IMG/VR virus record: IMGVR_UViG_3300008261_000396
Location: 1 to 53,205 of that record
Reading direction: 5' to 3' (one strand)
Length of the DNA stretch: 53,205 bases
Source of the DNA: a virus
In this document: piece by piece, positions 1 through 53,205 of the stretch
How positions within the stretch are numbered: the first letter of the stretch is position 1
Layout: each line of letters starts with the position of its first letter
Translations under genes and position numbers: made by a program
Notes under the pieces: generated by a model
The model's input: only the letters and a program-made list of their open reading frames with translations
Databases searched by the model: none
Told to the model about the DNA's origin: nothing

Positions 1-14
1 AAAATATATATAAT

Positions 15-524
15 ATGAAAACTAAAAAAATAACTGGTAAAAAATTAGTTAAAGCTCAAAAGGGTATAAGTACATCTCCTGTTAAAAAAATTGATTACAA
101 ATCAGGAAATAAAACTTCATTTGTACAAAAAGATGATAGAGGTACAGCTGTAAGCACATATAAAACAGAAAAGCCTGTAAATAAAAATGAGGTGAGTAAA
201 GCAGGAAGTATAGATCCAAAAAATAATACTGTTAATTCAAGTAGGTCATATAAAGCGGGATCTTATTCAAGTATTCCTAAGTATAAGGTAACTACTTATT
301 CAGACAATAAGCCAACTAGTGTATATAAGAAAGAAATGGATACAACTGGATATGCAGCTGGTAAACCTTCTTTTACAGTTAACACTTATAATAGAGTTTC
401 TGGTAAAGCTCCTGTAAAAAATTCTACAACAGTTAACAGAAGTCAAGCAATGAGTTTATTAAAAAATATGGAGTCTTCAGCAAGTAAAAAAAAGGGAGGT
501 GTTGTAAAATCTAAAAAGAAATAG
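15..524 (+). CDS. Small basic Lys/Ser/Thr-rich protein, probable virion component
   Basis: This 169-residue protein is not assignable to a family by eye. It is strongly basic and low-complexity, dominated by Lys, Ser, Thr and Tyr, with no membrane segment and no Cys. Residues 13-17 read KAQKG, the same A-Q-x-G tag that recurs in the large cargo proteins at 20064-27009. The C-terminus is a Lys-rich tail containing KKGG. The gene ends with TAG and the next starts three bases later, so it belongs to a run of small basic genes (15-1597) ahead of the capsid block. A role in packaging or coating DNA inside the head is inferred from charge and position only. The ATG is preceded by an A/T-rich leader without a Shine-Dalgarno, as expected for Bacteroidota-infecting phages. 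Confidence 0.7.
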   Translation: MKTKKITGKKLVKAQKGISTSPVKKIDYKSGNKTSFVQKDDRGTAVSTYKTEKPVNKNEVSKAGSIDPKNNTVNSSRSYKAGSYSSIPKYKVTTYSDNKPTSVYKKEMDTTGYAAGKPSFTVNTYNRVSGKAPVKNSTTVNRSQAMSLLKNMESSASKKKGGVVKSKKK

Positions 525-526
525 TC

Positions 527-895
527 ATGAAAAAGATGCAAGTAGGTGGTATTAAAACTTATACTGGTACCAAAGGTAAAACTACAACAACAGGAAGTAG
601 TCCTAAAATTACTACTCATAAAGGAAAGAAAGGAAGTACAGAAGTTGTAAATTATTATAGTGATAATGGTAAAGCAGTTAGACATTCAGGTTCAAAAGGT
701 AAGACAGTAATTGATTCTTCAAAAAACTTTAAGGTAAAAGAACATGAAGGTTCTAAAGGAAAAACTCATGTTTTTGAAGATAAAACTGGTAAAACAGTTA
801 ATTACTTTTCAAAAAAGAAAGGTTTAAATTATTTTAAAAATACTGACTCAAAAGGAACTAGTACTTATAAAAAAGGTGGTACAACTAAAAAATAA
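527..895 (+). CDS. Small basic protein with GSKGKT-type internal repeats
   Basis: This 122-residue Lys-rich protein is built from imperfect repeats of about 20 residues centred on G-[STK]-K-G-[KS]-T. I see GTKGKT, GKKGST, GSKGKT twice, then weaker copies, each followed by a beta-prone stretch such as VVNYYSDNGK or HVFEDKTGK. The protein starts MKKMQVGG and ends with KKGG followed by a Lys-rich tail, like its two neighbours. It is preceded by the same TAGTC-ATG junction as the next gene. No family is recognised. The repeated, highly positive sequence suggests nucleic-acid contact or multivalent binding inside the virion, which is inference. Confidence 0.7.
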   Translation: MKKMQVGGIKTYTGTKGKTTTTGSSPKITTHKGKKGSTEVVNYYSDNGKAVRHSGSKGKTVIDSSKNFKVKEHEGSKGKTHVFEDKTGKTVNYFSKKKGLNYFKNTDSKGTSTYKKGGTTKK

Positions 896-901
896 ATAGT
901 C

Positions 902-1294
902 ATGGCAAAGTGTATGAAATGTGGTGGTATGAAATACCAAAAAGGTGGTTCTTCAATGAAAACTACTGTTGGTTCTGCTACACCAAAAGGACAAATATTT
1001 GGAATTCCTAATGGTGGACCTACAGGTCCAAACAAACAAGGGATTGATACAATGAAAAAAGGTGGTTCTAAGTTAACTGCTGTTAAACATTCTTGCCCTC
1101 CTGGTACAGTTAGATCTGCTACTGGTGGATGTGTATCTGAAAGACCAAGTTTTAAAAAAGGTGGTTCTGCTTTTGGTATGCTATCTGTTAAAGCTGGTGT
1201 AGATAAAAACCCTAAAGCTACTGCAGCAGATAGAATAGCTGGTGCTAAAATGAGCAAAAAGAAAATGGGTGGTGCTACTAAAAAGAAGTGCTAA
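902..1294 (+). CDS. Small Gly/Lys/Cys-rich protein, probable virion component
   Basis: This 130-residue protein begins with a CxxC pair (CMKC, residues 4-7). It contains repeated K-x-G-G stretches (YQKGGS, MKKGGS, FKKGGS, KMGGAT) spaced along the chain, a central SCPPG...GGC segment, and a C-terminal block AFGMLSVKAG-DKNP-ADRIAGAK. From memory, that block recurs in small proteins of crAss-like and other environmental phages; this was not checked. It is basic, has no hydrophobic segment, and sits between two other small basic genes. The repeated KxGG could be processing or docking sites shared with the cargo proteins. No enzymatic function is suggested. Confidence 0.7.
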   Translation: MAKCMKCGGMKYQKGGSSMKTTVGSATPKGQIFGIPNGGPTGPNKQGIDTMKKGGSKLTAVKHSCPPGTVRSATGGCVSERPSFKKGGSAFGMLSVKAGVDKNPKATAADRIAGAKMSKKKMGGATKKKC

Positions 1295-1296
1295 TC

Positions 1297-1434
1297 ATGG
1301 CTGAGAAAAAAGATAAGAATTGGATACAGAAAGCAGTTAACCCTAAACATAAGGGTTACTGCACTCCAATGTCCAAACCTACTTGTACACCAAAGAGAAA
1401 AGCTTTGGCTAAGACATTTAAAGCAATGGCTTAA
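1297..1434 (+). CDS. Small basic Cys-containing phage protein (probable 5' part of a frameshifted gene)
   Basis: The ATG at 1297 follows the previous stop by two bases and opens a 45-codon frame ending in TAA at 1432-1434. The product is basic, with the arrangement NWIQKAV-NPKHKGYCTP-TCTPKRKALAKTFK, a pattern I associate with small conserved head-region proteins of crAss-like phages. The codons right after the stop, in the +1 frame, stay open to 1597 and encode an Ala-rich basic tail with no start codon of its own. Removing one T at 1431-1432 would join the two parts into a protein of about 98 residues. So this may be the first part of a longer gene, expressed as a short form, by +1 frameshifting, or broken. 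Confidence 0.55.
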   Translation: MAEKKDKNWIQKAVNPKHKGYCTPMSKPTCTPKRKALAKTFKAMA

Positions 1435-1597
1435 ACCAGTTTCTGATAAAGGTGCTGCTGCAACAACCACAGCTGTAAAAACTCCTGAAAAAGTTAAGAT
1501 ATCCAATAAAGCTAAAGCTACTGGTATTGCTGTTGGTACAGCTGCTGCTGCTGCAGGTATTTATGCAAAAACTAAAAAACATAGATCATTAAAATAA
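1435..1597 (+). other. Out-of-frame coding continuation of the 1297 gene
   Basis: From codon 1436 this stretch reads as 53 sense codons ending in TAA at 1595-1597, just before the next gene at 1604. The translation is coding-like: a Lys/Thr linker, then GIAVGTAAAAAGIYA, which could be a short hydrophobic helix, and a basic tail. There is no ATG, GTG or TTG start in this frame, which is offset by +1 from the 1297 gene. Translation would need a +1 shift at the GCT-TAA-A junction, or the base string contains a one-base indel. The junction loosely resembles the layout of the prfB +1 site (a weak codon followed by a stop), but it has no upstream Shine-Dalgarno-like stimulator. Confidence 0.45.
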
Positions 1598-1603
1598 AAT
1601 GTA

Positions 1604-2302
1604 ATGTTAAACAGTACTATTGAAATAAAAGTAAAACAAAGGCTGAACAAGTTAGATAGCCAAGATTATGACAACATCCAATGTTGGCAAATAGTTGAGG
1701 CATTTAATAAAGCTCAGGTAGAGTGGGTAAGAAGACAGCTTCATGGATTAAACCTTGTTAAGGAAGGTGATGAACAATCTAATAGAAGAAAGGATGACCT
1801 ACAAGTTTTACTTACTACAACTCAATTGACTCCTAACAATAAACAATTTTTTTATGCTGCTCCATTACCTCCTGATTATTTAGCATGGAAAAGAGTTGAT
1901 CTTACTGGTGGTAAAGACTGCTGTAATGATCGGAGAATGATGGTTTATCTTACAGAAGAATCTAATGTATCTGAACTTTTAAGAGATAAAGCAAAGCAAC
2001 CAAGTTTTGAATGGGGAGAAACCTTTGCTACATTGAGTAATAACAATGTGAATGTTTATACTAATGGAGATTTTACTATAGGAGGATTCTCATTAATATA
2101 TTATAGACAACCAAGAAGAGTAGAATTTTTAAATTGCTCAGATCCTTATACTAATGCAATCACAGCTGCTGATGTAACATGTGAGTTTAAAGATGATATA
2201 ATTGAATTAATAATTGATGATGCTACAGCTATAATAGCAGGAGATATTGAATCCACAAATCAATACGGAAGAAATTCTCAATCATCAGAAAAAAATAACT
2301 AA
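1604..2302 (+). CDS. Conserved crAss-like structural protein, possible connector/adaptor
   Basis: This 232-residue protein has an N-terminal helical part (KVKQRLNKLDSQDYDN, ECWQIVEAFNKAQ-like, EWVRRQLHG) and a central mixed alpha/beta part with PSFEWGETFATL and YTNGDFTIGGF. It closes with an acidic helical segment, CEFKDDIIELIIDDATAIIAGDIE, followed by N-Q-rich residues. The pattern of aromatic and RRQLHG residues matches, from memory, a protein encoded near the capsid gene in many crAss-like phages. Helix-sheet-helix proteins at this position often join portal and neck. No enzyme motif is visible. It ends two bases before the Dps-like gene, so the two are surely co-transcribed. The exact virion position is unknown. 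Confidence 0.65.
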   Translation: MLNSTIEIKVKQRLNKLDSQDYDNIQCWQIVEAFNKAQVEWVRRQLHGLNLVKEGDEQSNRRKDDLQVLLTTTQLTPNNKQFFYAAPLPPDYLAWKRVDLTGGKDCCNDRRMMVYLTEESNVSELLRDKAKQPSFEWGETFATLSNNNVNVYTNGDFTIGGFSLIYYRQPRRVEFLNCSDPYTNAITAADVTCEFKDDIIELIIDDATAIIAGDIESTNQYGRNSQSSEKNN

Positions 2303-2304
2303 CA

Positions 2305-2760
2305 ATGCAAAGAATGTTAAAAAGACCTACTGAGGTCATGAAAAAATCTGGAGAATATGCTGCGGCACCTGCAGGTGGAAATGTAGATTCTCTTACATCA
2401 GCTTGTGTAACTGAATTAATGAATGCTGCTCAAAGCTTTCATAAGTTACATTTAAAAATAACAGGTACAGGTTCATATGCTGCACACAAAGCACTTAATG
2501 AATTGTATGATGCATTACCTGGTCATGCTGATGATTTAGCGGAAGGTTTCCAAGGTGCTACTGAAAAGCTATTAAGCTATACAGATGTGGCTCCAAGAAA
2601 ACTTGATTCAGTTACAGATGCTGTAGATTATTTAAAAGATATGTGTGATATGGTGTGTAAATTACAAGACAAGATGCCATACTCAGAGATTGTTAATGAT
2701 CTTGACACAATCAAGTCTACAATGAATTCTGCTAAATATAAATTACTTTTCTTGAAATAA
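2305..2760 (+). CDS. Dps/ferritin-like four-helix protein with intact ferroxidase-type ligands
   Basis: This 151-residue helical protein has a central LHLKITGTGSYAAHKALNEL segment that closely resembles the Dps signature (LHW-x-VKG-x-x-FFALH-x-x-F-x-E-L). The residues corresponding to the E. coli Dps di-iron site (H51, H63, D78, E82) are all present with identical spacing: H49, H61, D76 and E80. Dps proteins bind DNA and oxidise Fe(II) with peroxide. Some crAss-like proteins of this kind are grouped as DUF5856, to which I would tentatively assign this. The N-terminal 28 residues are basic, then Ala-rich, like the DNA-binding tail of Dps. It sits two genes before the probable capsid gene, so it may act in the virion or protect phage DNA from oxidation. 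The fold is inferred, not tested. Confidence 0.7.
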   Translation: MQRMLKRPTEVMKKSGEYAAAPAGGNVDSLTSACVTELMNAAQSFHKLHLKITGTGSYAAHKALNELYDALPGHADDLAEGFQGATEKLLSYTDVAPRKLDSVTDAVDYLKDMCDMVCKLQDKMPYSEIVNDLDTIKSTMNSAKYKLLFLK

Positions 2761-2784
2761 TTTTGATTTTATAAAATCTTTCAC

Positions 2785-2792
2785 TATATTAT
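2785..2792 (+). promoter_or_regulatory. TATATTAT motif upstream of the capsid gene
   Basis: The spacer 2761-2826 holds TATATTAT after a T-rich stretch, 34 bases before the capsid ATG. The same octamer lies in three other spacers (6891, 12012, 24244). It is a candidate -10-like or phage promoter element. Base composition alone yields this word often, and it also occurs inside genes, so support is moderate. Confidence 0.35.
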
Positions 2793-2826
2793 ATAGTATT
2801 TATTTATTAACTAAAACAAAACAAAA

Positions 2827-4407
2827 ATGAGTTATTTTAATCATGCGTTTCAAAAATCCTTTGTAGGAGTGAATGCTGCTTCTCCTAGTACGCAAGGGTA
2901 CACCGCTTTAAATCAGGGTGTATTAGGAACAACAGGAAACATTTTGGCTACAGGTCAATTTGCTTTTGTTAATCCTAAAGACTGGAAAGTTCAACCAACT
3001 ACATTTAGTGGAACAGGATGTTGTCCATTAATTTTGGCTTCTGGTTCATTGTTTGCAAATGACAAAATTGGACCATTCCACGGAGGATACAAAGAGTCTA
3101 ACAAGTCTAAAGAAATTAATCCTAAGTATGTAAGCAAGTTTTACTTTGCTCCTGCATGTGATGCACAAAGCAATGTAATCCATGTTGGATACACTCCATA
3201 CACAGATGATCAAGTATTAGCACTTACAATTGCTGGTGCAGGTTCAAACATTGTAGATGGTGTTTATAATCAAGTTGCTTTTTCAGGAGGTTCAGGTTCT
3301 GGATTTATTGCTAAAGTTACTGTAGTAGGTGGTGTTGTTACTGTAGTAGAAATTGTTAATGGTGGTACTGGTTATGTAGCTGGTGATACTTTAACTGCTG
3401 TAGCTGGTGAATTACAAGATAATGGTAGTGGTATTACACAACCAACATTAAGTGTAACTACTGCTGGTGCTAATCCTGCTTGTCAAAAAGATTTCTTATG
3501 TGATGAAACTTATAACTTACGTTTAGATGTTAAAGGTTCTCCAGCACTAAGATTCTTAAATCACAATGCTTACTTGACATTAACTGCTTACACAGGATGT
3601 TGTCCAGCTGGTTCAATTACACCAACACCAGTAGATGCTACTGAGGTATATATTAAATGGGCTCAACAAATTGTTGATTCTCCATTAATCTCTCCATTTA
3701 TCTTACCGGTAGTTACTGCTGAAAACAACTCATTATGGTACAAACCAGGAACAGATACGTCTGTATTGACTCCTCCTGCAGGTTACACAATTGGTGGTAC
3801 TTGGGATAAATATGTATCTCCTGGACATGTTGCTGGTCAATATGCTGGTATCACTTTCTTTGGTGCTTATGTAGATACTAAATTTGGTGATTGTACTTTC
3901 CAAGTTTCTGACTTCTATGAAAAAGAGCCAGTAAGATTATATGCTTCTGAAGTTGATTTAAATGGTGATCCATGTGCTTTCAGCGGATTGTGTGTAATTA
4001 CTGAGTGTCAAGGAAGACAAGCTAATGGTTTAGGTGAAACTGTATTGAGAGATGTAATTCTTTCTGAAAGATATAACCAAAACTTCTTCCATTCTGATTT
4101 CCGTATCCGTGAGATTACTCAAGGAAACCAAATCTTGAATGCAATTAGCAGATCTGCTTCTTACAACAGATTCTATATCCAACACCATGTTCCACGTTTT
4201 AATAATGCATCTAGTACTTTTGATGATGATCAATACTTATTAGAAGTTATTGTTGCTGACACAGTAAATCCAACAGATGGTGCTCAAGGTCAAGCATTTA
4301 CTACATTTGTTAATGACTGGTTGAATGCTTGTGGAAATAACTGTGGAGGTTTGGAAACATTTGAATGTGTAACAGCATGTACTCCTGTTATTGATATCCC
4401 TGCATAA
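2827..4407 (+). CDS. Probable major capsid protein with an inserted beta-rich domain
   Basis: This 526-residue structural protein has no enzyme motif. Residues about 133-212 form a beta-rich Gly/Val/Thr insertion with the pattern GGxGSGFIAKVTVVGG...VNGGTGYVAGDTLT, a surface domain type common in phage capsid and tail proteins. The rest (FNHAFQKSF, IREITQGNQILNAIS, EVIVADTVNP) is compatible with an HK97-type capsid subunit, but the fold is not readable from motifs. Evidence for the capsid role is the size, the position between head genes, its own spacer and a strong terminator right behind it, as expected for the most abundant product. It carries 15 cysteines, including two CC pairs and a C-terminal cluster of four, which is unusual for a capsid assembled in the cytoplasm. 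An alternative is another abundant head or sheath-like protein. Confidence 0.6.
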   Translation: MSYFNHAFQKSFVGVNAASPSTQGYTALNQGVLGTTGNILATGQFAFVNPKDWKVQPTTFSGTGCCPLILASGSLFANDKIGPFHGGYKESNKSKEINPKYVSKFYFAPACDAQSNVIHVGYTPYTDDQVLALTIAGAGSNIVDGVYNQVAFSGGSGSGFIAKVTVVGGVVTVVEIVNGGTGYVAGDTLTAVAGELQDNGSGITQPTLSVTTAGANPACQKDFLCDETYNLRLDVKGSPALRFLNHNAYLTLTAYTGCCPAGSITPTPVDATEVYIKWAQQIVDSPLISPFILPVVTAENNSLWYKPGTDTSVLTPPAGYTIGGTWDKYVSPGHVAGQYAGITFFGAYVDTKFGDCTFQVSDFYEKEPVRLYASEVDLNGDPCAFSGLCVITECQGRQANGLGETVLRDVILSERYNQNFFHSDFRIREITQGNQILNAISRSASYNRFYIQHHVPRFNNASSTFDDDQYLLEVIVADTVNPTDGAQGQAFTTFVNDWLNACGNNCGGLETFECVTACTPVIDIPA

Positions 4408-4432
4408 TTTAATTAAATTATACAACAACTTT

Positions 4433-4471
4433 AAAGGAGAGTGAGAGTTTCAAACTCTTCTCTCCTTTTTT
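4433..4471 (+). terminator. Rho-independent terminator after the capsid gene
   Basis: AAAGGAGAG (4433-4441) pairs with CTCTCCTTT (4460-4468). Inside it AGAGT (4444-4448) pairs with ACTCT (4454-4458) around a five-base loop, and a T run follows to 4471. It lies 25 bases behind the capsid stop and 14 bases before the next gene. Confidence 0.85.
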
Positions 4472-4484
4472 ATTTAAAGATCCT

Positions 4485-5054
4485 ATGGCAAATCATGTAT
4501 TAAGTTTAGAAGTCCCAACTGTCATGAACACTTGTATATTAAAGATATTTGATGCAAGTGTATATCAGACTAGTAACCCAAATATTCCAATACTGTGTCC
4601 TACATTGACAATAACAGTACCTGGATTCGCACACTCTATAAATATCTCAGGAACTAAAGCTGATGATTTTGTAGCATATGGGCACACAACTATAACTGCT
4701 TGTGATTTAGGATTGCAAGTAACAGATTGTGGAAGTAAATTTGGTGATATTCCTGATGGAATATACATCCTTAAATACAGTGTATCTCCAAACAACCAAG
4801 TGTATGTTGAGTATAATCATATGAGAATTACTAAAGCATTAAACAAGTATGAAAAAGTTTTATGTAATGTTGAAGTAGCTGCATGTGATCCTCCATACAA
4901 GATTAAAGAAAAACTTGAAAGATTAAGATTGATTAAAATGTACTTGGAAGCTGCTAAAGCTAAAGTAGAATTTTGTCATGAACCACAAAAAGGTATGTCA
5001 TTGTATAACTATGCAATGAAACTTTTGAATAAATTTGAATGTAAAAATTGTTAA
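4485..5054 (+). CDS. Conserved virion protein: Ig-like N-domain and helical C-domain
   Basis: This 189-residue protein has two halves. Residues 1 to about 115 are beta-rich and Cys-containing, with PDGIYILKYSVSPNNQVYVE resembling the last strands of an Ig-like fold. Residues about 120-189 are helical and charged (EKLERLRLIKMYLEAAKAK), followed by a CHEPQKGMSLYNYAMKLL segment and a C-terminal CKNC. From memory this two-part layout recurs in crAss-like phages next to the capsid gene. It is the first gene after the capsid terminator, so expression depends on read-through or a local promoter. A role in capsid decoration or fibre attachment is inferred from position. Confidence 0.6.
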   Translation: MANHVLSLEVPTVMNTCILKIFDASVYQTSNPNIPILCPTLTITVPGFAHSINISGTKADDFVAYGHTTITACDLGLQVTDCGSKFGDIPDGIYILKYSVSPNNQVYVEYNHMRITKALNKYEKVLCNVEVAACDPPYKIKEKLERLRLIKMYLEAAKAKVEFCHEPQKGMSLYNYAMKLLNKFECKNC

Positions 5055-5071
5055 ACTAAAAACCAATAACT

Positions 5072-5284
5072 ATGACTTGTTCAAATTGTAATGCCAGACT
5101 ATCATGTGGATGCCAAAGAAAAACTGCATCTGACGGAAAAGCTTGCTGTAGTAATTGTATTGCAGCATATGAAAATAAACTTGCTCCTAGAGTACAAGCT
5201 AAACCAGCATTAGGTAAATTTACTACTCATGCTAATCCATCTGTATGGGGAGCTAACAGATACGTACAAACTACAAAAAAATAA
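5072..5284 (+). CDS. Small Cys-rich (probable zinc-binding) protein
   Basis: This 70-residue protein starts MTCSNCNARLSCGC and continues with ACCSNC, giving pairs CxxC, CxC and CxxC within the first 30 residues, then a basic C-terminal tail ending QTTKK. The spacing fits a small zinc ribbon or knuckle with one or two metal sites. The N-terminal segment followed by ASDGKACCSNC is, from memory, a conserved small protein of crAss-like phages with no assigned function. The gene is tightly coupled to its neighbours (17 bases upstream, 3 downstream). It could be a structural zinc protein of the capsid surface or an assembly factor. Confidence 0.65.
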   Translation: MTCSNCNARLSCGCQRKTASDGKACCSNCIAAYENKLAPRVQAKPALGKFTTHANPSVWGANRYVQTTKK

Positions 5285-5287
5285 ATT

Positions 5288-6880
5288 ATGGTTGCTATAC
5301 CACCTAAGTGTTATATATTATATCCTGTAAGAGATAATGATGCTCCAATAAGAGATGAAGTACTTTATTACAGCTCATTTGATATAATAGATTCAAATTT
5401 TTATGTAATTGATGTTTACATTAATGGTACATCATACCAAGGGACATTTTATTTAACACTTAGTTCAACTGCTTGTCCAGCTGAAACAGTTGATGCTACA
5501 ATAATAGATGAAGGTAATGCAACTCCTTATTGTTACTACATAACAAATGGATCTGTAACTTATGTAAATGAAAGTAATAATCTTACAAATGCTGCTGCAC
5601 CAACTCATGTATGTAGTAAAACAACTCCTCAAGTTAGTACTACTGGTCCAACACCAACTATAGAATTTAATGGTGAATGTCAATCTGGGATTCCTTGTGG
5701 TAGTGAACCAGCATGTTATTTATTAACTAATTGTGCAGATCCAACAGAAGTAATTCAATCTAAATCAACAGCTTTACTTCCATATTATGCTGCTAATGAA
5801 GTTGTTACTTTATCGGGTTATGAAGGTTGCTGGTCTATTGATAAAGCAGAAAATATAGAAGATTGTGATTGTGCTGTATCAGTAGTAGTAACAAAATCTT
5901 ACGGTGATTGTACAGAATGTTTACCAGTTATAGCATATAGACTTACCAACTGTTCTGACGGTAGTGTTAAGTTTACGGAAGATGATTTATCTCAGTATGT
6001 TGGTAAAACAGTTAAAACAGATTGTGAAGGTTGTTGGACAGTAGACCAAATTAATATTAAACCACCCACAGCAGAAACTATTACTGTTGTACAAGAATAT
6101 GAAGACTGTGTAGTATGCTTACGTAAATACTGGTTGCTATCAGATTGTAATGGTTCAGTTGCTCCAATTATTACCTATACTGATATGACTCAGTATGAGG
6201 GTCAAATAATTAAGATAACTAATAATGATACATGCTGGAATGTTGAACCAACTGATCTAACATACAATCCACTTGAAGTAGAAGTGTTTGGTACATATGT
6301 TGATTGTTTTACATGTGGTCCAATTTTAGATTGTAATTGTATAAGATTAACAAATGATTCAGCAGAAACTAAGACTTATACATACGAAGGTTGTTATACT
6401 CCAAGTAACACTGCACCACTTATTTTAACTATTACATTAGAGCCTAATGAGAGTAGTGATAAAATGTGTATTGCAAGATTTATCACAGTTTTAGAATCAA
6501 CTGATATAGTAGATCAATATGGAGCGTGTGTTGAAAATCCAAATCTTGTTACAACAGGTGCAACACCATTTTTTGATTTACCTCCTTTTGTTTGCCCAAC
6601 TGTTTTTACAGGTAGAGCTGTAACACCAGGATACACTGTACCAGCATGTTCTATAGAAAAGTATGAGTCAATAAGCTGTAAAGCTTCTGAGATATTATAC
6701 AAGCAAGTATTACAGCAAAGATATGGTATCAATAACTGTTGCCCGGAAGAAGATGAAATATGGTTGATAAGAAAAGAATTACTTGATCTTGCAGCTATGA
6801 GAGATGTAAACTACAATTGTGAACCTATATCTGCATGTTGTGCACCAGCACAATGTGGATGTAGCACTTGTGGAAGTTAA
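5288..6880 (+). CDS. Cys-rich repeat protein, probable head decoration/fibre protein
   Basis: This 530-residue protein has 38 cysteines. It contains at least three related units of roughly 65-75 residues starting near residues 143, 217 and 281, with a weaker fourth near 350. Each reads approximately Y-x-L-x-x-C, an acidic linker, L-x-x-Y-x-G-x-x-[VI], C-W, then Y-x-D-C-x-x-C. The last 30 residues form a dense Cys cluster (CCAPAQCGCSTCGS). No signal peptide or membrane segment is present, so if disulfides form they do so after release from the cell; alternatively the pairs bind metal. It lies in the block of capsid-surface genes. Homologous repeat proteins are known in other crAss-like phages, but I cannot assign a precise role. 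Confidence 0.6.
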   Translation: MVAIPPKCYILYPVRDNDAPIRDEVLYYSSFDIIDSNFYVIDVYINGTSYQGTFYLTLSSTACPAETVDATIIDEGNATPYCYYITNGSVTYVNESNNLTNAAAPTHVCSKTTPQVSTTGPTPTIEFNGECQSGIPCGSEPACYLLTNCADPTEVIQSKSTALLPYYAANEVVTLSGYEGCWSIDKAENIEDCDCAVSVVVTKSYGDCTECLPVIAYRLTNCSDGSVKFTEDDLSQYVGKTVKTDCEGCWTVDQINIKPPTAETITVVQEYEDCVVCLRKYWLLSDCNGSVAPIITYTDMTQYEGQIIKITNNDTCWNVEPTDLTYNPLEVEVFGTYVDCFTCGPILDCNCIRLTNDSAETKTYTYEGCYTPSNTAPLILTITLEPNESSDKMCIARFITVLESTDIVDQYGACVENPNLVTTGATPFFDLPPFVCPTVFTGRAVTPGYTVPACSIEKYESISCKASEILYKQVLQQRYGINNCCPEEDEIWLIRKELLDLAAMRDVNYNCEPISACCAPAQCGCSTCGS

Positions 6881-6890
6881 GATTTTTTTG

Positions 6891-6898
6891 TATATTAT
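6891..6898 (+). promoter_or_regulatory. TATATTAT motif upstream of the fibre gene
   Basis: TATATTAT directly follows a T7 run in the 34-base spacer 6881-6914 and ends 16 bases before the ATG at 6915. It is one of four spacer copies of the octamer. A promoter role is inferred from repetition and position. Confidence 0.35.
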
Positions 6899-6914
6899 AT
6901 TAATAAGTAAAACT

Positions 6915-8684
6915 ATGAAACCATTAAATTTAGATAATTCACCTTGCTCACCAATATCAAGCAATTGTGTTATTTGGCAAGGACCAGACATTTCTTGTAT
7001 AAACTTGTGTGCGGGTGATTCAGTTTCTGATGTAGTGTATAAGTTAGCTACAGAGCTGTGTACAATAATGGATCAATTAGATTTGACAAACTTAGATTTG
7101 TCATGTTTAAAATTGGCACCAAACTCACCAGCTGATTTTAGTGAGTTAATGCAAATTCTTATTGATAGAATTTGTGCTGGAGGTACTGGTAGTACTGGCC
7201 CGGCTGCAATTACTGACCCATGCCCTACTAACTGTATTGTTCCTATAGCAGATTGTTTTAAAACATCAGCAACGCAAACAACAATGTTGTTGCTTGACTA
7301 TGTACAAATGATTGGTGAAAAAGTTTGTAGTATTGTTGATCAGATAGATGAGATTAATAATACTATTACCAATATTGATAACAGAGTAACTATATTAGAA
7401 AACAAACCAGAACCAGAGCCATATGAATTACCTCCAATGCTTGTAGACTGTACATTAGCTGATGGTAGTGTAATAGCAGGTAATTCATATAAATTAGATG
7501 TTGTACTTACAGCTTTAGTGAATGATGATACTCATGGTTACTGTGCTTTATTATCTTCATTAGGACAACCTGGTGATGTATATACAGCATACAACTTTCA
7601 AAGCACTACTTCGGCAGGAAACTATGTTCCTACTATAGCAAGCTCTCCATCATTATTTAATTGTGGTACAGCAATGCAAACAGAGTATAATACCTCTTGG
7701 ATTGCAACACCACAAAATTTAAGTGATAGTTTTATTAATTTATGGATCACTGTTTCTGATATTAGAAAAGCTCATAAAACATATGAGGTTGTTGCTGGAA
7801 CTAATACAACTGTTACATCTGCTACAGCTGCAACAGGATGTGGTAATAAAGATACATTTACAGTTAATGCTGAAAAAGCTATTGTTGAACAAGGTGTTAA
7901 TACAACAGTTACTTCAACAGGACCAGTTGCAGGAGTTACAACATATACAGTAGCAGCAAAAGGTGTTACTGGTTTAGCTACAAGTTCTATCACAACCACT
8001 GTTGATTCTACAGGATCAAGTCATGTAGTTTCAGCTAGAGTTAATGATACAGGTTGGGTTGATCTTTTAGGTTTTAGTTTTTATGGTACTGATTCTAAAG
8101 CTGAATATAGCCCACAATGTAGAAGAGTTGGTAACTTAGTTTATTTTAGAGGTATGGTTATGATACCTTTATCATCAAATGGTTCTGGTGGCGGTACAGC
8201 TTTAACATGGAATTATACATCATCAAGTGATACTTATATTAGTAATACATCTGTTGCTCCTTTAGATTCAAGTCTTTCTGGTGATTCATATGCTTTAGTT
8301 AGTGGTGGAGATAGTATAATATTAACAAGTGTTATAAAAATTTTTATAACAAAAGCAAAAACATTGGTGTTTCAATATTTAAGAGATAATGAGTATTCAG
8401 GAGGAGGTGCTGCATCAAATATATTTTACACAAGTGCTTATAACCTCTTAAATTCAATTGTTACAAGTGGTGAACGTGTACCAAATTATGCTCCTGGTGG
8501 TATTTCTTCAAATGCTGCTGGCGGTACTCAAAATTTAACTACTGATTTTAGAACTAATACTTATAACTTTAGCTGTGATCCAAATCAACCTCTACAAACA
8601 GGTGGTTTTGGTTGGGTTTCTTTAGATGGTTTAGTAGCTTCATTAGCACCGTGTAATACAGATATTAAAACTGTTACTTGTTAA
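6915..8684 (+). CDS. Fibre-type virion protein with conserved anchor module and distal beta domain
   Basis: I place the start at the ATG 6915, giving 589 residues, because it lies behind the spacer and the upstream in-frame codons overlap the previous gene. The N-terminal 70 residues (NCVIWQGPDISCINLCAGDS-VSDVVYKLATELC) form a module also visible in the next three genes. A short coiled coil (about residues 135-165, ending NRVTILENK) is followed by Thr/Ser-rich beta stretches. The C-terminal 220 residues start GWVDLLGFSFYG and contain CRRVGNLVYFRGMVMIP, a layout typical of trimeric fibre tips. The most likely role is a capsid or tail fibre that contacts the host surface. The low-complexity middle has repeated TTVTS segments that could be flexible or shaft-forming. 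Confidence 0.65.
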   Translation: MKPLNLDNSPCSPISSNCVIWQGPDISCINLCAGDSVSDVVYKLATELCTIMDQLDLTNLDLSCLKLAPNSPADFSELMQILIDRICAGGTGSTGPAAITDPCPTNCIVPIADCFKTSATQTTMLLLDYVQMIGEKVCSIVDQIDEINNTITNIDNRVTILENKPEPEPYELPPMLVDCTLADGSVIAGNSYKLDVVLTALVNDDTHGYCALLSSLGQPGDVYTAYNFQSTTSAGNYVPTIASSPSLFNCGTAMQTEYNTSWIATPQNLSDSFINLWITVSDIRKAHKTYEVVAGTNTTVTSATAATGCGNKDTFTVNAEKAIVEQGVNTTVTSTGPVAGVTTYTVAAKGVTGLATSSITTTVDSTGSSHVVSARVNDTGWVDLLGFSFYGTDSKAEYSPQCRRVGNLVYFRGMVMIPLSSNGSGGGTALTWNYTSSSDTYISNTSVAPLDSSLSGDSYALVSGGDSIILTSVIKIFITKAKTLVFQYLRDNEYSGGGAASNIFYTSAYNLLNSIVTSGERVPNYAPGGISSNAAGGTQNLTTDFRTNTYNFSCDPNQPLQTGGFGWVSLDGLVASLAPCNTDIKTVTC

Positions 8685-8697
8685 TAATACATAAACA

Positions 8698-9321
8698 ATG
8701 GCTAAAAAATGTAAAAATTGTAAATGTAACAAGAAGGTGGTTATTCCACCTACCCCTTGTTTTACATCTGCAGGTTGTCCTCCAAAGCCAGCTTGTGAAG
8801 ATACTTTTGACATTGATTGTGTAAACTACACAGGTGAAGATATTATTTGTAATAATGCAGTTGTTGTTGAGTCAGGTGATTCTTTGACAACTGCACTTAC
8901 AGCTTTAGTAGATCAGATATGTAACAAACAAAATTGTGATCTTCAAGTTGAATTTACATATGATAATGCTGAAGGATTATTAAATTTTACAATAAATAAT
9001 GGAGAAGCTCCATTTGATATAAAAGCTAGTATGGCTCAACAACCATTAGCGGGTATTAAGTTTGCACAACAATGTGTTTATCCTGATGGTGGGGGAGATC
9101 TTTCATGTTCTTATGGATATATTTTACAATCACAGAATGGCTTTTCTGTACAACTTTGTTGTAGCATTGCTAATTCTTATGTAACAACACCAGATGCTAT
9201 TAAAAGATTTGTGGGGACAATTAAGTTAGATATAACAGATTCAAGAGGATGTAATAAAGAAGTATTTTATACAGTTGATATAAATGAAGAAGATTGTATT
9301 TCTTGTCCTGTTTTTAATTAA
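8698..9321 (+). CDS. Cys-rich virion protein sharing the anchor module (paralog 1)
   Basis: This 207-residue protein starts with a basic Cys cluster (MAKKCKNCKCNKK), then DIDCVNYTGEDIICNNAVVVESGDSLTTALTALVDQIC, the same arrangement as residues 15-65 of the preceding fibre protein. The rest is beta-rich, with GEAPFDIKAS and a C-terminal VTDSRGC-like strand (KLDITDSRGCNKEVFYTV) that matches the end of an SprB/PKD-type repeat. It is one of three tandem paralogs (8698, 9328, 9873) that share the anchor and differ in their distal parts. No enzyme residues are visible. A role in head fibre or decoration is inferred from neighbours and modular build. Confidence 0.55.
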   Translation: MAKKCKNCKCNKKVVIPPTPCFTSAGCPPKPACEDTFDIDCVNYTGEDIICNNAVVVESGDSLTTALTALVDQICNKQNCDLQVEFTYDNAEGLLNFTINNGEAPFDIKASMAQQPLAGIKFAQQCVYPDGGGDLSCSYGYILQSQNGFSVQLCCSIANSYVTTPDAIKRFVGTIKLDITDSRGCNKEVFYTVDINEEDCISCPVFN

Positions 9322-9327
9322 TTATAT

Positions 9328-9867
9328 ATGGAAACTTGTAATAAATGTAATATTTGTAATTATGTAAAATGCAATTGTGTGGAATCAACACCACCAGTTG
9401 TAGATTGCCCTACACCAAATAAGTGTGGTGACAAAGAAATGTTTACATCTGATTGTTTTGACTTTACAAGTTCTCCTATCAAGTGTGGAAACAAAAGTGT
9501 TATATATGCAAATAATACTCTTACTCAAGCATTATCAAATGTAGTTGAATTTTTGTGTGATAAGAAATGTAAATTGGATGTAACAATTAGTAATACAAAT
9601 CCTTTTGAATTAACAGCAAATGTTGCAAACGGTGTTGCACCTTATACATACTTGTGGAGTTCACCATCAAGTGGTTTTGTTGGACATAATACGGGGGGTG
9701 TTGTTAATAATCAAACTGTTACATTTGCACCTACTGAAAATTCATTTCTCAATGGTACACAAACTTATAATGTGAATAGAACAATATTTATGGTTACAGT
9801 TACAGATGCAAATGGTTGTACTCAAGAAGCTTATTATAGATATGTTAGTAAATCATCAATAACTTAA
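9328..9867 (+). CDS. Virion protein: anchor module plus SprB/PKD-like domain (paralog 2)
   Basis: This 179-residue protein starts with a CxxC-rich head (METCNKCNICNYVKCNC), followed by the shared anchor (DCFDFTSSPIKCGNKSVIYANN-LTQALSNVVEFLC) and one beta domain. That domain contains GVAPYTYLW at about residue 102 and VTVTDANGCTQEAYY at about residue 156. GxxPYTYxW and VTDxxGC are the two hallmarks of the SprB repeat, which is abundant in gliding and adhesion proteins of Bacteroidota. This suggests an Ig-like fold and a Bacteroidota host. The gene begins six bases after its paralog and ends five bases before the next, clearly one transcript. Confidence 0.6.
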   Translation: METCNKCNICNYVKCNCVESTPPVVDCPTPNKCGDKEMFTSDCFDFTSSPIKCGNKSVIYANNTLTQALSNVVEFLCDKKCKLDVTISNTNPFELTANVANGVAPYTYLWSSPSSGFVGHNTGGVVNNQTVTFAPTENSFLNGTQTYNVNRTIFMVTVTDANGCTQEAYYRYVSKSSIT

Positions 9868-9872
9868 TTTTT

Positions 9873-11348
9873 ATGAGTAGTTTATCAAATTGTCAAGATT
9901 GCGCAGGCTTTTCACTTACTCAACCAGAACCATGTATTACACAAGCATGCATTCAATCTAATAAGTGTTCAGAGATATTAGATGCTGCATGTATAAGTTT
10001 TAAAGGTAATAACTTAACATGTGATGGATATACAATTGTAGAAAATGGTCAGAATATAGAAAGTGTTATTCAGAACTTATTTTCTTATGTATGTGAAGAA
10101 TGTGATCTGACTGTAAATATAACCGGAGCAGAAGCATCCTACCCTTCCCTTACCTCAGTAGTATCAGGAGGTACAGCACCATATACTTATTCTTGGAGCA
10201 TTGTACAAGCAAATGCAGTTGCTCATAATATTATAGGACCTACTAATGAAAGTACATTAAACTTAGAAACAGTAAGTATAAACTCATTATTGTCTAATGT
10301 GCCTTTTGCTTGTGAAATTTTAACACTTGAAAATACATTAGCATTTCAAAAGTTATATACTTATGTTGATTGTAATGGTGAACGAGTAAATTTAACATTA
10401 GCTGCAGGTGAAACATCAGAAATTTTTTGTAAGCATAATTGGCTTACTCCTCTACAACCTACAGATATTGTAACTACTATAGGAACTACTTGTGATCAAA
10501 GAAAATTTGTTAAATCTACATTTGTAAGATTAGATGTAACAGATGCTAAAGGATGTACTAAAGCTACATACTTTGACTATGCATGTGATTGTTATGTTCA
10601 ACCTATGGATACTCCGGGTGAATATACTGAGTATATAGGTGGGGATTTACTATTAACTGATTTTGTTATTCCTGATGCTAATTTCTTAGATAGAGAAGAT
10701 CAAATAATATCTTGTGATGAATTAAAAAACTTTAGTTGCAATGGTACTGATGATCCTTTAGTAAATCAATATAGAACTGTAAGAGATTTATTCAATAAAG
10801 CAAGTGTTTGTAAAGTTATAAGTGAACAAAAAGGAGTAACTTTTGATGATCCTTTAAATGGTTGTGATACTCAAGATTATAATTTTACACCTTGGGAACC
10901 AGGAAATTTAGCTGATCAAACAATAGTATATAAAGGAAGATTATCATTAGCTAAAATAGATTATGGCTGTCCAGAATATACATTCTGGAGATGGGATAAT
11001 ATTGTTTATCCTCAATTAAATAATCAAACACTTGCTCAAAGATTACCTAATGTAAAAACAAATATGAAGGTATTGCCTGCTGCAACACTAATAGTAGACA
11101 TACCTACAACAGGAGTAGAAGGTGAATGGTTATATTGTTTTGAAGATAGTAATTATTATGCTTGGGATCCTGTATTAAATGCTTTTTCATTTGTATTAGG
11201 TAATATAATAAATGCGGATATTGATGGTATTAAAAGAGCAAGAAGAGATGCTCAAATAAAAGCTTTTGGTCAAATGATTTTAGCACAAGATCCTTTTCTT
11301 TGGGCTGTTGATATATTTTTGCACAGATATAAATATGAATTAATTTAA
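9873..11348 (+). CDS. Large virion protein: anchor module, SprB/PKD-like domain, unique C-terminal domain (paralog 3)
   Basis: This 491-residue protein has the shared Cys-rich anchor in its first 80 residues (ACISFKGNNLTCDGYTIVENG, then LFSYVCEECDL). Next comes an SprB/PKD-like domain with GGTAPYTYSW at about residue 99 and VTDAKGCT at about residue 222, with an insertion between the two hallmarks. The remaining 250 residues are distinct: QYRTVRDLFNKAS, a Trp/Tyr-rich stretch (PEYTFWRWDNIVYPQLNN) and a final helical part rich in basic and aromatic residues. The unique C-terminal domain could be the distal receptor-facing or enzyme part, but no catalytic motif is recognisable. The tandem position with its paralogs suggests expansion by duplication. 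Confidence 0.55.
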   Translation: MSSLSNCQDCAGFSLTQPEPCITQACIQSNKCSEILDAACISFKGNNLTCDGYTIVENGQNIESVIQNLFSYVCEECDLTVNITGAEASYPSLTSVVSGGTAPYTYSWSIVQANAVAHNIIGPTNESTLNLETVSINSLLSNVPFACEILTLENTLAFQKLYTYVDCNGERVNLTLAAGETSEIFCKHNWLTPLQPTDIVTTIGTTCDQRKFVKSTFVRLDVTDAKGCTKATYFDYACDCYVQPMDTPGEYTEYIGGDLLLTDFVIPDANFLDREDQIISCDELKNFSCNGTDDPLVNQYRTVRDLFNKASVCKVISEQKGVTFDDPLNGCDTQDYNFTPWEPGNLADQTIVYKGRLSLAKIDYGCPEYTFWRWDNIVYPQLNNQTLAQRLPNVKTNMKVLPAATLIVDIPTTGVEGEWLYCFEDSNYYAWDPVLNAFSFVLGNIINADIDGIKRARRDAQIKAFGQMILAQDPFLWAVDIFLHRYKYELI

Positions 11349-11352
11349 GATT

Positions 11353-11913
11353 ATGGATCCATTTGATTATGTATTTTATAATGCATTAGGTAATACTTGT
11401 AATGGTTATACAACTACAGTAGAAAATTTATCTATTGATGATTTTGCTTCTACTAGAAATGCTACTAAAGCTGCTTATAAAAAAGCACTAGATGATTATT
11501 TTGTAACAATGATACCTGGTAAATATTTTGATCCTGATACAGGAGCATTATGCACAGGTTGTATTGATCAAAATGATTTGAACAGACTAATAGATTTTAT
11601 ACAAGGTCCTGGTGGTATATTTGAGTATTTTGAAAAAGACTACCGTGATGTAGAACTTAGATTTTGGAATTCACTTTATCCTACAGGACATCCTGATAAA
11701 AAGACAGGAACTGTAACATCAAGTTCAACTTTTAATAAAGTATATCCTATGGGTCAAATAGTAACTGTTACTATTACTACAGACTACACAAATGCTCAAG
11801 CTCCTAACAGAGCTTTATATGATGAGTTTAGACAAAAGCTTGGAATATTTTTACAGAAATTAAAAGAGTATCATTATTTAAGTTTAAAGATGCCTTTCAC
11901 AACCGTTAGTTAG
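11353..11913 (+). CDS. Uncharacterised protein closing the fibre block
   Basis: This 186-residue protein ends with TAG and is followed by a terminator. It is mixed alpha/beta with an aromatic N-terminus (DPFDYVFYNALGNTC), an acidic Cys segment (DPDTGALCTGCIDQNDL), a central EYFEKDYRDVELRFWNSLYP and a helical C-terminus (EFRQKLGIFLQKLKEYHYL). No family is recognised and there is no signal peptide. As the last gene before the terminator at 11949 it may be an accessory of the upstream fibre proteins, for example a chaperone or cap, but nothing in the sequence proves this. Confidence 0.55.
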   Translation: MDPFDYVFYNALGNTCNGYTTTVENLSIDDFASTRNATKAAYKKALDDYFVTMIPGKYFDPDTGALCTGCIDQNDLNRLIDFIQGPGGIFEYFEKDYRDVELRFWNSLYPTGHPDKKTGTVTSSSTFNKVYPMGQIVTVTITTDYTNAQAPNRALYDEFRQKLGIFLQKLKEYHYLSLKMPFTTVS

Positions 11914-11948
11914 TTGAAGTTTGTTGGTTTATTCTTACAACTACGGAC

Positions 11949-11978
11949 AAACCCCTGCACTTGTAGGGGTTTTGTTTT
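11949..11978 (+). terminator. Rho-independent terminator between fibre and neck blocks
   Basis: AAACCCCT (11949-11956) pairs with AGGGGTTT (11965-11972) around an eight-base loop that can close by two more pairs. A T-rich tail runs to 11978. It sits 36 bases behind the TAG stop at 11913. Confidence 0.85.
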
Positions 11979-11983
11979 ATAGC

Positions 11984-11991
11984 TATATTTG
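11984..11991 (+). promoter_or_regulatory. Possible Bacteroidota-type -7 element
   Basis: TATATTTG fits the Bacteroidota -7 consensus TAnnTTTG. A TTG lies 20 bases upstream at 11961-11963, an acceptable distance for the -33 element, though it falls in the terminator loop. Its location between a terminator and the neck genes fits a promoter read by host RNA polymerase. Confidence 0.35.
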
Positions 11992-12011
11992 CTAAACTAA
12001 CTAATTTTTAC

Positions 12012-12019
12012 TATATTAT
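12012..12019 (+). promoter_or_regulatory. TATATTAT motif at the start of the neck block
   Basis: Third spacer copy of TATATTAT, after a T5 run, ending one base before the ATG at 12021. If it works like a -10 element, transcripts would start inside the gene, so here it may play another role, such as an A/T-rich initiation region, or be chance. Confidence 0.25.
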
Positions 12020-12020
12020 T

Positions 12021-12602
12021 ATGAGAGAGTTTAAGAAACCTGACTTATCAGCACCAAGGTATAGACCTGAAGTACTTACACTTTTGAATAAAGAGTTCTT
12101 TGATAGCTTTAGAAAGAAATATCCTAAGTATAGTGCTTATGATAATAAAGCTTTAAAAGACATTGCTAAAGCATTTAATAAAGCATTGTATACAATGGTA
12201 ATTGACAATAGAGACGGAGTGCAAATACCAGAACAAATAGGATGGCTTTTTATTGGAACATGTCAACACAGTAAGAAGAAGAACATTGACTTTGCTAAAT
12301 CAAATCAATATGGTGTAGAAGTATCAAATAATAATTTTGCAACAGATGGAAAGCTTGCTAAAATATTTTTTACAAACTATGCACCAAAGCATAAAATAAA
12401 GAACAGAGAGTTTTGGAGTTTTGTTGCATGTAGAGATTTTAAAAGAGCGGTAGCTAAATCATATCCTGAAAATTGGAACATGTATTTAGTGATACAAAAT
12501 ACAAAAGCAATTAAAGAAGTATATCTTAAATTGCAGTATGAAAAAATAAATAATAAAGAGACTTTAAAAAAACTAGAGTCTTATAATGAATTTGACTTAT
12601 GA
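12021..12602 (+). CDS. IHF/HU-like DNA-binding protein of the crAss neck block
   Basis: This 193-residue basic protein has an N-terminal two-helix region (LLNKEFFDSFRKKYP, LKDIAKAFNKALYTMVID) leading into RDGVQIPEQIGWLFIGTC. This order resembles the helix-helix-beta start of HU/IHF (helices followed by G-x-x-V-x-L-x-G-F-G). The C-terminal half is basic and aromatic (KIFFTNYAPKHKIKNREFW, CRDFKRAVAKSYPENW) and unlike bacterial HU. crAss-like phages encode one or two IHF-like proteins just before the tail tube and stabilisation genes, and this gene holds exactly that position. It overlaps the next gene by four bases (ATGA). The assignment combines synteny and fold resemblance, and DNA bending is inferred. 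Confidence 0.55.
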   Translation: MREFKKPDLSAPRYRPEVLTLLNKEFFDSFRKKYPKYSAYDNKALKDIAKAFNKALYTMVIDNRDGVQIPEQIGWLFIGTCQHSKKKNIDFAKSNQYGVEVSNNNFATDGKLAKIFFTNYAPKHKIKNREFWSFVACRDFKRAVAKSYPENWNMYLVIQNTKAIKEVYLKLQYEKINNKETLKKLESYNEFDL

Positions 12603-13270
12603 CTACAGTAGGAGAAGCAATATCAAGAGTTAGGAATACACTGAAGGCTGTTAAAGAAGATGCATTCTTGACAGACCGTGTAATCTATTACTCTATTGTA
12701 AAGTATGGCCAGACTCTTCTTAAAAGAGAAGACAATCAATATAGATTGATGCAGATAAGTAATATATTTTCTGTATTACCTTATGTGGAATTAATTGATG
12801 TTGACAAAATAGAAGCTGGATGTACTGGTGTATATTCAGATTGTTATTTCAAAAGAACTAAGGAAAAAATTCCAGATATACTTTCTGGTTTATTTGGACC
12901 TATTATACGTACTGTATCTTCAATAGATAGCTCAGAAGTTATCTTCAGAACTAATCCTGGTACTTGGGTTTCTATAACTAAATCTACTACATTCAAATAT
13001 AATAAGAGAAAATACTTTTGGTTCCTAAATGGCTACTTGTATTTTCCAAATTTACTTTGGGATGCAGTAAGAGTAGAAGCTATATTCCAAGGTGATAAAG
13101 GAGATTTCTTATGTGATCCAGAAGAACAGTGTAAGCTTAAACAAGATATTGCATTACCATTTCCAGAATACTTATTTTCTGAAATTGAACAGATGGTAGT
13201 TAAAGAGTTAGCAATGTCATTACAAATTCCTACTGACGGACCAGATGATGGTCAAAATACTTTAAGATAA
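12599..13270 (+). CDS. Ring protein 1 / tail tubular-like connector
   Basis: This 223-residue protein starts with an amphipathic helical region (TVGEAISRVRNTLKAV, FLTDRVIYYSIVKYGQTLLKRED). A beta-rich middle follows (EVIFRTNPGTWVSITKST, YFWFLNGYLYFPN), and the end is FPEYLFSEIEQMVVKELAMSLQIP, a helix-rich close with a conserved-looking Pro. The layout and position fit the first ring protein (Ttub-like, phage gp11/gp4 type connector) that docks to the portal in crAss-like virions. The gene overlaps both neighbours, by ATGA upstream and TAATG downstream, which indicates translational coupling of neck subunits. No catalytic residues are visible. Confidence 0.6.
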   Translation: MTTVGEAISRVRNTLKAVKEDAFLTDRVIYYSIVKYGQTLLKREDNQYRLMQISNIFSVLPYVELIDVDKIEAGCTGVYSDCYFKRTKEKIPDILSGLFGPIIRTVSSIDSSEVIFRTNPGTWVSITKSTTFKYNKRKYFWFLNGYLYFPNLLWDAVRVEAIFQGDKGDFLCDPEEQCKLKQDIALPFPEYLFSEIEQMVVKELAMSLQIPTDGPDDGQNTLR

Positions 13271-14325
13271 TGGACTTCAACTACACAATAAAATACAGAA
13301 CCTTTGATCAGTTGATGGAAGATGTTCTAATTGATCTACCAACATTTGCATTGGAAAATATGATAGATCCTCAGCAGTTAATTAAACTTGCTAGAAAAAT
13401 CAATTATGACTTAGGTTTGAGACTTAATCAAACTAAAGAAGTTGTATTGGATGTTTGTCATGGTAGAGTTAAATTGCCAGATGATTTTTATGTGTGGAAC
13501 TACGGTCTTATTTGTTATGATAGAGTAGAGCATGTAGGTTATGATGGTATGGTGGGTGGAACTAATATACAGGAAGTTCCTTGGAATCCTGTAAAGTACC
13601 AAGAAGCACCAGCAACAATCAATACTTGCGCTGCTCCTACAGTAAATTGTAGAACATGTAACTCTAATCCATGTAATCATACAGCAGCATGTGAAGCAAA
13701 TGTAGCACCTACAGATGTTATTCCAACAGAGTATGATCCTAACAATCCATATGGGAATACATGTATTGCTCCAAGAGTATTTGTAAACTGCAAAGGTGAA
13801 AGTTATGAACTTGTTCAAGTTGTAAGATCCGGTGCAGTCAGAACATATAAAACACTTGTTCAACTTAGAATGAAAGCAAGTCAGAACATAGAATGTGAAT
13901 GTCCTAACTTGTATTACAATGGTCCTGATCAAGGTTGGCTTAAAGATGGTTTCTTATTTACTACATTTCAAGATGGTCATGTATATATAAACTATCAAGG
14001 AGAGCTTATTGATGATAATGGAAACATAATGGTTCCTGATCATCCAAGACTTAATGATTACTATGAGTATGCATTTAAGAAAAGAATATTTGAAAACCTA
14101 GCACTTAATGGTGAGAACATTGGTCAAAGATTACAGATCATATTACCTGAGTTAAAAGATGCTAGAGTTAATGCATTAAACTTTGTTAATACTCCAAACT
14201 TTAAAGAGATGGAGCAATTATGGTGGACTAACAGAAGAGCACAGTATTCTAAATACTATGACATGTTTAAAGCTCCAACATTTGGAAACTATGCAAGATT
14301 AAATTATAATACTAAAGTGATATAA
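13270..14325 (+). CDS. Ring protein 2 / tail stabilisation-like protein
   Basis: This 351-residue protein has a helical N-terminus (FDQLMEDVLIDLPTFALENM, QQLIKLARKINYDLG) and then RVKLPDDFYVWNYGLICYDR. A Cys-rich variable loop spans about residues 118-175 (CAAPTVNCRTCNSNPCNH). The C-terminus contains YEYAFKKRIFENLALNGEN and NFVNTPNFKEMEQLWWTNRR-AQYSKYYDMF. That C-terminal block is characteristic of the crAss-like stabilisation protein (P22 gp4-like, ring protein 2). It follows ring protein 1 by overlap and is followed by the muzzle, the order of the crAss neck. The Cys-rich loop looks like a lineage-specific insertion. Confidence 0.7.
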   Translation: MDFNYTIKYRTFDQLMEDVLIDLPTFALENMIDPQQLIKLARKINYDLGLRLNQTKEVVLDVCHGRVKLPDDFYVWNYGLICYDRVEHVGYDGMVGGTNIQEVPWNPVKYQEAPATINTCAAPTVNCRTCNSNPCNHTAACEANVAPTDVIPTEYDPNNPYGNTCIAPRVFVNCKGESYELVQVVRSGAVRTYKTLVQLRMKASQNIECECPNLYYNGPDQGWLKDGFLFTTFQDGHVYINYQGELIDDNGNIMVPDHPRLNDYYEYAFKKRIFENLALNGENIGQRLQIILPELKDARVNALNFVNTPNFKEMEQLWWTNRRAQYSKYYDMFKAPTFGNYARLNYNTKVI

Positions 14326-14326
14326 G

Positions 14327-17300
14327 ATGGCTGGTAATATGCAAGATACTTCACAGAATATTACTGACAGTTTCATAAAGGGTCTGAATAAAGATTCAGA
14401 TCCATCATATGTAACTGAAGGAATGTGGACACATGCTGTAAACATGGTCAACAATTCTAAAACAGGTAGAGTAGGTTCATTATCTAATGAGTCTTCCAAT
14501 TATATTTGTTTTGAATCAGGTAAATTTTTTCCACCACAGGTTACAGAAAAGTATGTAATTGGTGCAATATATTTATACTCTGATAAATGGGTTATACTTA
14601 CTGCAGGACATAACTCATTAGGTCAACCTATCAATTCTGAAATAGGATTGTTTGAGGAAGAGAACTGTGTTTACAGACCAATTGTAATTGATCCTTGTTT
14701 AAAATTTGACAAAAGATTTTTGATATCAGGTACATCAAGACAAAGAGAAGATTGTACTTGGCAAATATATTGGGCTGATGGTTTAAATCCTGATAGATTT
14801 TTAAATATTGGAGATGCTCAAACTTGGCCATCATTAGATGATCATATATTTGGAGGTTCTACAGGAGTAAATGCTAACTATTATTTATTAAAAAATACTA
14901 GTACAAAAGTACTTTGGCCAGGTGTACAGTGGAATGAAAAATGTAAGATCATCAATGACTGTAACATATGTGAAAATGTAAATACTCTAGATTGTGAAAG
15001 AATAAGATTAGCTAGATTAATGACTACACCATGTCTTAAATTAAAGTTAGGACAAACCGGTGGTACTTTAGCTAATGGTACTTATTTTGTAGTTATTGCA
15101 TATTTAATAAATGGTCAAAAGGTTACAGATTATTTTTCACAAAGTAACTATCAGTTTATATATTCTCCAGATGATCTTAAAGGTTCATTAGATTTAGAAG
15201 TTGAAGCTGATAGATTAAATTTTGATGAGTTTGAGTTAGTAATAGTGAGTTGTACAAATCAACAAACTGTTGCTAAGAGAATGGGTGTTTATTCAACAAA
15301 CACTTCAGCAATATCATTTGATCAAATAGATCCGTCTAATATCTCAATCCCATTAGAGCAATTACCATTAAGAACTCCAGTGTTTGAAACCAGTGATCAA
15401 ATGGCAGAGTTAAATACTTACTTGTTAAGAGTAGGGCCTAAATCTAAATTTGATTTTAATTACCAGCCTTTGGCTAATATGATTAAAACTAAGTGGGCTT
15501 CTGTAGAATATCCTGCTGACTATTACATAAAAGGTGGTAATAAGACAAACTATCTTAGAGATGAAGTATATTCATTCTTTATTAGATGGGTGTATAACAC
15601 AGGAGATAAAACAGCTTCTTACCATATTCCGGGAAGAGCACCTAGAAACTTCACTGTTCCTACAACAGGTGTATCATACAAAGAAGATTCTACTTTAAAT
15701 GGAGATACAAATACTCTAACCACCAATGAAAAAGTATTTGAAGTTTATAATACTGCTACATCAGATAATAACAATTCATTAATTGGTACAAAGACAGATG
15801 ATGGAGGAACTGTTTTAGCAACAGGAGACATGGGATACTGGCAATCAACAGAGTCATATCCTGATAATAGACCAGATATCTGGAATCCAAGTAGTATATG
15901 TTGGACTGGAGCTACAGATGATTCTTTTGATTTATGTGGTAAGTATATTAGACATCATAAGTTTCCTGAAGATTTTATTAATAATAATAGCACAGAAAAT
16001 GTAATCAGATTTAGAAGTACACCTGCTCCACAATCTAATGTAGGTAATGATTATTTTATCAGATTACTTGGAGTATTTTTTGAAAATATCCAAATGCCAA
16101 AAGATAATGATGGCAATGATATACCAGGAATTGCAGGCTATGAAATACTTAGAGGATCTAGAGAGGGTAACAAGACTATTGTTGCTAAAGGTATGGTTAA
16201 TAACTACAGAACTTACGCTATTGCAGGTAATAATAATTACACAGGTTTGTATGCTAATTACCCGTTTAATACAATTACTCCAATAAGTTCAGTTTTAGGT
16301 GGTAATGTTCAAGGTCAGTCAGATCCATTTATTAAAGCAGGTCTTAAAGCTACGGTACCTACTGATGTAATTAGTTTTCACTCACCTGATACAATGTTCA
16401 GAACCCCCTTCTTATCAACTCCTGAGTTTAAACTATATGGTCATTTACAAGGTTTGTCAAATCAACAATTTGTTCAACCATCAGATCACCCTAAGTTTAA
16501 ATTACTTTCTGATGCTACAGTTGCTGTAATGATAATATTTGGTATTATGGAAGCTCTTATATCTACAGTAGGTAAAAGAACAACTGTCCAAGCAGGTCCA
16601 GGATTTCAAAGTTTGGTAGGACCTGATACAGAAGGTGAACCAATTAGTGGTGGTGGTGGTAATTTTACGTCTAATACAATAATAAGTGGTTTTGGTGGTG
16701 GTACAGCAAGTTTAAACGGATCATTTGCAGCTAATTCAGGTGGTAAAATTGTAACAAAAGCTGAAGAATATACACAAACATCAAAAGGTGCATTTGCAAC
16801 TGCTGTTGGGACATTTGAGGGAGCTCTTGCAAACTATAACAATGTTGCAGGTGCTTTACCAGATGCTATAACTACACAAGATCTTTTAGGTAAAATTTAT
16901 GAAACTGCAGCTGTTACAAATGTATCAAAAATAGGTGCTGTGTATACAGCTCCTATTTTACAAACAGAATTATCAAAAACAAGTTATTTACCATTACCAT
17001 TAAGATTACTTAATAACGTAAGTAATATTGCTACATACTTTTCTCAAGGTGTTGATATTGCACTTAAAATATTATATGCTGTAACATCTTACAAACCATT
17101 TGCTCTTCAAATGAAAGCTTATGGTTATTATTCTCAAATGCAACCTGTAGGAAATACTGATACAAAAAGATTTACACTTGAGGATGCTTTTTATTTAAGG
17201 GATAATATTCAACAGATGAGTAAGTATCTTGATCATACTGGTGTATACAGATCATATAGTATTAATAATTTAAAAAGACCTGCTACAGTTACATTAAGAG

Positions 17301-19735
17301 TTAAGAATGGAAGTAATCAAAATATAGGTCCTAAAGATTTAAATATTGATCAATCATTAGTTACGCTAGGTACTTTAAAACAAGTTAAAGGTGTTTCATT
17401 ACCTAGTTTTGGTTTAAATGATACAGATGAACCCTTTAGTTTACCGATAGCAAGTCACTATGGTGCACTTAAAGGTAGAGTAAGAAATCAGTATGGTCAA
17501 TTAGATTCAGTAAAACAGATTACAATTACTAATTGTGAACAAAAAATTACTCCAAGTATGTTAGCTGAAGTTACTCCAGTTGTATGTAATTCAGTTAATA
17601 AGAAAAGATTTTTAATTTCTAAGTCACCAATATTTTTTGGAGGAGATACTTATATAAATAGATACACTGAAAAAAATAACATGTGTTTCTTTTATGATTG
17701 GTTATATGATCAACCAGATGGATTTGAATATAATTACTATTTAAAAAGTATGATTCCTCACCCAAGGTTTAGATTAAATAGTCAGTTGTATGATTCAAGT
17801 GATTTAGCAAGTATTTTTACTGATTTTGCAAATTTTGCTAGTAATGCTCAAACTCCAGGTACAGGTCCATTACCTTCTAATTTTTATAATTTAGATTATT
17901 TTGAAGGTTCTCAATTTTATAACTATAATACTGATAAAGCTTCTAATTATCCTGGGTTCTTTATTTGTAGAGATTCATACTTTTATTTAGCAGCATCATC
18001 AATAAGAGATTTCTTTGTTGAGTCAGAAGTACTACTAGACTTTAGAAAACAAGCAGATAACATTGGTAATAAATTTTATGATCCTTATAGATATACTAAC
18101 TACCAAGAGATGTTTGATATGAATCCACAAATCATGGGAGTAAATTCTTTTTACCAATATGATTATTCATTAAGTGTTAGTAAACTGTACAACCAATATT
18201 TTTCATTGGGATCAATGCAAAGTAGATACTATAACCCAAATATATCTGAGTTATGTTATACATACTATCCTAATAGAATTATTTACTCATTACCACAACA
18301 AGATGAAGCTATAAAAGACAGCTGGTTTGTATACTTAGTAAACAACTATAAAACATTCAAGTCTCAAATTAGTGGTGTAAAACCTATAAACAAATCAGGT
18401 ATTATAATCACTTTTAAGAATGATAGTCCTTTGATGTTCCAAGGTGTTGATACACTTCAAACTGATTTAGGAACAAAAGTTACTATTGGAGATGGTGGTT
18501 TATTTAGTCAACCTTCCCAAGCTGTAGCAAACTCTGATAAAGCATATGAATACGGTGCTTCTCAGAATAGACTTTCTGTAATATCCACACCGGTGGGTAT
18601 ATTTTATATATCTCAGGCTGCAGGTAAAATATTCTCATATGGTCAAGGACTTCAGGAATTATCTCAACAGGGGATGAAATGGTGGTTTACACTTTTCCTA
18701 CCTTACAAATTAACAGTTGACTTTCCTTTATATCCTTATCAAGATAATCCAGTAGCTGGTATTGGATGTCAATCAGTATTTGATAATACTAATACTATAC
18801 TATACTTCTGTAAGAAGGACTATCAGTTGATTGATTCATATAAAAATAGAACAACTTATGTACCTTTAAAATCTGACGGTACAGGAGATTACTTTATAGT
18901 GGATAATGATCCAGCTTTCCAATATAGATTGGGTGATTCTAAAATATTTAGAGATGCTTCCTGGACAATAAGTTATGACCCTAAGAGTCAATTCTGGATT
19001 AGTTTTCATGACTGGCATCCAGATTTATTATTACCTACTAAAGATGTATTTATATCAACAAAAGGTGCTGGTGGTTGGAGACATAACTGGTTGTGTGATT
19101 CTTATTGTAATTACTATGGTAATGATTATGCATGTGAAATAGATATTCCAATTGTGTCAGGTCAAACTATTACTACTACAAGATCTATTGAATATATAAT
19201 GGAAGCTTATAGAAAAGCTGATAACTGTGTAGATTCACATCATGTATTAGATTTTAACTTTGATACTGCTGTTGTATATAACTCAGAACAAGTATCTGGA
19301 TACTTAAACTTAAACTTGTATCCTAAAAATGATTTGATATTAGCTAGACAGTATCCAAAATTAAATCTGAATAATAATTCTTTTGATATATTATTTTCAA
19401 AAGAAGAGAATAAATATAGATTCAATCAGTTTTGGGATATTACTAAAGACAGAGGTGAGTTCCCAATTGGAAGTACTTATCCTGCAACAGGACCTGTTAT
19501 ACCTAACACAACAATATTAAATGGTAACTATGCAGGTGAAACTACATGGATTACTGAACCGGACGGTTTTAGAAGAGAACTTAATTTTAATAATTTAGAT
19601 TATTCAAAACCAGAATTTCAAAGAAAAAAGTTCAGACATTACATGAGTTTTGTTAATTTAAAGAAAAATAAATCTGGTAATACCAATATTATTTTGAAAA
19701 TTAGTAATAGTAAAAATGAAATTTCTTTAAGATAA
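14327..19735 (+). CDS. Muzzle protein (tail barrel) of crAss-like type
   Basis: This 1802-residue protein opens with DSFIKGLNKDSDPSYVTEGM and WTHAVNMVNN, the N-terminal signature of the large crAss-like muzzle, the protein that forms the tail barrel in the solved PhicrAss001 virion. The body is beta-rich with many aromatic residues and long stretches of Tyr/Asn/Asp. Residues about 745-890 contain a Gly/Ala/Thr-rich helical insertion (GGGNFTSNTI, TAVGTFEGALANY), which could be flexible or membrane-interacting. The C-terminus has several Trp-Tyr motifs (WISFHDWHPD, GWRHNWLCDSYCNYYG). The gene directly follows the ring proteins and precedes the cargo genes, as in other crAss-like genomes. It overlaps the next gene by TAATG. 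Its size exceeds the usual 1200-1500 residues of relatives I know. Confidence 0.75.
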   Translation: MAGNMQDTSQNITDSFIKGLNKDSDPSYVTEGMWTHAVNMVNNSKTGRVGSLSNESSNYICFESGKFFPPQVTEKYVIGAIYLYSDKWVILTAGHNSLGQPINSEIGLFEEENCVYRPIVIDPCLKFDKRFLISGTSRQREDCTWQIYWADGLNPDRFLNIGDAQTWPSLDDHIFGGSTGVNANYYLLKNTSTKVLWPGVQWNEKCKIINDCNICENVNTLDCERIRLARLMTTPCLKLKLGQTGGTLANGTYFVVIAYLINGQKVTDYFSQSNYQFIYSPDDLKGSLDLEVEADRLNFDEFELVIVSCTNQQTVAKRMGVYSTNTSAISFDQIDPSNISIPLEQLPLRTPVFETSDQMAELNTYLLRVGPKSKFDFNYQPLANMIKTKWASVEYPADYYIKGGNKTNYLRDEVYSFFIRWVYNTGDKTASYHIPGRAPRNFTVPTTGVSYKEDSTLNGDTNTLTTNEKVFEVYNTATSDNNNSLIGTKTDDGGTVLATGDMGYWQSTESYPDNRPDIWNPSSICWTGATDDSFDLCGKYIRHHKFPEDFINNNSTENVIRFRSTPAPQSNVGNDYFIRLLGVFFENIQMPKDNDGNDIPGIAGYEILRGSREGNKTIVAKGMVNNYRTYAIAGNNNYTGLYANYPFNTITPISSVLGGNVQGQSDPFIKAGLKATVPTDVISFHSPDTMFRTPFLSTPEFKLYGHLQGLSNQQFVQPSDHPKFKLLSDATVAVMIIFGIMEALISTVGKRTTVQAGPGFQSLVGPDTEGEPISGGGGNFTSNTIISGFGGGTASLNGSFAANSGGKIVTKAEEYTQTSKGAFATAVGTFEGALANYNNVAGALPDAITTQDLLGKIYETAAVTNVSKIGAVYTAPILQTELSKTSYLPLPLRLLNNVSNIATYFSQGVDIALKILYAVTSYKPFALQMKAYGYYSQMQPVGNTDTKRFTLEDAFYLRDNIQQMSKYLDHTGVYRSYSINNLKRPATVTLRVKNGSNQNIGPKDLNIDQSLVTLGTLKQVKGVSLPSFGLNDTDEPFSLPIASHYGALKGRVRNQYGQLDSVKQITITNCEQKITPSMLAEVTPVVCNSVNKKRFLISKSPIFFGGDTYINRYTEKNNMCFFYDWLYDQPDGFEYNYYLKSMIPHPRFRLNSQLYDSSDLASIFTDFANFASNAQTPGTGPLPSNFYNLDYFEGSQFYNYNTDKASNYPGFFICRDSYFYLAASSIRDFFVESEVLLDFRKQADNIGNKFYDPYRYTNYQEMFDMNPQIMGVNSFYQYDYSLSVSKLYNQYFSLGSMQSRYYNPNISELCYTYYPNRIIYSLPQQDEAIKDSWFVYLVNNYKTFKSQISGVKPINKSGIIITFKNDSPLMFQGVDTLQTDLGTKVTIGDGGLFSQPSQAVANSDKAYEYGASQNRLSVISTPVGIFYISQAAGKIFSYGQGLQELSQQGMKWWFTLFLPYKLTVDFPLYPYQDNPVAGIGCQSVFDNTNTILYFCKKDYQLIDSYKNRTTYVPLKSDGTGDYFIVDNDPAFQYRLGDSKIFRDASWTISYDPKSQFWISFHDWHPDLLLPTKDVFISTKGAGGWRHNWLCDSYCNYYGNDYACEIDIPIVSGQTITTTRSIEYIMEAYRKADNCVDSHHVLDFNFDTAVVYNSEQVSGYLNLNLYPKNDLILARQYPKLNLNNNSFDILFSKEENKYRFNQFWDITKDRGEFPIGSTYPATGPVIPNTTILNGNYAGETTWITEPDGFRRELNFNNLDYSKPEFQRKKFRHYMSFVNLKKNKSGNTNIILKISNSKNEISLR

Positions 19736-20001
19736 TGTATAATAAAAAGACCCTTCTACAAGCTATGGCTGATATGAATAAAGCCAAAGCACCTAAGAAA
19801 CCTAAAGATATAATCACTGATCCAAAAGGTCAGTGGGCTCATCCTGGTGAAGTAACTAGAATTCCTGGTAATGATATTACCATGAAAGGAGTAGGTTACC
19901 CAGTATTAGGTGTAGCTAATAATGGTCAACGAAAGATAATGCTTCCCGGAGCAGTCCTTTACTTCAGAACTATAAGAATAAGGTATATGATCCAAATGTA
20001 G
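19735..20001 (+). CDS. N-terminal part of a cargo protein (frame break near 19950-20001)
   Basis: This 88-codon frame contains KGQWAHPGEVTRIPGNDITM then KGVGYPVLGVANNGQRK, a signature I associate with the start of large crAss-like cargo proteins. After that motif the frame ends quickly with an atypical basic tail. The -1 frame, open from 19923, continues LLQNYKNKVYDPNVDYFQDGG and runs without interruption into the large protein at 20064. So the true gene is probably 19735-24209, broken by a missing base between 19950 and 20001. No canonical X-XXY-YYZ slippery heptamer exists in that interval, which favours an indel (sequencing error or mutation) over programmed frameshifting. It overlaps the muzzle stop. 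Confidence 0.6.
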   Translation: MYNKKTLLQAMADMNKAKAPKKPKDIITDPKGQWAHPGEVTRIPGNDITMKGVGYPVLGVANNGQRKIMLPGAVLYFRTIRIRYMIQM

Positions 20002-20063
20002 ATTACTTTCAAGATGGAGGTGAAAAAGATACTATAATATATCCTCCAGGAGATTCTGAATAT

Positions 20064-23000
20064 ATGGATCAACCATCTTATAATTATGATATTATTGAAA
20101 TGCTTAACCAAAAAGCTAGAAGAGGTTATGAAGAGTATATGCATGATCAAACAGATCCAACTAATATAAACAGAACATCACCGGCATATCAACAAAAATT
20201 TCATATGAGAGAAGGCTTGATTCAAGCTCAAGATGGTGGTGATTTAAATTTAGAACTTACACAAGATGAAATTGATCAATATGTAAAAGGTGGATACATA
20301 GTAGAAGATATATCTGTACCAGAACTCAACCAAGCTCAGAAAGGTGGTTTTAAACCTATTCCATTACCATTAGATAAAACAAGAAGTGAAACTACACAAA
20401 GAGTTTCTTTACCATCTAGACAAGCTATACAACATATTAAAAATAAACCGGGTGCTGATAAAGCTAAGAAAAAAGAAAAAAAAGAAATACAAAAATTTAA
20501 AAAACAACTTTGGAAAGAGTATGAAAAACTACCTTTATCAGAAAAAGTGTCTGATAGAGTAGGTGCTTTTTTTGTTGACCCTGCCGGTATGACCGCTAGA
20601 GCTCTTACAGGAGATCAAGCATATCTTCCAGGAATGGGAAAAGGTTTATTAAATCATGAAAATCCTGAGATAAGAGATAAGTATCTTAAAGAACTAGGAT
20701 ACACAAAAGGTGAGTTTGATGCATCAGATTTACAAAATATGGTAAACCCATTTTATTGGGCTTCATCACTTGTTAATAATACGGAAAAAGGCAACTATGG
20801 TACAGCAGCTTTAGAAGCTTTATTTATGGGATTGCCTAAGATGCCTAAAGGTACTATAAGTAGATCTAACATTACATCTGGTGCAAAGATGCTAAAGAAT
20901 GATGTAAAGAATGCTGGTGAATATTTAACTACTAAAACACCTTTAAAAAATGCTTATAAATTAAATCCTTGGGCATTTAAAGCAGATTCTGAAGCTGGTT
21001 ATAGAATGATTGGTGGAAAAGAAGGTTATTTAGATGCATTAACATCTGGTGAAATAAGACCTCAAGGTTATCATACATCAGCACATTTTAATATTGGAGA
21101 ACCTTTAAATCCAAACAGACTTTCTGCAGAAGAACTAATTCAAGCAGGAAGTCCTGGTGGATATAAAGGACCTTATATGGCTGAAATGAAACAGGGCACA
21201 TGGCAAAAAATGTCAGATGCTTTTCCTAACAATCTTGAAATGCAAGAACAGTTTAAATTATTAGGTAAAGATAAAGATGTTTGGCAGCATCCATTGTTTG
21301 GTAATATAAAAACAAATGATATAAGATTAAAACTATATAAAGAACATTGGTTAAAAGGATATAAAGAAGTTCCTAAACAATTACCTGGTTCACCTAATGC
21401 TGTAAATGATGTACAAAAAGCAGGTTTTTTAAATCCTTTTGCTATAGCAGATAGAATTATACCAAGACTTCCTACTCCATTAAATTATTTTGGGGTAGAG
21501 TCAAGTTGGAATAATGTTAGCCCTTTAAATCTTATACCAGGTTATGGTAAAAAACTTTTTAATAAAACAGATAAACTTCCTGTAGGTTTTAGAAAGTTTG
21601 GTAATTCATTAGAGGATGTAAAAACTAGCAAAACACTTTCACCAAAAGGTGGGAGTAGAATGGGTGCTAAACAAATAGAATCAGAAGGTAATTGGGCTGA
21701 ACCAAATAAAGTAAATGAAGCTTACAATGGTGTGTTTGAAGCTACTATGGATCCTAATATTGAAGGTTCAAATATAAAATTAGAAAAATGGAATAATAGA
21801 AATGGTATAGTAGGTACTACTAAAGAAGGAGATGTAGCTATTCCAATAACAGATCCTGGTTTGTCTTTTAATAGAAGACTTCCTTTTTCAAATAAATATG
21901 TATCAATTGATAAACAAAAATTAATAGATGGTAAATTTCAACTTGCAACTCAGCTACCACATGTTCAATCTTTAATAGAAAAATATGGATTAATTGCAGG
22001 ACATGCTATAGTTTTGGGATATATGATAGATGGTAAAAAAGGAGCTATTGAAAATTTAAAAACTGTAAATAAATACTCCGTTGATCCTGTTATAGATTGG
22101 TCTAAAAAACAATGGGATAGTTTTGATAAGACTCTAAATAAAAAAAAACAAGGTGGTGCAATCAATGATTCTGTGTATGTAGATTTAACACCTGACGAAA
22201 TTCAAGACTATATTGCTCAGGGTTATACTATTGAAGAAGTAGATGAGCCAGAGTTAATTGAAGCTCAGAATGGAATTATATCTACTAAAGAGCACACAGA
22301 TAAAAAAGGAAATAAAACTATTAAGGTTCAAAAAGAAGATGGAACTGTTTATACTAAAGTTATAAGTAAAGATGGTAAAGTTTATAATAGAATCTTTGAT
22401 CCTAAAAAAGACTCTTGGCTAACAGATCAAACAAAAAATTTATATTCTAAAGCACAAGGTTCAGGTAATTCAGATTGGTTTTGGGGACCAGCTGCTCTTA
22501 CAGCAATAGGAGCTGCACCATTAATAAAATCTGGAGCAACAGCTTTAGGTGAAGGACTTGTAGGTGTAGGTGATGCTGTAGCAAATGCTACATTAAATAA
22601 ACTTGGTAAAAATTCTTTTTTACAAGCAACCAAAGCTGCTTATAACGCAGCTCCATCATGGTTACCAACTGGAGCATCAGCAAGTAATCTACTTGGTGCT
22701 ACAGGTGCTGCTTATGGAGTAGATGCATATTTGGATAAAGAAAGTGATGTAAGTAAAGCAAATAAAGCAGCAATTGATGATCCTAATTTTAATACAGTAA
22801 CAAATGCTGTTAGTGAAAATGTTTTAAACTTAGCAAACTTTTTAGGTATTGGTGCAGGTGATAAAATTGGTAAAACAATTAAGCATGTGAAAAACTTAAT
22901 GCCAGGTAAAAAATCTAAGACAATTGATGATTTAATAAGTAAGGTAGAAGAGCTTAGAAATGGTAGTGGAAGTATTGAAGAGGCTGAAAAAACTTTTGAA

Positions 23001-24209
23001 AAAATCAAAAAACAATCTTTAGATTTTTGGAAAACTCCAGAAGGTGAAAGAAGAGTAAAAAAATATCTTGATGAAAATGATTTAAGTAAATATGGTATTA
23101 CTCCACAGATGTATTCAGATATGATGAGTGATATTAATTTTCTTGATCAACCAACTATTTTAAACGCAAGAGAAAAAGTTGCAAAAATCAATCAATCAAG
23201 AGATATACTAAATAAAGAAAAATTTAAAATAAGTGATAAGATTTGGGAATTAAGAGCTAACAGAAATAAATTAACTGATCTTAACAATCCTAGCACTCAA
23301 GATTTAAAAGCTATTGAAGATATAGATAATGAGTTACAAAAATTAGAAAATGAAATGTCATTTAATTCAAGTCAAGATGCTGACTATATAGAAATGAAAC
23401 TGAAAACACATAATGTTGATAAATCTACAGGTTATTATGATACTGATAAGGATATAATATTTGCTGGTGAAGATTGGTCTCAACCAGCTAACAGAGAACA
23501 GACTTTATATCATGAATGGGGTCATAGTAAAAATTTAAAACCTCATTATACTTTAAAAAAATGGTTTCCAGGATCATATAAAATTGATCCAATTACAAAA
23601 AAAGTAGAAGATTTTGGAAAAGTATCACCAATAAATAAAAGATTAAGAAGCACAATTGAGTTTGAAAAACAAAATTCTTCAGGAATTCCGGAACATTTAG
23701 CTAACAAATTAAATCTTGATGAACTTTATGAGAATGCACAAGGTATATCATCATTAGGATTACAAAGATATACTGATCCAAAATCATATTATCAAAAGGC
23801 TCATAATTACTTTTATGACAGTGATGAGTCAAATGCTTATTTACAAGAGTTACTACCTGAATTGAAAAAAAGAGGTTACCTTAATAAACCAGGTGATCTT
23901 ATTTCACCTCAAATGGTAGAAGATTTGTTTAAGGAATATAGACAAGAATCAGCTAAAAAAATTGTAGAACCTATAAGAATTTTAGATATAGCAAGACCAA
24001 CTGAAAGAACTGTGAATAGAATTACAGATGAATTAAACAATCTGCATAGTTTACTTATTGGTGCTGGTGGTGCTGGTGCCGCAGGAGCAACTTTTTCTGA
24101 TGATGATAAATCAAAACCAGAATTAAAAAAAGGTGGTGTAGTTACTGAATTATCAGAAAATGAGATTCAAGATTATATAAATCAGGGTTATATAGTTGAA
24201 GAACAATAA
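20064..24209 (+). CDS. Virion cargo protein with HEWGH metallopeptidase motif and tag repeats
   Basis: From this ATG the protein has 1381 residues, but the frame is open back to 19923 and likely joins the 19735 frame. It holds three copies of the LTxxEIxxYxxxGYxVE element (20256, 22185 and the extreme C-terminus) and AQxG tags at 20223, 20331 and 22260. Regions about 312-425 (YRMIGGKEGYLDAL, PYMAEM) and 508-660 (FRKFGNSLEDVKTS) look like repeated alpha/beta domains with a possible ADP-ribosyltransferase-like start, which is weak. Residues about 806-845 are hydrophobic (AALTAIGAAPLIKSG) and could cross a membrane. Codons 23511-23525 encode HEWGH, the zinc-binding core of zincin metallopeptidases, at residues 1150-1154. 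A multi-domain protein ejected with DNA is the likely role. Confidence 0.65.
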   Translation: MDQPSYNYDIIEMLNQKARRGYEEYMHDQTDPTNINRTSPAYQQKFHMREGLIQAQDGGDLNLELTQDEIDQYVKGGYIVEDISVPELNQAQKGGFKPIPLPLDKTRSETTQRVSLPSRQAIQHIKNKPGADKAKKKEKKEIQKFKKQLWKEYEKLPLSEKVSDRVGAFFVDPAGMTARALTGDQAYLPGMGKGLLNHENPEIRDKYLKELGYTKGEFDASDLQNMVNPFYWASSLVNNTEKGNYGTAALEALFMGLPKMPKGTISRSNITSGAKMLKNDVKNAGEYLTTKTPLKNAYKLNPWAFKADSEAGYRMIGGKEGYLDALTSGEIRPQGYHTSAHFNIGEPLNPNRLSAEELIQAGSPGGYKGPYMAEMKQGTWQKMSDAFPNNLEMQEQFKLLGKDKDVWQHPLFGNIKTNDIRLKLYKEHWLKGYKEVPKQLPGSPNAVNDVQKAGFLNPFAIADRIIPRLPTPLNYFGVESSWNNVSPLNLIPGYGKKLFNKTDKLPVGFRKFGNSLEDVKTSKTLSPKGGSRMGAKQIESEGNWAEPNKVNEAYNGVFEATMDPNIEGSNIKLEKWNNRNGIVGTTKEGDVAIPITDPGLSFNRRLPFSNKYVSIDKQKLIDGKFQLATQLPHVQSLIEKYGLIAGHAIVLGYMIDGKKGAIENLKTVNKYSVDPVIDWSKKQWDSFDKTLNKKKQGGAINDSVYVDLTPDEIQDYIAQGYTIEEVDEPELIEAQNGIISTKEHTDKKGNKTIKVQKEDGTVYTKVISKDGKVYNRIFDPKKDSWLTDQTKNLYSKAQGSGNSDWFWGPAALTAIGAAPLIKSGATALGEGLVGVGDAVANATLNKLGKNSFLQATKAAYNAAPSWLPTGASASNLLGATGAAYGVDAYLDKESDVSKANKAAIDDPNFNTVTNAVSENVLNLANFLGIGAGDKIGKTIKHVKNLMPGKKSKTIDDLISKVEELRNGSGSIEEAEKTFEKIKKQSLDFWKTPEGERRVKKYLDENDLSKYGITPQMYSDMMSDINFLDQPTILNAREKVAKINQSRDILNKEKFKISDKIWELRANRNKLTDLNNPSTQDLKAIEDIDNELQKLENEMSFNSSQDADYIEMKLKTHNVDKSTGYYDTDKDIIFAGEDWSQPANREQTLYHEWGHSKNLKPHYTLKKWFPGSYKIDPITKKVEDFGKVSPINKRLRSTIEFEKQNSSGIPEHLANKLNLDELYENAQGISSLGLQRYTDPKSYYQKAHNYFYDSDESNAYLQELLPELKKRGYLNKPGDLISPQMVEDLFKEYRQESAKKIVEPIRILDIARPTERTVNRITDELNNLHSLLIGAGGAGAAGATFSDDDKSKPELKKGGVVTELSENEIQDYINQGYIVEEQ
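20256..20312 (+). repeat. LTxxEIxxYxxxGYxVE element, copy 1
   Basis: Encodes LTQDEIDQYVKGGYIVEDI. It is preceded by an AQDGG tag and followed by PELNQAQKGG. Protein-level repeat, four copies in two adjacent cargo genes. Confidence 0.7.
22185..22242 (+). repeat. LTxxEIxxYxxxGYxVE element, copy 2
   Basis: Encodes LTPDEIQDYIAQGYTIEEV, preceded by a GGA stretch and followed by PELIEAQNG. It has the same order of parts as copy 1, about 640 codons away in the same protein. Confidence 0.7.
24150..24206 (+). repeat. LTxxEIxxYxxxGYxVE element, copy 3 (C-terminal)
   Basis: Encodes LSENEIQDYINQGYIVEEQ, the last 19 residues of the 20064 gene, preceded by KKGGVV. Confidence 0.7.
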
Positions 24210-24243
24210 ACATATTAAGTTTATTTAGTAAATTAAAATTTAG

Positions 24244-24251
24244 TATATTAT
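24244..24251 (+). promoter_or_regulatory. TATATTAT motif upstream of the second cargo gene
   Basis: TATATTAT follows AAAATTTAG in the 57-base spacer 24210-24266 and ends 15 bases before the ATG at 24267. Fourth spacer copy of the octamer, with a spacing like that at 6891. Confidence 0.35.
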
Positions 24252-24266
24252 TTATATACCCAAGTT

Positions 24267-26957
24267 ATGGAAAAAAGAAAAGTAAGAATTTACAAATCTC
24301 CTGATGGAGAGGGTAAATATATAAACAAAACAAAGCAGTTTTTAGAAAAAGCTCAAGATGGTATGCAAGTATCTGGTGGTCAAGATGATGTCCAAGAACA
24401 ACTTGAGAATGTTAAGCTTTACATAAAAGGTTTAAAATCTGAAGATATTGATGATCAGGATATATATAAAGTTCTTGTAAGTAAGGGTATAAGAAAAGAT
24501 ATTGCTTCTTATTTACTGGAAGAAATTAATTCTGAAATTGAAGAGGAAGAAGCTGCTGCTGAACAAAAAGAAAACGGTGCTACAGAAGAAGGTGAAAAAC
24601 AAGAGCAAGAAATGTCTCAAGAAGAAGCTCCTGCTGAAGAAGAGCCTGATCAAGGTATGGAATACTATAATTCATATGCAAATGAAGAAGATGATTACAA
24701 CCCTAATATGGAATATCAGTATGGTGGTAAAACATCTAAAAGAAACTTTACTAAAAATGTATTAAGCTTACTTAAAAAGCAAGAAGGAGGAGCTGAAAAA
24801 GAACCTGGTAAAGGAGAAAGGTTTGATACAATCAATGGAGATGTTTCTAAAAAATCTGAGTTTGTTTCTAAAATAAAAGAAATTGCTGATAAAGCAGCAG
24901 TTGATGAGCTTTATAAGAAAATGATGGGTTCTAATAATCCAGAGTTAATTGAAGGTGCTCAGAAAATTGCAGAGCAAAGAAATAAACCATCTATGGGTAC
25001 ATTTCAAGAAGCACAGTCAGGTGGTCTAGTTGGTGGTGATAAACAACCAGAAATGTTTATGTATGGAGGAACTGAATTACCATTCTATGAAGCAGATTTC
25101 TTACCTGAAGCACGTTATGGTTATTCTGTAGGTAATTTAAGAAAAGCTCAGAATGGTGATAATGGTAAACTTACTGAAGAAGAATTAAAACAAGCAAAAG
25201 AACTTGGTATTAATGATCCGGGATTTAGTCCTAGTGGTACAAGAAGAAGAATTGATGAAAGTAGAAGAAATAAATGGATTGATGAACAAATGCAATCTAG
25301 AAGTAATTCAACTGAAAAAAATAACAAAACTTCTAATGATAAAAGAACTTATATAGGTACACCATATAATGCAAGAACAAGAGAAGCTTATACAGATTCT
25401 TTTGAAGGATTAAACCCATATGCTAAAACAGTTCACAAAAGAGGATTATTTGGAAGACCTAAGCAGTGGACTGAATATTATTCTAAAGGTTCTGGTCCTG
25501 GTAAACCATTAACACCTGGTCAAGAGATTAAAGCTGCTTATGAAAAGCAAATGGCAGAAAATAAATCTTTAAAGCATGGTGTTGAAAAAGATGTTTGGGA
25601 TGATTTATCTGGTAAAGCAAAAAGAGAAATCAGAAGAGGTGAAAGACAATTAGGTAGAGAGGCTAGAAGAGGATATAAGTCAATGATTGAGGATGCTGAA
25701 TTTAACAAAGGTGTGCATGCTCAATATAAATATAATAGTGAAGAAGATTTAGAAAGAGATTTAAAAAGAGCTGATAAAGCTTGGGATAAAGATGAATCTT
25801 TTGTATCTGATATAGATCATGAAGGTGTACCATACAAAGATATCATTACTAAAAAAAGAAATCTTGGAAATGGAGAATACCGTTGGGATCCAGTAAATAT
25901 TTTTGATAAAGTTTATGGTCCTGCATATAGTGATTTAGATAATGCTAAATTACCAACAGTAGTGGATGAATTTAAGTATAAGGATCTGATTACACCAATA
26001 GATTTTGAGAATGCATCTGTAATGAATGAAAGAGATCAAGCAGATTCAGAGTTGATAAAAAATTCAGGTAGCATGAAAGATTTTCTAAAATTTCATGGTA
26101 ATAAGATGCAAAATATACTAGATACAGAAGAAGAATACGGAGCTGATGAATTAGAGGAACCTATGTTACCTCAAACATATCAGTTTAAACCAGGTAAATC
26201 TAGAAATACATTAGAAGAAGATTTTATAAGAAAAGCTCAAGAAGCTGAAGAAGCTGATCAATTTAAGAACAATATGCTTGGACGTAAACTTGGTTTTAGA
26301 TATGGTGGCTTACCAAAAGCACAAACTGGTCCTCCAGTTAAAAAACCTTCTGATCCATCAACTAATACTACTGATTTATCAGGTATGTTAAAACCTGCTT
26401 CAAATCCAAATAGTTTTATGGGAGCTACACAATCATTTCCAGGTGCTCCATCTGCTCCTGTTAATCCTGATGCTGGTAAAGTTAAAACAGTAGAGATGGA
26501 TCCTAATCAAACTAAGGGTCAAACAATTACTTCTGAAGACTTTGGTGATCCAAAAAATGATGATATAATTGCTGTTGACAAACAAAGAGCTCCTAGTAAC
26601 TTTGATGGTGAAGATGCTGTTAATAAATTTAATGTTGCAGCAAATGCTGTAACAGGATTTATGAATAACCTTGATACAGCTAAGCAACAGAAAGAGATGT
26701 ATGAAAAAAACTTTACATCTGATAATATGTATGCGGCAACTAATACAAGAGATAGAGGAGATTATGTAGACTATGGTCAACAGTTAGGTCAATTTAGATA
26801 TGATCAAATGGGAAGTGATACCAGTGGTAGATTTGCATATGGTCAAATGGGTGGATACATGCAAGATGGTGGATTCACTGAAGGAGATGAAGTTGATATG
26901 ACTGAAGAAGAATTAGAAGAATTCCTTGCAAATGGAGGTGAAGTAGAATATTTATAA
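24267..26957 (+). CDS. Virion cargo protein, charged, with multiple AQxG and YGG tags
   Basis: This 896-residue highly charged protein has no enzyme motif. It has AQxG tags at 24348, 25008, 25143 and 26316, and several [YR]-[GY]GG stretches (YQYGGK, MYGGTE, RYGGLPKAQ). An acidic Glu-rich region spans residues about 88-135 (EEEEAAAEQKEN, AEEEPDQG). The C-terminus (26898-26954) is MTEEELEEFLANGGEVEYL, a fourth version of the LTxxEIxxYxxxGYxVE element that also ends the preceding gene. This shared terminus and tag pattern tie the two proteins to one process, such as loading into the head or cleavage by a phage protease. The TATATTAT spacer upstream suggests its own promoter. Function beyond virion cargo is unknown. 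Confidence 0.6.
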   Translation: MEKRKVRIYKSPDGEGKYINKTKQFLEKAQDGMQVSGGQDDVQEQLENVKLYIKGLKSEDIDDQDIYKVLVSKGIRKDIASYLLEEINSEIEEEEAAAEQKENGATEEGEKQEQEMSQEEAPAEEEPDQGMEYYNSYANEEDDYNPNMEYQYGGKTSKRNFTKNVLSLLKKQEGGAEKEPGKGERFDTINGDVSKKSEFVSKIKEIADKAAVDELYKKMMGSNNPELIEGAQKIAEQRNKPSMGTFQEAQSGGLVGGDKQPEMFMYGGTELPFYEADFLPEARYGYSVGNLRKAQNGDNGKLTEEELKQAKELGINDPGFSPSGTRRRIDESRRNKWIDEQMQSRSNSTEKNNKTSNDKRTYIGTPYNARTREAYTDSFEGLNPYAKTVHKRGLFGRPKQWTEYYSKGSGPGKPLTPGQEIKAAYEKQMAENKSLKHGVEKDVWDDLSGKAKREIRRGERQLGREARRGYKSMIEDAEFNKGVHAQYKYNSEEDLERDLKRADKAWDKDESFVSDIDHEGVPYKDIITKKRNLGNGEYRWDPVNIFDKVYGPAYSDLDNAKLPTVVDEFKYKDLITPIDFENASVMNERDQADSELIKNSGSMKDFLKFHGNKMQNILDTEEEYGADELEEPMLPQTYQFKPGKSRNTLEEDFIRKAQEAEEADQFKNNMLGRKLGFRYGGLPKAQTGPPVKKPSDPSTNTTDLSGMLKPASNPNSFMGATQSFPGAPSAPVNPDAGKVKTVEMDPNQTKGQTITSEDFGDPKNDDIIAVDKQRAPSNFDGEDAVNKFNVAANAVTGFMNNLDTAKQQKEMYEKNFTSDNMYAATNTRDRGDYVDYGQQLGQFRYDQMGSDTSGRFAYGQMGGYMQDGGFTEGDEVDMTEEELEEFLANGGEVEYL
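26898..26954 (+). repeat. LTxxEIxxYxxxGYxVE element, copy 4 (C-terminal)
   Basis: Encodes MTEEELEEFLANGGEVEYL, the last 19 residues of the 24267 gene, preceded by QDGGFTEGDEVD. The Tyr-Gly-Tyr core of other copies is Phe-Gly-Gly here. Confidence 0.65.
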
Positions 26958-26967
26958 TCTTATTAAA

Positions 26968-29757
26968 ATGAGAGTTAGAATTAAAAAAGTACCGCAAGCT
27001 AGAACAGGATACCAAGTACAAGGTTCATTAGCTAATGATGTACCAGCAATGGGTGGTGCAGATTACAATACTTATATAGGTAAACCTAAGATGAGTGTTA
27101 GTAAATATATCACAGCTGTTCCTAGAGAAGATGCTAATCTTGAAGCAGAAGGAGGTGAAACTGTATATGGTGACATCAATGGAGATGGAATACCAGAACA
27201 CAAAATCATCAAAGGCCCAAGACACTCTGGTGGTGGAGTTCCATTGAACTTACCAGATGACACTTTCATATACAGTGATTTTAGAGGAATGAATATAAAA
27301 GATCCTGTATTGTTAGCTCATTTTGGTAAAGGTTCAAAAGGTAAGAAAAGCTTTACTCCTGCACAATTAGCTAAACAGTATGATATTGATAAGTATAGAA
27401 AAATACTACAAGATCCAAATTCTGATAACATTGATATTAGAACTGCAGAGTTAATGATTGGTAATTATAATAAAAAATTAGCAGCACTAGCTTTAGTTCA
27501 AGAATCTCAGAAAGGTTTCCCACAAGGTATTCCTGCTGTGGCTAAACCATATATGGCTGAAAATAAACATGATGAATCAACATTTATTAACCCTGAGATT
27601 AAGCAATTTGGTAATCAAGTTAGTCAAAAACTTGCACAATCAGAACAACAAAATGTTGAAGAGACAGATGAATCAAATACTGAATTTCAAGATAATGAAG
27701 CTCAAGAAATGAATCAAGGTCAACCAGTAGCTATACCAGAACAACAGTATGGTGGTATGTTTATTGGTGGTTTTGATTTCCCTTACTCAGATGATATACC
27801 AGAAGCTGAGTATGGTATGGCTATGGGTGCTAATCCTAGAAACTATATGGGTAGACCTAAATCTCCTATGTATGCTAGAGGTGGTGCTTTAAGAACATAC
27901 CAAGGTGATAAAGGTGCAAGTTCTACTGGTGCTACTGGTGGTGCTAATCCAGCTGGTGATGCATTAGATATTACTGGAATGGATGATGAAAAAGCTAACA
28001 AAGCTTACTACATGTGGAAAAGAAAAAATCCAGATAAAGAACCATCAATTATGAAAGGTGGTAAAAAGATGAATTACAAAGCTCCAGATCCACAAAAAAC
28101 TGTAGGTCTTAATGATCTTAAAGCTGTAAATGCTGCTGGTCAAAAATTTTTAGAAACAGAATTAAAAAATCCTGATTCTAAAGTTAGAGCTGAATTACTT
28201 AAAGAAGCAAAAGCTGCCTATAATGATTCTACTACAGGTGGTAAAGGTGGAATAACTAAATATAGAAAAGATAAAAAATCTTTAAATGATGATGAAATTA
28301 TAAATGGAATCTTATCTGGAAAGAAAAGAAATGATGCAATTAAGGAAGCAGGAATTGACATGGCTTATCTTGATAATGGAGGTAATGGTTTTGCAAAATT
28401 TGATGATTTGAAAAAAAGAGGGCTTGTAAAAGATCAAGCTGAATATGATAAAATAAAAACTGATTATAAAGCTAAAGGTTGGGATAGTAAAGATAAAATA
28501 GCAAAAACTTTAAATATAAAACTACCTACACCTCAAGAAACATTAGTTGAACAAGCGGGAGCTCACGGTTTTGCAAGAATGCAAAAAAATAAAGTTGCAG
28601 GTACTTATAACTCTTTTGATGATGATTCTCTATATGCTATGGATACTGTCTTAGGTAAAGAACACAGTAGAGAAACTAATACGGGTGGCGCTGATGAAAC
28701 TGAAATGGCCAAATTGTATGGTTCTGAATATGCTAGTTTATCACCTATTGATGGTTATGCAGGTAATAGTACACTAGGTCATGGTATAAATCCTAATATG
28801 GATAGAGGAAAGTTTGAAGAAGCTCCTGGAACAGAAGAAGTGAAAAAAGAAGAAGTAGTAGAAGGTGATCCAGAACCAGGACAAGAAGAAGAAACAGAAC
28901 AAGAAGAAATAAAACAAGAAGTAGAACAGAAAGAACCTGAGATGTGGTTGCAAGATAAATTAAATATAGGTAATGCTGCTATAGATTTTCTTTCTGCTAA
29001 GAAATATATGCCAATGGGAGCTGCTAGAGTAGACTTGCAAAATCAAAAACCTACTTTCATGGATCCTACCAGAGAACTTGCTGCTAATGCAGAACAAGCA
29101 AATATTCAAACAGCTGGTATGGCTCAGTTTGCAGGACCACAAGCATTATCTGCTAGATCATCATCTATTCAAGGACAAGGTGCTAAAAATGCAGCTGATG
29201 TATTAGCTAGATATAATAATCAAAATGTTGGAATTGCTAATCAATTTGAAGCTGCTAATACAGCAATTAACAATCAAGAAGCTGCAATTAATCAAGCTAA
29301 TCAACTTAAATTGTATGACCAAAATACAATTGCTAATCAACAGTTTGATAATAGTAAAAGAGCTTTTAAAAACAATCTTGTTAATCAGTACAATGCAGGT
29401 GTTACCAATATGTACAAAACAGATGCATTAAATCAAATATATCCTGAATATCAAGTTGATGAAGGTGTTGGAGGTAGAGTAAAATTTGATCCAACTAAAG
29501 CTAGACAAATTAAACCTGAAGTTAGTGGAAATAGTGAACAAAAGTTTTATGAGGACTGTAGTAAAATGTATAAAGAAGAAGCACAAATTCAAAAATGTGT
29601 TGAGTCAAAAAAGAAAGCTGCAGGTTCAACAGGTACTACAACTACTGGTATAGATGCTCATAATGCACATTCTCAAGTAGGTACAAAGACTGCTCCTCCT
29701 GAAGCAAAACATGGAGGTTTTATCTATGGTGATATTACTTATCCGTTTATATTATAA
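26968..29757 (+). CDS. Conserved crAss-like virion cargo protein
   Basis: This 929-residue protein begins with a basic segment carrying QARTG (residues 10-14), a variant of the AQxG tag. It then has EAEGGETVYGDINGDGIPEH and KGPRHSGGGVPLNLPDDTF, a block I recognise as strongly conserved in crAss-like cargo proteins. The DxNxDG stretch resembles a calcium-binding loop. The middle is charged (PAQLAKQYDIDKYRKIL). A Glu-rich region lies at about 630-660 and a Gln/Asn/Ala-rich helical region at about 690-820 (AANAEQANIQTAGMAQFAG), which could form coiled coils. The C-terminus contains KHGGFIYGDITYPF. It is 10 bases behind the previous cargo gene. Packaging in the capsid and ejection with DNA is inferred from relatives. 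Confidence 0.65.
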   Translation: MRVRIKKVPQARTGYQVQGSLANDVPAMGGADYNTYIGKPKMSVSKYITAVPREDANLEAEGGETVYGDINGDGIPEHKIIKGPRHSGGGVPLNLPDDTFIYSDFRGMNIKDPVLLAHFGKGSKGKKSFTPAQLAKQYDIDKYRKILQDPNSDNIDIRTAELMIGNYNKKLAALALVQESQKGFPQGIPAVAKPYMAENKHDESTFINPEIKQFGNQVSQKLAQSEQQNVEETDESNTEFQDNEAQEMNQGQPVAIPEQQYGGMFIGGFDFPYSDDIPEAEYGMAMGANPRNYMGRPKSPMYARGGALRTYQGDKGASSTGATGGANPAGDALDITGMDDEKANKAYYMWKRKNPDKEPSIMKGGKKMNYKAPDPQKTVGLNDLKAVNAAGQKFLETELKNPDSKVRAELLKEAKAAYNDSTTGGKGGITKYRKDKKSLNDDEIINGILSGKKRNDAIKEAGIDMAYLDNGGNGFAKFDDLKKRGLVKDQAEYDKIKTDYKAKGWDSKDKIAKTLNIKLPTPQETLVEQAGAHGFARMQKNKVAGTYNSFDDDSLYAMDTVLGKEHSRETNTGGADETEMAKLYGSEYASLSPIDGYAGNSTLGHGINPNMDRGKFEEAPGTEEVKKEEVVEGDPEPGQEEETEQEEIKQEVEQKEPEMWLQDKLNIGNAAIDFLSAKKYMPMGAARVDLQNQKPTFMDPTRELAANAEQANIQTAGMAQFAGPQALSARSSSIQGQGAKNAADVLARYNNQNVGIANQFEAANTAINNQEAAINQANQLKLYDQNTIANQQFDNSKRAFKNNLVNQYNAGVTNMYKTDALNQIYPEYQVDEGVGGRVKFDPTKARQIKPEVSGNSEQKFYEDCSKMYKEEAQIQKCVESKKKAAGSTGTTTTGIDAHNAHSQVGTKTAPPEAKHGGFIYGDITYPFIL

Positions 29758-29817
29758 ACTTGGCATGTTTATGATAAATATAAAAAATTTATAGATTTAC
29801 AATAGAAAAAAAATACT

Positions 29818-30462
29818 ATGGCAACATATATACAATCATCATCAGGAATATATAAAATCATAAACATTGTGAACAATAAAATATATATTGGTTGTGCTTC
29901 AAATATAAGAACAAGAAAAAATGGTCATGTGTATGATTTAAGAAAAGGTGTTCATAAAAATGATTATTTACAAAAAGCTTGGAATAAATATGGAGAAGTT
30001 AATTTCAAGTTTGAAGTTGTTGAGATATGTGATATTAAACTTTTACATGAAAAAGAACATTTTTGGGTAAATTATTATAATTGTTTAGATAGAACTAAAG
30101 GTTATAATTTAAAACCAACAGATCCTAAAGGTTGTTCAATTCACTCAGAAGAAACAAAAGAAAAATTAAGACAAGCTAATAAAGGTAAAAAACCTTCTCA
30201 AGCATGTATTGAAGCTGGTAAAATATATAATGCTTCAGAAGAATGTAAAATGAATTTAAAAGAAGCTAGAAAAAAATTAAAAGATGTAGATTTTTATAAA
30301 GTAAATAGTGGTAAAAGAAAAAGAATAAAAAATACACTTACTGGTGAAATTTATGAATCAGTTAGAATAGCTTCTGAACAGTTGAATATACCTAAATATG
30401 AATTATCTAGAAGACTTTTAGGTAAAAGAATAAATAATACAAATTTAATTTACTTATTATGA
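29818..30462 (+). CDS. GIY-YIG homing endonuclease
   Basis: This 214-residue protein has GIY at residues 10-12 and YIG at 23-25, then Arg31/Arg33 and His37. A later Glu in HEKEHFWVNYYN matches the catalytic Glu of the GIY-YIG nuclease fold. The middle (SEETKEKLRQANKGKKPSQA) matches a NUMOD3-like DNA-binding element. The C-terminus (GEIYESVRIASEQLNIPKYEL) resembles a NUMOD1-type helix-turn-helix. This domain order is typical of free-standing homing endonucleases of phages, which cut intron-less or homologous alleles and spread by repair. It has no structural role and interrupts the cargo operon, with a 60-base A/T-rich leader (29758-29817) and a 4-base overlap with the next gene. Its target is unknown. 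Confidence 0.88.
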   Translation: MATYIQSSSGIYKIINIVNNKIYIGCASNIRTRKNGHVYDLRKGVHKNDYLQKAWNKYGEVNFKFEVVEICDIKLLHEKEHFWVNYYNCLDRTKGYNLKPTDPKGCSIHSEETKEKLRQANKGKKPSQACIEAGKIYNASEECKMNLKEARKKLKDVDFYKVNSGKRKRIKNTLTGEIYESVRIASEQLNIPKYELSRRLLGKRINNTNLIYLL

Positions 30463-32999
30463 GTACATATATTACAGGTGTAACTGACTACATTCCGGAT
30501 TATCAAACCTTTCAACCTGATTTGAATTTCTATGCTCATGTTTTGCAAACAAAACAAAGCCAGTATGACTCAAATTATAAAGCGTTAAATAATTTATATG
30601 GTGAGTTGTATCATCAAAGAGTTACTAGAGATGATAGTAACAAACTGAAAGATGACTATCTAAAGAAAGTTGACTATGAATTAAAAAGAGTCAGTGCTTT
30701 AGATTTATCTCTTCAGCAAAATGTTGACCAAGCAACTCAAGTATTTAAGCCTCTTTATGAAGATGCTCACTTGATGAAAGATATGGCTCTTACCAAAAAT
30801 TATGACAATGAAAGATCAAGAGCTGTAGCATTAAAAAATGCTAAAGATCCTAAAGTAAGTGCTGGTTATTGGAATAATGGTATTAAAGCTATGGACTATA
30901 GAATAGAAGAATTTAAGAATGCTGCTAAAGAAGATGTTCTTAGTTTTGGTAATATTACATATACTCCAAATGTTAATGCTTTTGAAAAATATAAAGAGAT
31001 AGCAGAAAGTATGGATTTATCAGTTGATATAACTCAACCAGATAAATCAGGTATGTATTTGGTAAGACAAAAAAATGGAGATTTAATATTACCAAGTATT
31101 CAAAAAATGTTTTTATCAGCTTATGCTAGTGATCCATCATTACAAGCTAAATATGCAACAGATGCCTATGTTAAAAGAAAAGATGAGATTAAAGGTAGAG
31201 CTGAGAAGTATAAGGGTAATGAATTATTAGCTGAACAAGAATATCTAAAAGAACAATATGTAATTTTAAAAGATTACACAAATGAAAAAACTAAGGTTTC
31301 TGAAGAAGTATTAGATGCAAATAAATCTAAAGCTAACATAGTTCAGAATGATGTTGATTCCGGAAAGGTAAATGTTAAACAACCTGCTTTCATGGAAAGA
31401 ATCAATCAAGCATTACAAGTTGATAAAATTGTTTATGAACATAACTCTAAGTTAAATGAGCAAATCAACCGGGGTAACTCATCTCCATATACAGACAAAC
31501 CTGTTCCTACAGTAGATGGTTTAGACTTAGACAATATTGAATTGGCAAGAGAAATGGTAGACTCTAACTTAGCTGCTTATTTAGCTGAGAAGGATATATT
31601 ACTTAACTCAGATATTTTTGCTAAGAAAGATATGATTGTAGACTATAAGGTTAATCCATTTGGTTTAGAAGAAGTAAGACATTCTCATAACATGAGTAGA
31701 GATGCTGCTAATAATGCAGCTGCAATAAACAGAGATAAAATTAAATTTGAAAGAGATTTAATATTGAAAAAAGTTGATGCTGACAATGACCTTATTAAAT
31801 ATAAACTTGAAAATGGTTTTGCTTATTTAAATGAAAAAGGAGAAGTAGTTCCAATACCAACACCTGGTCAAACTCTTGAAGAAATAGAAGCAGGTGACAC
31901 AGCTATTAAAAATATTGGTATTCTAAAAGATAACAGAAATTTATTTTTAGAAGATGCTGATAAAAATGCTGGAGAATACTTTAACCATTGGCTTGATAAT
32001 ATTAGAAAAGGAATTGATTCACAAGAAATCAAGAAAGCTGACTTAGCTTATCTACTTGGTCAAAATAATAAATGGGTAGATAAAATTTGGGAAAAATATA
32101 ATAATCAAGCTGAAACTCCAGAAGGAAGAAAAAAATTAGTACAAGAATTAACATTAGGTACTAAGATGTTTGATTTAAAGAAAAGAATGGATACTTGGGC
32201 TGAAAAACATGATGCTTTAGAAACAGCTCAATCATACAACTCAAATCAATTAGCATTATTTAAATTAGATCAAGTTCAACTTAAATATTCTGCTCACATG
32301 CAGATTAAAAAAGAAAATGATAACAGAATACAAAAGCAGTTGTATGCAGCATTAGCTGAAACAAATTTATCAGATAAAGCAAAGTATTCTATTATTGATG
32401 CTTATCAAAAACATTATGTTAATGATGGTAAATTATATCATGATGAAGATTTTGATGATTATATAGAAGATTTCTTAGATAAAATTGGAGAAGGTAATAA
32501 AACTACTGTAGTAAAAGCAAATTGGAAAAATACTGAAATGAATGAAGCAAACGCTAAATTTGCTTCACCAACTAAAACAGTTAATAAAGTTCCATTTGCT
32601 CAAATATTATCAGAAGCATATGATAAAATTACAACCAATCCTAATCATAAATTAGGTTTGTTATCATATAGAAAAACAAATGTTGATGCTAATACTGGTA
32701 GAGCTACTATAGCAGCAAGACCTTCATCTATTCCTGTTAATCTTGGAAGAAGAGATGAGAACTTAATAAGCTTTAAACAGTTTGTTCAAGATATTAAAGG
32801 TATTAATTTCTTAAATGATCCAACAAACTTTAGAATATCTACAAAAGGTAATGTTTTAGATCCAAAATATGATTCTGATTATTTAGCTGCAAATCAATCT
32901 AATTTGAAGAAATTAAAGAATATGATGAGGCTAACGGTATTACTTTCATGGCTCCTCAATCAAATTGGAGAAATAATTTATATCAATCTAATAAGATAA
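30459..32999 (+). CDS. Conserved crAss-like cargo protein, main part (frame break near 32903)
   Basis: This 846-codon frame has an N-terminal motif YIPDYQTFQPDLNFYAHVLQ and LSLQQNVDQATQVFKPLYED, which I know from large crAss-like virion proteins next to the polymerase. The rest is helical and charged, with long Lys/Glu/Asn stretches suited to coiled coils and no enzyme motif. The last 32 codons (after 32903) look like frame-shifted noise rich in Leu and Ile. The -1 frame from 32903 continues FEEIKEYDEANGITF-MAPQ and ends at 33355. A single missing T in the TTT run at 32903-32905 explains it. The restored gene would be about 965 residues. It overlaps the homing endonuclease by four bases. Confidence 0.7.
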   Translation: MSTYITGVTDYIPDYQTFQPDLNFYAHVLQTKQSQYDSNYKALNNLYGELYHQRVTRDDSNKLKDDYLKKVDYELKRVSALDLSLQQNVDQATQVFKPLYEDAHLMKDMALTKNYDNERSRAVALKNAKDPKVSAGYWNNGIKAMDYRIEEFKNAAKEDVLSFGNITYTPNVNAFEKYKEIAESMDLSVDITQPDKSGMYLVRQKNGDLILPSIQKMFLSAYASDPSLQAKYATDAYVKRKDEIKGRAEKYKGNELLAEQEYLKEQYVILKDYTNEKTKVSEEVLDANKSKANIVQNDVDSGKVNVKQPAFMERINQALQVDKIVYEHNSKLNEQINRGNSSPYTDKPVPTVDGLDLDNIELAREMVDSNLAAYLAEKDILLNSDIFAKKDMIVDYKVNPFGLEEVRHSHNMSRDAANNAAAINRDKIKFERDLILKKVDADNDLIKYKLENGFAYLNEKGEVVPIPTPGQTLEEIEAGDTAIKNIGILKDNRNLFLEDADKNAGEYFNHWLDNIRKGIDSQEIKKADLAYLLGQNNKWVDKIWEKYNNQAETPEGRKKLVQELTLGTKMFDLKKRMDTWAEKHDALETAQSYNSNQLALFKLDQVQLKYSAHMQIKKENDNRIQKQLYAALAETNLSDKAKYSIIDAYQKHYVNDGKLYHDEDFDDYIEDFLDKIGEGNKTTVVKANWKNTEMNEANAKFASPTKTVNKVPFAQILSEAYDKITTNPNHKLGLLSYRKTNVDANTGRATIAARPSSIPVNLGRRDENLISFKQFVQDIKGINFLNDPTNFRISTKGNVLDPKYDSDYLAANQSNLKKLKNMMRLTVLLSWLLNQIGEIIYINLIR

Positions 33000-33355
33000 C
33001 ACCTACGGAAGCTATAATGAATACTGGAAAAGGGTTGAGTTTTGTAGATCCTAGTTATGGTCATAACTATATTGTTAGAAGAGATAATGTAACTGGTAAT
33101 TATAGTATTACTGGTAAGATAAATTCTGTTGATGATAATGGTAAACCTATTGTATATTCACTAAGTGAAACAGTTCCATATGGAAATAATATTGATGATA
33201 AAATTTCTAAAATAATGATAGATATACATAATACTAATGTGCATCTTAAAAAAGTTTATACAAATTTTCATAATCTTGAGGATACTCAAAAGAAAATGAA
33301 TATGGAAAAAGCATTTGGTAAAAGTTTCAAAAACGCAGGACTAAAAATTATATAA
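32948..33355 (+). pseudogene. C-terminal part of the 30459 cargo gene in the -1 frame
   Basis: The 135 codons from ATG 32948 encode a basic, mixed alpha/beta segment (NYIVRRDNVTGNYSITGKIN) that ends in KSFKNAGLKII. The frame is already open from 32903, directly behind a TAA at 32900-32902, and the residues there read as a natural continuation of the upstream cargo protein. The overlap with the 30459 frame is 52 bases. So this is more likely the other half of one gene, split by a one-base change, than an independent small gene. No Shine-Dalgarno or leader points to separate initiation at 32948. It is followed three bases later by the next cargo gene. Confidence 0.55.
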
Positions 33356-33358
33356 AAA

Positions 33359-36300
33359 ATGGCTAAGACTATAATTAATTCTGGCTCAGGTTTAGATTTA
33401 AAAAATGCATCTGTTGCAAATAAAGTAATAAATATCAATGATGCTACAGCAGGTATTACACCAAACAAACCTGCTATTGCTACTAAATCTGATAATCCAG
33501 TTAAAGATTTAAATGATCATGTACAAGGAGTAATACAAAGACAAAAAATGCTTCAGACTACATTGCGTGATGACAATGAGTATGGTAAGACATTTACATT
33601 TGATAACAGTCCTTCTAGTGCATCATTTAAAGCTAGATATAAAGGTTATGGTCAAGAAACTTATAACAGAATTGGTTTTGATCCAGATGTTAATAATGAA
33701 TCTATTTACAATCAAAATACAACCACATTTGATGACATGGGTAGATGGTTAAAACATTCTGCCGCACCAATGTTGGGATTGGGATTTTTAGCACCTGTAC
33801 ATTCCTACGGCAAGCTCCTAGGTTCTGGAGATGTAGGAGCAGATAGACAAGAAGCAAAAGATTATGAATACTACAATTCCATTGGATACTCAAGTAGAGG
33901 TGGTATAGGTGGATTTGCTACTAACTTATTAAACTCTGTTTCTTACTCCGCAGGTATATTACTTGAAGGTGCTGTAGAAGGAGCTATGGTTAGTGGTGCT
34001 ATTGGAGCAGCAACTGGAGGAGAATTAAATCTACTAGGTGGTGCATTGGGTGGTATGAAGGCTTTGACCAAAGTCCCATCTGCATTATTTCAATCTGCTA
34101 AAAATATTGGTAAAATATCTAAATCACTTCAAGCATTAAAAAATATAAACAATGCTAAGAACTTTTGGAAAACTGCAGGAACAATAGGTCAAAAAGCAGG
34201 TGAATTTATAAATCCTTTTGAAAATACTTTAGATGCTGTAAAGTTATTGAAAGAAACAGATGATGTTAGCAAGCTTGCAAGAACTGCAAGAACTGCTGGT
34301 GCTTTCTGGCATGACGTTATGGGTATAAACATGGCTTTATCAGAAGGTAGATTAGAGGGTGGTTTTTCTGAGCAAAATGTATATAACAAGTTATACAATG
34401 ATTACTATGCAAAACATGGTAAAGCTCCTTCTATAGAATTACAACAAGAAATGATGTTGGATTCTAAAAAAGCTGGTTTCAAAAATACACTTTACAATAC
34501 TGGTTTAGTATTCTATTCAAACAAAGTTGCATTCCCTTCTATAACAAGAGCAAAGTTTTTAAAGGGTGCACCTAGACTTAATTTTGGAAAAGTTGTAGGT
34601 GAGGTTGGTAATGAGTTTCAAATCATGTTCAATCCTGCAGATGACGTTGCAAAAGCAACATATACTAAAGAAGCAATTTCTTTAAAGAATTCTATCAAAG
34701 CATTAAAGAGTCCTAAACAATGGGGTAAACTTGGCTTGAATTACTTTAAAGGTAACTTAATGGAAGGTATTCAGGAAATTAGTCAAGAGGCATTAGCGTC
34801 TGCTGTTGAGAAATACTATGTGGATAGTTTTTATAATCCTTCTGTAAGAGGGTATAGATATGGAATGGCTGCAATGTTTGATGGTTTAGACAAACAATTA
34901 AATGCACAAGGTGGAGAAACATTTGCATCTGGGTTTTTGATGGGTAGTTTGTTAGAAGGTCCAAGCAAGATGTTTAAGTTTGGTACCAAAAACTTCAGCA
35001 GAATCTTTAAGGATAAAGCAGTAAATGAAGAGTATGTAAAACAAAGAGAAGCTCAAGCAAATGCAATAGTTAACTCTTTGAATAACATGCATAAGAATGC
35101 AAAGTACTTTTTTGACCCAAGAATAAATAACTACTCAAATCAGATGTTGACTGCTAAAATGGTTGACAATCCAGATAATGTTGAAACAAAAGTTTTAAAA
35201 GATGCGGAGTTTGCTGCATTCCAAAGTTCTGTTCAAACTGCTTTAAGAACAGGTACATATGATACTTTTCTTGATAACTTAAAAGAATATAAAAATACTA
35301 CACCTGAAGAGTTAGAAGAAGCTTGGTCATTAGAACCAGGTCAAGGTGAGAAAGCATTACAAAATATTGATAAAGCTATAACTTCAGCAAAAGAAACTGC
35401 AGCAAGATATAAAATGGCTAAAGATAAGTTTAAAGACTATGTTGATCCACAACAGTATAAAGAAGGATCTCCAGAATATACTGCTGCTATAATTTATAAC
35501 AAAGCTTATGAAGAATCTATTAATAGTTTAGTCTTTTTACAATCTACATTTGATAATCATATTGATAGATTAGGTAAAATGTATAATCAACTGGATAAGT
35601 TAAAATCAATTTCCAGTAGTCCATTTTCAAATTTTGATGTTATTACTGATGCTGTTAAACTAAATGAACAAATAAATTATTTAAAACAAGATATTGAGTC
35701 AGGAGAAACATCAACTTTACCAGAAGCTGTAGCTCAAGTAAGACAAAAAAGAGAGTTATTAAAAGCTTTAGATAGATTTCAAAAAGCTCAGGATAGTAAT
35801 TCTGGAGAAAATCTTAATTTATTGTTGAATGCAATTAATGAAGGTAACACAACACCTGAAATGAATGAGTATTTTAATTCATTTCTGAATTTACTTGAAA
35901 CAATTGCTGGATCAGAAGAAAATAAAGTTACATTAAGAAATGAAATTGATAAGCTTGGTGGTCATGAAGATTTGTTTAGTTCATTAATTGACATACACTT
36001 TTTAAAACATGAACAATTAAATACTGCTAAGTACATAAATATTCTTGCAGATCCTGCAGGTTTCCGTGAAAGTGTAAACAGAAACTTTGACTGGATGAAA
36101 AGAATGTATGACAACAGAAAAGAATACTATAAAGATATTGTAAATCAAGAGATTACTAATGTTGAAAGAAATGAAATCTTAAACACATTAGCTGCTGATG
36201 GTATTTTTGTTGACTTAGATGAATTTGCAAAATTTGTTGAAGATCCTGAAAACTATTTACCAGAGTATTTTATTGATACTACAAAAGAAATGATAATTAA

Positions 36301-38200
36301 TAAAGACAGTGTTCTTTATGAAAAGTATGCAGGAATATTTATAGAAGCTGCTCGGTTATCTCAAAAGAAACCAGCTGGTGACCCTGCTACAGAGAAACAA
36401 AAGCTGGATGATGAGTTAACAGATCTTGCAAAATATAAAAATGATGAGTTAAGAGTTGCAGCTCAGGATTATGACCAATCTTTTATTGATGAAGTTGGTA
36501 TGTCAGTACAAGAAGCAACTGCAAAAAACCAAGATGTTGAAGAATCAAATGCTCAATTAGAAATAGATCAAAAAGCTGCAACAGAAAAAATTGGTAAGCT
36601 TCAGAACTTATTAGAACTAGTAGGTAAAGATCCTATTGACTCAAATGAAATAGTAAAACTTTCTGATGAATTATTAAATAAAGGTGAGTTAGAGTTAAAT
36701 GCTGATGAGATAGATCCTGAAGCTATGGGTGCTATAACATCCCGTAAGTTTAAGAAAGCTGACCCGGATACTATAAATGAAGCAGTTTTTACAGTATATG
36801 TTTTATCTGAAAAATTCCCTACACTATTAGCTGATAAAATTGCTGAGCAAAAAGAAATACTTAAAAAACAAAAAGAGTCTTTGATTGATATTGAAGGTAC
36901 TAAAAGTTTTAAAGTAAATGCAGAAAGAGTAGCTCAAATAAATGAAAGATATACAGCTTTAGAAAATCAGATACTTAACAAGTATAAAGAAAAAGGTGTT
37001 GACAAATCTACTGTAGATGAGTTTACTCCACAAATGGGTTATGCTAATTTTCCAGAAGATTTGCAGTCTCAGATTGATACTGAATTCAATGCTTATTTGA
37101 CTAATGAACTTGAGATGGATCCAAAAAGTTTGATGGATACTAACATCAAAAAATATGAGGAGATTAGACAAAACTGGATTGAAAAAGAAGGTATAGAGTT
37201 ACTTAAAAAATATAATGAGCAAGTAAAAGCAGAGGGTGCAGCAAGAGCAGAAGCTTTGACCAAACCTCCTGTACTAACTTCTAGAATTTTTAAGAACATA
37301 AAAATTGAGGCTAGCATGCCTACAGGAACATTGAATGTTATCCTAGATAAAATGGAAGCAACATTGAAGAGTAAAATCTTTAATGATGGGGCTACTGAAT
37401 TTAAACTTTCAGAACAAGATATCAATGAAATCAATGAAGATGTTCAGAAACTTAAAACCTTCCTACAGTACAAACAAGGAAAGTTACAACCTGTAAGTGT
37501 AGCAGAAAAAGCATTTAATAGTTTTAGAAAAAATGTTCTAGCTAGACAAGATGAACTTGAGGATGTATTTGATGAAGATGGAAACAAGATAGGTAGAAAG
37601 TTTGCAGGAGATCCTGATTCAAAACTAACCACAAGAGCAACTAATATTTCTGACGGTATTGCTTCTGAATTATCTGATGAAACAAAACCAGGTTATTCAG
37701 ATGAGAATGTTGACAAAATAGTAAATGTGTTTTTTGGTGTGTATAATGATCATATTAAAAAAGGTGATCCAGATGCATTTAACAAAGCTTGGGAAGCATT
37801 TTCTATTGCAGCCAGAGATTCATATAAACAGTTGAACACAGAAGATAAAAAAGCTAGAATAAGAGCTTCTTTAGAAAAAAACACAACTGAAGAAAACTTT
37901 AGAAAGCTTATTGGTAAAGAGGCATTCTCAAATAACTCAGAAGCTGGTACTAATCTTGATGCTGCTGTAAGAACATTCTTTACTATAGATGATAATACTG
38001 GTACTTGGAAGTCTTTCAAATACAGTGACACTATTGAAATTGAAGGTAAAGAAACTAAGATTTCAGACATCATGAGTGAGACAGCTTTTGATAAAATGTT
38101 TGGAATTAGAGGTATTGTTACAAGATTTAGAGAAAGTTTAACTGCTCAAAATTATATACCATTAACAAACAATGTAAAACTGTTTGATAAAAACTTATGA
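33359..38200 (+). CDS. Large virion cargo protein with hydrophobic segments
   Basis: This 1613-residue protein is typical of the large proteins encoded upstream of the crAss polymerase. Residues about 195-235 are Gly/Ala-rich and hydrophobic (SYSAGILLEGAVEGAMVSGA, IGAATGG), with further short apolar helices, so the N-terminal third could insert into a membrane during ejection. About residues 455-500 contain NLMEGIQEISQEALASAVEK, a conserved-looking amphipathic block. The C-terminal two thirds are highly charged and helical, with likely coiled coils. No catalytic motif is visible. It ends in an ATGA overlap with the next gene. Possible roles are an ejected pilot protein or a polymerase partner. 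Both are inference. Confidence 0.65.
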   Translation: MAKTIINSGSGLDLKNASVANKVININDATAGITPNKPAIATKSDNPVKDLNDHVQGVIQRQKMLQTTLRDDNEYGKTFTFDNSPSSASFKARYKGYGQETYNRIGFDPDVNNESIYNQNTTTFDDMGRWLKHSAAPMLGLGFLAPVHSYGKLLGSGDVGADRQEAKDYEYYNSIGYSSRGGIGGFATNLLNSVSYSAGILLEGAVEGAMVSGAIGAATGGELNLLGGALGGMKALTKVPSALFQSAKNIGKISKSLQALKNINNAKNFWKTAGTIGQKAGEFINPFENTLDAVKLLKETDDVSKLARTARTAGAFWHDVMGINMALSEGRLEGGFSEQNVYNKLYNDYYAKHGKAPSIELQQEMMLDSKKAGFKNTLYNTGLVFYSNKVAFPSITRAKFLKGAPRLNFGKVVGEVGNEFQIMFNPADDVAKATYTKEAISLKNSIKALKSPKQWGKLGLNYFKGNLMEGIQEISQEALASAVEKYYVDSFYNPSVRGYRYGMAAMFDGLDKQLNAQGGETFASGFLMGSLLEGPSKMFKFGTKNFSRIFKDKAVNEEYVKQREAQANAIVNSLNNMHKNAKYFFDPRINNYSNQMLTAKMVDNPDNVETKVLKDAEFAAFQSSVQTALRTGTYDTFLDNLKEYKNTTPEELEEAWSLEPGQGEKALQNIDKAITSAKETAARYKMAKDKFKDYVDPQQYKEGSPEYTAAIIYNKAYEESINSLVFLQSTFDNHIDRLGKMYNQLDKLKSISSSPFSNFDVITDAVKLNEQINYLKQDIESGETSTLPEAVAQVRQKRELLKALDRFQKAQDSNSGENLNLLLNAINEGNTTPEMNEYFNSFLNLLETIAGSEENKVTLRNEIDKLGGHEDLFSSLIDIHFLKHEQLNTAKYINILADPAGFRESVNRNFDWMKRMYDNRKEYYKDIVNQEITNVERNEILNTLAADGIFVDLDEFAKFVEDPENYLPEYFIDTTKEMIINKDSVLYEKYAGIFIEAARLSQKKPAGDPATEKQKLDDELTDLAKYKNDELRVAAQDYDQSFIDEVGMSVQEATAKNQDVEESNAQLEIDQKAATEKIGKLQNLLELVGKDPIDSNEIVKLSDELLNKGELELNADEIDPEAMGAITSRKFKKADPDTINEAVFTVYVLSEKFPTLLADKIAEQKEILKKQKESLIDIEGTKSFKVNAERVAQINERYTALENQILNKYKEKGVDKSTVDEFTPQMGYANFPEDLQSQIDTEFNAYLTNELEMDPKSLMDTNIKKYEEIRQNWIEKEGIELLKKYNEQVKAEGAARAEALTKPPVLTSRIFKNIKIEASMPTGTLNVILDKMEATLKSKIFNDGATEFKLSEQDINEINEDVQKLKTFLQYKQGKLQPVSVAEKAFNSFRKNVLARQDELEDVFDEDGNKIGRKFAGDPDSKLTTRATNISDGIASELSDETKPGYSDENVDKIVNVFFGVYNDHIKKGDPDAFNKAWEAFSIAARDSYKQLNTEDKKARIRASLEKNTTEENFRKLIGKEAFSNNSEAGTNLDAAVRTFFTIDDNTGTWKSFKYSDTIEIEGKETKISDIMSETAFDKMFGIRGIVTRFRESLTAQNYIPLTNNVKLFDKNL

Positions 38201-40566
38201 GAATTTCATTAAAAAATGCTACACCATTTGTTACTGATGTAACTGTTGGTGGAGAAAAAAATAGGGATACTGAGTTAGTACCATTAGTACCAAATACTGC
38301 TAAGTTATTTAATACACTTGAGCTTGAATACTTACCTGATGTGGAAGGTAAGGGTATCACTATGTCTGTACCTACTATTGAAAGTAGTACACCTTTAACC
38401 CCTACTACAGAAGATATAGAAGCTAAAAAAGCTGACATAGAAAGAAGAAGACAAGAAGAATTAGAAGGAGAAAAATATTTTGTAAAAACTAATGCAGAAG
38501 GACTCAAAGCTGCTAAAGAATTTGTTGATAAAATCAATGCTAAATATGATGCAGAACTAGCTGCTTTAGGTAAAACTACTATAGAAACAAGTAAATCACA
38601 AATAACCACTTCAGACACATCTAAATTAACACTTAATGATAATGTAGGTAAACAAGTAGTTTTCAATGGTAGAGTTGGAACACTGATTTTACAAGATGAT
38701 GGGTCATATGGAGTTGAAGTTGATTTAGGTTTTGAGCAATCTATGGGTGAAACTTTAATAACAGCATTAGAAGGTGATTTGGCTTCTGCTAGAGGGGAAT
38801 TTGGAGATCCTGAATTAGCTGAAGAAATTCAAAAACAAATTGATGATTTACAAAAGATTAAAAAAGGTAAAGAAATATATACAGTTACTTCTGAAGGAAA
38901 GCCTGCAACTAATGGTTCTTCTGAAATTACTAGTGTTGGTTTATCTTTGATTACTCCTGTAAAAAATGTTGGTCAAATTTCTGTAATTAACAACCAAGTT
39001 ATTGATGCAGCATTTGAAGATGAGAATGAAACAATAGCAATTGTAAATGGTGTAAGGTATACTGTATCAAGAGGTCCTTCTGGTGATATAAACCAACTGG
39101 TTTATTTTAAAAATGATAAGAGAAGAGAAGACATTGATAACATCATATTTGCTATCAATACTAAAATTGCAAAACTAAGACAAAACATTACTGGTGTATA
39201 TGCAGCAAAAGCTAATCTTCAACAAAGACTTAGTGAATTAGAGAAGCAAAATGCTCCAGCTTCACAAATTAAAAAAGTAAAACAAGATTTAGCTATCTTA
39301 TCTCCTCAATCAATATTGAGTAAAATCAATAAAGGTAAAGAAGAGATTGAAAGACTTACTGCAGAAAGAGACAGTTTATCTACAGATGACAAAGTATTTA
39401 TTTATGAAGGTAATGTTAATGATGTAATATTTGCTTTAAACAGATTACCAAATTCTTTTCAGAAAAATAGCTTGGGTACTAAACCTCAAGACATAGAAAA
39501 AGAACTTAAAAAAATACATAGTTTATCAGATGCTTCACCTAAAGTTCAGGAAGAGATTACCATGATAATGCAAAAGAATCTTCCTAAAGAACTAACTGAA
39601 GTAAGACTACAAGGTATATCAGCATTAGGTAGAGGAGCTAAAAAGTTAGAAGCACTTAGAAAGGGTATCCAAAAAACAATAGATGCATTAAAAGAATATG
39701 AAACTTTTAAAATGTATAGTAATGATCCTTTTGGAGTAGCTGCTACTAATAGACAAATTAATGTATTAAAAGATTTACTTGATCACTTAGTTTTAATTAA
39801 CTTAACAGAAACAAATAGAATTGCTAAAAAACAAGATTATGAACAAGACCTTAACAAAATCTTCGGAGCAGAAACCGGAGATGAATCAAACATTGGTGTA
39901 TCTGAGATTCAAAGCCCTACCGGAACAACAACAGAGGGAGTTTCTGGAATGGAGGAAGCAGGAGAAACAAAAGAAATCCCTTTTAATGAACTCCAAAAAA
40001 TAGTTAATTCTTCTATTGATGAGCTTGCTGAACTAACTCCTGAAGTAAATAAAGCAACAGAAGCCTTTGCAAAAATCAAAGATACTATTGAGTTATTTAA
40101 TAAGAAAAAAGAGTTAATAGCTAAGATGTCCAAGAATAAACTCAATTTAGCTCAAATAGAGTCTGCATATCAAAATAGATTAGCTGAGTTAGAGAATAAT
40201 GTTGATATCAATTCATTAAAAAAAGGTGATCTTTTACAAGATGTTACTAACTTTACAGAACAAGATTCTCCTGTACAAGTAGTGGATATTAAAGAAAATT
40301 CTGTTATATTAAAGTATGGAGATACAAAAAGAGAAGTAACTGAAGAGGAACTTCAAAATAATTTTGTTAAACCTTCAAAAGAAACGCAAATGACTCAGAC
40401 AGAAAAACCATCACAAGAAACTGTAGAAGCTTCAGAACAAACTAAAACTGATGCTAAAACATTCTTTGAAAATAAAGAAACTGAAGCTTCTGATTATAAA
40501 GAAGCAAAGGAATCAAATGAAGATGATTTATTCAAAAACTTAGAAGATAACTCAAAAACTTGTTAA
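38197..40566 (+). CDS. Coiled-coil protein upstream of the virion RNA polymerase
   Basis: This 789-residue protein starts by ATGA overlap and ends three bases before the ATG of the giant polymerase protein. The N-terminal 90 residues are beta-rich. Helical regions follow (AKKADIERRRQEELEG, AELAALGKTTIE), with two small beta modules resembling SH3-like barrels: GKQVVFNGRVGTLILQDDGS and, near the C-terminus, LKKGDLLQDV...VVDIKENSVILKYG. Long coiled coils lie between. No enzyme residues were found. Position suggests a polymerase-associated or packaged cargo protein; in crAss-like phages the polymerase is made from several adjacent large proteins. I considered a frame break at the junction with the next gene but see no clear support. 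Confidence 0.6.
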   Translation: MRISLKNATPFVTDVTVGGEKNRDTELVPLVPNTAKLFNTLELEYLPDVEGKGITMSVPTIESSTPLTPTTEDIEAKKADIERRRQEELEGEKYFVKTNAEGLKAAKEFVDKINAKYDAELAALGKTTIETSKSQITTSDTSKLTLNDNVGKQVVFNGRVGTLILQDDGSYGVEVDLGFEQSMGETLITALEGDLASARGEFGDPELAEEIQKQIDDLQKIKKGKEIYTVTSEGKPATNGSSEITSVGLSLITPVKNVGQISVINNQVIDAAFEDENETIAIVNGVRYTVSRGPSGDINQLVYFKNDKRREDIDNIIFAINTKIAKLRQNITGVYAAKANLQQRLSELEKQNAPASQIKKVKQDLAILSPQSILSKINKGKEEIERLTAERDSLSTDDKVFIYEGNVNDVIFALNRLPNSFQKNSLGTKPQDIEKELKKIHSLSDASPKVQEEITMIMQKNLPKELTEVRLQGISALGRGAKKLEALRKGIQKTIDALKEYETFKMYSNDPFGVAATNRQINVLKDLLDHLVLINLTETNRIAKKQDYEQDLNKIFGAETGDESNIGVSEIQSPTGTTTEGVSGMEEAGETKEIPFNELQKIVNSSIDELAELTPEVNKATEAFAKIKDTIELFNKKKELIAKMSKNKLNLAQIESAYQNRLAELENNVDINSLKKGDLLQDVTNFTEQDSPVQVVDIKENSVILKYGDTKREVTEEELQNNFVKPSKETQMTQTEKPSQETVEASEQTKTDAKTFFENKETEASDYKEAKESNEDDLFKNLEDNSKTC

Positions 40567-40568
40567 TA

Positions 40569-43500
40569 ATGATATGTTCACTCAATGAAACTCAGCTTTC
40601 AGATTTAAGAAAAATAACATATAAAAAACTTTCTGGACTTAAACCTTCAGAAAGTTTTGATTTAAAGGTATATATAAAAGATATATACCAAAGAATTGAG
40701 AAAGCTGCTGGTGAAGAAAAAGCTTTACAATATGCTCAAATCATTCCTCTTACTATACATTTTGTGCAGGGTGATGATGAAATAAATAGCATATTAGCTA
40801 AAACTGATTTTAATCCTTCAGATATAATGAAGTTGAGAGCAGAATTTAATGACATTAAGAATGTTAAGAAATATGTTACTACACCAGTAAGAAAAAAATC
40901 TAAGAAAGAATTAAAGAGTGAGTTAGAACATGAAAACTTTCAATTAGATAATTTGGAGATTACAGATCCTGATTATTCTGTATTGGAAAAAATGGATAAA
41001 GCTAAAATTGAATATCCTAATGTTACAACATTTCAATTTGGTGAAGATAAAAATCCAGATGATCCAAATACACAAATTCAAGATGATGTTTTAGCTGAAG
41101 ATAAAAAAGTTTTTGACACAGTGATTAAAAAAATCATGAAGGCTCATAAAGAAAAAACTGTTGATCAAGACAATCCTGTTATTGGTGGTACAGAAGTTTT
41201 TTTAAAAATGATGTCTTCAGAAAGCTTTGAAAATAAGCACAAATTATCTAATCATAAAACTGTAACTGCTAAATCTTACAAAGGTGTTTTTGCTGTTGTT
41301 ACAGATATTGATGGTAATTACTTATACTTTGATGAAAATGGTAATTTAACTACTGAAGATAAAGGTACAGTTGTTTATCAGTTTATAAGAAAACCTTATT
41401 TGTTGGAAGATAAACTAAATAAAAAACAACATGCTTTGTTTATGATTTATCATAACCTTGGTAAAATGTATAAAAATACATTGGTTGCAGCAAGTAAAAT
41501 TGCAAAAAGAGTTGGTTTATCTAGTAAAGAAGTTTTAAAAAATCAAACAGAAAACATGAATGGTGTTTATAATATGCGTAAAGATATTATAGACAACAAC
41601 ACTTCATACATTACTCAAATTAATGGTGGTAGTTTTGGTATATTGAGTGCAAAAAATAAAAGAAAGATTAATGATCAATTACAAAAAACTGTAAAACTTA
41701 CAAGAGAAATTGTTAAAGATGCAAAAATTATATCAAGTACAGATTTAAGTGAAGGTTTTGCTCAATTCTTTGTTCAATATAATACTCCAATTTTTGGTGA
41801 AATAAGTATGCCTGTAAACATACAGAGGGGTAATTTTGATCAAGAACTTGCTAATAAAGTAGCTGATGTTATTACAACTAAAGCTACAAATAAAGGTAGA
41901 ACTTTGTCTGATGATGAAAGAATAGCTTACTTCAAAGTATTTTTAAATAATCAAAAAGTAAGTAAAAAAGGTGTTAAAAATAAAAATAACATTTTTTTAG
42001 ATAAAGTTGCTGGTGGACCACTTACTTTAACAATTAATGGTGAAAAGTTTGAAGGAGATGCTATCTTTACTACTGCTGTAAGAGACAAGATTGCACAGCA
42101 TTTACCAACAGCAATTAAGTTTGGTGACAAGGGTTCAATTGGAGCTAATGTAAATATTTCTAATAGCTATAAAGATAAGGGGACCTACACAGATTATGAA
42201 ATTTCTGGAGATAAGTTTAAACCTGTTGAAAAAGATTATATTGATGAAGTAGTATTGAAGTATGCAAAGCCACAATTTACTAATGAAGGTGGTTCAATGA
42301 TTTCAGGATTCAATCCTTATTTAAGTTATTCTATACCTAGTCAGTTTACAGAAGATGCGGATTCATTTTTTGATATTGCATTAGACTCAAAGACTGCAGC
42401 TCCAGTTAGGAAAAAAACTCAGGCTGAAAAGAATGAAACTGCTGAGAAAGTTGTAAAAGAAAAATCAAAAGCTGTTCAGAAAAAAAGAACTACTAAAGTA
42501 CCAGCAGCTACTGAGAATGTTGAAGTTATTATTGAGCACAATTGGTTTACACCATTTAAGAATGATTTGTCAGAAGAAGATGCTAACGGTTTTAATTTAG
42601 ATAGAAGTAAAGCTTTAGATAATTTTTTAGATAAGGTTTTCACTACTGAAGCTGACAAAGCAGCAGCAGAAACTTGGTGGGCTAACTCTCCTTTGAGTAA
42701 GTATATTAGCTTAAACAGAATAACTCAGATTGTAAACTCAAATGCATTTGCAACATTTACAGGAACTGGTATCACACTTTATGAAGGTGATGGTGGTACT
42801 GCTGTAGATTTATACCATGAAGCATGGCACGGATTCTCTCAGTTATTTCTAACAAGAGATGAAAAGATTAAGTTATACAATGAATTAAAGGGCCAACCAA
42901 AGTGGGCCAATAAATCATTCTTTGATATTGAAGAAGATATTGCAGAAGACTTTAGAGATTATGCAAGAAGCAGAGGTAAAAAAGAAGCACCTAAAGGATT
43001 TTTGGGTAAAGTATTTCAGAGAATTTACAACTTCCTACAGAACCTCATAGGCAGAGTAAGCAAACAAGACTTAGCTACAAGACCAAGAGACATTGAATCA
43101 GTAAAAGAATTGTTTGACAAATTGTACAGAGCTTCTGAGAATCCAGAGCTATTACAAGATATGCAACCTTCTACTGACAACATGATGTTTACTCAGTTGA
43201 ACAGAGCTAAAGCTATTACTTCTGTAAAAGATGTTGCTACTAAGTATGAACCATTTGATTCTGCTGAATCTTTGAAAGTTGTGAATTATTTGGACAGCTT
43301 AATTCCTGACATTTTTAATTCTGTAAACCAACAAAGAAATAGTTCTTCTGCACCAGTTAGAGTATTACAAACTAATGCAAATAGAAAACATTTATATAAG
43401 CTTTTAGAAAAGAAAATATCTGAAAGATTTAATCAATTAAGAGAAGACTTTGCAAAAACTGCAGCTGAGGGTGGTGATATTGATACATTGGAATTAAATC

Positions 43501-46500
43501 AACTTCCATTTTTAGGAAGAATGCTAGATAATTTTGGGAATGTTGATGCAACAATTGACGGTAAAGATCAGAAAGGTGTTATTGCTTTTCACATGCAAAA
43601 TTCTAGATTCAAAATTTTAGCAAATAAATTTGTTGAGTTAGAAGAAGATCCAACTGACATAAATAATTCTAGAATTGTTAGACTTGATGGTGGTAATATT
43701 TTCTCTTCAAGAGAAGCAGCTAGTCAAGAGACTAAAACTATTTTATCCAGTATTTACAAAGTAGACAGAAATAAAACAAAAGTTACTGTAAATGATGAGG
43801 GTAAACAAGTTTTATCTATTGAATATGAAGTAGACCCTCAAACAGGTTTATACATGCTCTTAGATGAAAGAGAAATGTGGAGTAAAGTTGCTAAAGTATT
43901 AGCAGGTTCTTTTGTAAACATTACCAAAACAGCTGATGATGTATTAGCAGAAGCAAGAGTACAAAGAACAGATTTTGATAGAACTAAAGTTTTAAAAGAT
44001 TGGGAAATAAATTTTCTTACTGTTGCTGACTCTAAATTTATTGTTGAAAATAAATCAGGGCAAAGAGTATTAGATTTAGACAAGTTTGTAAAACATTTTA
44101 AGAATAACATAAATTCTAAAAATGTTCTTGAGTTCTTAAATGCATTAGGTATTGTGATGGATACATCAAATCCTACAATTGCTAGTGTTGTAGCTGATCC
44201 TAACTTTGTAAATAAGTTTGCAATTGGGCACATCTTTGATTCTTTAGAGCATATAAATAAAATGTATGATCCTGAAAAATTTACTTTTTTAAGAAACCCT
44301 CTTGCATATTTAAAAACAAGTTTGCCTAAGACATTAGATCCTGGTCAAAAATTTGATTCTTCTTCAAGAATAAAAGAACTTGCAAATATACAAGTAAGAT
44401 TTTCAGATAAGTATTCTAACTTTAGTGCAGTTAGTCCTGAAGGAAATAGAGTATGGGAGCATTTCTTGGATAATACTTTTACAAGAATTATGACTTCTTT
44501 AAATCATACAAAATCTTGGCAAGAACTTACAAATCCTGATGCTGATCCAAATGGTTTGTTCAGACATATGCGTTACTTAGCATATGACAACAATACTTAC
44601 ACAAGACATTCTGTATTACTAAAATCATTATTTAATGATTTGTTGGCTGTAAATAATCCTGGTGGTAAAAAAGATAACACATTGGTAATTCAAAATGTGG
44701 CGGGAACACAGTTAATTGACACTAAAACTAATAATCAACAAGGTGTTTCTACAGCATCAATGGATGCTACAAGTAAATACTTGCAAGAGATCCATACTAT
44801 GTTGATGAGTGGTGTAGAAGAGTTCATGAGACATGCTTCTAAACAAATGTCACAAGGTATTGTATTAAAAAATGGTCTTAAAACTTATGATAATAAAAAT
44901 GCTAAAAACTTATATGTTGATATAGAGAAGTTTTTACCAACTACAAACTCTGGTGAAGACTATGCATTTGATATTTTATCTGGATACTTGACTGGTGAAG
45001 TAAATAGAATTTTTAGATTTAGTTCTGATTTAGAAAAATATTCTCAATTTACAGGTTATACAAGAACTGTAAATAGAAAAACAGGAGAAGTTGTAATGGC
45101 TGGACAAGCTCTTACTGCTTTTGAAGATGTATTATCTAAAGATACTCAAGCAAAAATATATGCTATAGTAGATAAAGCTGTTGCTGATAAACAATCTGAT
45201 TTTGATTTCTCAGATATATATGATGACAACGCTAAGCTAACAGAAGAGATAAGAAAAGATGTTGCTAAGTATTTTAACAGTATAACAACTGAGTTGAAAC
45301 AAAGACTTGATAAAACAAAGTTTATTGATCCTGCTTTAAGAGGTAGAGTTGAAAACAAAGGTGTTGAACTTACAGTAGATGAATCTGATACAACACTGAT
45401 GAAAGCATATGCTTACAACTCTTGGATTCACAAGTTTGAAACTGCTATTCTTGGTTATGGAGACTTAGCACAATACAATCATGCTAAAGAAGAATTCCAT
45501 AAAAGAAATGCTGGTTTTGGTTCTGGTGGTTTAGGCTTTGCTTCTGATTTAAAGTCAAGAAGTTTTGTAAATAAAATGCCTAAGTTATTTAATAAAATAG
45601 CACCAAGTAAACCATTTGATGGTACTTTAACTACAGCAATCATAAAAGAAAGAGTTATAGAAAAGTCTGTGTATTATGATGAGTACTATGATGCTCTTGT
45701 AAAAGACTATACAAAAAGATTTGGTGATAAAACTAAGGCAAAAGAATTAGCAAAAACTGCTTTAAAAGAATATAATAATATGAAGATTGGTGATGGTCAA
45801 GGCCACATTAGTTTTGAATCATATAGAATACTTAAAAATCTTGAAGGTAACTGGTTACCAGAACAAGAAGAGTTGTATAAAAAGTTAGCTAATGGTGAAG
45901 AAGTATCTGTAGAAGATGTTGTACATTATTTTCCTCCATATAAATTACAGTATTGTGGAGCTATGGAAACTACAGGCTTACCTGTTACTTCATTCCATAA
46001 ATTCTCACTTGCTCCAATTATACCAGGAGTAGCTAAAAAAGGTACACCACTATATGATTTGCACCAAAAAATGATGCTTAATGATGTAGACTATGTTGTA
46101 TTTGAAACAGGTTCTAAAGTTGGACATTTAGGAACTGGTGATGAAATATATGATGAAAATGGTAATATTCTTATGGATGAACCATTTACAAAAAATGTAA
46201 TCTTCACAGAGTTCTTAAAGAATCAAACAGAAGTTAACTCTGAGTATAAAGGTAAATCTATTTTTTCTACTCAGATGAGAAAGTTAGTTTTAGATAACTT
46301 GTATGAAAATGGTGTAATCAATTCTCCTGATGAGAAAGATGTAGTATCACCATTAGTAAAAAGATATCTTGATAATGTATCAGATTATACTGAGTTAGTT
46401 AAATTAGAATTATTAGAAGAAATTGGTTTTGATGAAACTTCTGACGGTGAATACAAAGCAAGAGACAAAGAAAGTATAGGTAAATTATTATCACTTGTTA

Positions 46501-49500
46501 GAAATAACTTAGATAGAGAAGAATCTTACAGTGATGAAATGCTCAACTTTATTGATGCTCTTGATAGTGGTGAGTTATTACATGATTTATCATTACACCC
46601 AGAAGCATTAAAAATTGAGAAGCTTTTATTATCTCTGATTAACAAAAGAGTTATCAAACAAAAAGTAAAAGGAGAACCACTTGTACAAGTATCTTCTGCT
46701 TTTTATGAAAATAACCTTACAGAGTCTCCTAATTTTAGAAATGCAACTGATGCAGATAAGAAAAAATGGGTAGGTAGTAACTTACTTCCTACTTATCATA
46801 AGAAGGCGAATGGTAAAACTGCAGCAATGAAGGTTATGATTGCATTACAGGGGGACTATGTTAACTTGTTGAATCTTGAATATAAAGGGGCAACTATTGG
46901 AGATATTGATACATTAAACAAAGCAATCAAAGATGATAAATGGTTAGATGCAAATGATAGTGCTAACAGAAAAGCAATAACTCTTGTAGGGGTTAGGATT
47001 CCAGTTCAGGGTCTAAACTCTATGGAGTTTATGGAAGTTTATGAGTTCTTACCTCCACAAGCAGGTAATATAATCATTCCTCCAGCTGAGATAGTTGCTA
47101 AGTCAGGGGGTGACTTTGATATTGATAAACTTACAATCTTTATGACCAACATAGACATAGATGGTAAGCTTAAAGAAAGAACCTATAAAAATACTGCGGA
47201 GCTAAAAGCTTCTCTACAGAACATCAAAGATAATGAGGATGAATCCATAACTAAAGCTTTCAAACAACAAAAAGCAGGAGTAGAGAATGACTTGATGAAT
47301 GATATCAAAGAAATACTTGAGCTTCCACAAAACTTTGTTTCTCTTATTACACCAAATGGTACTTTCTTATTGAAAGATATTGCTGACAAACTAGCTGCAG
47401 ATGTGATGGAATATGATCCATTCAAAAATTACATGACTGATACAACAACAGAACCTGAAAAAGGTAAGAAAATTATCAGTGCAACAAGAGTATTAGAACC
47501 TCTTTATAACTTATATAAACATGAATCTAATATTGTTGGTAAGAAAACATTAGGTTTAGGTGCTATAGAAAATACAATGAATGTATTGTTAAACTCTATT
47601 GGAGCCCTTATGCCAGAAACATATACCAATGCTTATTCAAAAGTAACAAGAACCACTAATATAGGTTTAAGACATAATGTAAGGAAAGTTGATGGTACGG
47701 ATAGAATATCCCTATCTAACTTATATGATGTTAACAATGTGAATAAAATAGCTGATGTATTCTCACAAGCAATGAACGGCTGGGTGGATGTTGAAAAAGA
47801 TGCATGGATTTTCTTTATCCAAGGTAACTATGAGGTAGCACCTATATTATTATATTTAATTAAAGCTGGTGTTCCTGTTAAAGAAGCTATTTACTTTGTA
47901 TCACAACCATTAGTAAGAGAATATGTAGATGAACAGCGTCTTGCTAAATCTACATTTGCTTCTGTATTAGGAAAAGCTCCAGAAGAAAAGACATTTGTGA
48001 AGTATCAATCAGCTTCTAATATCATTAATAAATATTTCAATCCTTCTGTATTACCAGCTAAAGGTGAAGCATATGTTAGATTTGAAACAGGACGTAAGTT
48101 ATTTGATAAATTAATGAAGGATAGAAAAGATAAACATTTTACAGAAAAAGAAATGTTACAGTTAATACAAGATTCTAAAAAGAATAATAATTTTAAATCT
48201 TCTGACTTATCATTAACTATGTTCTTACACTACTTGGATATTGAAGACCAGATTAAGGGTATTACACAGGTTAAAATGAACTCTAATCCAGATACTAATA
48301 CTAAGTCAGTATTATCTGATATTGAGACATCAGAAGCAAGATTAGAAAACTTAGAAAATAATCCTGAGTTACAACCAATAATATCTGCTTTGATGAGCAA
48401 CTCAGTTATTAGCTCATTCTTTAATAACAAACTAGCATTGTCTTTAGCTGCACCATTGTTTAAATTAAGATACAATGATGCAATCCGTAGATTTATTAAA
48501 TCTGAAGATGATTCCAATACTTTAAGCAAAAATATAAAATCTACATTTGGTGAAAGTGGTAGAGATAATTATTTGAATACTTTCAAAAATGATTTAGTAA
48601 GTTACATTTTTCAAAATAGATTGGTTAAAACAGACATTAAAAAAGGTTACATATCTTATGATGCAAAAGAATTACCAAGTAAACAGATGCTTTCTGATAA
48701 ATTTGGAGCTTTTGTAAAAACAAATAAAGATGGTAGCAAAACTTTGTTTTATAATCTTAAAAATTTAGAAAAAGAATATACATCAGGTGTATGGAAAGAA
48801 GATGCAGAGAAACCAAACCATTATTCACAGTTAGGATTACATCCTGTTCCAGCAAATACATTTACAATTGCTAAAGGAAACAACACACAAGCTTATGCTA
48901 GATTTGTAATGGAAAGAGAGTATTTAAGATCTATTTATCCAATTGCAGAAACAGGTTTAGAAAAAACAGCTTATGAAGAGTTTCTAGCAAACAGAGCACT
49001 TGATAATACTTTTAATGTTAATCATTTATTTAGTGATCCAAAAAATGCTTTTGCTGTAAGATTATATGACATAATCTTGACTAACCCTAAGCTTGTAAAT
49101 AAATTTGATGTGTTATCAAAACTAGAGCTTGATAATAATACTCAAAATACTATGTTCAATCTTAACTTGATTGACCGTGATATTGACAACATCAAAGCAA
49201 ATATTTACACTAAAAATTTAACAGACTTAGCAGATCCTGTTTTGTTAAAAGCATTAGCTAATGAATTAAGTTTGAGTGACCAAGATATAGAAAACATTTC
49301 TTACTTATTCTCTAGACTTCCTTTGTTTGCATACTTGCAATCAGGTATCAATAAAACTAAATCTAACTTAGTTCCTTATGTAAGTACAGAATCATTCTTA
49401 AACATTATGGATGATGCTGTCAAAGACTTTACTGAACTTCTTTCTAATCCGGATAAAGCTGAAAGAGTATTAAGAGATTTTTATGACAAGTTTAATGCTC

Positions 49501-51893
49501 AGAATAGTTATAAAAATAAAGACAAAAACAGATTTAAGAACTATTTTACTGATATTGACTTTAATAAAGTAGGTACTGGAGGAGCTATACAAGTAAAAAA
49601 AGGAACTGTTGAAAAAACAAATAATATTATTTTAAGAAGTAATTTAAAGGCAAATCCTGCAAGTTTGTATTTATTTGGGGATAATGATGTAAGAAAAGGT
49701 TTAGGAGGTCAAGCAAAAGAAATGCGTGGTGAACCAAATGCTATTGGTATATCTACTAAAAAATTACCAGCAAGAGGTGAAGAAGCATATAAATCAGATG
49801 CTGAACTAGAAGAAAACAAAAAAATCATTACTGAAGATATAAACAAAGCAATTGCTGAATGGAATACAGGAAAGTATAACAAACTTATTATTCCACAAAT
49901 GGGTGTTGGTTTAGCTGAGTTACCTACAAGGGCTCCAGAAACATATAAGTTTTTACAACAAGAACTTAAAAGATTAGAAAATCATGTTGCTCAACCAGCT
50001 ACTAGTGTTAATGAATTAACTGAAGAAGATGTTAAATGGTTGCGTGCTAATAGAAAACTAATTGAAACAACATATAAGAGTAGTAATCTTTTTGGAGCTA
50101 GAGACACTGAATTAAAAACTCCTTTATTCTTTGATAATAATAAAACTAAAGTTATTCGTATTGATCCTGATCCAGCTGATACTTCTAGAATTATATTTGA
50201 AAAAGATTCTAAAACATGGATGGTTAAACTAGAAGAAAAAGATAATAAAGTAAGTCCACGTTTATATGAATGGAAAGATGTTTATGGTAAAGGAGAATTT
50301 TCATTTTATGCAACTGATGGTTCTACTAAGAGTGATTTAGAAAACATAAATAAAAGTGGATTAATGAATTTAATTAATCAGCTTTATGAAGATACAAATA
50401 TTCCTGATCCAGGAGATAAACAACTTATAGTATCAAATGCTCTTCAACAAAAATATGGCTTAAAAAGAACTTATAAAGATATAATTAATGAGTTAAATCC
50501 TACTATTCAACCAACTACTGAAGCTGTAGATGTTAAAGTAATTTCAAAAGATTATGGTGTTGTTGTAGCTGAGACTAAACCAAACAATACAAAAACTAAA
50601 GAGTTTGTAAAAATTATACAATCACAAATTAAAGCACAAGCATACCAAGAAAATAAAACAGGTAATAAAATGTTCATGTATGGTCTTAGATGGACTAGAA
50701 AAGCAAAAGCAATTAAACCAATAGTTAACAAAAGTTATGCAAATGGTGGTTTACCAACAACAGATGCTAAAGCAACTGATGGATATGTATATGATACTTT
50801 GGACCAAAATGGTAAACCATTAGCACCTTTATCAGATCTACAACCTATAATTAATGAGATTCAAAACGCATTAGGTATTGATATGTCTAACTATGATGCT
50901 GTAATTGGTAACATTTATTTACCCGGACAAAGAATTCAGACACATAGAGATACTACTGAAAGTTTAAGTGCTAGAAATTATCCTGTTGTAGTGTATACAA
51001 TAGGTGCAGGTAATGCTATTAATATTTATGAAAATTTAAAAAATCCGGGTTCGGCTAGTTTTGCAAGTGATAAAAAAATATCTATACCTACAGAAAACGG
51101 AACTATCTATACATTTGGTATGGATGGTAAAGGAAGATTTGAATTAGGTCACGATACACCACATGCAGTTCAAAAAGGAGATACTCAAGAACCAATTACT
51201 ATGCCTGATGGTACAGTAATTAAAGATTATACAATTACTCTTACATTCAGAAGAGCTGCTGATTTAGAACAAGGTATGCCTACAGCTCCTGCTAAAACTA
51301 AAGTAATATCATCAGCTATTGAAGCTGTAGAAGAACAAACTAATGATCTTATTACTACACCAGATCCTAACATCTTTTTGTATGATGATTCAAAAGATGA
51401 CAGTGCTGCTTTCTACAAAAAATTAACCAGTACTAATTCTACAGTAGGTTTTGTTTATAATGCAACCAAGTTTGAAATAGATAATAATAAAGATCTTCCT
51501 GGACAAGGTTATTTAAGATTAGTATCCAAAGATACTGCCTTACCTTTTGTTACAAGTTTGACTAGTAATTTTGATAACTTTAGTAACTTAGCACCTGAGA
51601 ATTATCAAATTGTGAAAAACTATTTTGATAGAAAAATTCAGGAGCTTAAAAATGCTAAAGACTTAGGTAACAAAATAGCACTTCCTAAAGCAGGAATAGG
51701 TGATGCTAAGAAAATGCCTCAAGAATTATTTGTATATTTAAGTAAGAGGTTATTTGAAGAGTTAGGTTATTTAAATCCTGGTTCTTCAGCTTACAAAGAC
51801 ATAACTGAAGTAATAAGTAATAAACAAGGTATATCAGATGATGAAATTCTTGCATCACTAGGTTTTGAATCTGATCCTTTTAACTGTGTATAA
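40569..51893 (+). CDS. Giant fusion: zincin, virion RNA polymerase, macro-like and AlkB-like domains
   Basis: From the ATG at 40569 this encodes 3774 residues. Domains in order: HEAWH at residues 750-754 with a downstream EEDIAEDF (zincin-like peptidase motif), and the RNA polymerase core. There, R2143-IPVQGLNS...EFLPPQAGN-IIIPPAEIVAKSGG leads to DFDID at 2182-2186. This mirrors the beta-prime pattern ending NADFDGD and matches the crAss-like virion RNA polymerase loop. Next is a macro-like (DUF7831-like) domain at about 3015-3136 (FGDND, GLGGQA, PQMGVGLAELP). An AlkB-like 2OG-Fe(II) oxygenase at about 3346-3564 has H3459-x-D3461, H3532 and R3561/R3562. A weaker second macro-like domain spans about 3625-3733. 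The polymerase presumably enters the cell with the DNA and transcribes early genes. The extra domains suggest repair or counter-defence. The TTG at 40560 was rejected as start. Confidence 0.85.
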   Translation: MICSLNETQLSDLRKITYKKLSGLKPSESFDLKVYIKDIYQRIEKAAGEEKALQYAQIIPLTIHFVQGDDEINSILAKTDFNPSDIMKLRAEFNDIKNVKKYVTTPVRKKSKKELKSELEHENFQLDNLEITDPDYSVLEKMDKAKIEYPNVTTFQFGEDKNPDDPNTQIQDDVLAEDKKVFDTVIKKIMKAHKEKTVDQDNPVIGGTEVFLKMMSSESFENKHKLSNHKTVTAKSYKGVFAVVTDIDGNYLYFDENGNLTTEDKGTVVYQFIRKPYLLEDKLNKKQHALFMIYHNLGKMYKNTLVAASKIAKRVGLSSKEVLKNQTENMNGVYNMRKDIIDNNTSYITQINGGSFGILSAKNKRKINDQLQKTVKLTREIVKDAKIISSTDLSEGFAQFFVQYNTPIFGEISMPVNIQRGNFDQELANKVADVITTKATNKGRTLSDDERIAYFKVFLNNQKVSKKGVKNKNNIFLDKVAGGPLTLTINGEKFEGDAIFTTAVRDKIAQHLPTAIKFGDKGSIGANVNISNSYKDKGTYTDYEISGDKFKPVEKDYIDEVVLKYAKPQFTNEGGSMISGFNPYLSYSIPSQFTEDADSFFDIALDSKTAAPVRKKTQAEKNETAEKVVKEKSKAVQKKRTTKVPAATENVEVIIEHNWFTPFKNDLSEEDANGFNLDRSKALDNFLDKVFTTEADKAAAETWWANSPLSKYISLNRITQIVNSNAFATFTGTGITLYEGDGGTAVDLYHEAWHGFSQLFLTRDEKIKLYNELKGQPKWANKSFFDIEEDIAEDFRDYARSRGKKEAPKGFLGKVFQRIYNFLQNLIGRVSKQDLATRPRDIESVKELFDKLYRASENPELLQDMQPSTDNMMFTQLNRAKAITSVKDVATKYEPFDSAESLKVVNYLDSLIPDIFNSVNQQRNSSSAPVRVLQTNANRKHLYKLLEKKISERFNQLREDFAKTAAEGGDIDTLELNQLPFLGRMLDNFGNVDATIDGKDQKGVIAFHMQNSRFKILANKFVELEEDPTDINNSRIVRLDGGNIFSSREAASQETKTILSSIYKVDRNKTKVTVNDEGKQVLSIEYEVDPQTGLYMLLDEREMWSKVAKVLAGSFVNITKTADDVLAEARVQRTDFDRTKVLKDWEINFLTVADSKFIVENKSGQRVLDLDKFVKHFKNNINSKNVLEFLNALGIVMDTSNPTIASVVADPNFVNKFAIGHIFDSLEHINKMYDPEKFTFLRNPLAYLKTSLPKTLDPGQKFDSSSRIKELANIQVRFSDKYSNFSAVSPEGNRVWEHFLDNTFTRIMTSLNHTKSWQELTNPDADPNGLFRHMRYLAYDNNTYTRHSVLLKSLFNDLLAVNNPGGKKDNTLVIQNVAGTQLIDTKTNNQQGVSTASMDATSKYLQEIHTMLMSGVEEFMRHASKQMSQGIVLKNGLKTYDNKNAKNLYVDIEKFLPTTNSGEDYAFDILSGYLTGEVNRIFRFSSDLEKYSQFTGYTRTVNRKTGEVVMAGQALTAFEDVLSKDTQAKIYAIVDKAVADKQSDFDFSDIYDDNAKLTEEIRKDVAKYFNSITTELKQRLDKTKFIDPALRGRVENKGVELTVDESDTTLMKAYAYNSWIHKFETAILGYGDLAQYNHAKEEFHKRNAGFGSGGLGFASDLKSRSFVNKMPKLFNKIAPSKPFDGTLTTAIIKERVIEKSVYYDEYYDALVKDYTKRFGDKTKAKELAKTALKEYNNMKIGDGQGHISFESYRILKNLEGNWLPEQEELYKKLANGEEVSVEDVVHYFPPYKLQYCGAMETTGLPVTSFHKFSLAPIIPGVAKKGTPLYDLHQKMMLNDVDYVVFETGSKVGHLGTGDEIYDENGNILMDEPFTKNVIFTEFLKNQTEVNSEYKGKSIFSTQMRKLVLDNLYENGVINSPDEKDVVSPLVKRYLDNVSDYTELVKLELLEEIGFDETSDGEYKARDKESIGKLLSLVRNNLDREESYSDEMLNFIDALDSGELLHDLSLHPEALKIEKLLLSLINKRVIKQKVKGEPLVQVSSAFYENNLTESPNFRNATDADKKKWVGSNLLPTYHKKANGKTAAMKVMIALQGDYVNLLNLEYKGATIGDIDTLNKAIKDDKWLDANDSANRKAITLVGVRIPVQGLNSMEFMEVYEFLPPQAGNIIIPPAEIVAKSGGDFDIDKLTIFMTNIDIDGKLKERTYKNTAELKASLQNIKDNEDESITKAFKQQKAGVENDLMNDIKEILELPQNFVSLITPNGTFLLKDIADKLAADVMEYDPFKNYMTDTTTEPEKGKKIISATRVLEPLYNLYKHESNIVGKKTLGLGAIENTMNVLLNSIGALMPETYTNAYSKVTRTTNIGLRHNVRKVDGTDRISLSNLYDVNNVNKIADVFSQAMNGWVDVEKDAWIFFIQGNYEVAPILLYLIKAGVPVKEAIYFVSQPLVREYVDEQRLAKSTFASVLGKAPEEKTFVKYQSASNIINKYFNPSVLPAKGEAYVRFETGRKLFDKLMKDRKDKHFTEKEMLQLIQDSKKNNNFKSSDLSLTMFLHYLDIEDQIKGITQVKMNSNPDTNTKSVLSDIETSEARLENLENNPELQPIISALMSNSVISSFFNNKLALSLAAPLFKLRYNDAIRRFIKSEDDSNTLSKNIKSTFGESGRDNYLNTFKNDLVSYIFQNRLVKTDIKKGYISYDAKELPSKQMLSDKFGAFVKTNKDGSKTLFYNLKNLEKEYTSGVWKEDAEKPNHYSQLGLHPVPANTFTIAKGNNTQAYARFVMEREYLRSIYPIAETGLEKTAYEEFLANRALDNTFNVNHLFSDPKNAFAVRLYDIILTNPKLVNKFDVLSKLELDNNTQNTMFNLNLIDRDIDNIKANIYTKNLTDLADPVLLKALANELSLSDQDIENISYLFSRLPLFAYLQSGINKTKSNLVPYVSTESFLNIMDDAVKDFTELLSNPDKAERVLRDFYDKFNAQNSYKNKDKNRFKNYFTDIDFNKVGTGGAIQVKKGTVEKTNNIILRSNLKANPASLYLFGDNDVRKGLGGQAKEMRGEPNAIGISTKKLPARGEEAYKSDAELEENKKIITEDINKAIAEWNTGKYNKLIIPQMGVGLAELPTRAPETYKFLQQELKRLENHVAQPATSVNELTEEDVKWLRANRKLIETTYKSSNLFGARDTELKTPLFFDNNKTKVIRIDPDPADTSRIIFEKDSKTWMVKLEEKDNKVSPRLYEWKDVYGKGEFSFYATDGSTKSDLENINKSGLMNLINQLYEDTNIPDPGDKQLIVSNALQQKYGLKRTYKDIINELNPTIQPTTEAVDVKVISKDYGVVVAETKPNNTKTKEFVKIIQSQIKAQAYQENKTGNKMFMYGLRWTRKAKAIKPIVNKSYANGGLPTTDAKATDGYVYDTLDQNGKPLAPLSDLQPIINEIQNALGIDMSNYDAVIGNIYLPGQRIQTHRDTTESLSARNYPVVVYTIGAGNAINIYENLKNPGSASFASDKKISIPTENGTIYTFGMDGKGRFELGHDTPHAVQKGDTQEPITMPDGTVIKDYTITLTFRRAADLEQGMPTAPAKTKVISSAIEAVEEQTNDLITTPDPNIFLYDDSKDDSAAFYKKLTSTNSTVGFVYNATKFEIDNNKDLPGQGYLRLVSKDTALPFVTSLTSNFDNFSNLAPENYQIVKNYFDRKIQELKNAKDLGNKIALPKAGIGDAKKMPQELFVYLSKRLFEELGYLNPGSSAYKDITEVISNKQGISDDEILASLGFESDPFNCV

Positions 51894-51895
51894 AA

Positions 51896-53205
51896 ATGGT
51901 TTGTGAAGTTAAAGAAAATTCTATTAAACATTTAGAAAGAGAAAAAGCTACTAATAGTGAAAGAAAAATAATTGATACAGCAAAGTTTAATGAGCTCAAT
52001 GGAAGTCTCACTAAACTTGCTGTAGACAAGTATGGCTTAGAAACAAATGGTCAAATGCTTTTTAGTAATATTCAAATAAAAGCAGAACCTAATGATTCTC
52101 TATTTGAAAAACTTCAAGAACTCAAAGTTAGATATGATGAAAGACAAGCAATAGCTGATAATGCTGTTGTACCAAAAGAAGATTACAATAATGATGTACA
52201 AGAATTATTTAATTCTAATCCTGAATTAGCTAAGATAGGTACACCACAACAATATACAGAGTATATAAAAACTATATTTCCTGATAGTCAAATAAAAGAT
52301 ATTGTTTACCACGGTACTGATGTAGAATTTGAAAAATTTATGTTGGAATATTTAGGTGTAAATACAAAAGCTTCTGATACAGATAGAGGTTTTGCATTTT
52401 CTAATAATAAAAATGTAGCAAAAACATATGGAAAAAATATAAAATCTGTAATAATAAATGCACAACATATTGAAAATGTACCACCAGTATCAGAACAATA
52501 TGATGATATTTTAAAACCTGAGTTTTTAAGTTTAAAAGAACAAATAACAAGTTTAAAAAAAATAATTGCTGAACAAGAAAAAATTAACAGTATAAATACA
52601 GTAGATCAACTTCCAAATTCATTCTATGTATATTCAGAAAAAATCAAATCTTTTGTAAAAATTGTAAAAGAGAATGGTTCTTTTTATGCATATATTAATA
52701 ATGAAAAAATAAATGATAAATTAAATAACAAACAAGTTTTATCTTTATTTGAAACAACTAAAAAAAACACAAAAGATTTAGTTAAACAATTGAATTTATT
52801 AACTGATGAAAATACTGCATTTATTTATAAAGACATAATAGATAACAGAAATATAGAAAGCACAGTTAGAACTAATGTATATTTTGCTAAACCTAATCAA
52901 ATTTACACATTGGGTTCTAAACAAGATATAGAAGGGTTTAAACAGTTTGTTAAAGGTGTTTCTAAACAAGCCATGTTTATGAAAACTCCTGAAGTAGGGT
53001 ATTCATTAAAATTAGTTACTGCATTGATGAACTTATCTTCTTCAAAAGAAACTAAAAGAACAAGGAAGTATGGTGAACAAACAGAACCTGAAAGATTAAC
53101 AATCAGATTAAACACAAAAGAAAAACCATACCTAGAAGATAACATTAGAAAAACACTTAATAACAAAGGTGTTACAAATCAACAAGTTGATTTTGTATTT
53201 GACTA
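51896..53205 (+). CDS. ADP-ribosyltransferase-like polyvalent protein (partial, runs off window)
   Basis: The ATG at 51896, two bases behind the giant gene, opens a frame that stays open to the window end (436 codons visible). Residues about 138-180 read IVYHGTDVEFEKFML...GFAFSNNKNVAKTYG. This matches the start of ADP-ribosyltransferase-type folds of polyvalent phage proteins: YHGT, then a Phe/Ser beta strand and A-x-x-Y. Later parts are helical and charged, with KKIIAEQEKINS and KYGEQTEPERLTIRLNTKEKP near the end. It probably continues as another virion cargo protein. The catalytic Glu cannot be located confidently. The tight spacing shows co-expression with the polymerase. Confidence 0.6.
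   Translation, partial: MVCEVKENSIKHLEREKATNSERKIIDTAKFNELNGSLTKLAVDKYGLETNGQMLFSNIQIKAEPNDSLFEKLQELKVRYDERQAIADNAVVPKEDYNNDVQELFNSNPELAKIGTPQQYTEYIKTIFPDSQIKDIVYHGTDVEFEKFMLEYLGVNTKASDTDRGFAFSNNKNVAKTYGKNIKSVIINAQHIENVPPVSEQYDDILKPEFLSLKEQITSLKKIIAEQEKINSINTVDQLPNSFYVYSEKIKSFVKIVKENGSFYAYINNEKINDKLNNKQVLSLFETTKKNTKDLVKQLNLLTDENTAFIYKDIIDNRNIESTVRTNVYFAKPNQIYTLGSKQDIEGFKQFVKGVSKQAMFMKTPEVGYSLKLVTALMNLSSSKETKRTRKYGEQTEPERLTIRLNTKEKPYLEDNIRKTLNNKGVTNQQVDFVFD

Follow-up and report, generated by a model that had tools for sequence, protein, structure and literature searches.

The giant cargo gene of a crAss-like phage encodes, with support from sequence, profile and fold comparisons, a crAss RNA polymerase of the virion type joined in one chain to an AlkB-like dioxygenase, and the dioxygenase lies in a slot whose contents are exchanged among relatives at a short, translated DNA linker. 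The DNA analyzed here (the window) is a 53,205-base IMG/VR virus fragment of metagenomic origin. We consider it likely that the proposal holds as a whole, namely that a crAss-like cargo polymerase carries a payload slot, fills it with linker-bounded cassettes, is injected, is coupled to its neighbors through cysteines and brings in an AlkB unit that would act early. The gene and the landmarks of its polymerase backbone are as follows.

40569..51893, + strand: giant cargo gene, crAss-like virion RNA polymerase polyprotein, 3774 aa (open frame and 6VR4 profile)
42816..42830, + strand: HEAWH zincin-like motif of the backbone, residues 750-754 (conserved)
45600..48030, + strand: region of the RNA polymerase core from which the profile was built (match to 6VR4)
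47112..47126, + strand: DFDID catalytic motif, residues 2182-2186 (conserved in relatives)

The single frame of 3774 residues that an earlier, sequence-only reading had placed at 40569-51893 is open throughout, and a crAss-like virion RNA polymerase forms its backbone (residues 1 to about 3006). With 19 sequences of the polymerase region built into a profile, hmmsearch matched 6VR4 (6vr4_A), the solved virion polymerase of Cellulophaga phage phi14:2, at an E value of 4.3e-20. Both backbone motifs picked out in that reading recur in the relatives: all three Asp of the DFDID polymerase loop at residue 2182 are invariant columns in 19 relatives, and the HExxH motif (HEAWH) at residue 750 is kept in nearly all of them, in a part of the backbone that has no Pfam match. 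The crassvirus muzzle protein (PF25731) was found in the ORF at 14327-19735 of the same window (E 4.2e-21). Because of the 6VR4 match and the presence of the muzzle protein, we regard the phage as crAss-like and its giant gene as the polymerase, in agreement with the identity originally proposed. A DNA-level search of a phage collection gave nothing close to the polymerase, and an MCP search was empty. The relative L021 contains about 183 extra in-frame bases at gene base 3346 (residue 1116) and is otherwise 99.95% identical to the window; judging from the two sequences, the difference is a recent in-frame indel. Elsewhere, the virion gene block includes a run of Cys-rich proteins (window 5288-11348), one of them with a weak SprB-repeat match.

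Beyond the polymerase core, the C-terminal part of the gene contains the following features.

49588..51325, + strand: exchangeable slot (flanking DNA matches L022 at 97% as far as 49587 and at 98.6% from 51326 onward, interior replaced)
49620..49961, + strand: module 1, DUF7831 domain (a linker-flanked module of L168 has 85% aa identity)
49989..50009, + strand: linker copy GCTCAACCAGCTACTAGTGTT (AQPATSV), 2 mismatches to the 21-base consensus (scan)
50013..50504, + strand: module 2, 'MID' domain (a linker-flanked module of L114 has 90% aa identity)
50505..50528, + strand: decayed linker (IQPTTEAV; sequence comparison)
50529..51293, + strand: module 3, AlkB-like 2OG-Fe(II) dioxygenase, residues 3321-3575 (alignment, profile, fold)
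50943..50951, + strand: HxD metal ligands H3459 and D3461 (invariant in alignment)
51150..51152, + strand: third metal ligand H3528 (invariant in alignment)
51249..51254, + strand: R3561-R3562, expected 2OG-binding Arg (invariant in alignment)
51324..51890, + strand: conserved C-terminal domain, divergent DUF7831-type, ending in Cys3773 (iterated profile)

The backbone aligns with that of close relatives to about residue 3006 and again from residue 3586, leaving residues 3007-3585 as the slot. In L022, which shares 96.9% DNA identity with the window up to residue 3006 and 98.6% from residue 3586, the slot holds a P-loop kinase-like module instead (AAA_33, E 1e-18). The corresponding position contains a HEVKH domain alone in L027, a HEVKH domain and a further domain resembling a SLOG module by eye in L026, other domains in L063 and L068, and no module in L023. 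Peptidase-like and SLOG modules are thus among the alternatives to the kinase and AlkB. The AlkB domain follows the polymerase core in most carriers but lies on the N-terminal side, at residues 574-804, in L086. A higher polymerase identity does not bring a higher AlkB identity (Spearman -0.17): AlkB and polymerase identities are 97% and 36%, respectively, between L016 and L018, 84% and 52% between the window and L038, and 32% and 69% between the window and L032. We therefore rejected the view that AlkB is fixed to the polymerase and inherited vertically with it, since near relatives are without it and the identities are decoupled; on these comparisons, the modules move independently of the polymerase. 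The architecture that had been taken as fixed is one state of a swappable slot, visible only with relatives at hand.

The modules are separated by an in-frame linker, TQ[PS]STSV, all copies of which are encoded by nearly the same 21 bases, giving the translated site ACTCAACCATCTACTAGTGTT. We scanned IMG/VR with ACWCAAYCWTCTACTAGTGTT as the query and obtained 65 stretches with 85 exact sites, every one of them in frame (85/85), and 63/65 of the reading frames were homologous to the giants. A scan of GTDB bacterial and archaeal genomes for the linker gave 0 sites. Among linker copies from giants fetched without this DNA as query, 23/25 had the canonical codons at all six positions, against 0.9% per copy expected from codon use. 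Sequence information drops directly outside the 21 bases, and DNA similarity begins at or near the linker in 66/67 pairs of related modules. In the L045/L148 contig, five exact copies stand in series, with an AlkB-type domain, a NADAR domain and further domains set apart by them, and one module (NPLVEAG) follows the polymerase in L045 but precedes it in L083. In the window, the linkers show partial decay, and no linker borders the DUF7831 module on its left. The same modules adjoin linkers in other phages: DUF7831 in L168, MID in L114 (85% and 90% aa identity, as above) and AlkB in L038, where the linker comes after a copy with 84% aa identity.

Recombination between linker copies is the simplest account of the exchange, and it would preserve the reading frame because every copy lies in the same phase. 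The linker could also have been kept for a protein or RNA reason, as a flexible spacer, protease site or translation signal, since it encodes a hydrophilic Ser/Thr/Pro spacer between domains and decayed peptide variants (QPATSV, QPTTEAV) persist; however, codons are fixed as well as residues, information falls away just beyond the 21 bases and the DNA breakpoints coincide with the linker, and we judge this explanation to be unlikely. On that explanation, the exchange of modules would come from ordinary random recombination combined with selection for spacer-flanked domains. The linker may nevertheless have a role at the protein level alongside one in recombination. Assembly of metagenomic contigs into chimeras is a very improbable source of the mosaic architectures: all linker-bearing relatives are uncultured contigs and a repeated 21-mer could mislead assembly, but the same architectures occur in independent assemblies (L035/L038, L005/L006, L014/L016), a 21-base repeat is far below read length and the frames remain open across the junctions. 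Homing elements were rejected as the cause of the domain pattern, as neither of the homing-type genes seen lies at a linker. A GIY-YIG/NUMOD3 homing endonuclease gene is present at window 29818-30462, among virion and cargo genes, and a similar-looking 241-aa ORF interrupts the cargo block of L017, away from the linkers.

The two domains flanking the MID and AlkB modules had been described as macro-like. Pfam assigned residues 3018-3131 to PF25176 (DUF7831) with an E value of 1e-35, and the C-terminal domain (residues 3586-3774) was picked up by iterated DUF7831 profiles, by which the domain before AlkB and the C-terminal domain are one family, DUF7831. The first copy gave a confident model (pLDDT 89) that matches other viral DUF7831 proteins (E 5e-12); compared with solved structures, its best PDB match had an E value of 0.5, and the matches listed included no macro domain. 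We rejected the macro fold for these domains because the first-copy model, the one searched, had no macro match, and both domains are better described as DUF7831-type. Standalone DUF7831 proteins occur in many alphaproteobacterial phages and also in giant viruses. In PHROGs, the DUF7831-like modules match phrog_2072; besides this, there was a DprA-like match and little more.

The HxD motif, second His and RR pair are common to all 20 related AlkB domains, with H3459, D3461, H3528 and R3561-R3562 invariant. The AlkB-like site of the sequence-only reading is thus retained in H3459, D3461 and the RR pair, and corrected in its third ligand: H3532 was rejected because the position varies across relatives, and the invariant H3528 takes its place. 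Pfam 2OG-FeII_Oxy_2 matched residues 3398-3536 with an E value of 3e-6 and 27.9-30.3 bits, against a curated cut-off of 31.2; among the tails of relatives, 22/76 match this family at E 0.01, the best at 2e-13. The AlkB profile reaches rice ALKBH1 (5xeg) at E 2e-4. An AlphaFold2 model of residues 3000-3774, the region singled out earlier for structure prediction, was confident over the AlkB and C-terminal domains and contained the AlkB jelly-roll fold. Foldseek returned E. coli AlkB as the first match to the model (E 2e-10, TM-score 0.72 by target length), and all top matches of the unit were AlkB. From sequence and model together, the unit is predicted to be a genuine AlkB-fold dioxygenase. 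Altogether, the frame, the motifs and the AlkB-type site of the original observation were confirmed, and its H3532 ligand and macro-like domains were not; of its interpretation, the polymerase-AlkB fusion is supported and the macro assignment and fixed architecture are not.

It is plausible, and in keeping with the fellow slot modules (NADAR, ADP-ribosyltransferase, polynucleotide-kinase-like and SLOG), that AlkB edits or repairs nucleic acid early in infection. Known AlkB relatives include RNA and protein demethylases, a kinship that would also suit action on host RNA or protein for cell takeover rather than protection of phage nucleic acid. This alternative gains from the fellow payload ART-PolyVal, whose superfamily is best known for host-protein modification (PMC9503650). 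Against it, the nearest folds are DNA/RNA repair AlkBs and NADAR enzymes, likewise fellow payload, reverse guanine ADP-ribosylation (PMC11125620), and we consider a host target rather unlikely, if a serious competitor. We think it improbable that the AlkB copy is a decaying, inactive passenger in a slot that merely tolerates extra domains; near relatives without AlkB, and some without any module (L023), would fit such a view, but 20 copies, diverged in sequence by as much as about 70%, all retain HxD, H and RR.

Modules identified so far comprise AlkB, DUF7831, NADAR, ART-PolyVal, cpYpsA/SLOG and AAA_33 kinase domains, and a wider set of tails contains RecD-like helicase and Phage_30_3 domains. 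The cargo gene that follows the giant has, around 52301-52600, an ART-PolyVal-like domain that scores under the Pfam cut-off (E 1e-4) and resembles the module after the linker in several polymerase genes. PADLOC gave no match on the tail of the window and weak matches only on other modules, mainly a NADAR and a kinase module. A payload theme shared by the modules, AlkB included, of nucleic-acid modification or repair against host defense could equally be right or wrong; such a common role is a guess, because several modules, MID among them, are without known function. Polymerase proteins in gut crAss records bear NADAR (DUF1768), DprA-like and helicase labels, AlkB not being among them, which suggests that fused extras are general in the order. 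The gut polymerase genes concerned (cr118_1, cr130_1, cr126_1 and others) are annotated as DNA helicase, DprA-like or DUF1768 protein, and as they are named after their extra domains, the polymerase is hidden in the public annotation of these phages.

We further examined the cysteines of the giant and its neighbors, located as follows.

38197..40566, + strand: upstream cargo gene, 789 aa, sole Cys the last residue (NSKTC) at 40561-40563 (ORF)
40575..40577, + strand: N-terminal Cys3 (M-I-C), one of three Cys in the giant
51885..51887, + strand: C-terminal Cys3773, one of three Cys in the giant
51896..53205, + strand: next cargo gene, cut by the window end, starting M-V-C (ORF)

The giant has three Cys only, at residues 3, 1796 and 3773, and the next cargo protein starts M-V-C at 51896-51904. 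All 76 of 76 distinct relatives have a Cys within the last five residues (chance about 0.4% each), and at junctions with a neighboring cargo gene the end of the first protein and the start of the next both have one in 127/129 cases. Of the two exceptions, the upstream protein in L083 has its Cys slightly further in, and L051 may reflect start-codon choice. Genes inserted between the polymerase and the last cargo gene encode Cys at both ends, and 54 complete giants (197,764 aa) contain 107 terminal and 14 internal Cys. In crAss001, gp47, whose gene lies on the opposite strand, has a single Cys (2339 of 2341), gp49 has one (5), and gp50 has Cys 5, Cys 2404 of 2412 and one internal; gp67, gp66 and gp65 of phi14:2 follow the same terminal-Cys rule. 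Where gp47 is fused to the polymerase (cr118, cr1, cr53) the N-terminal Cys is missing, and where the polymerase is fused to the last protein (cr271) the C-terminal Cys is missing; some gut phages have a few internal Cys besides. The virion polymerase of phage N4, which is without such a partner, has zero Cys. As the pattern marks exactly the chain breaks, it points to chain ends joined covalently or through a metal, most likely by a head-to-tail disulfide; disulfides are known in the crAss001 tail (PMC10172136). Cargo-type neighbors with one terminal Cys each were also seen in Leptolyngbya phage Lbo-JY46 (L177, 22355-35261), which was reached via its muzzle protein and not by the polymerase query: a 1552-aa protein whose sole Cys is its last residue adjoins a 2748-aa protein whose sole Cys is residue 4.

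We propose that a phi14:2-type virion RNA polymerase backbone carries a payload slot near its C-terminus, here occupied by DUF7831, the MID domain and an AlkB-type dioxygenase, and that such modules would be mobile protein-domain cassettes bounded by the in-frame 21-base linker. Recombination at linker copies in co-infecting phages would insert, delete or replace modules with the frame unbroken. Judging from its homologues, the giant protein would be carried inside the capsid and leave it together with the genome: crAss001 gp47, gp49 and gp50 are present in virions (PMC10172136), and the record of phi14:2 gp66 is annotated from MS/MS. Its terminal Cys probably couple it to the cargo proteins before and after. 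AlkB would then act before phage gene expression, most likely as one counter-defense payload among several, clearing lesions or base modifications from early RNA or from the DNA as it enters. On its boldest reading, the gene block would contain two undescribed devices, a joint claim to which we give slightly less than an even chance. In the first, the translated site would let phages gain, lose and exchange whole enzyme domains within a protein that they inject; in the second, a cargo train, disulfides from the C-terminal Cys of one protein to the N-terminal Cys of the next would allow the polymerase-block proteins to be ejected in a single string, which the reducing cytoplasm of the host would take apart. 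In the open-access literature, we found no mention of the linker or the Cys pattern.

crAss-like phages are dominant in the human gut and common elsewhere, and their injected proteins beyond the polymerase are barely known. Because the slot has a recognizable DNA boundary, injected enzymes could be listed by finding the linker and reading the content between copies. The resulting list, with NAD/ADP-ribose and nucleic-acid enzymes and families without known function, offers candidates for counter-defense tests, and the terminal-Cys rule makes a sharp and cheap prediction of how several very large proteins could thread one tail in order. Judged from sequence comparison, in-frame swapping at a short codon-conserved linker looks like a means of trading injected weapons or shields that has not been described before.

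Several known systems share parts of this arrangement. Integron gene cassettes form an array of exchangeable units bounded by a repeated site, as here; in contrast to integrons, the units are protein domains in one ORF and the site is translated. Boundary sequences of lambdoid phages allow genes or domains to be traded between otherwise unrelated phages. Domain exchange between otherwise unrelated phages is likewise shared with phage protein mosaicism (Smug et al., 2023, PMC10684548), whereas here, unlike in either case, one codon-conserved 21-mer edges many domains within one frame. Polyvalent proteins (Iyer et al., 2017, PMC5512222; Iyer et al., 2022, PMC9503650) are also large multidomain proteins thought to be injected, and the giant resembles them in combining several unrelated enzyme domains in one large phage protein and in the ART-PolyVal domains of the cargo genes. 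AlkB is unmentioned in both papers and crAss in the text of 2022, and we found no conserved DNA linker or in-frame cassette array in either. With the AlkB family (E. coli AlkB, rice ALKBH1), the phage unit has in common the HxD..H..R site and the jelly-roll fold, with the TM-score of 0.72 to E. coli AlkB; in contrast to these enzymes, it sits inside an RNA polymerase chain and has a sequence identity to them of about 20%. The closest parallels, phi14:2 gp66 (6VR4) and crAss001 gp50, share the DFDID loop, the profile match, the block of muzzle and cargo genes and the single giant chain, but phi14:2 gp66 has 2180 aa, whereas the giant described here, at 3774 aa, also includes AlkB, a payload slot and two DUF7831-type domains.
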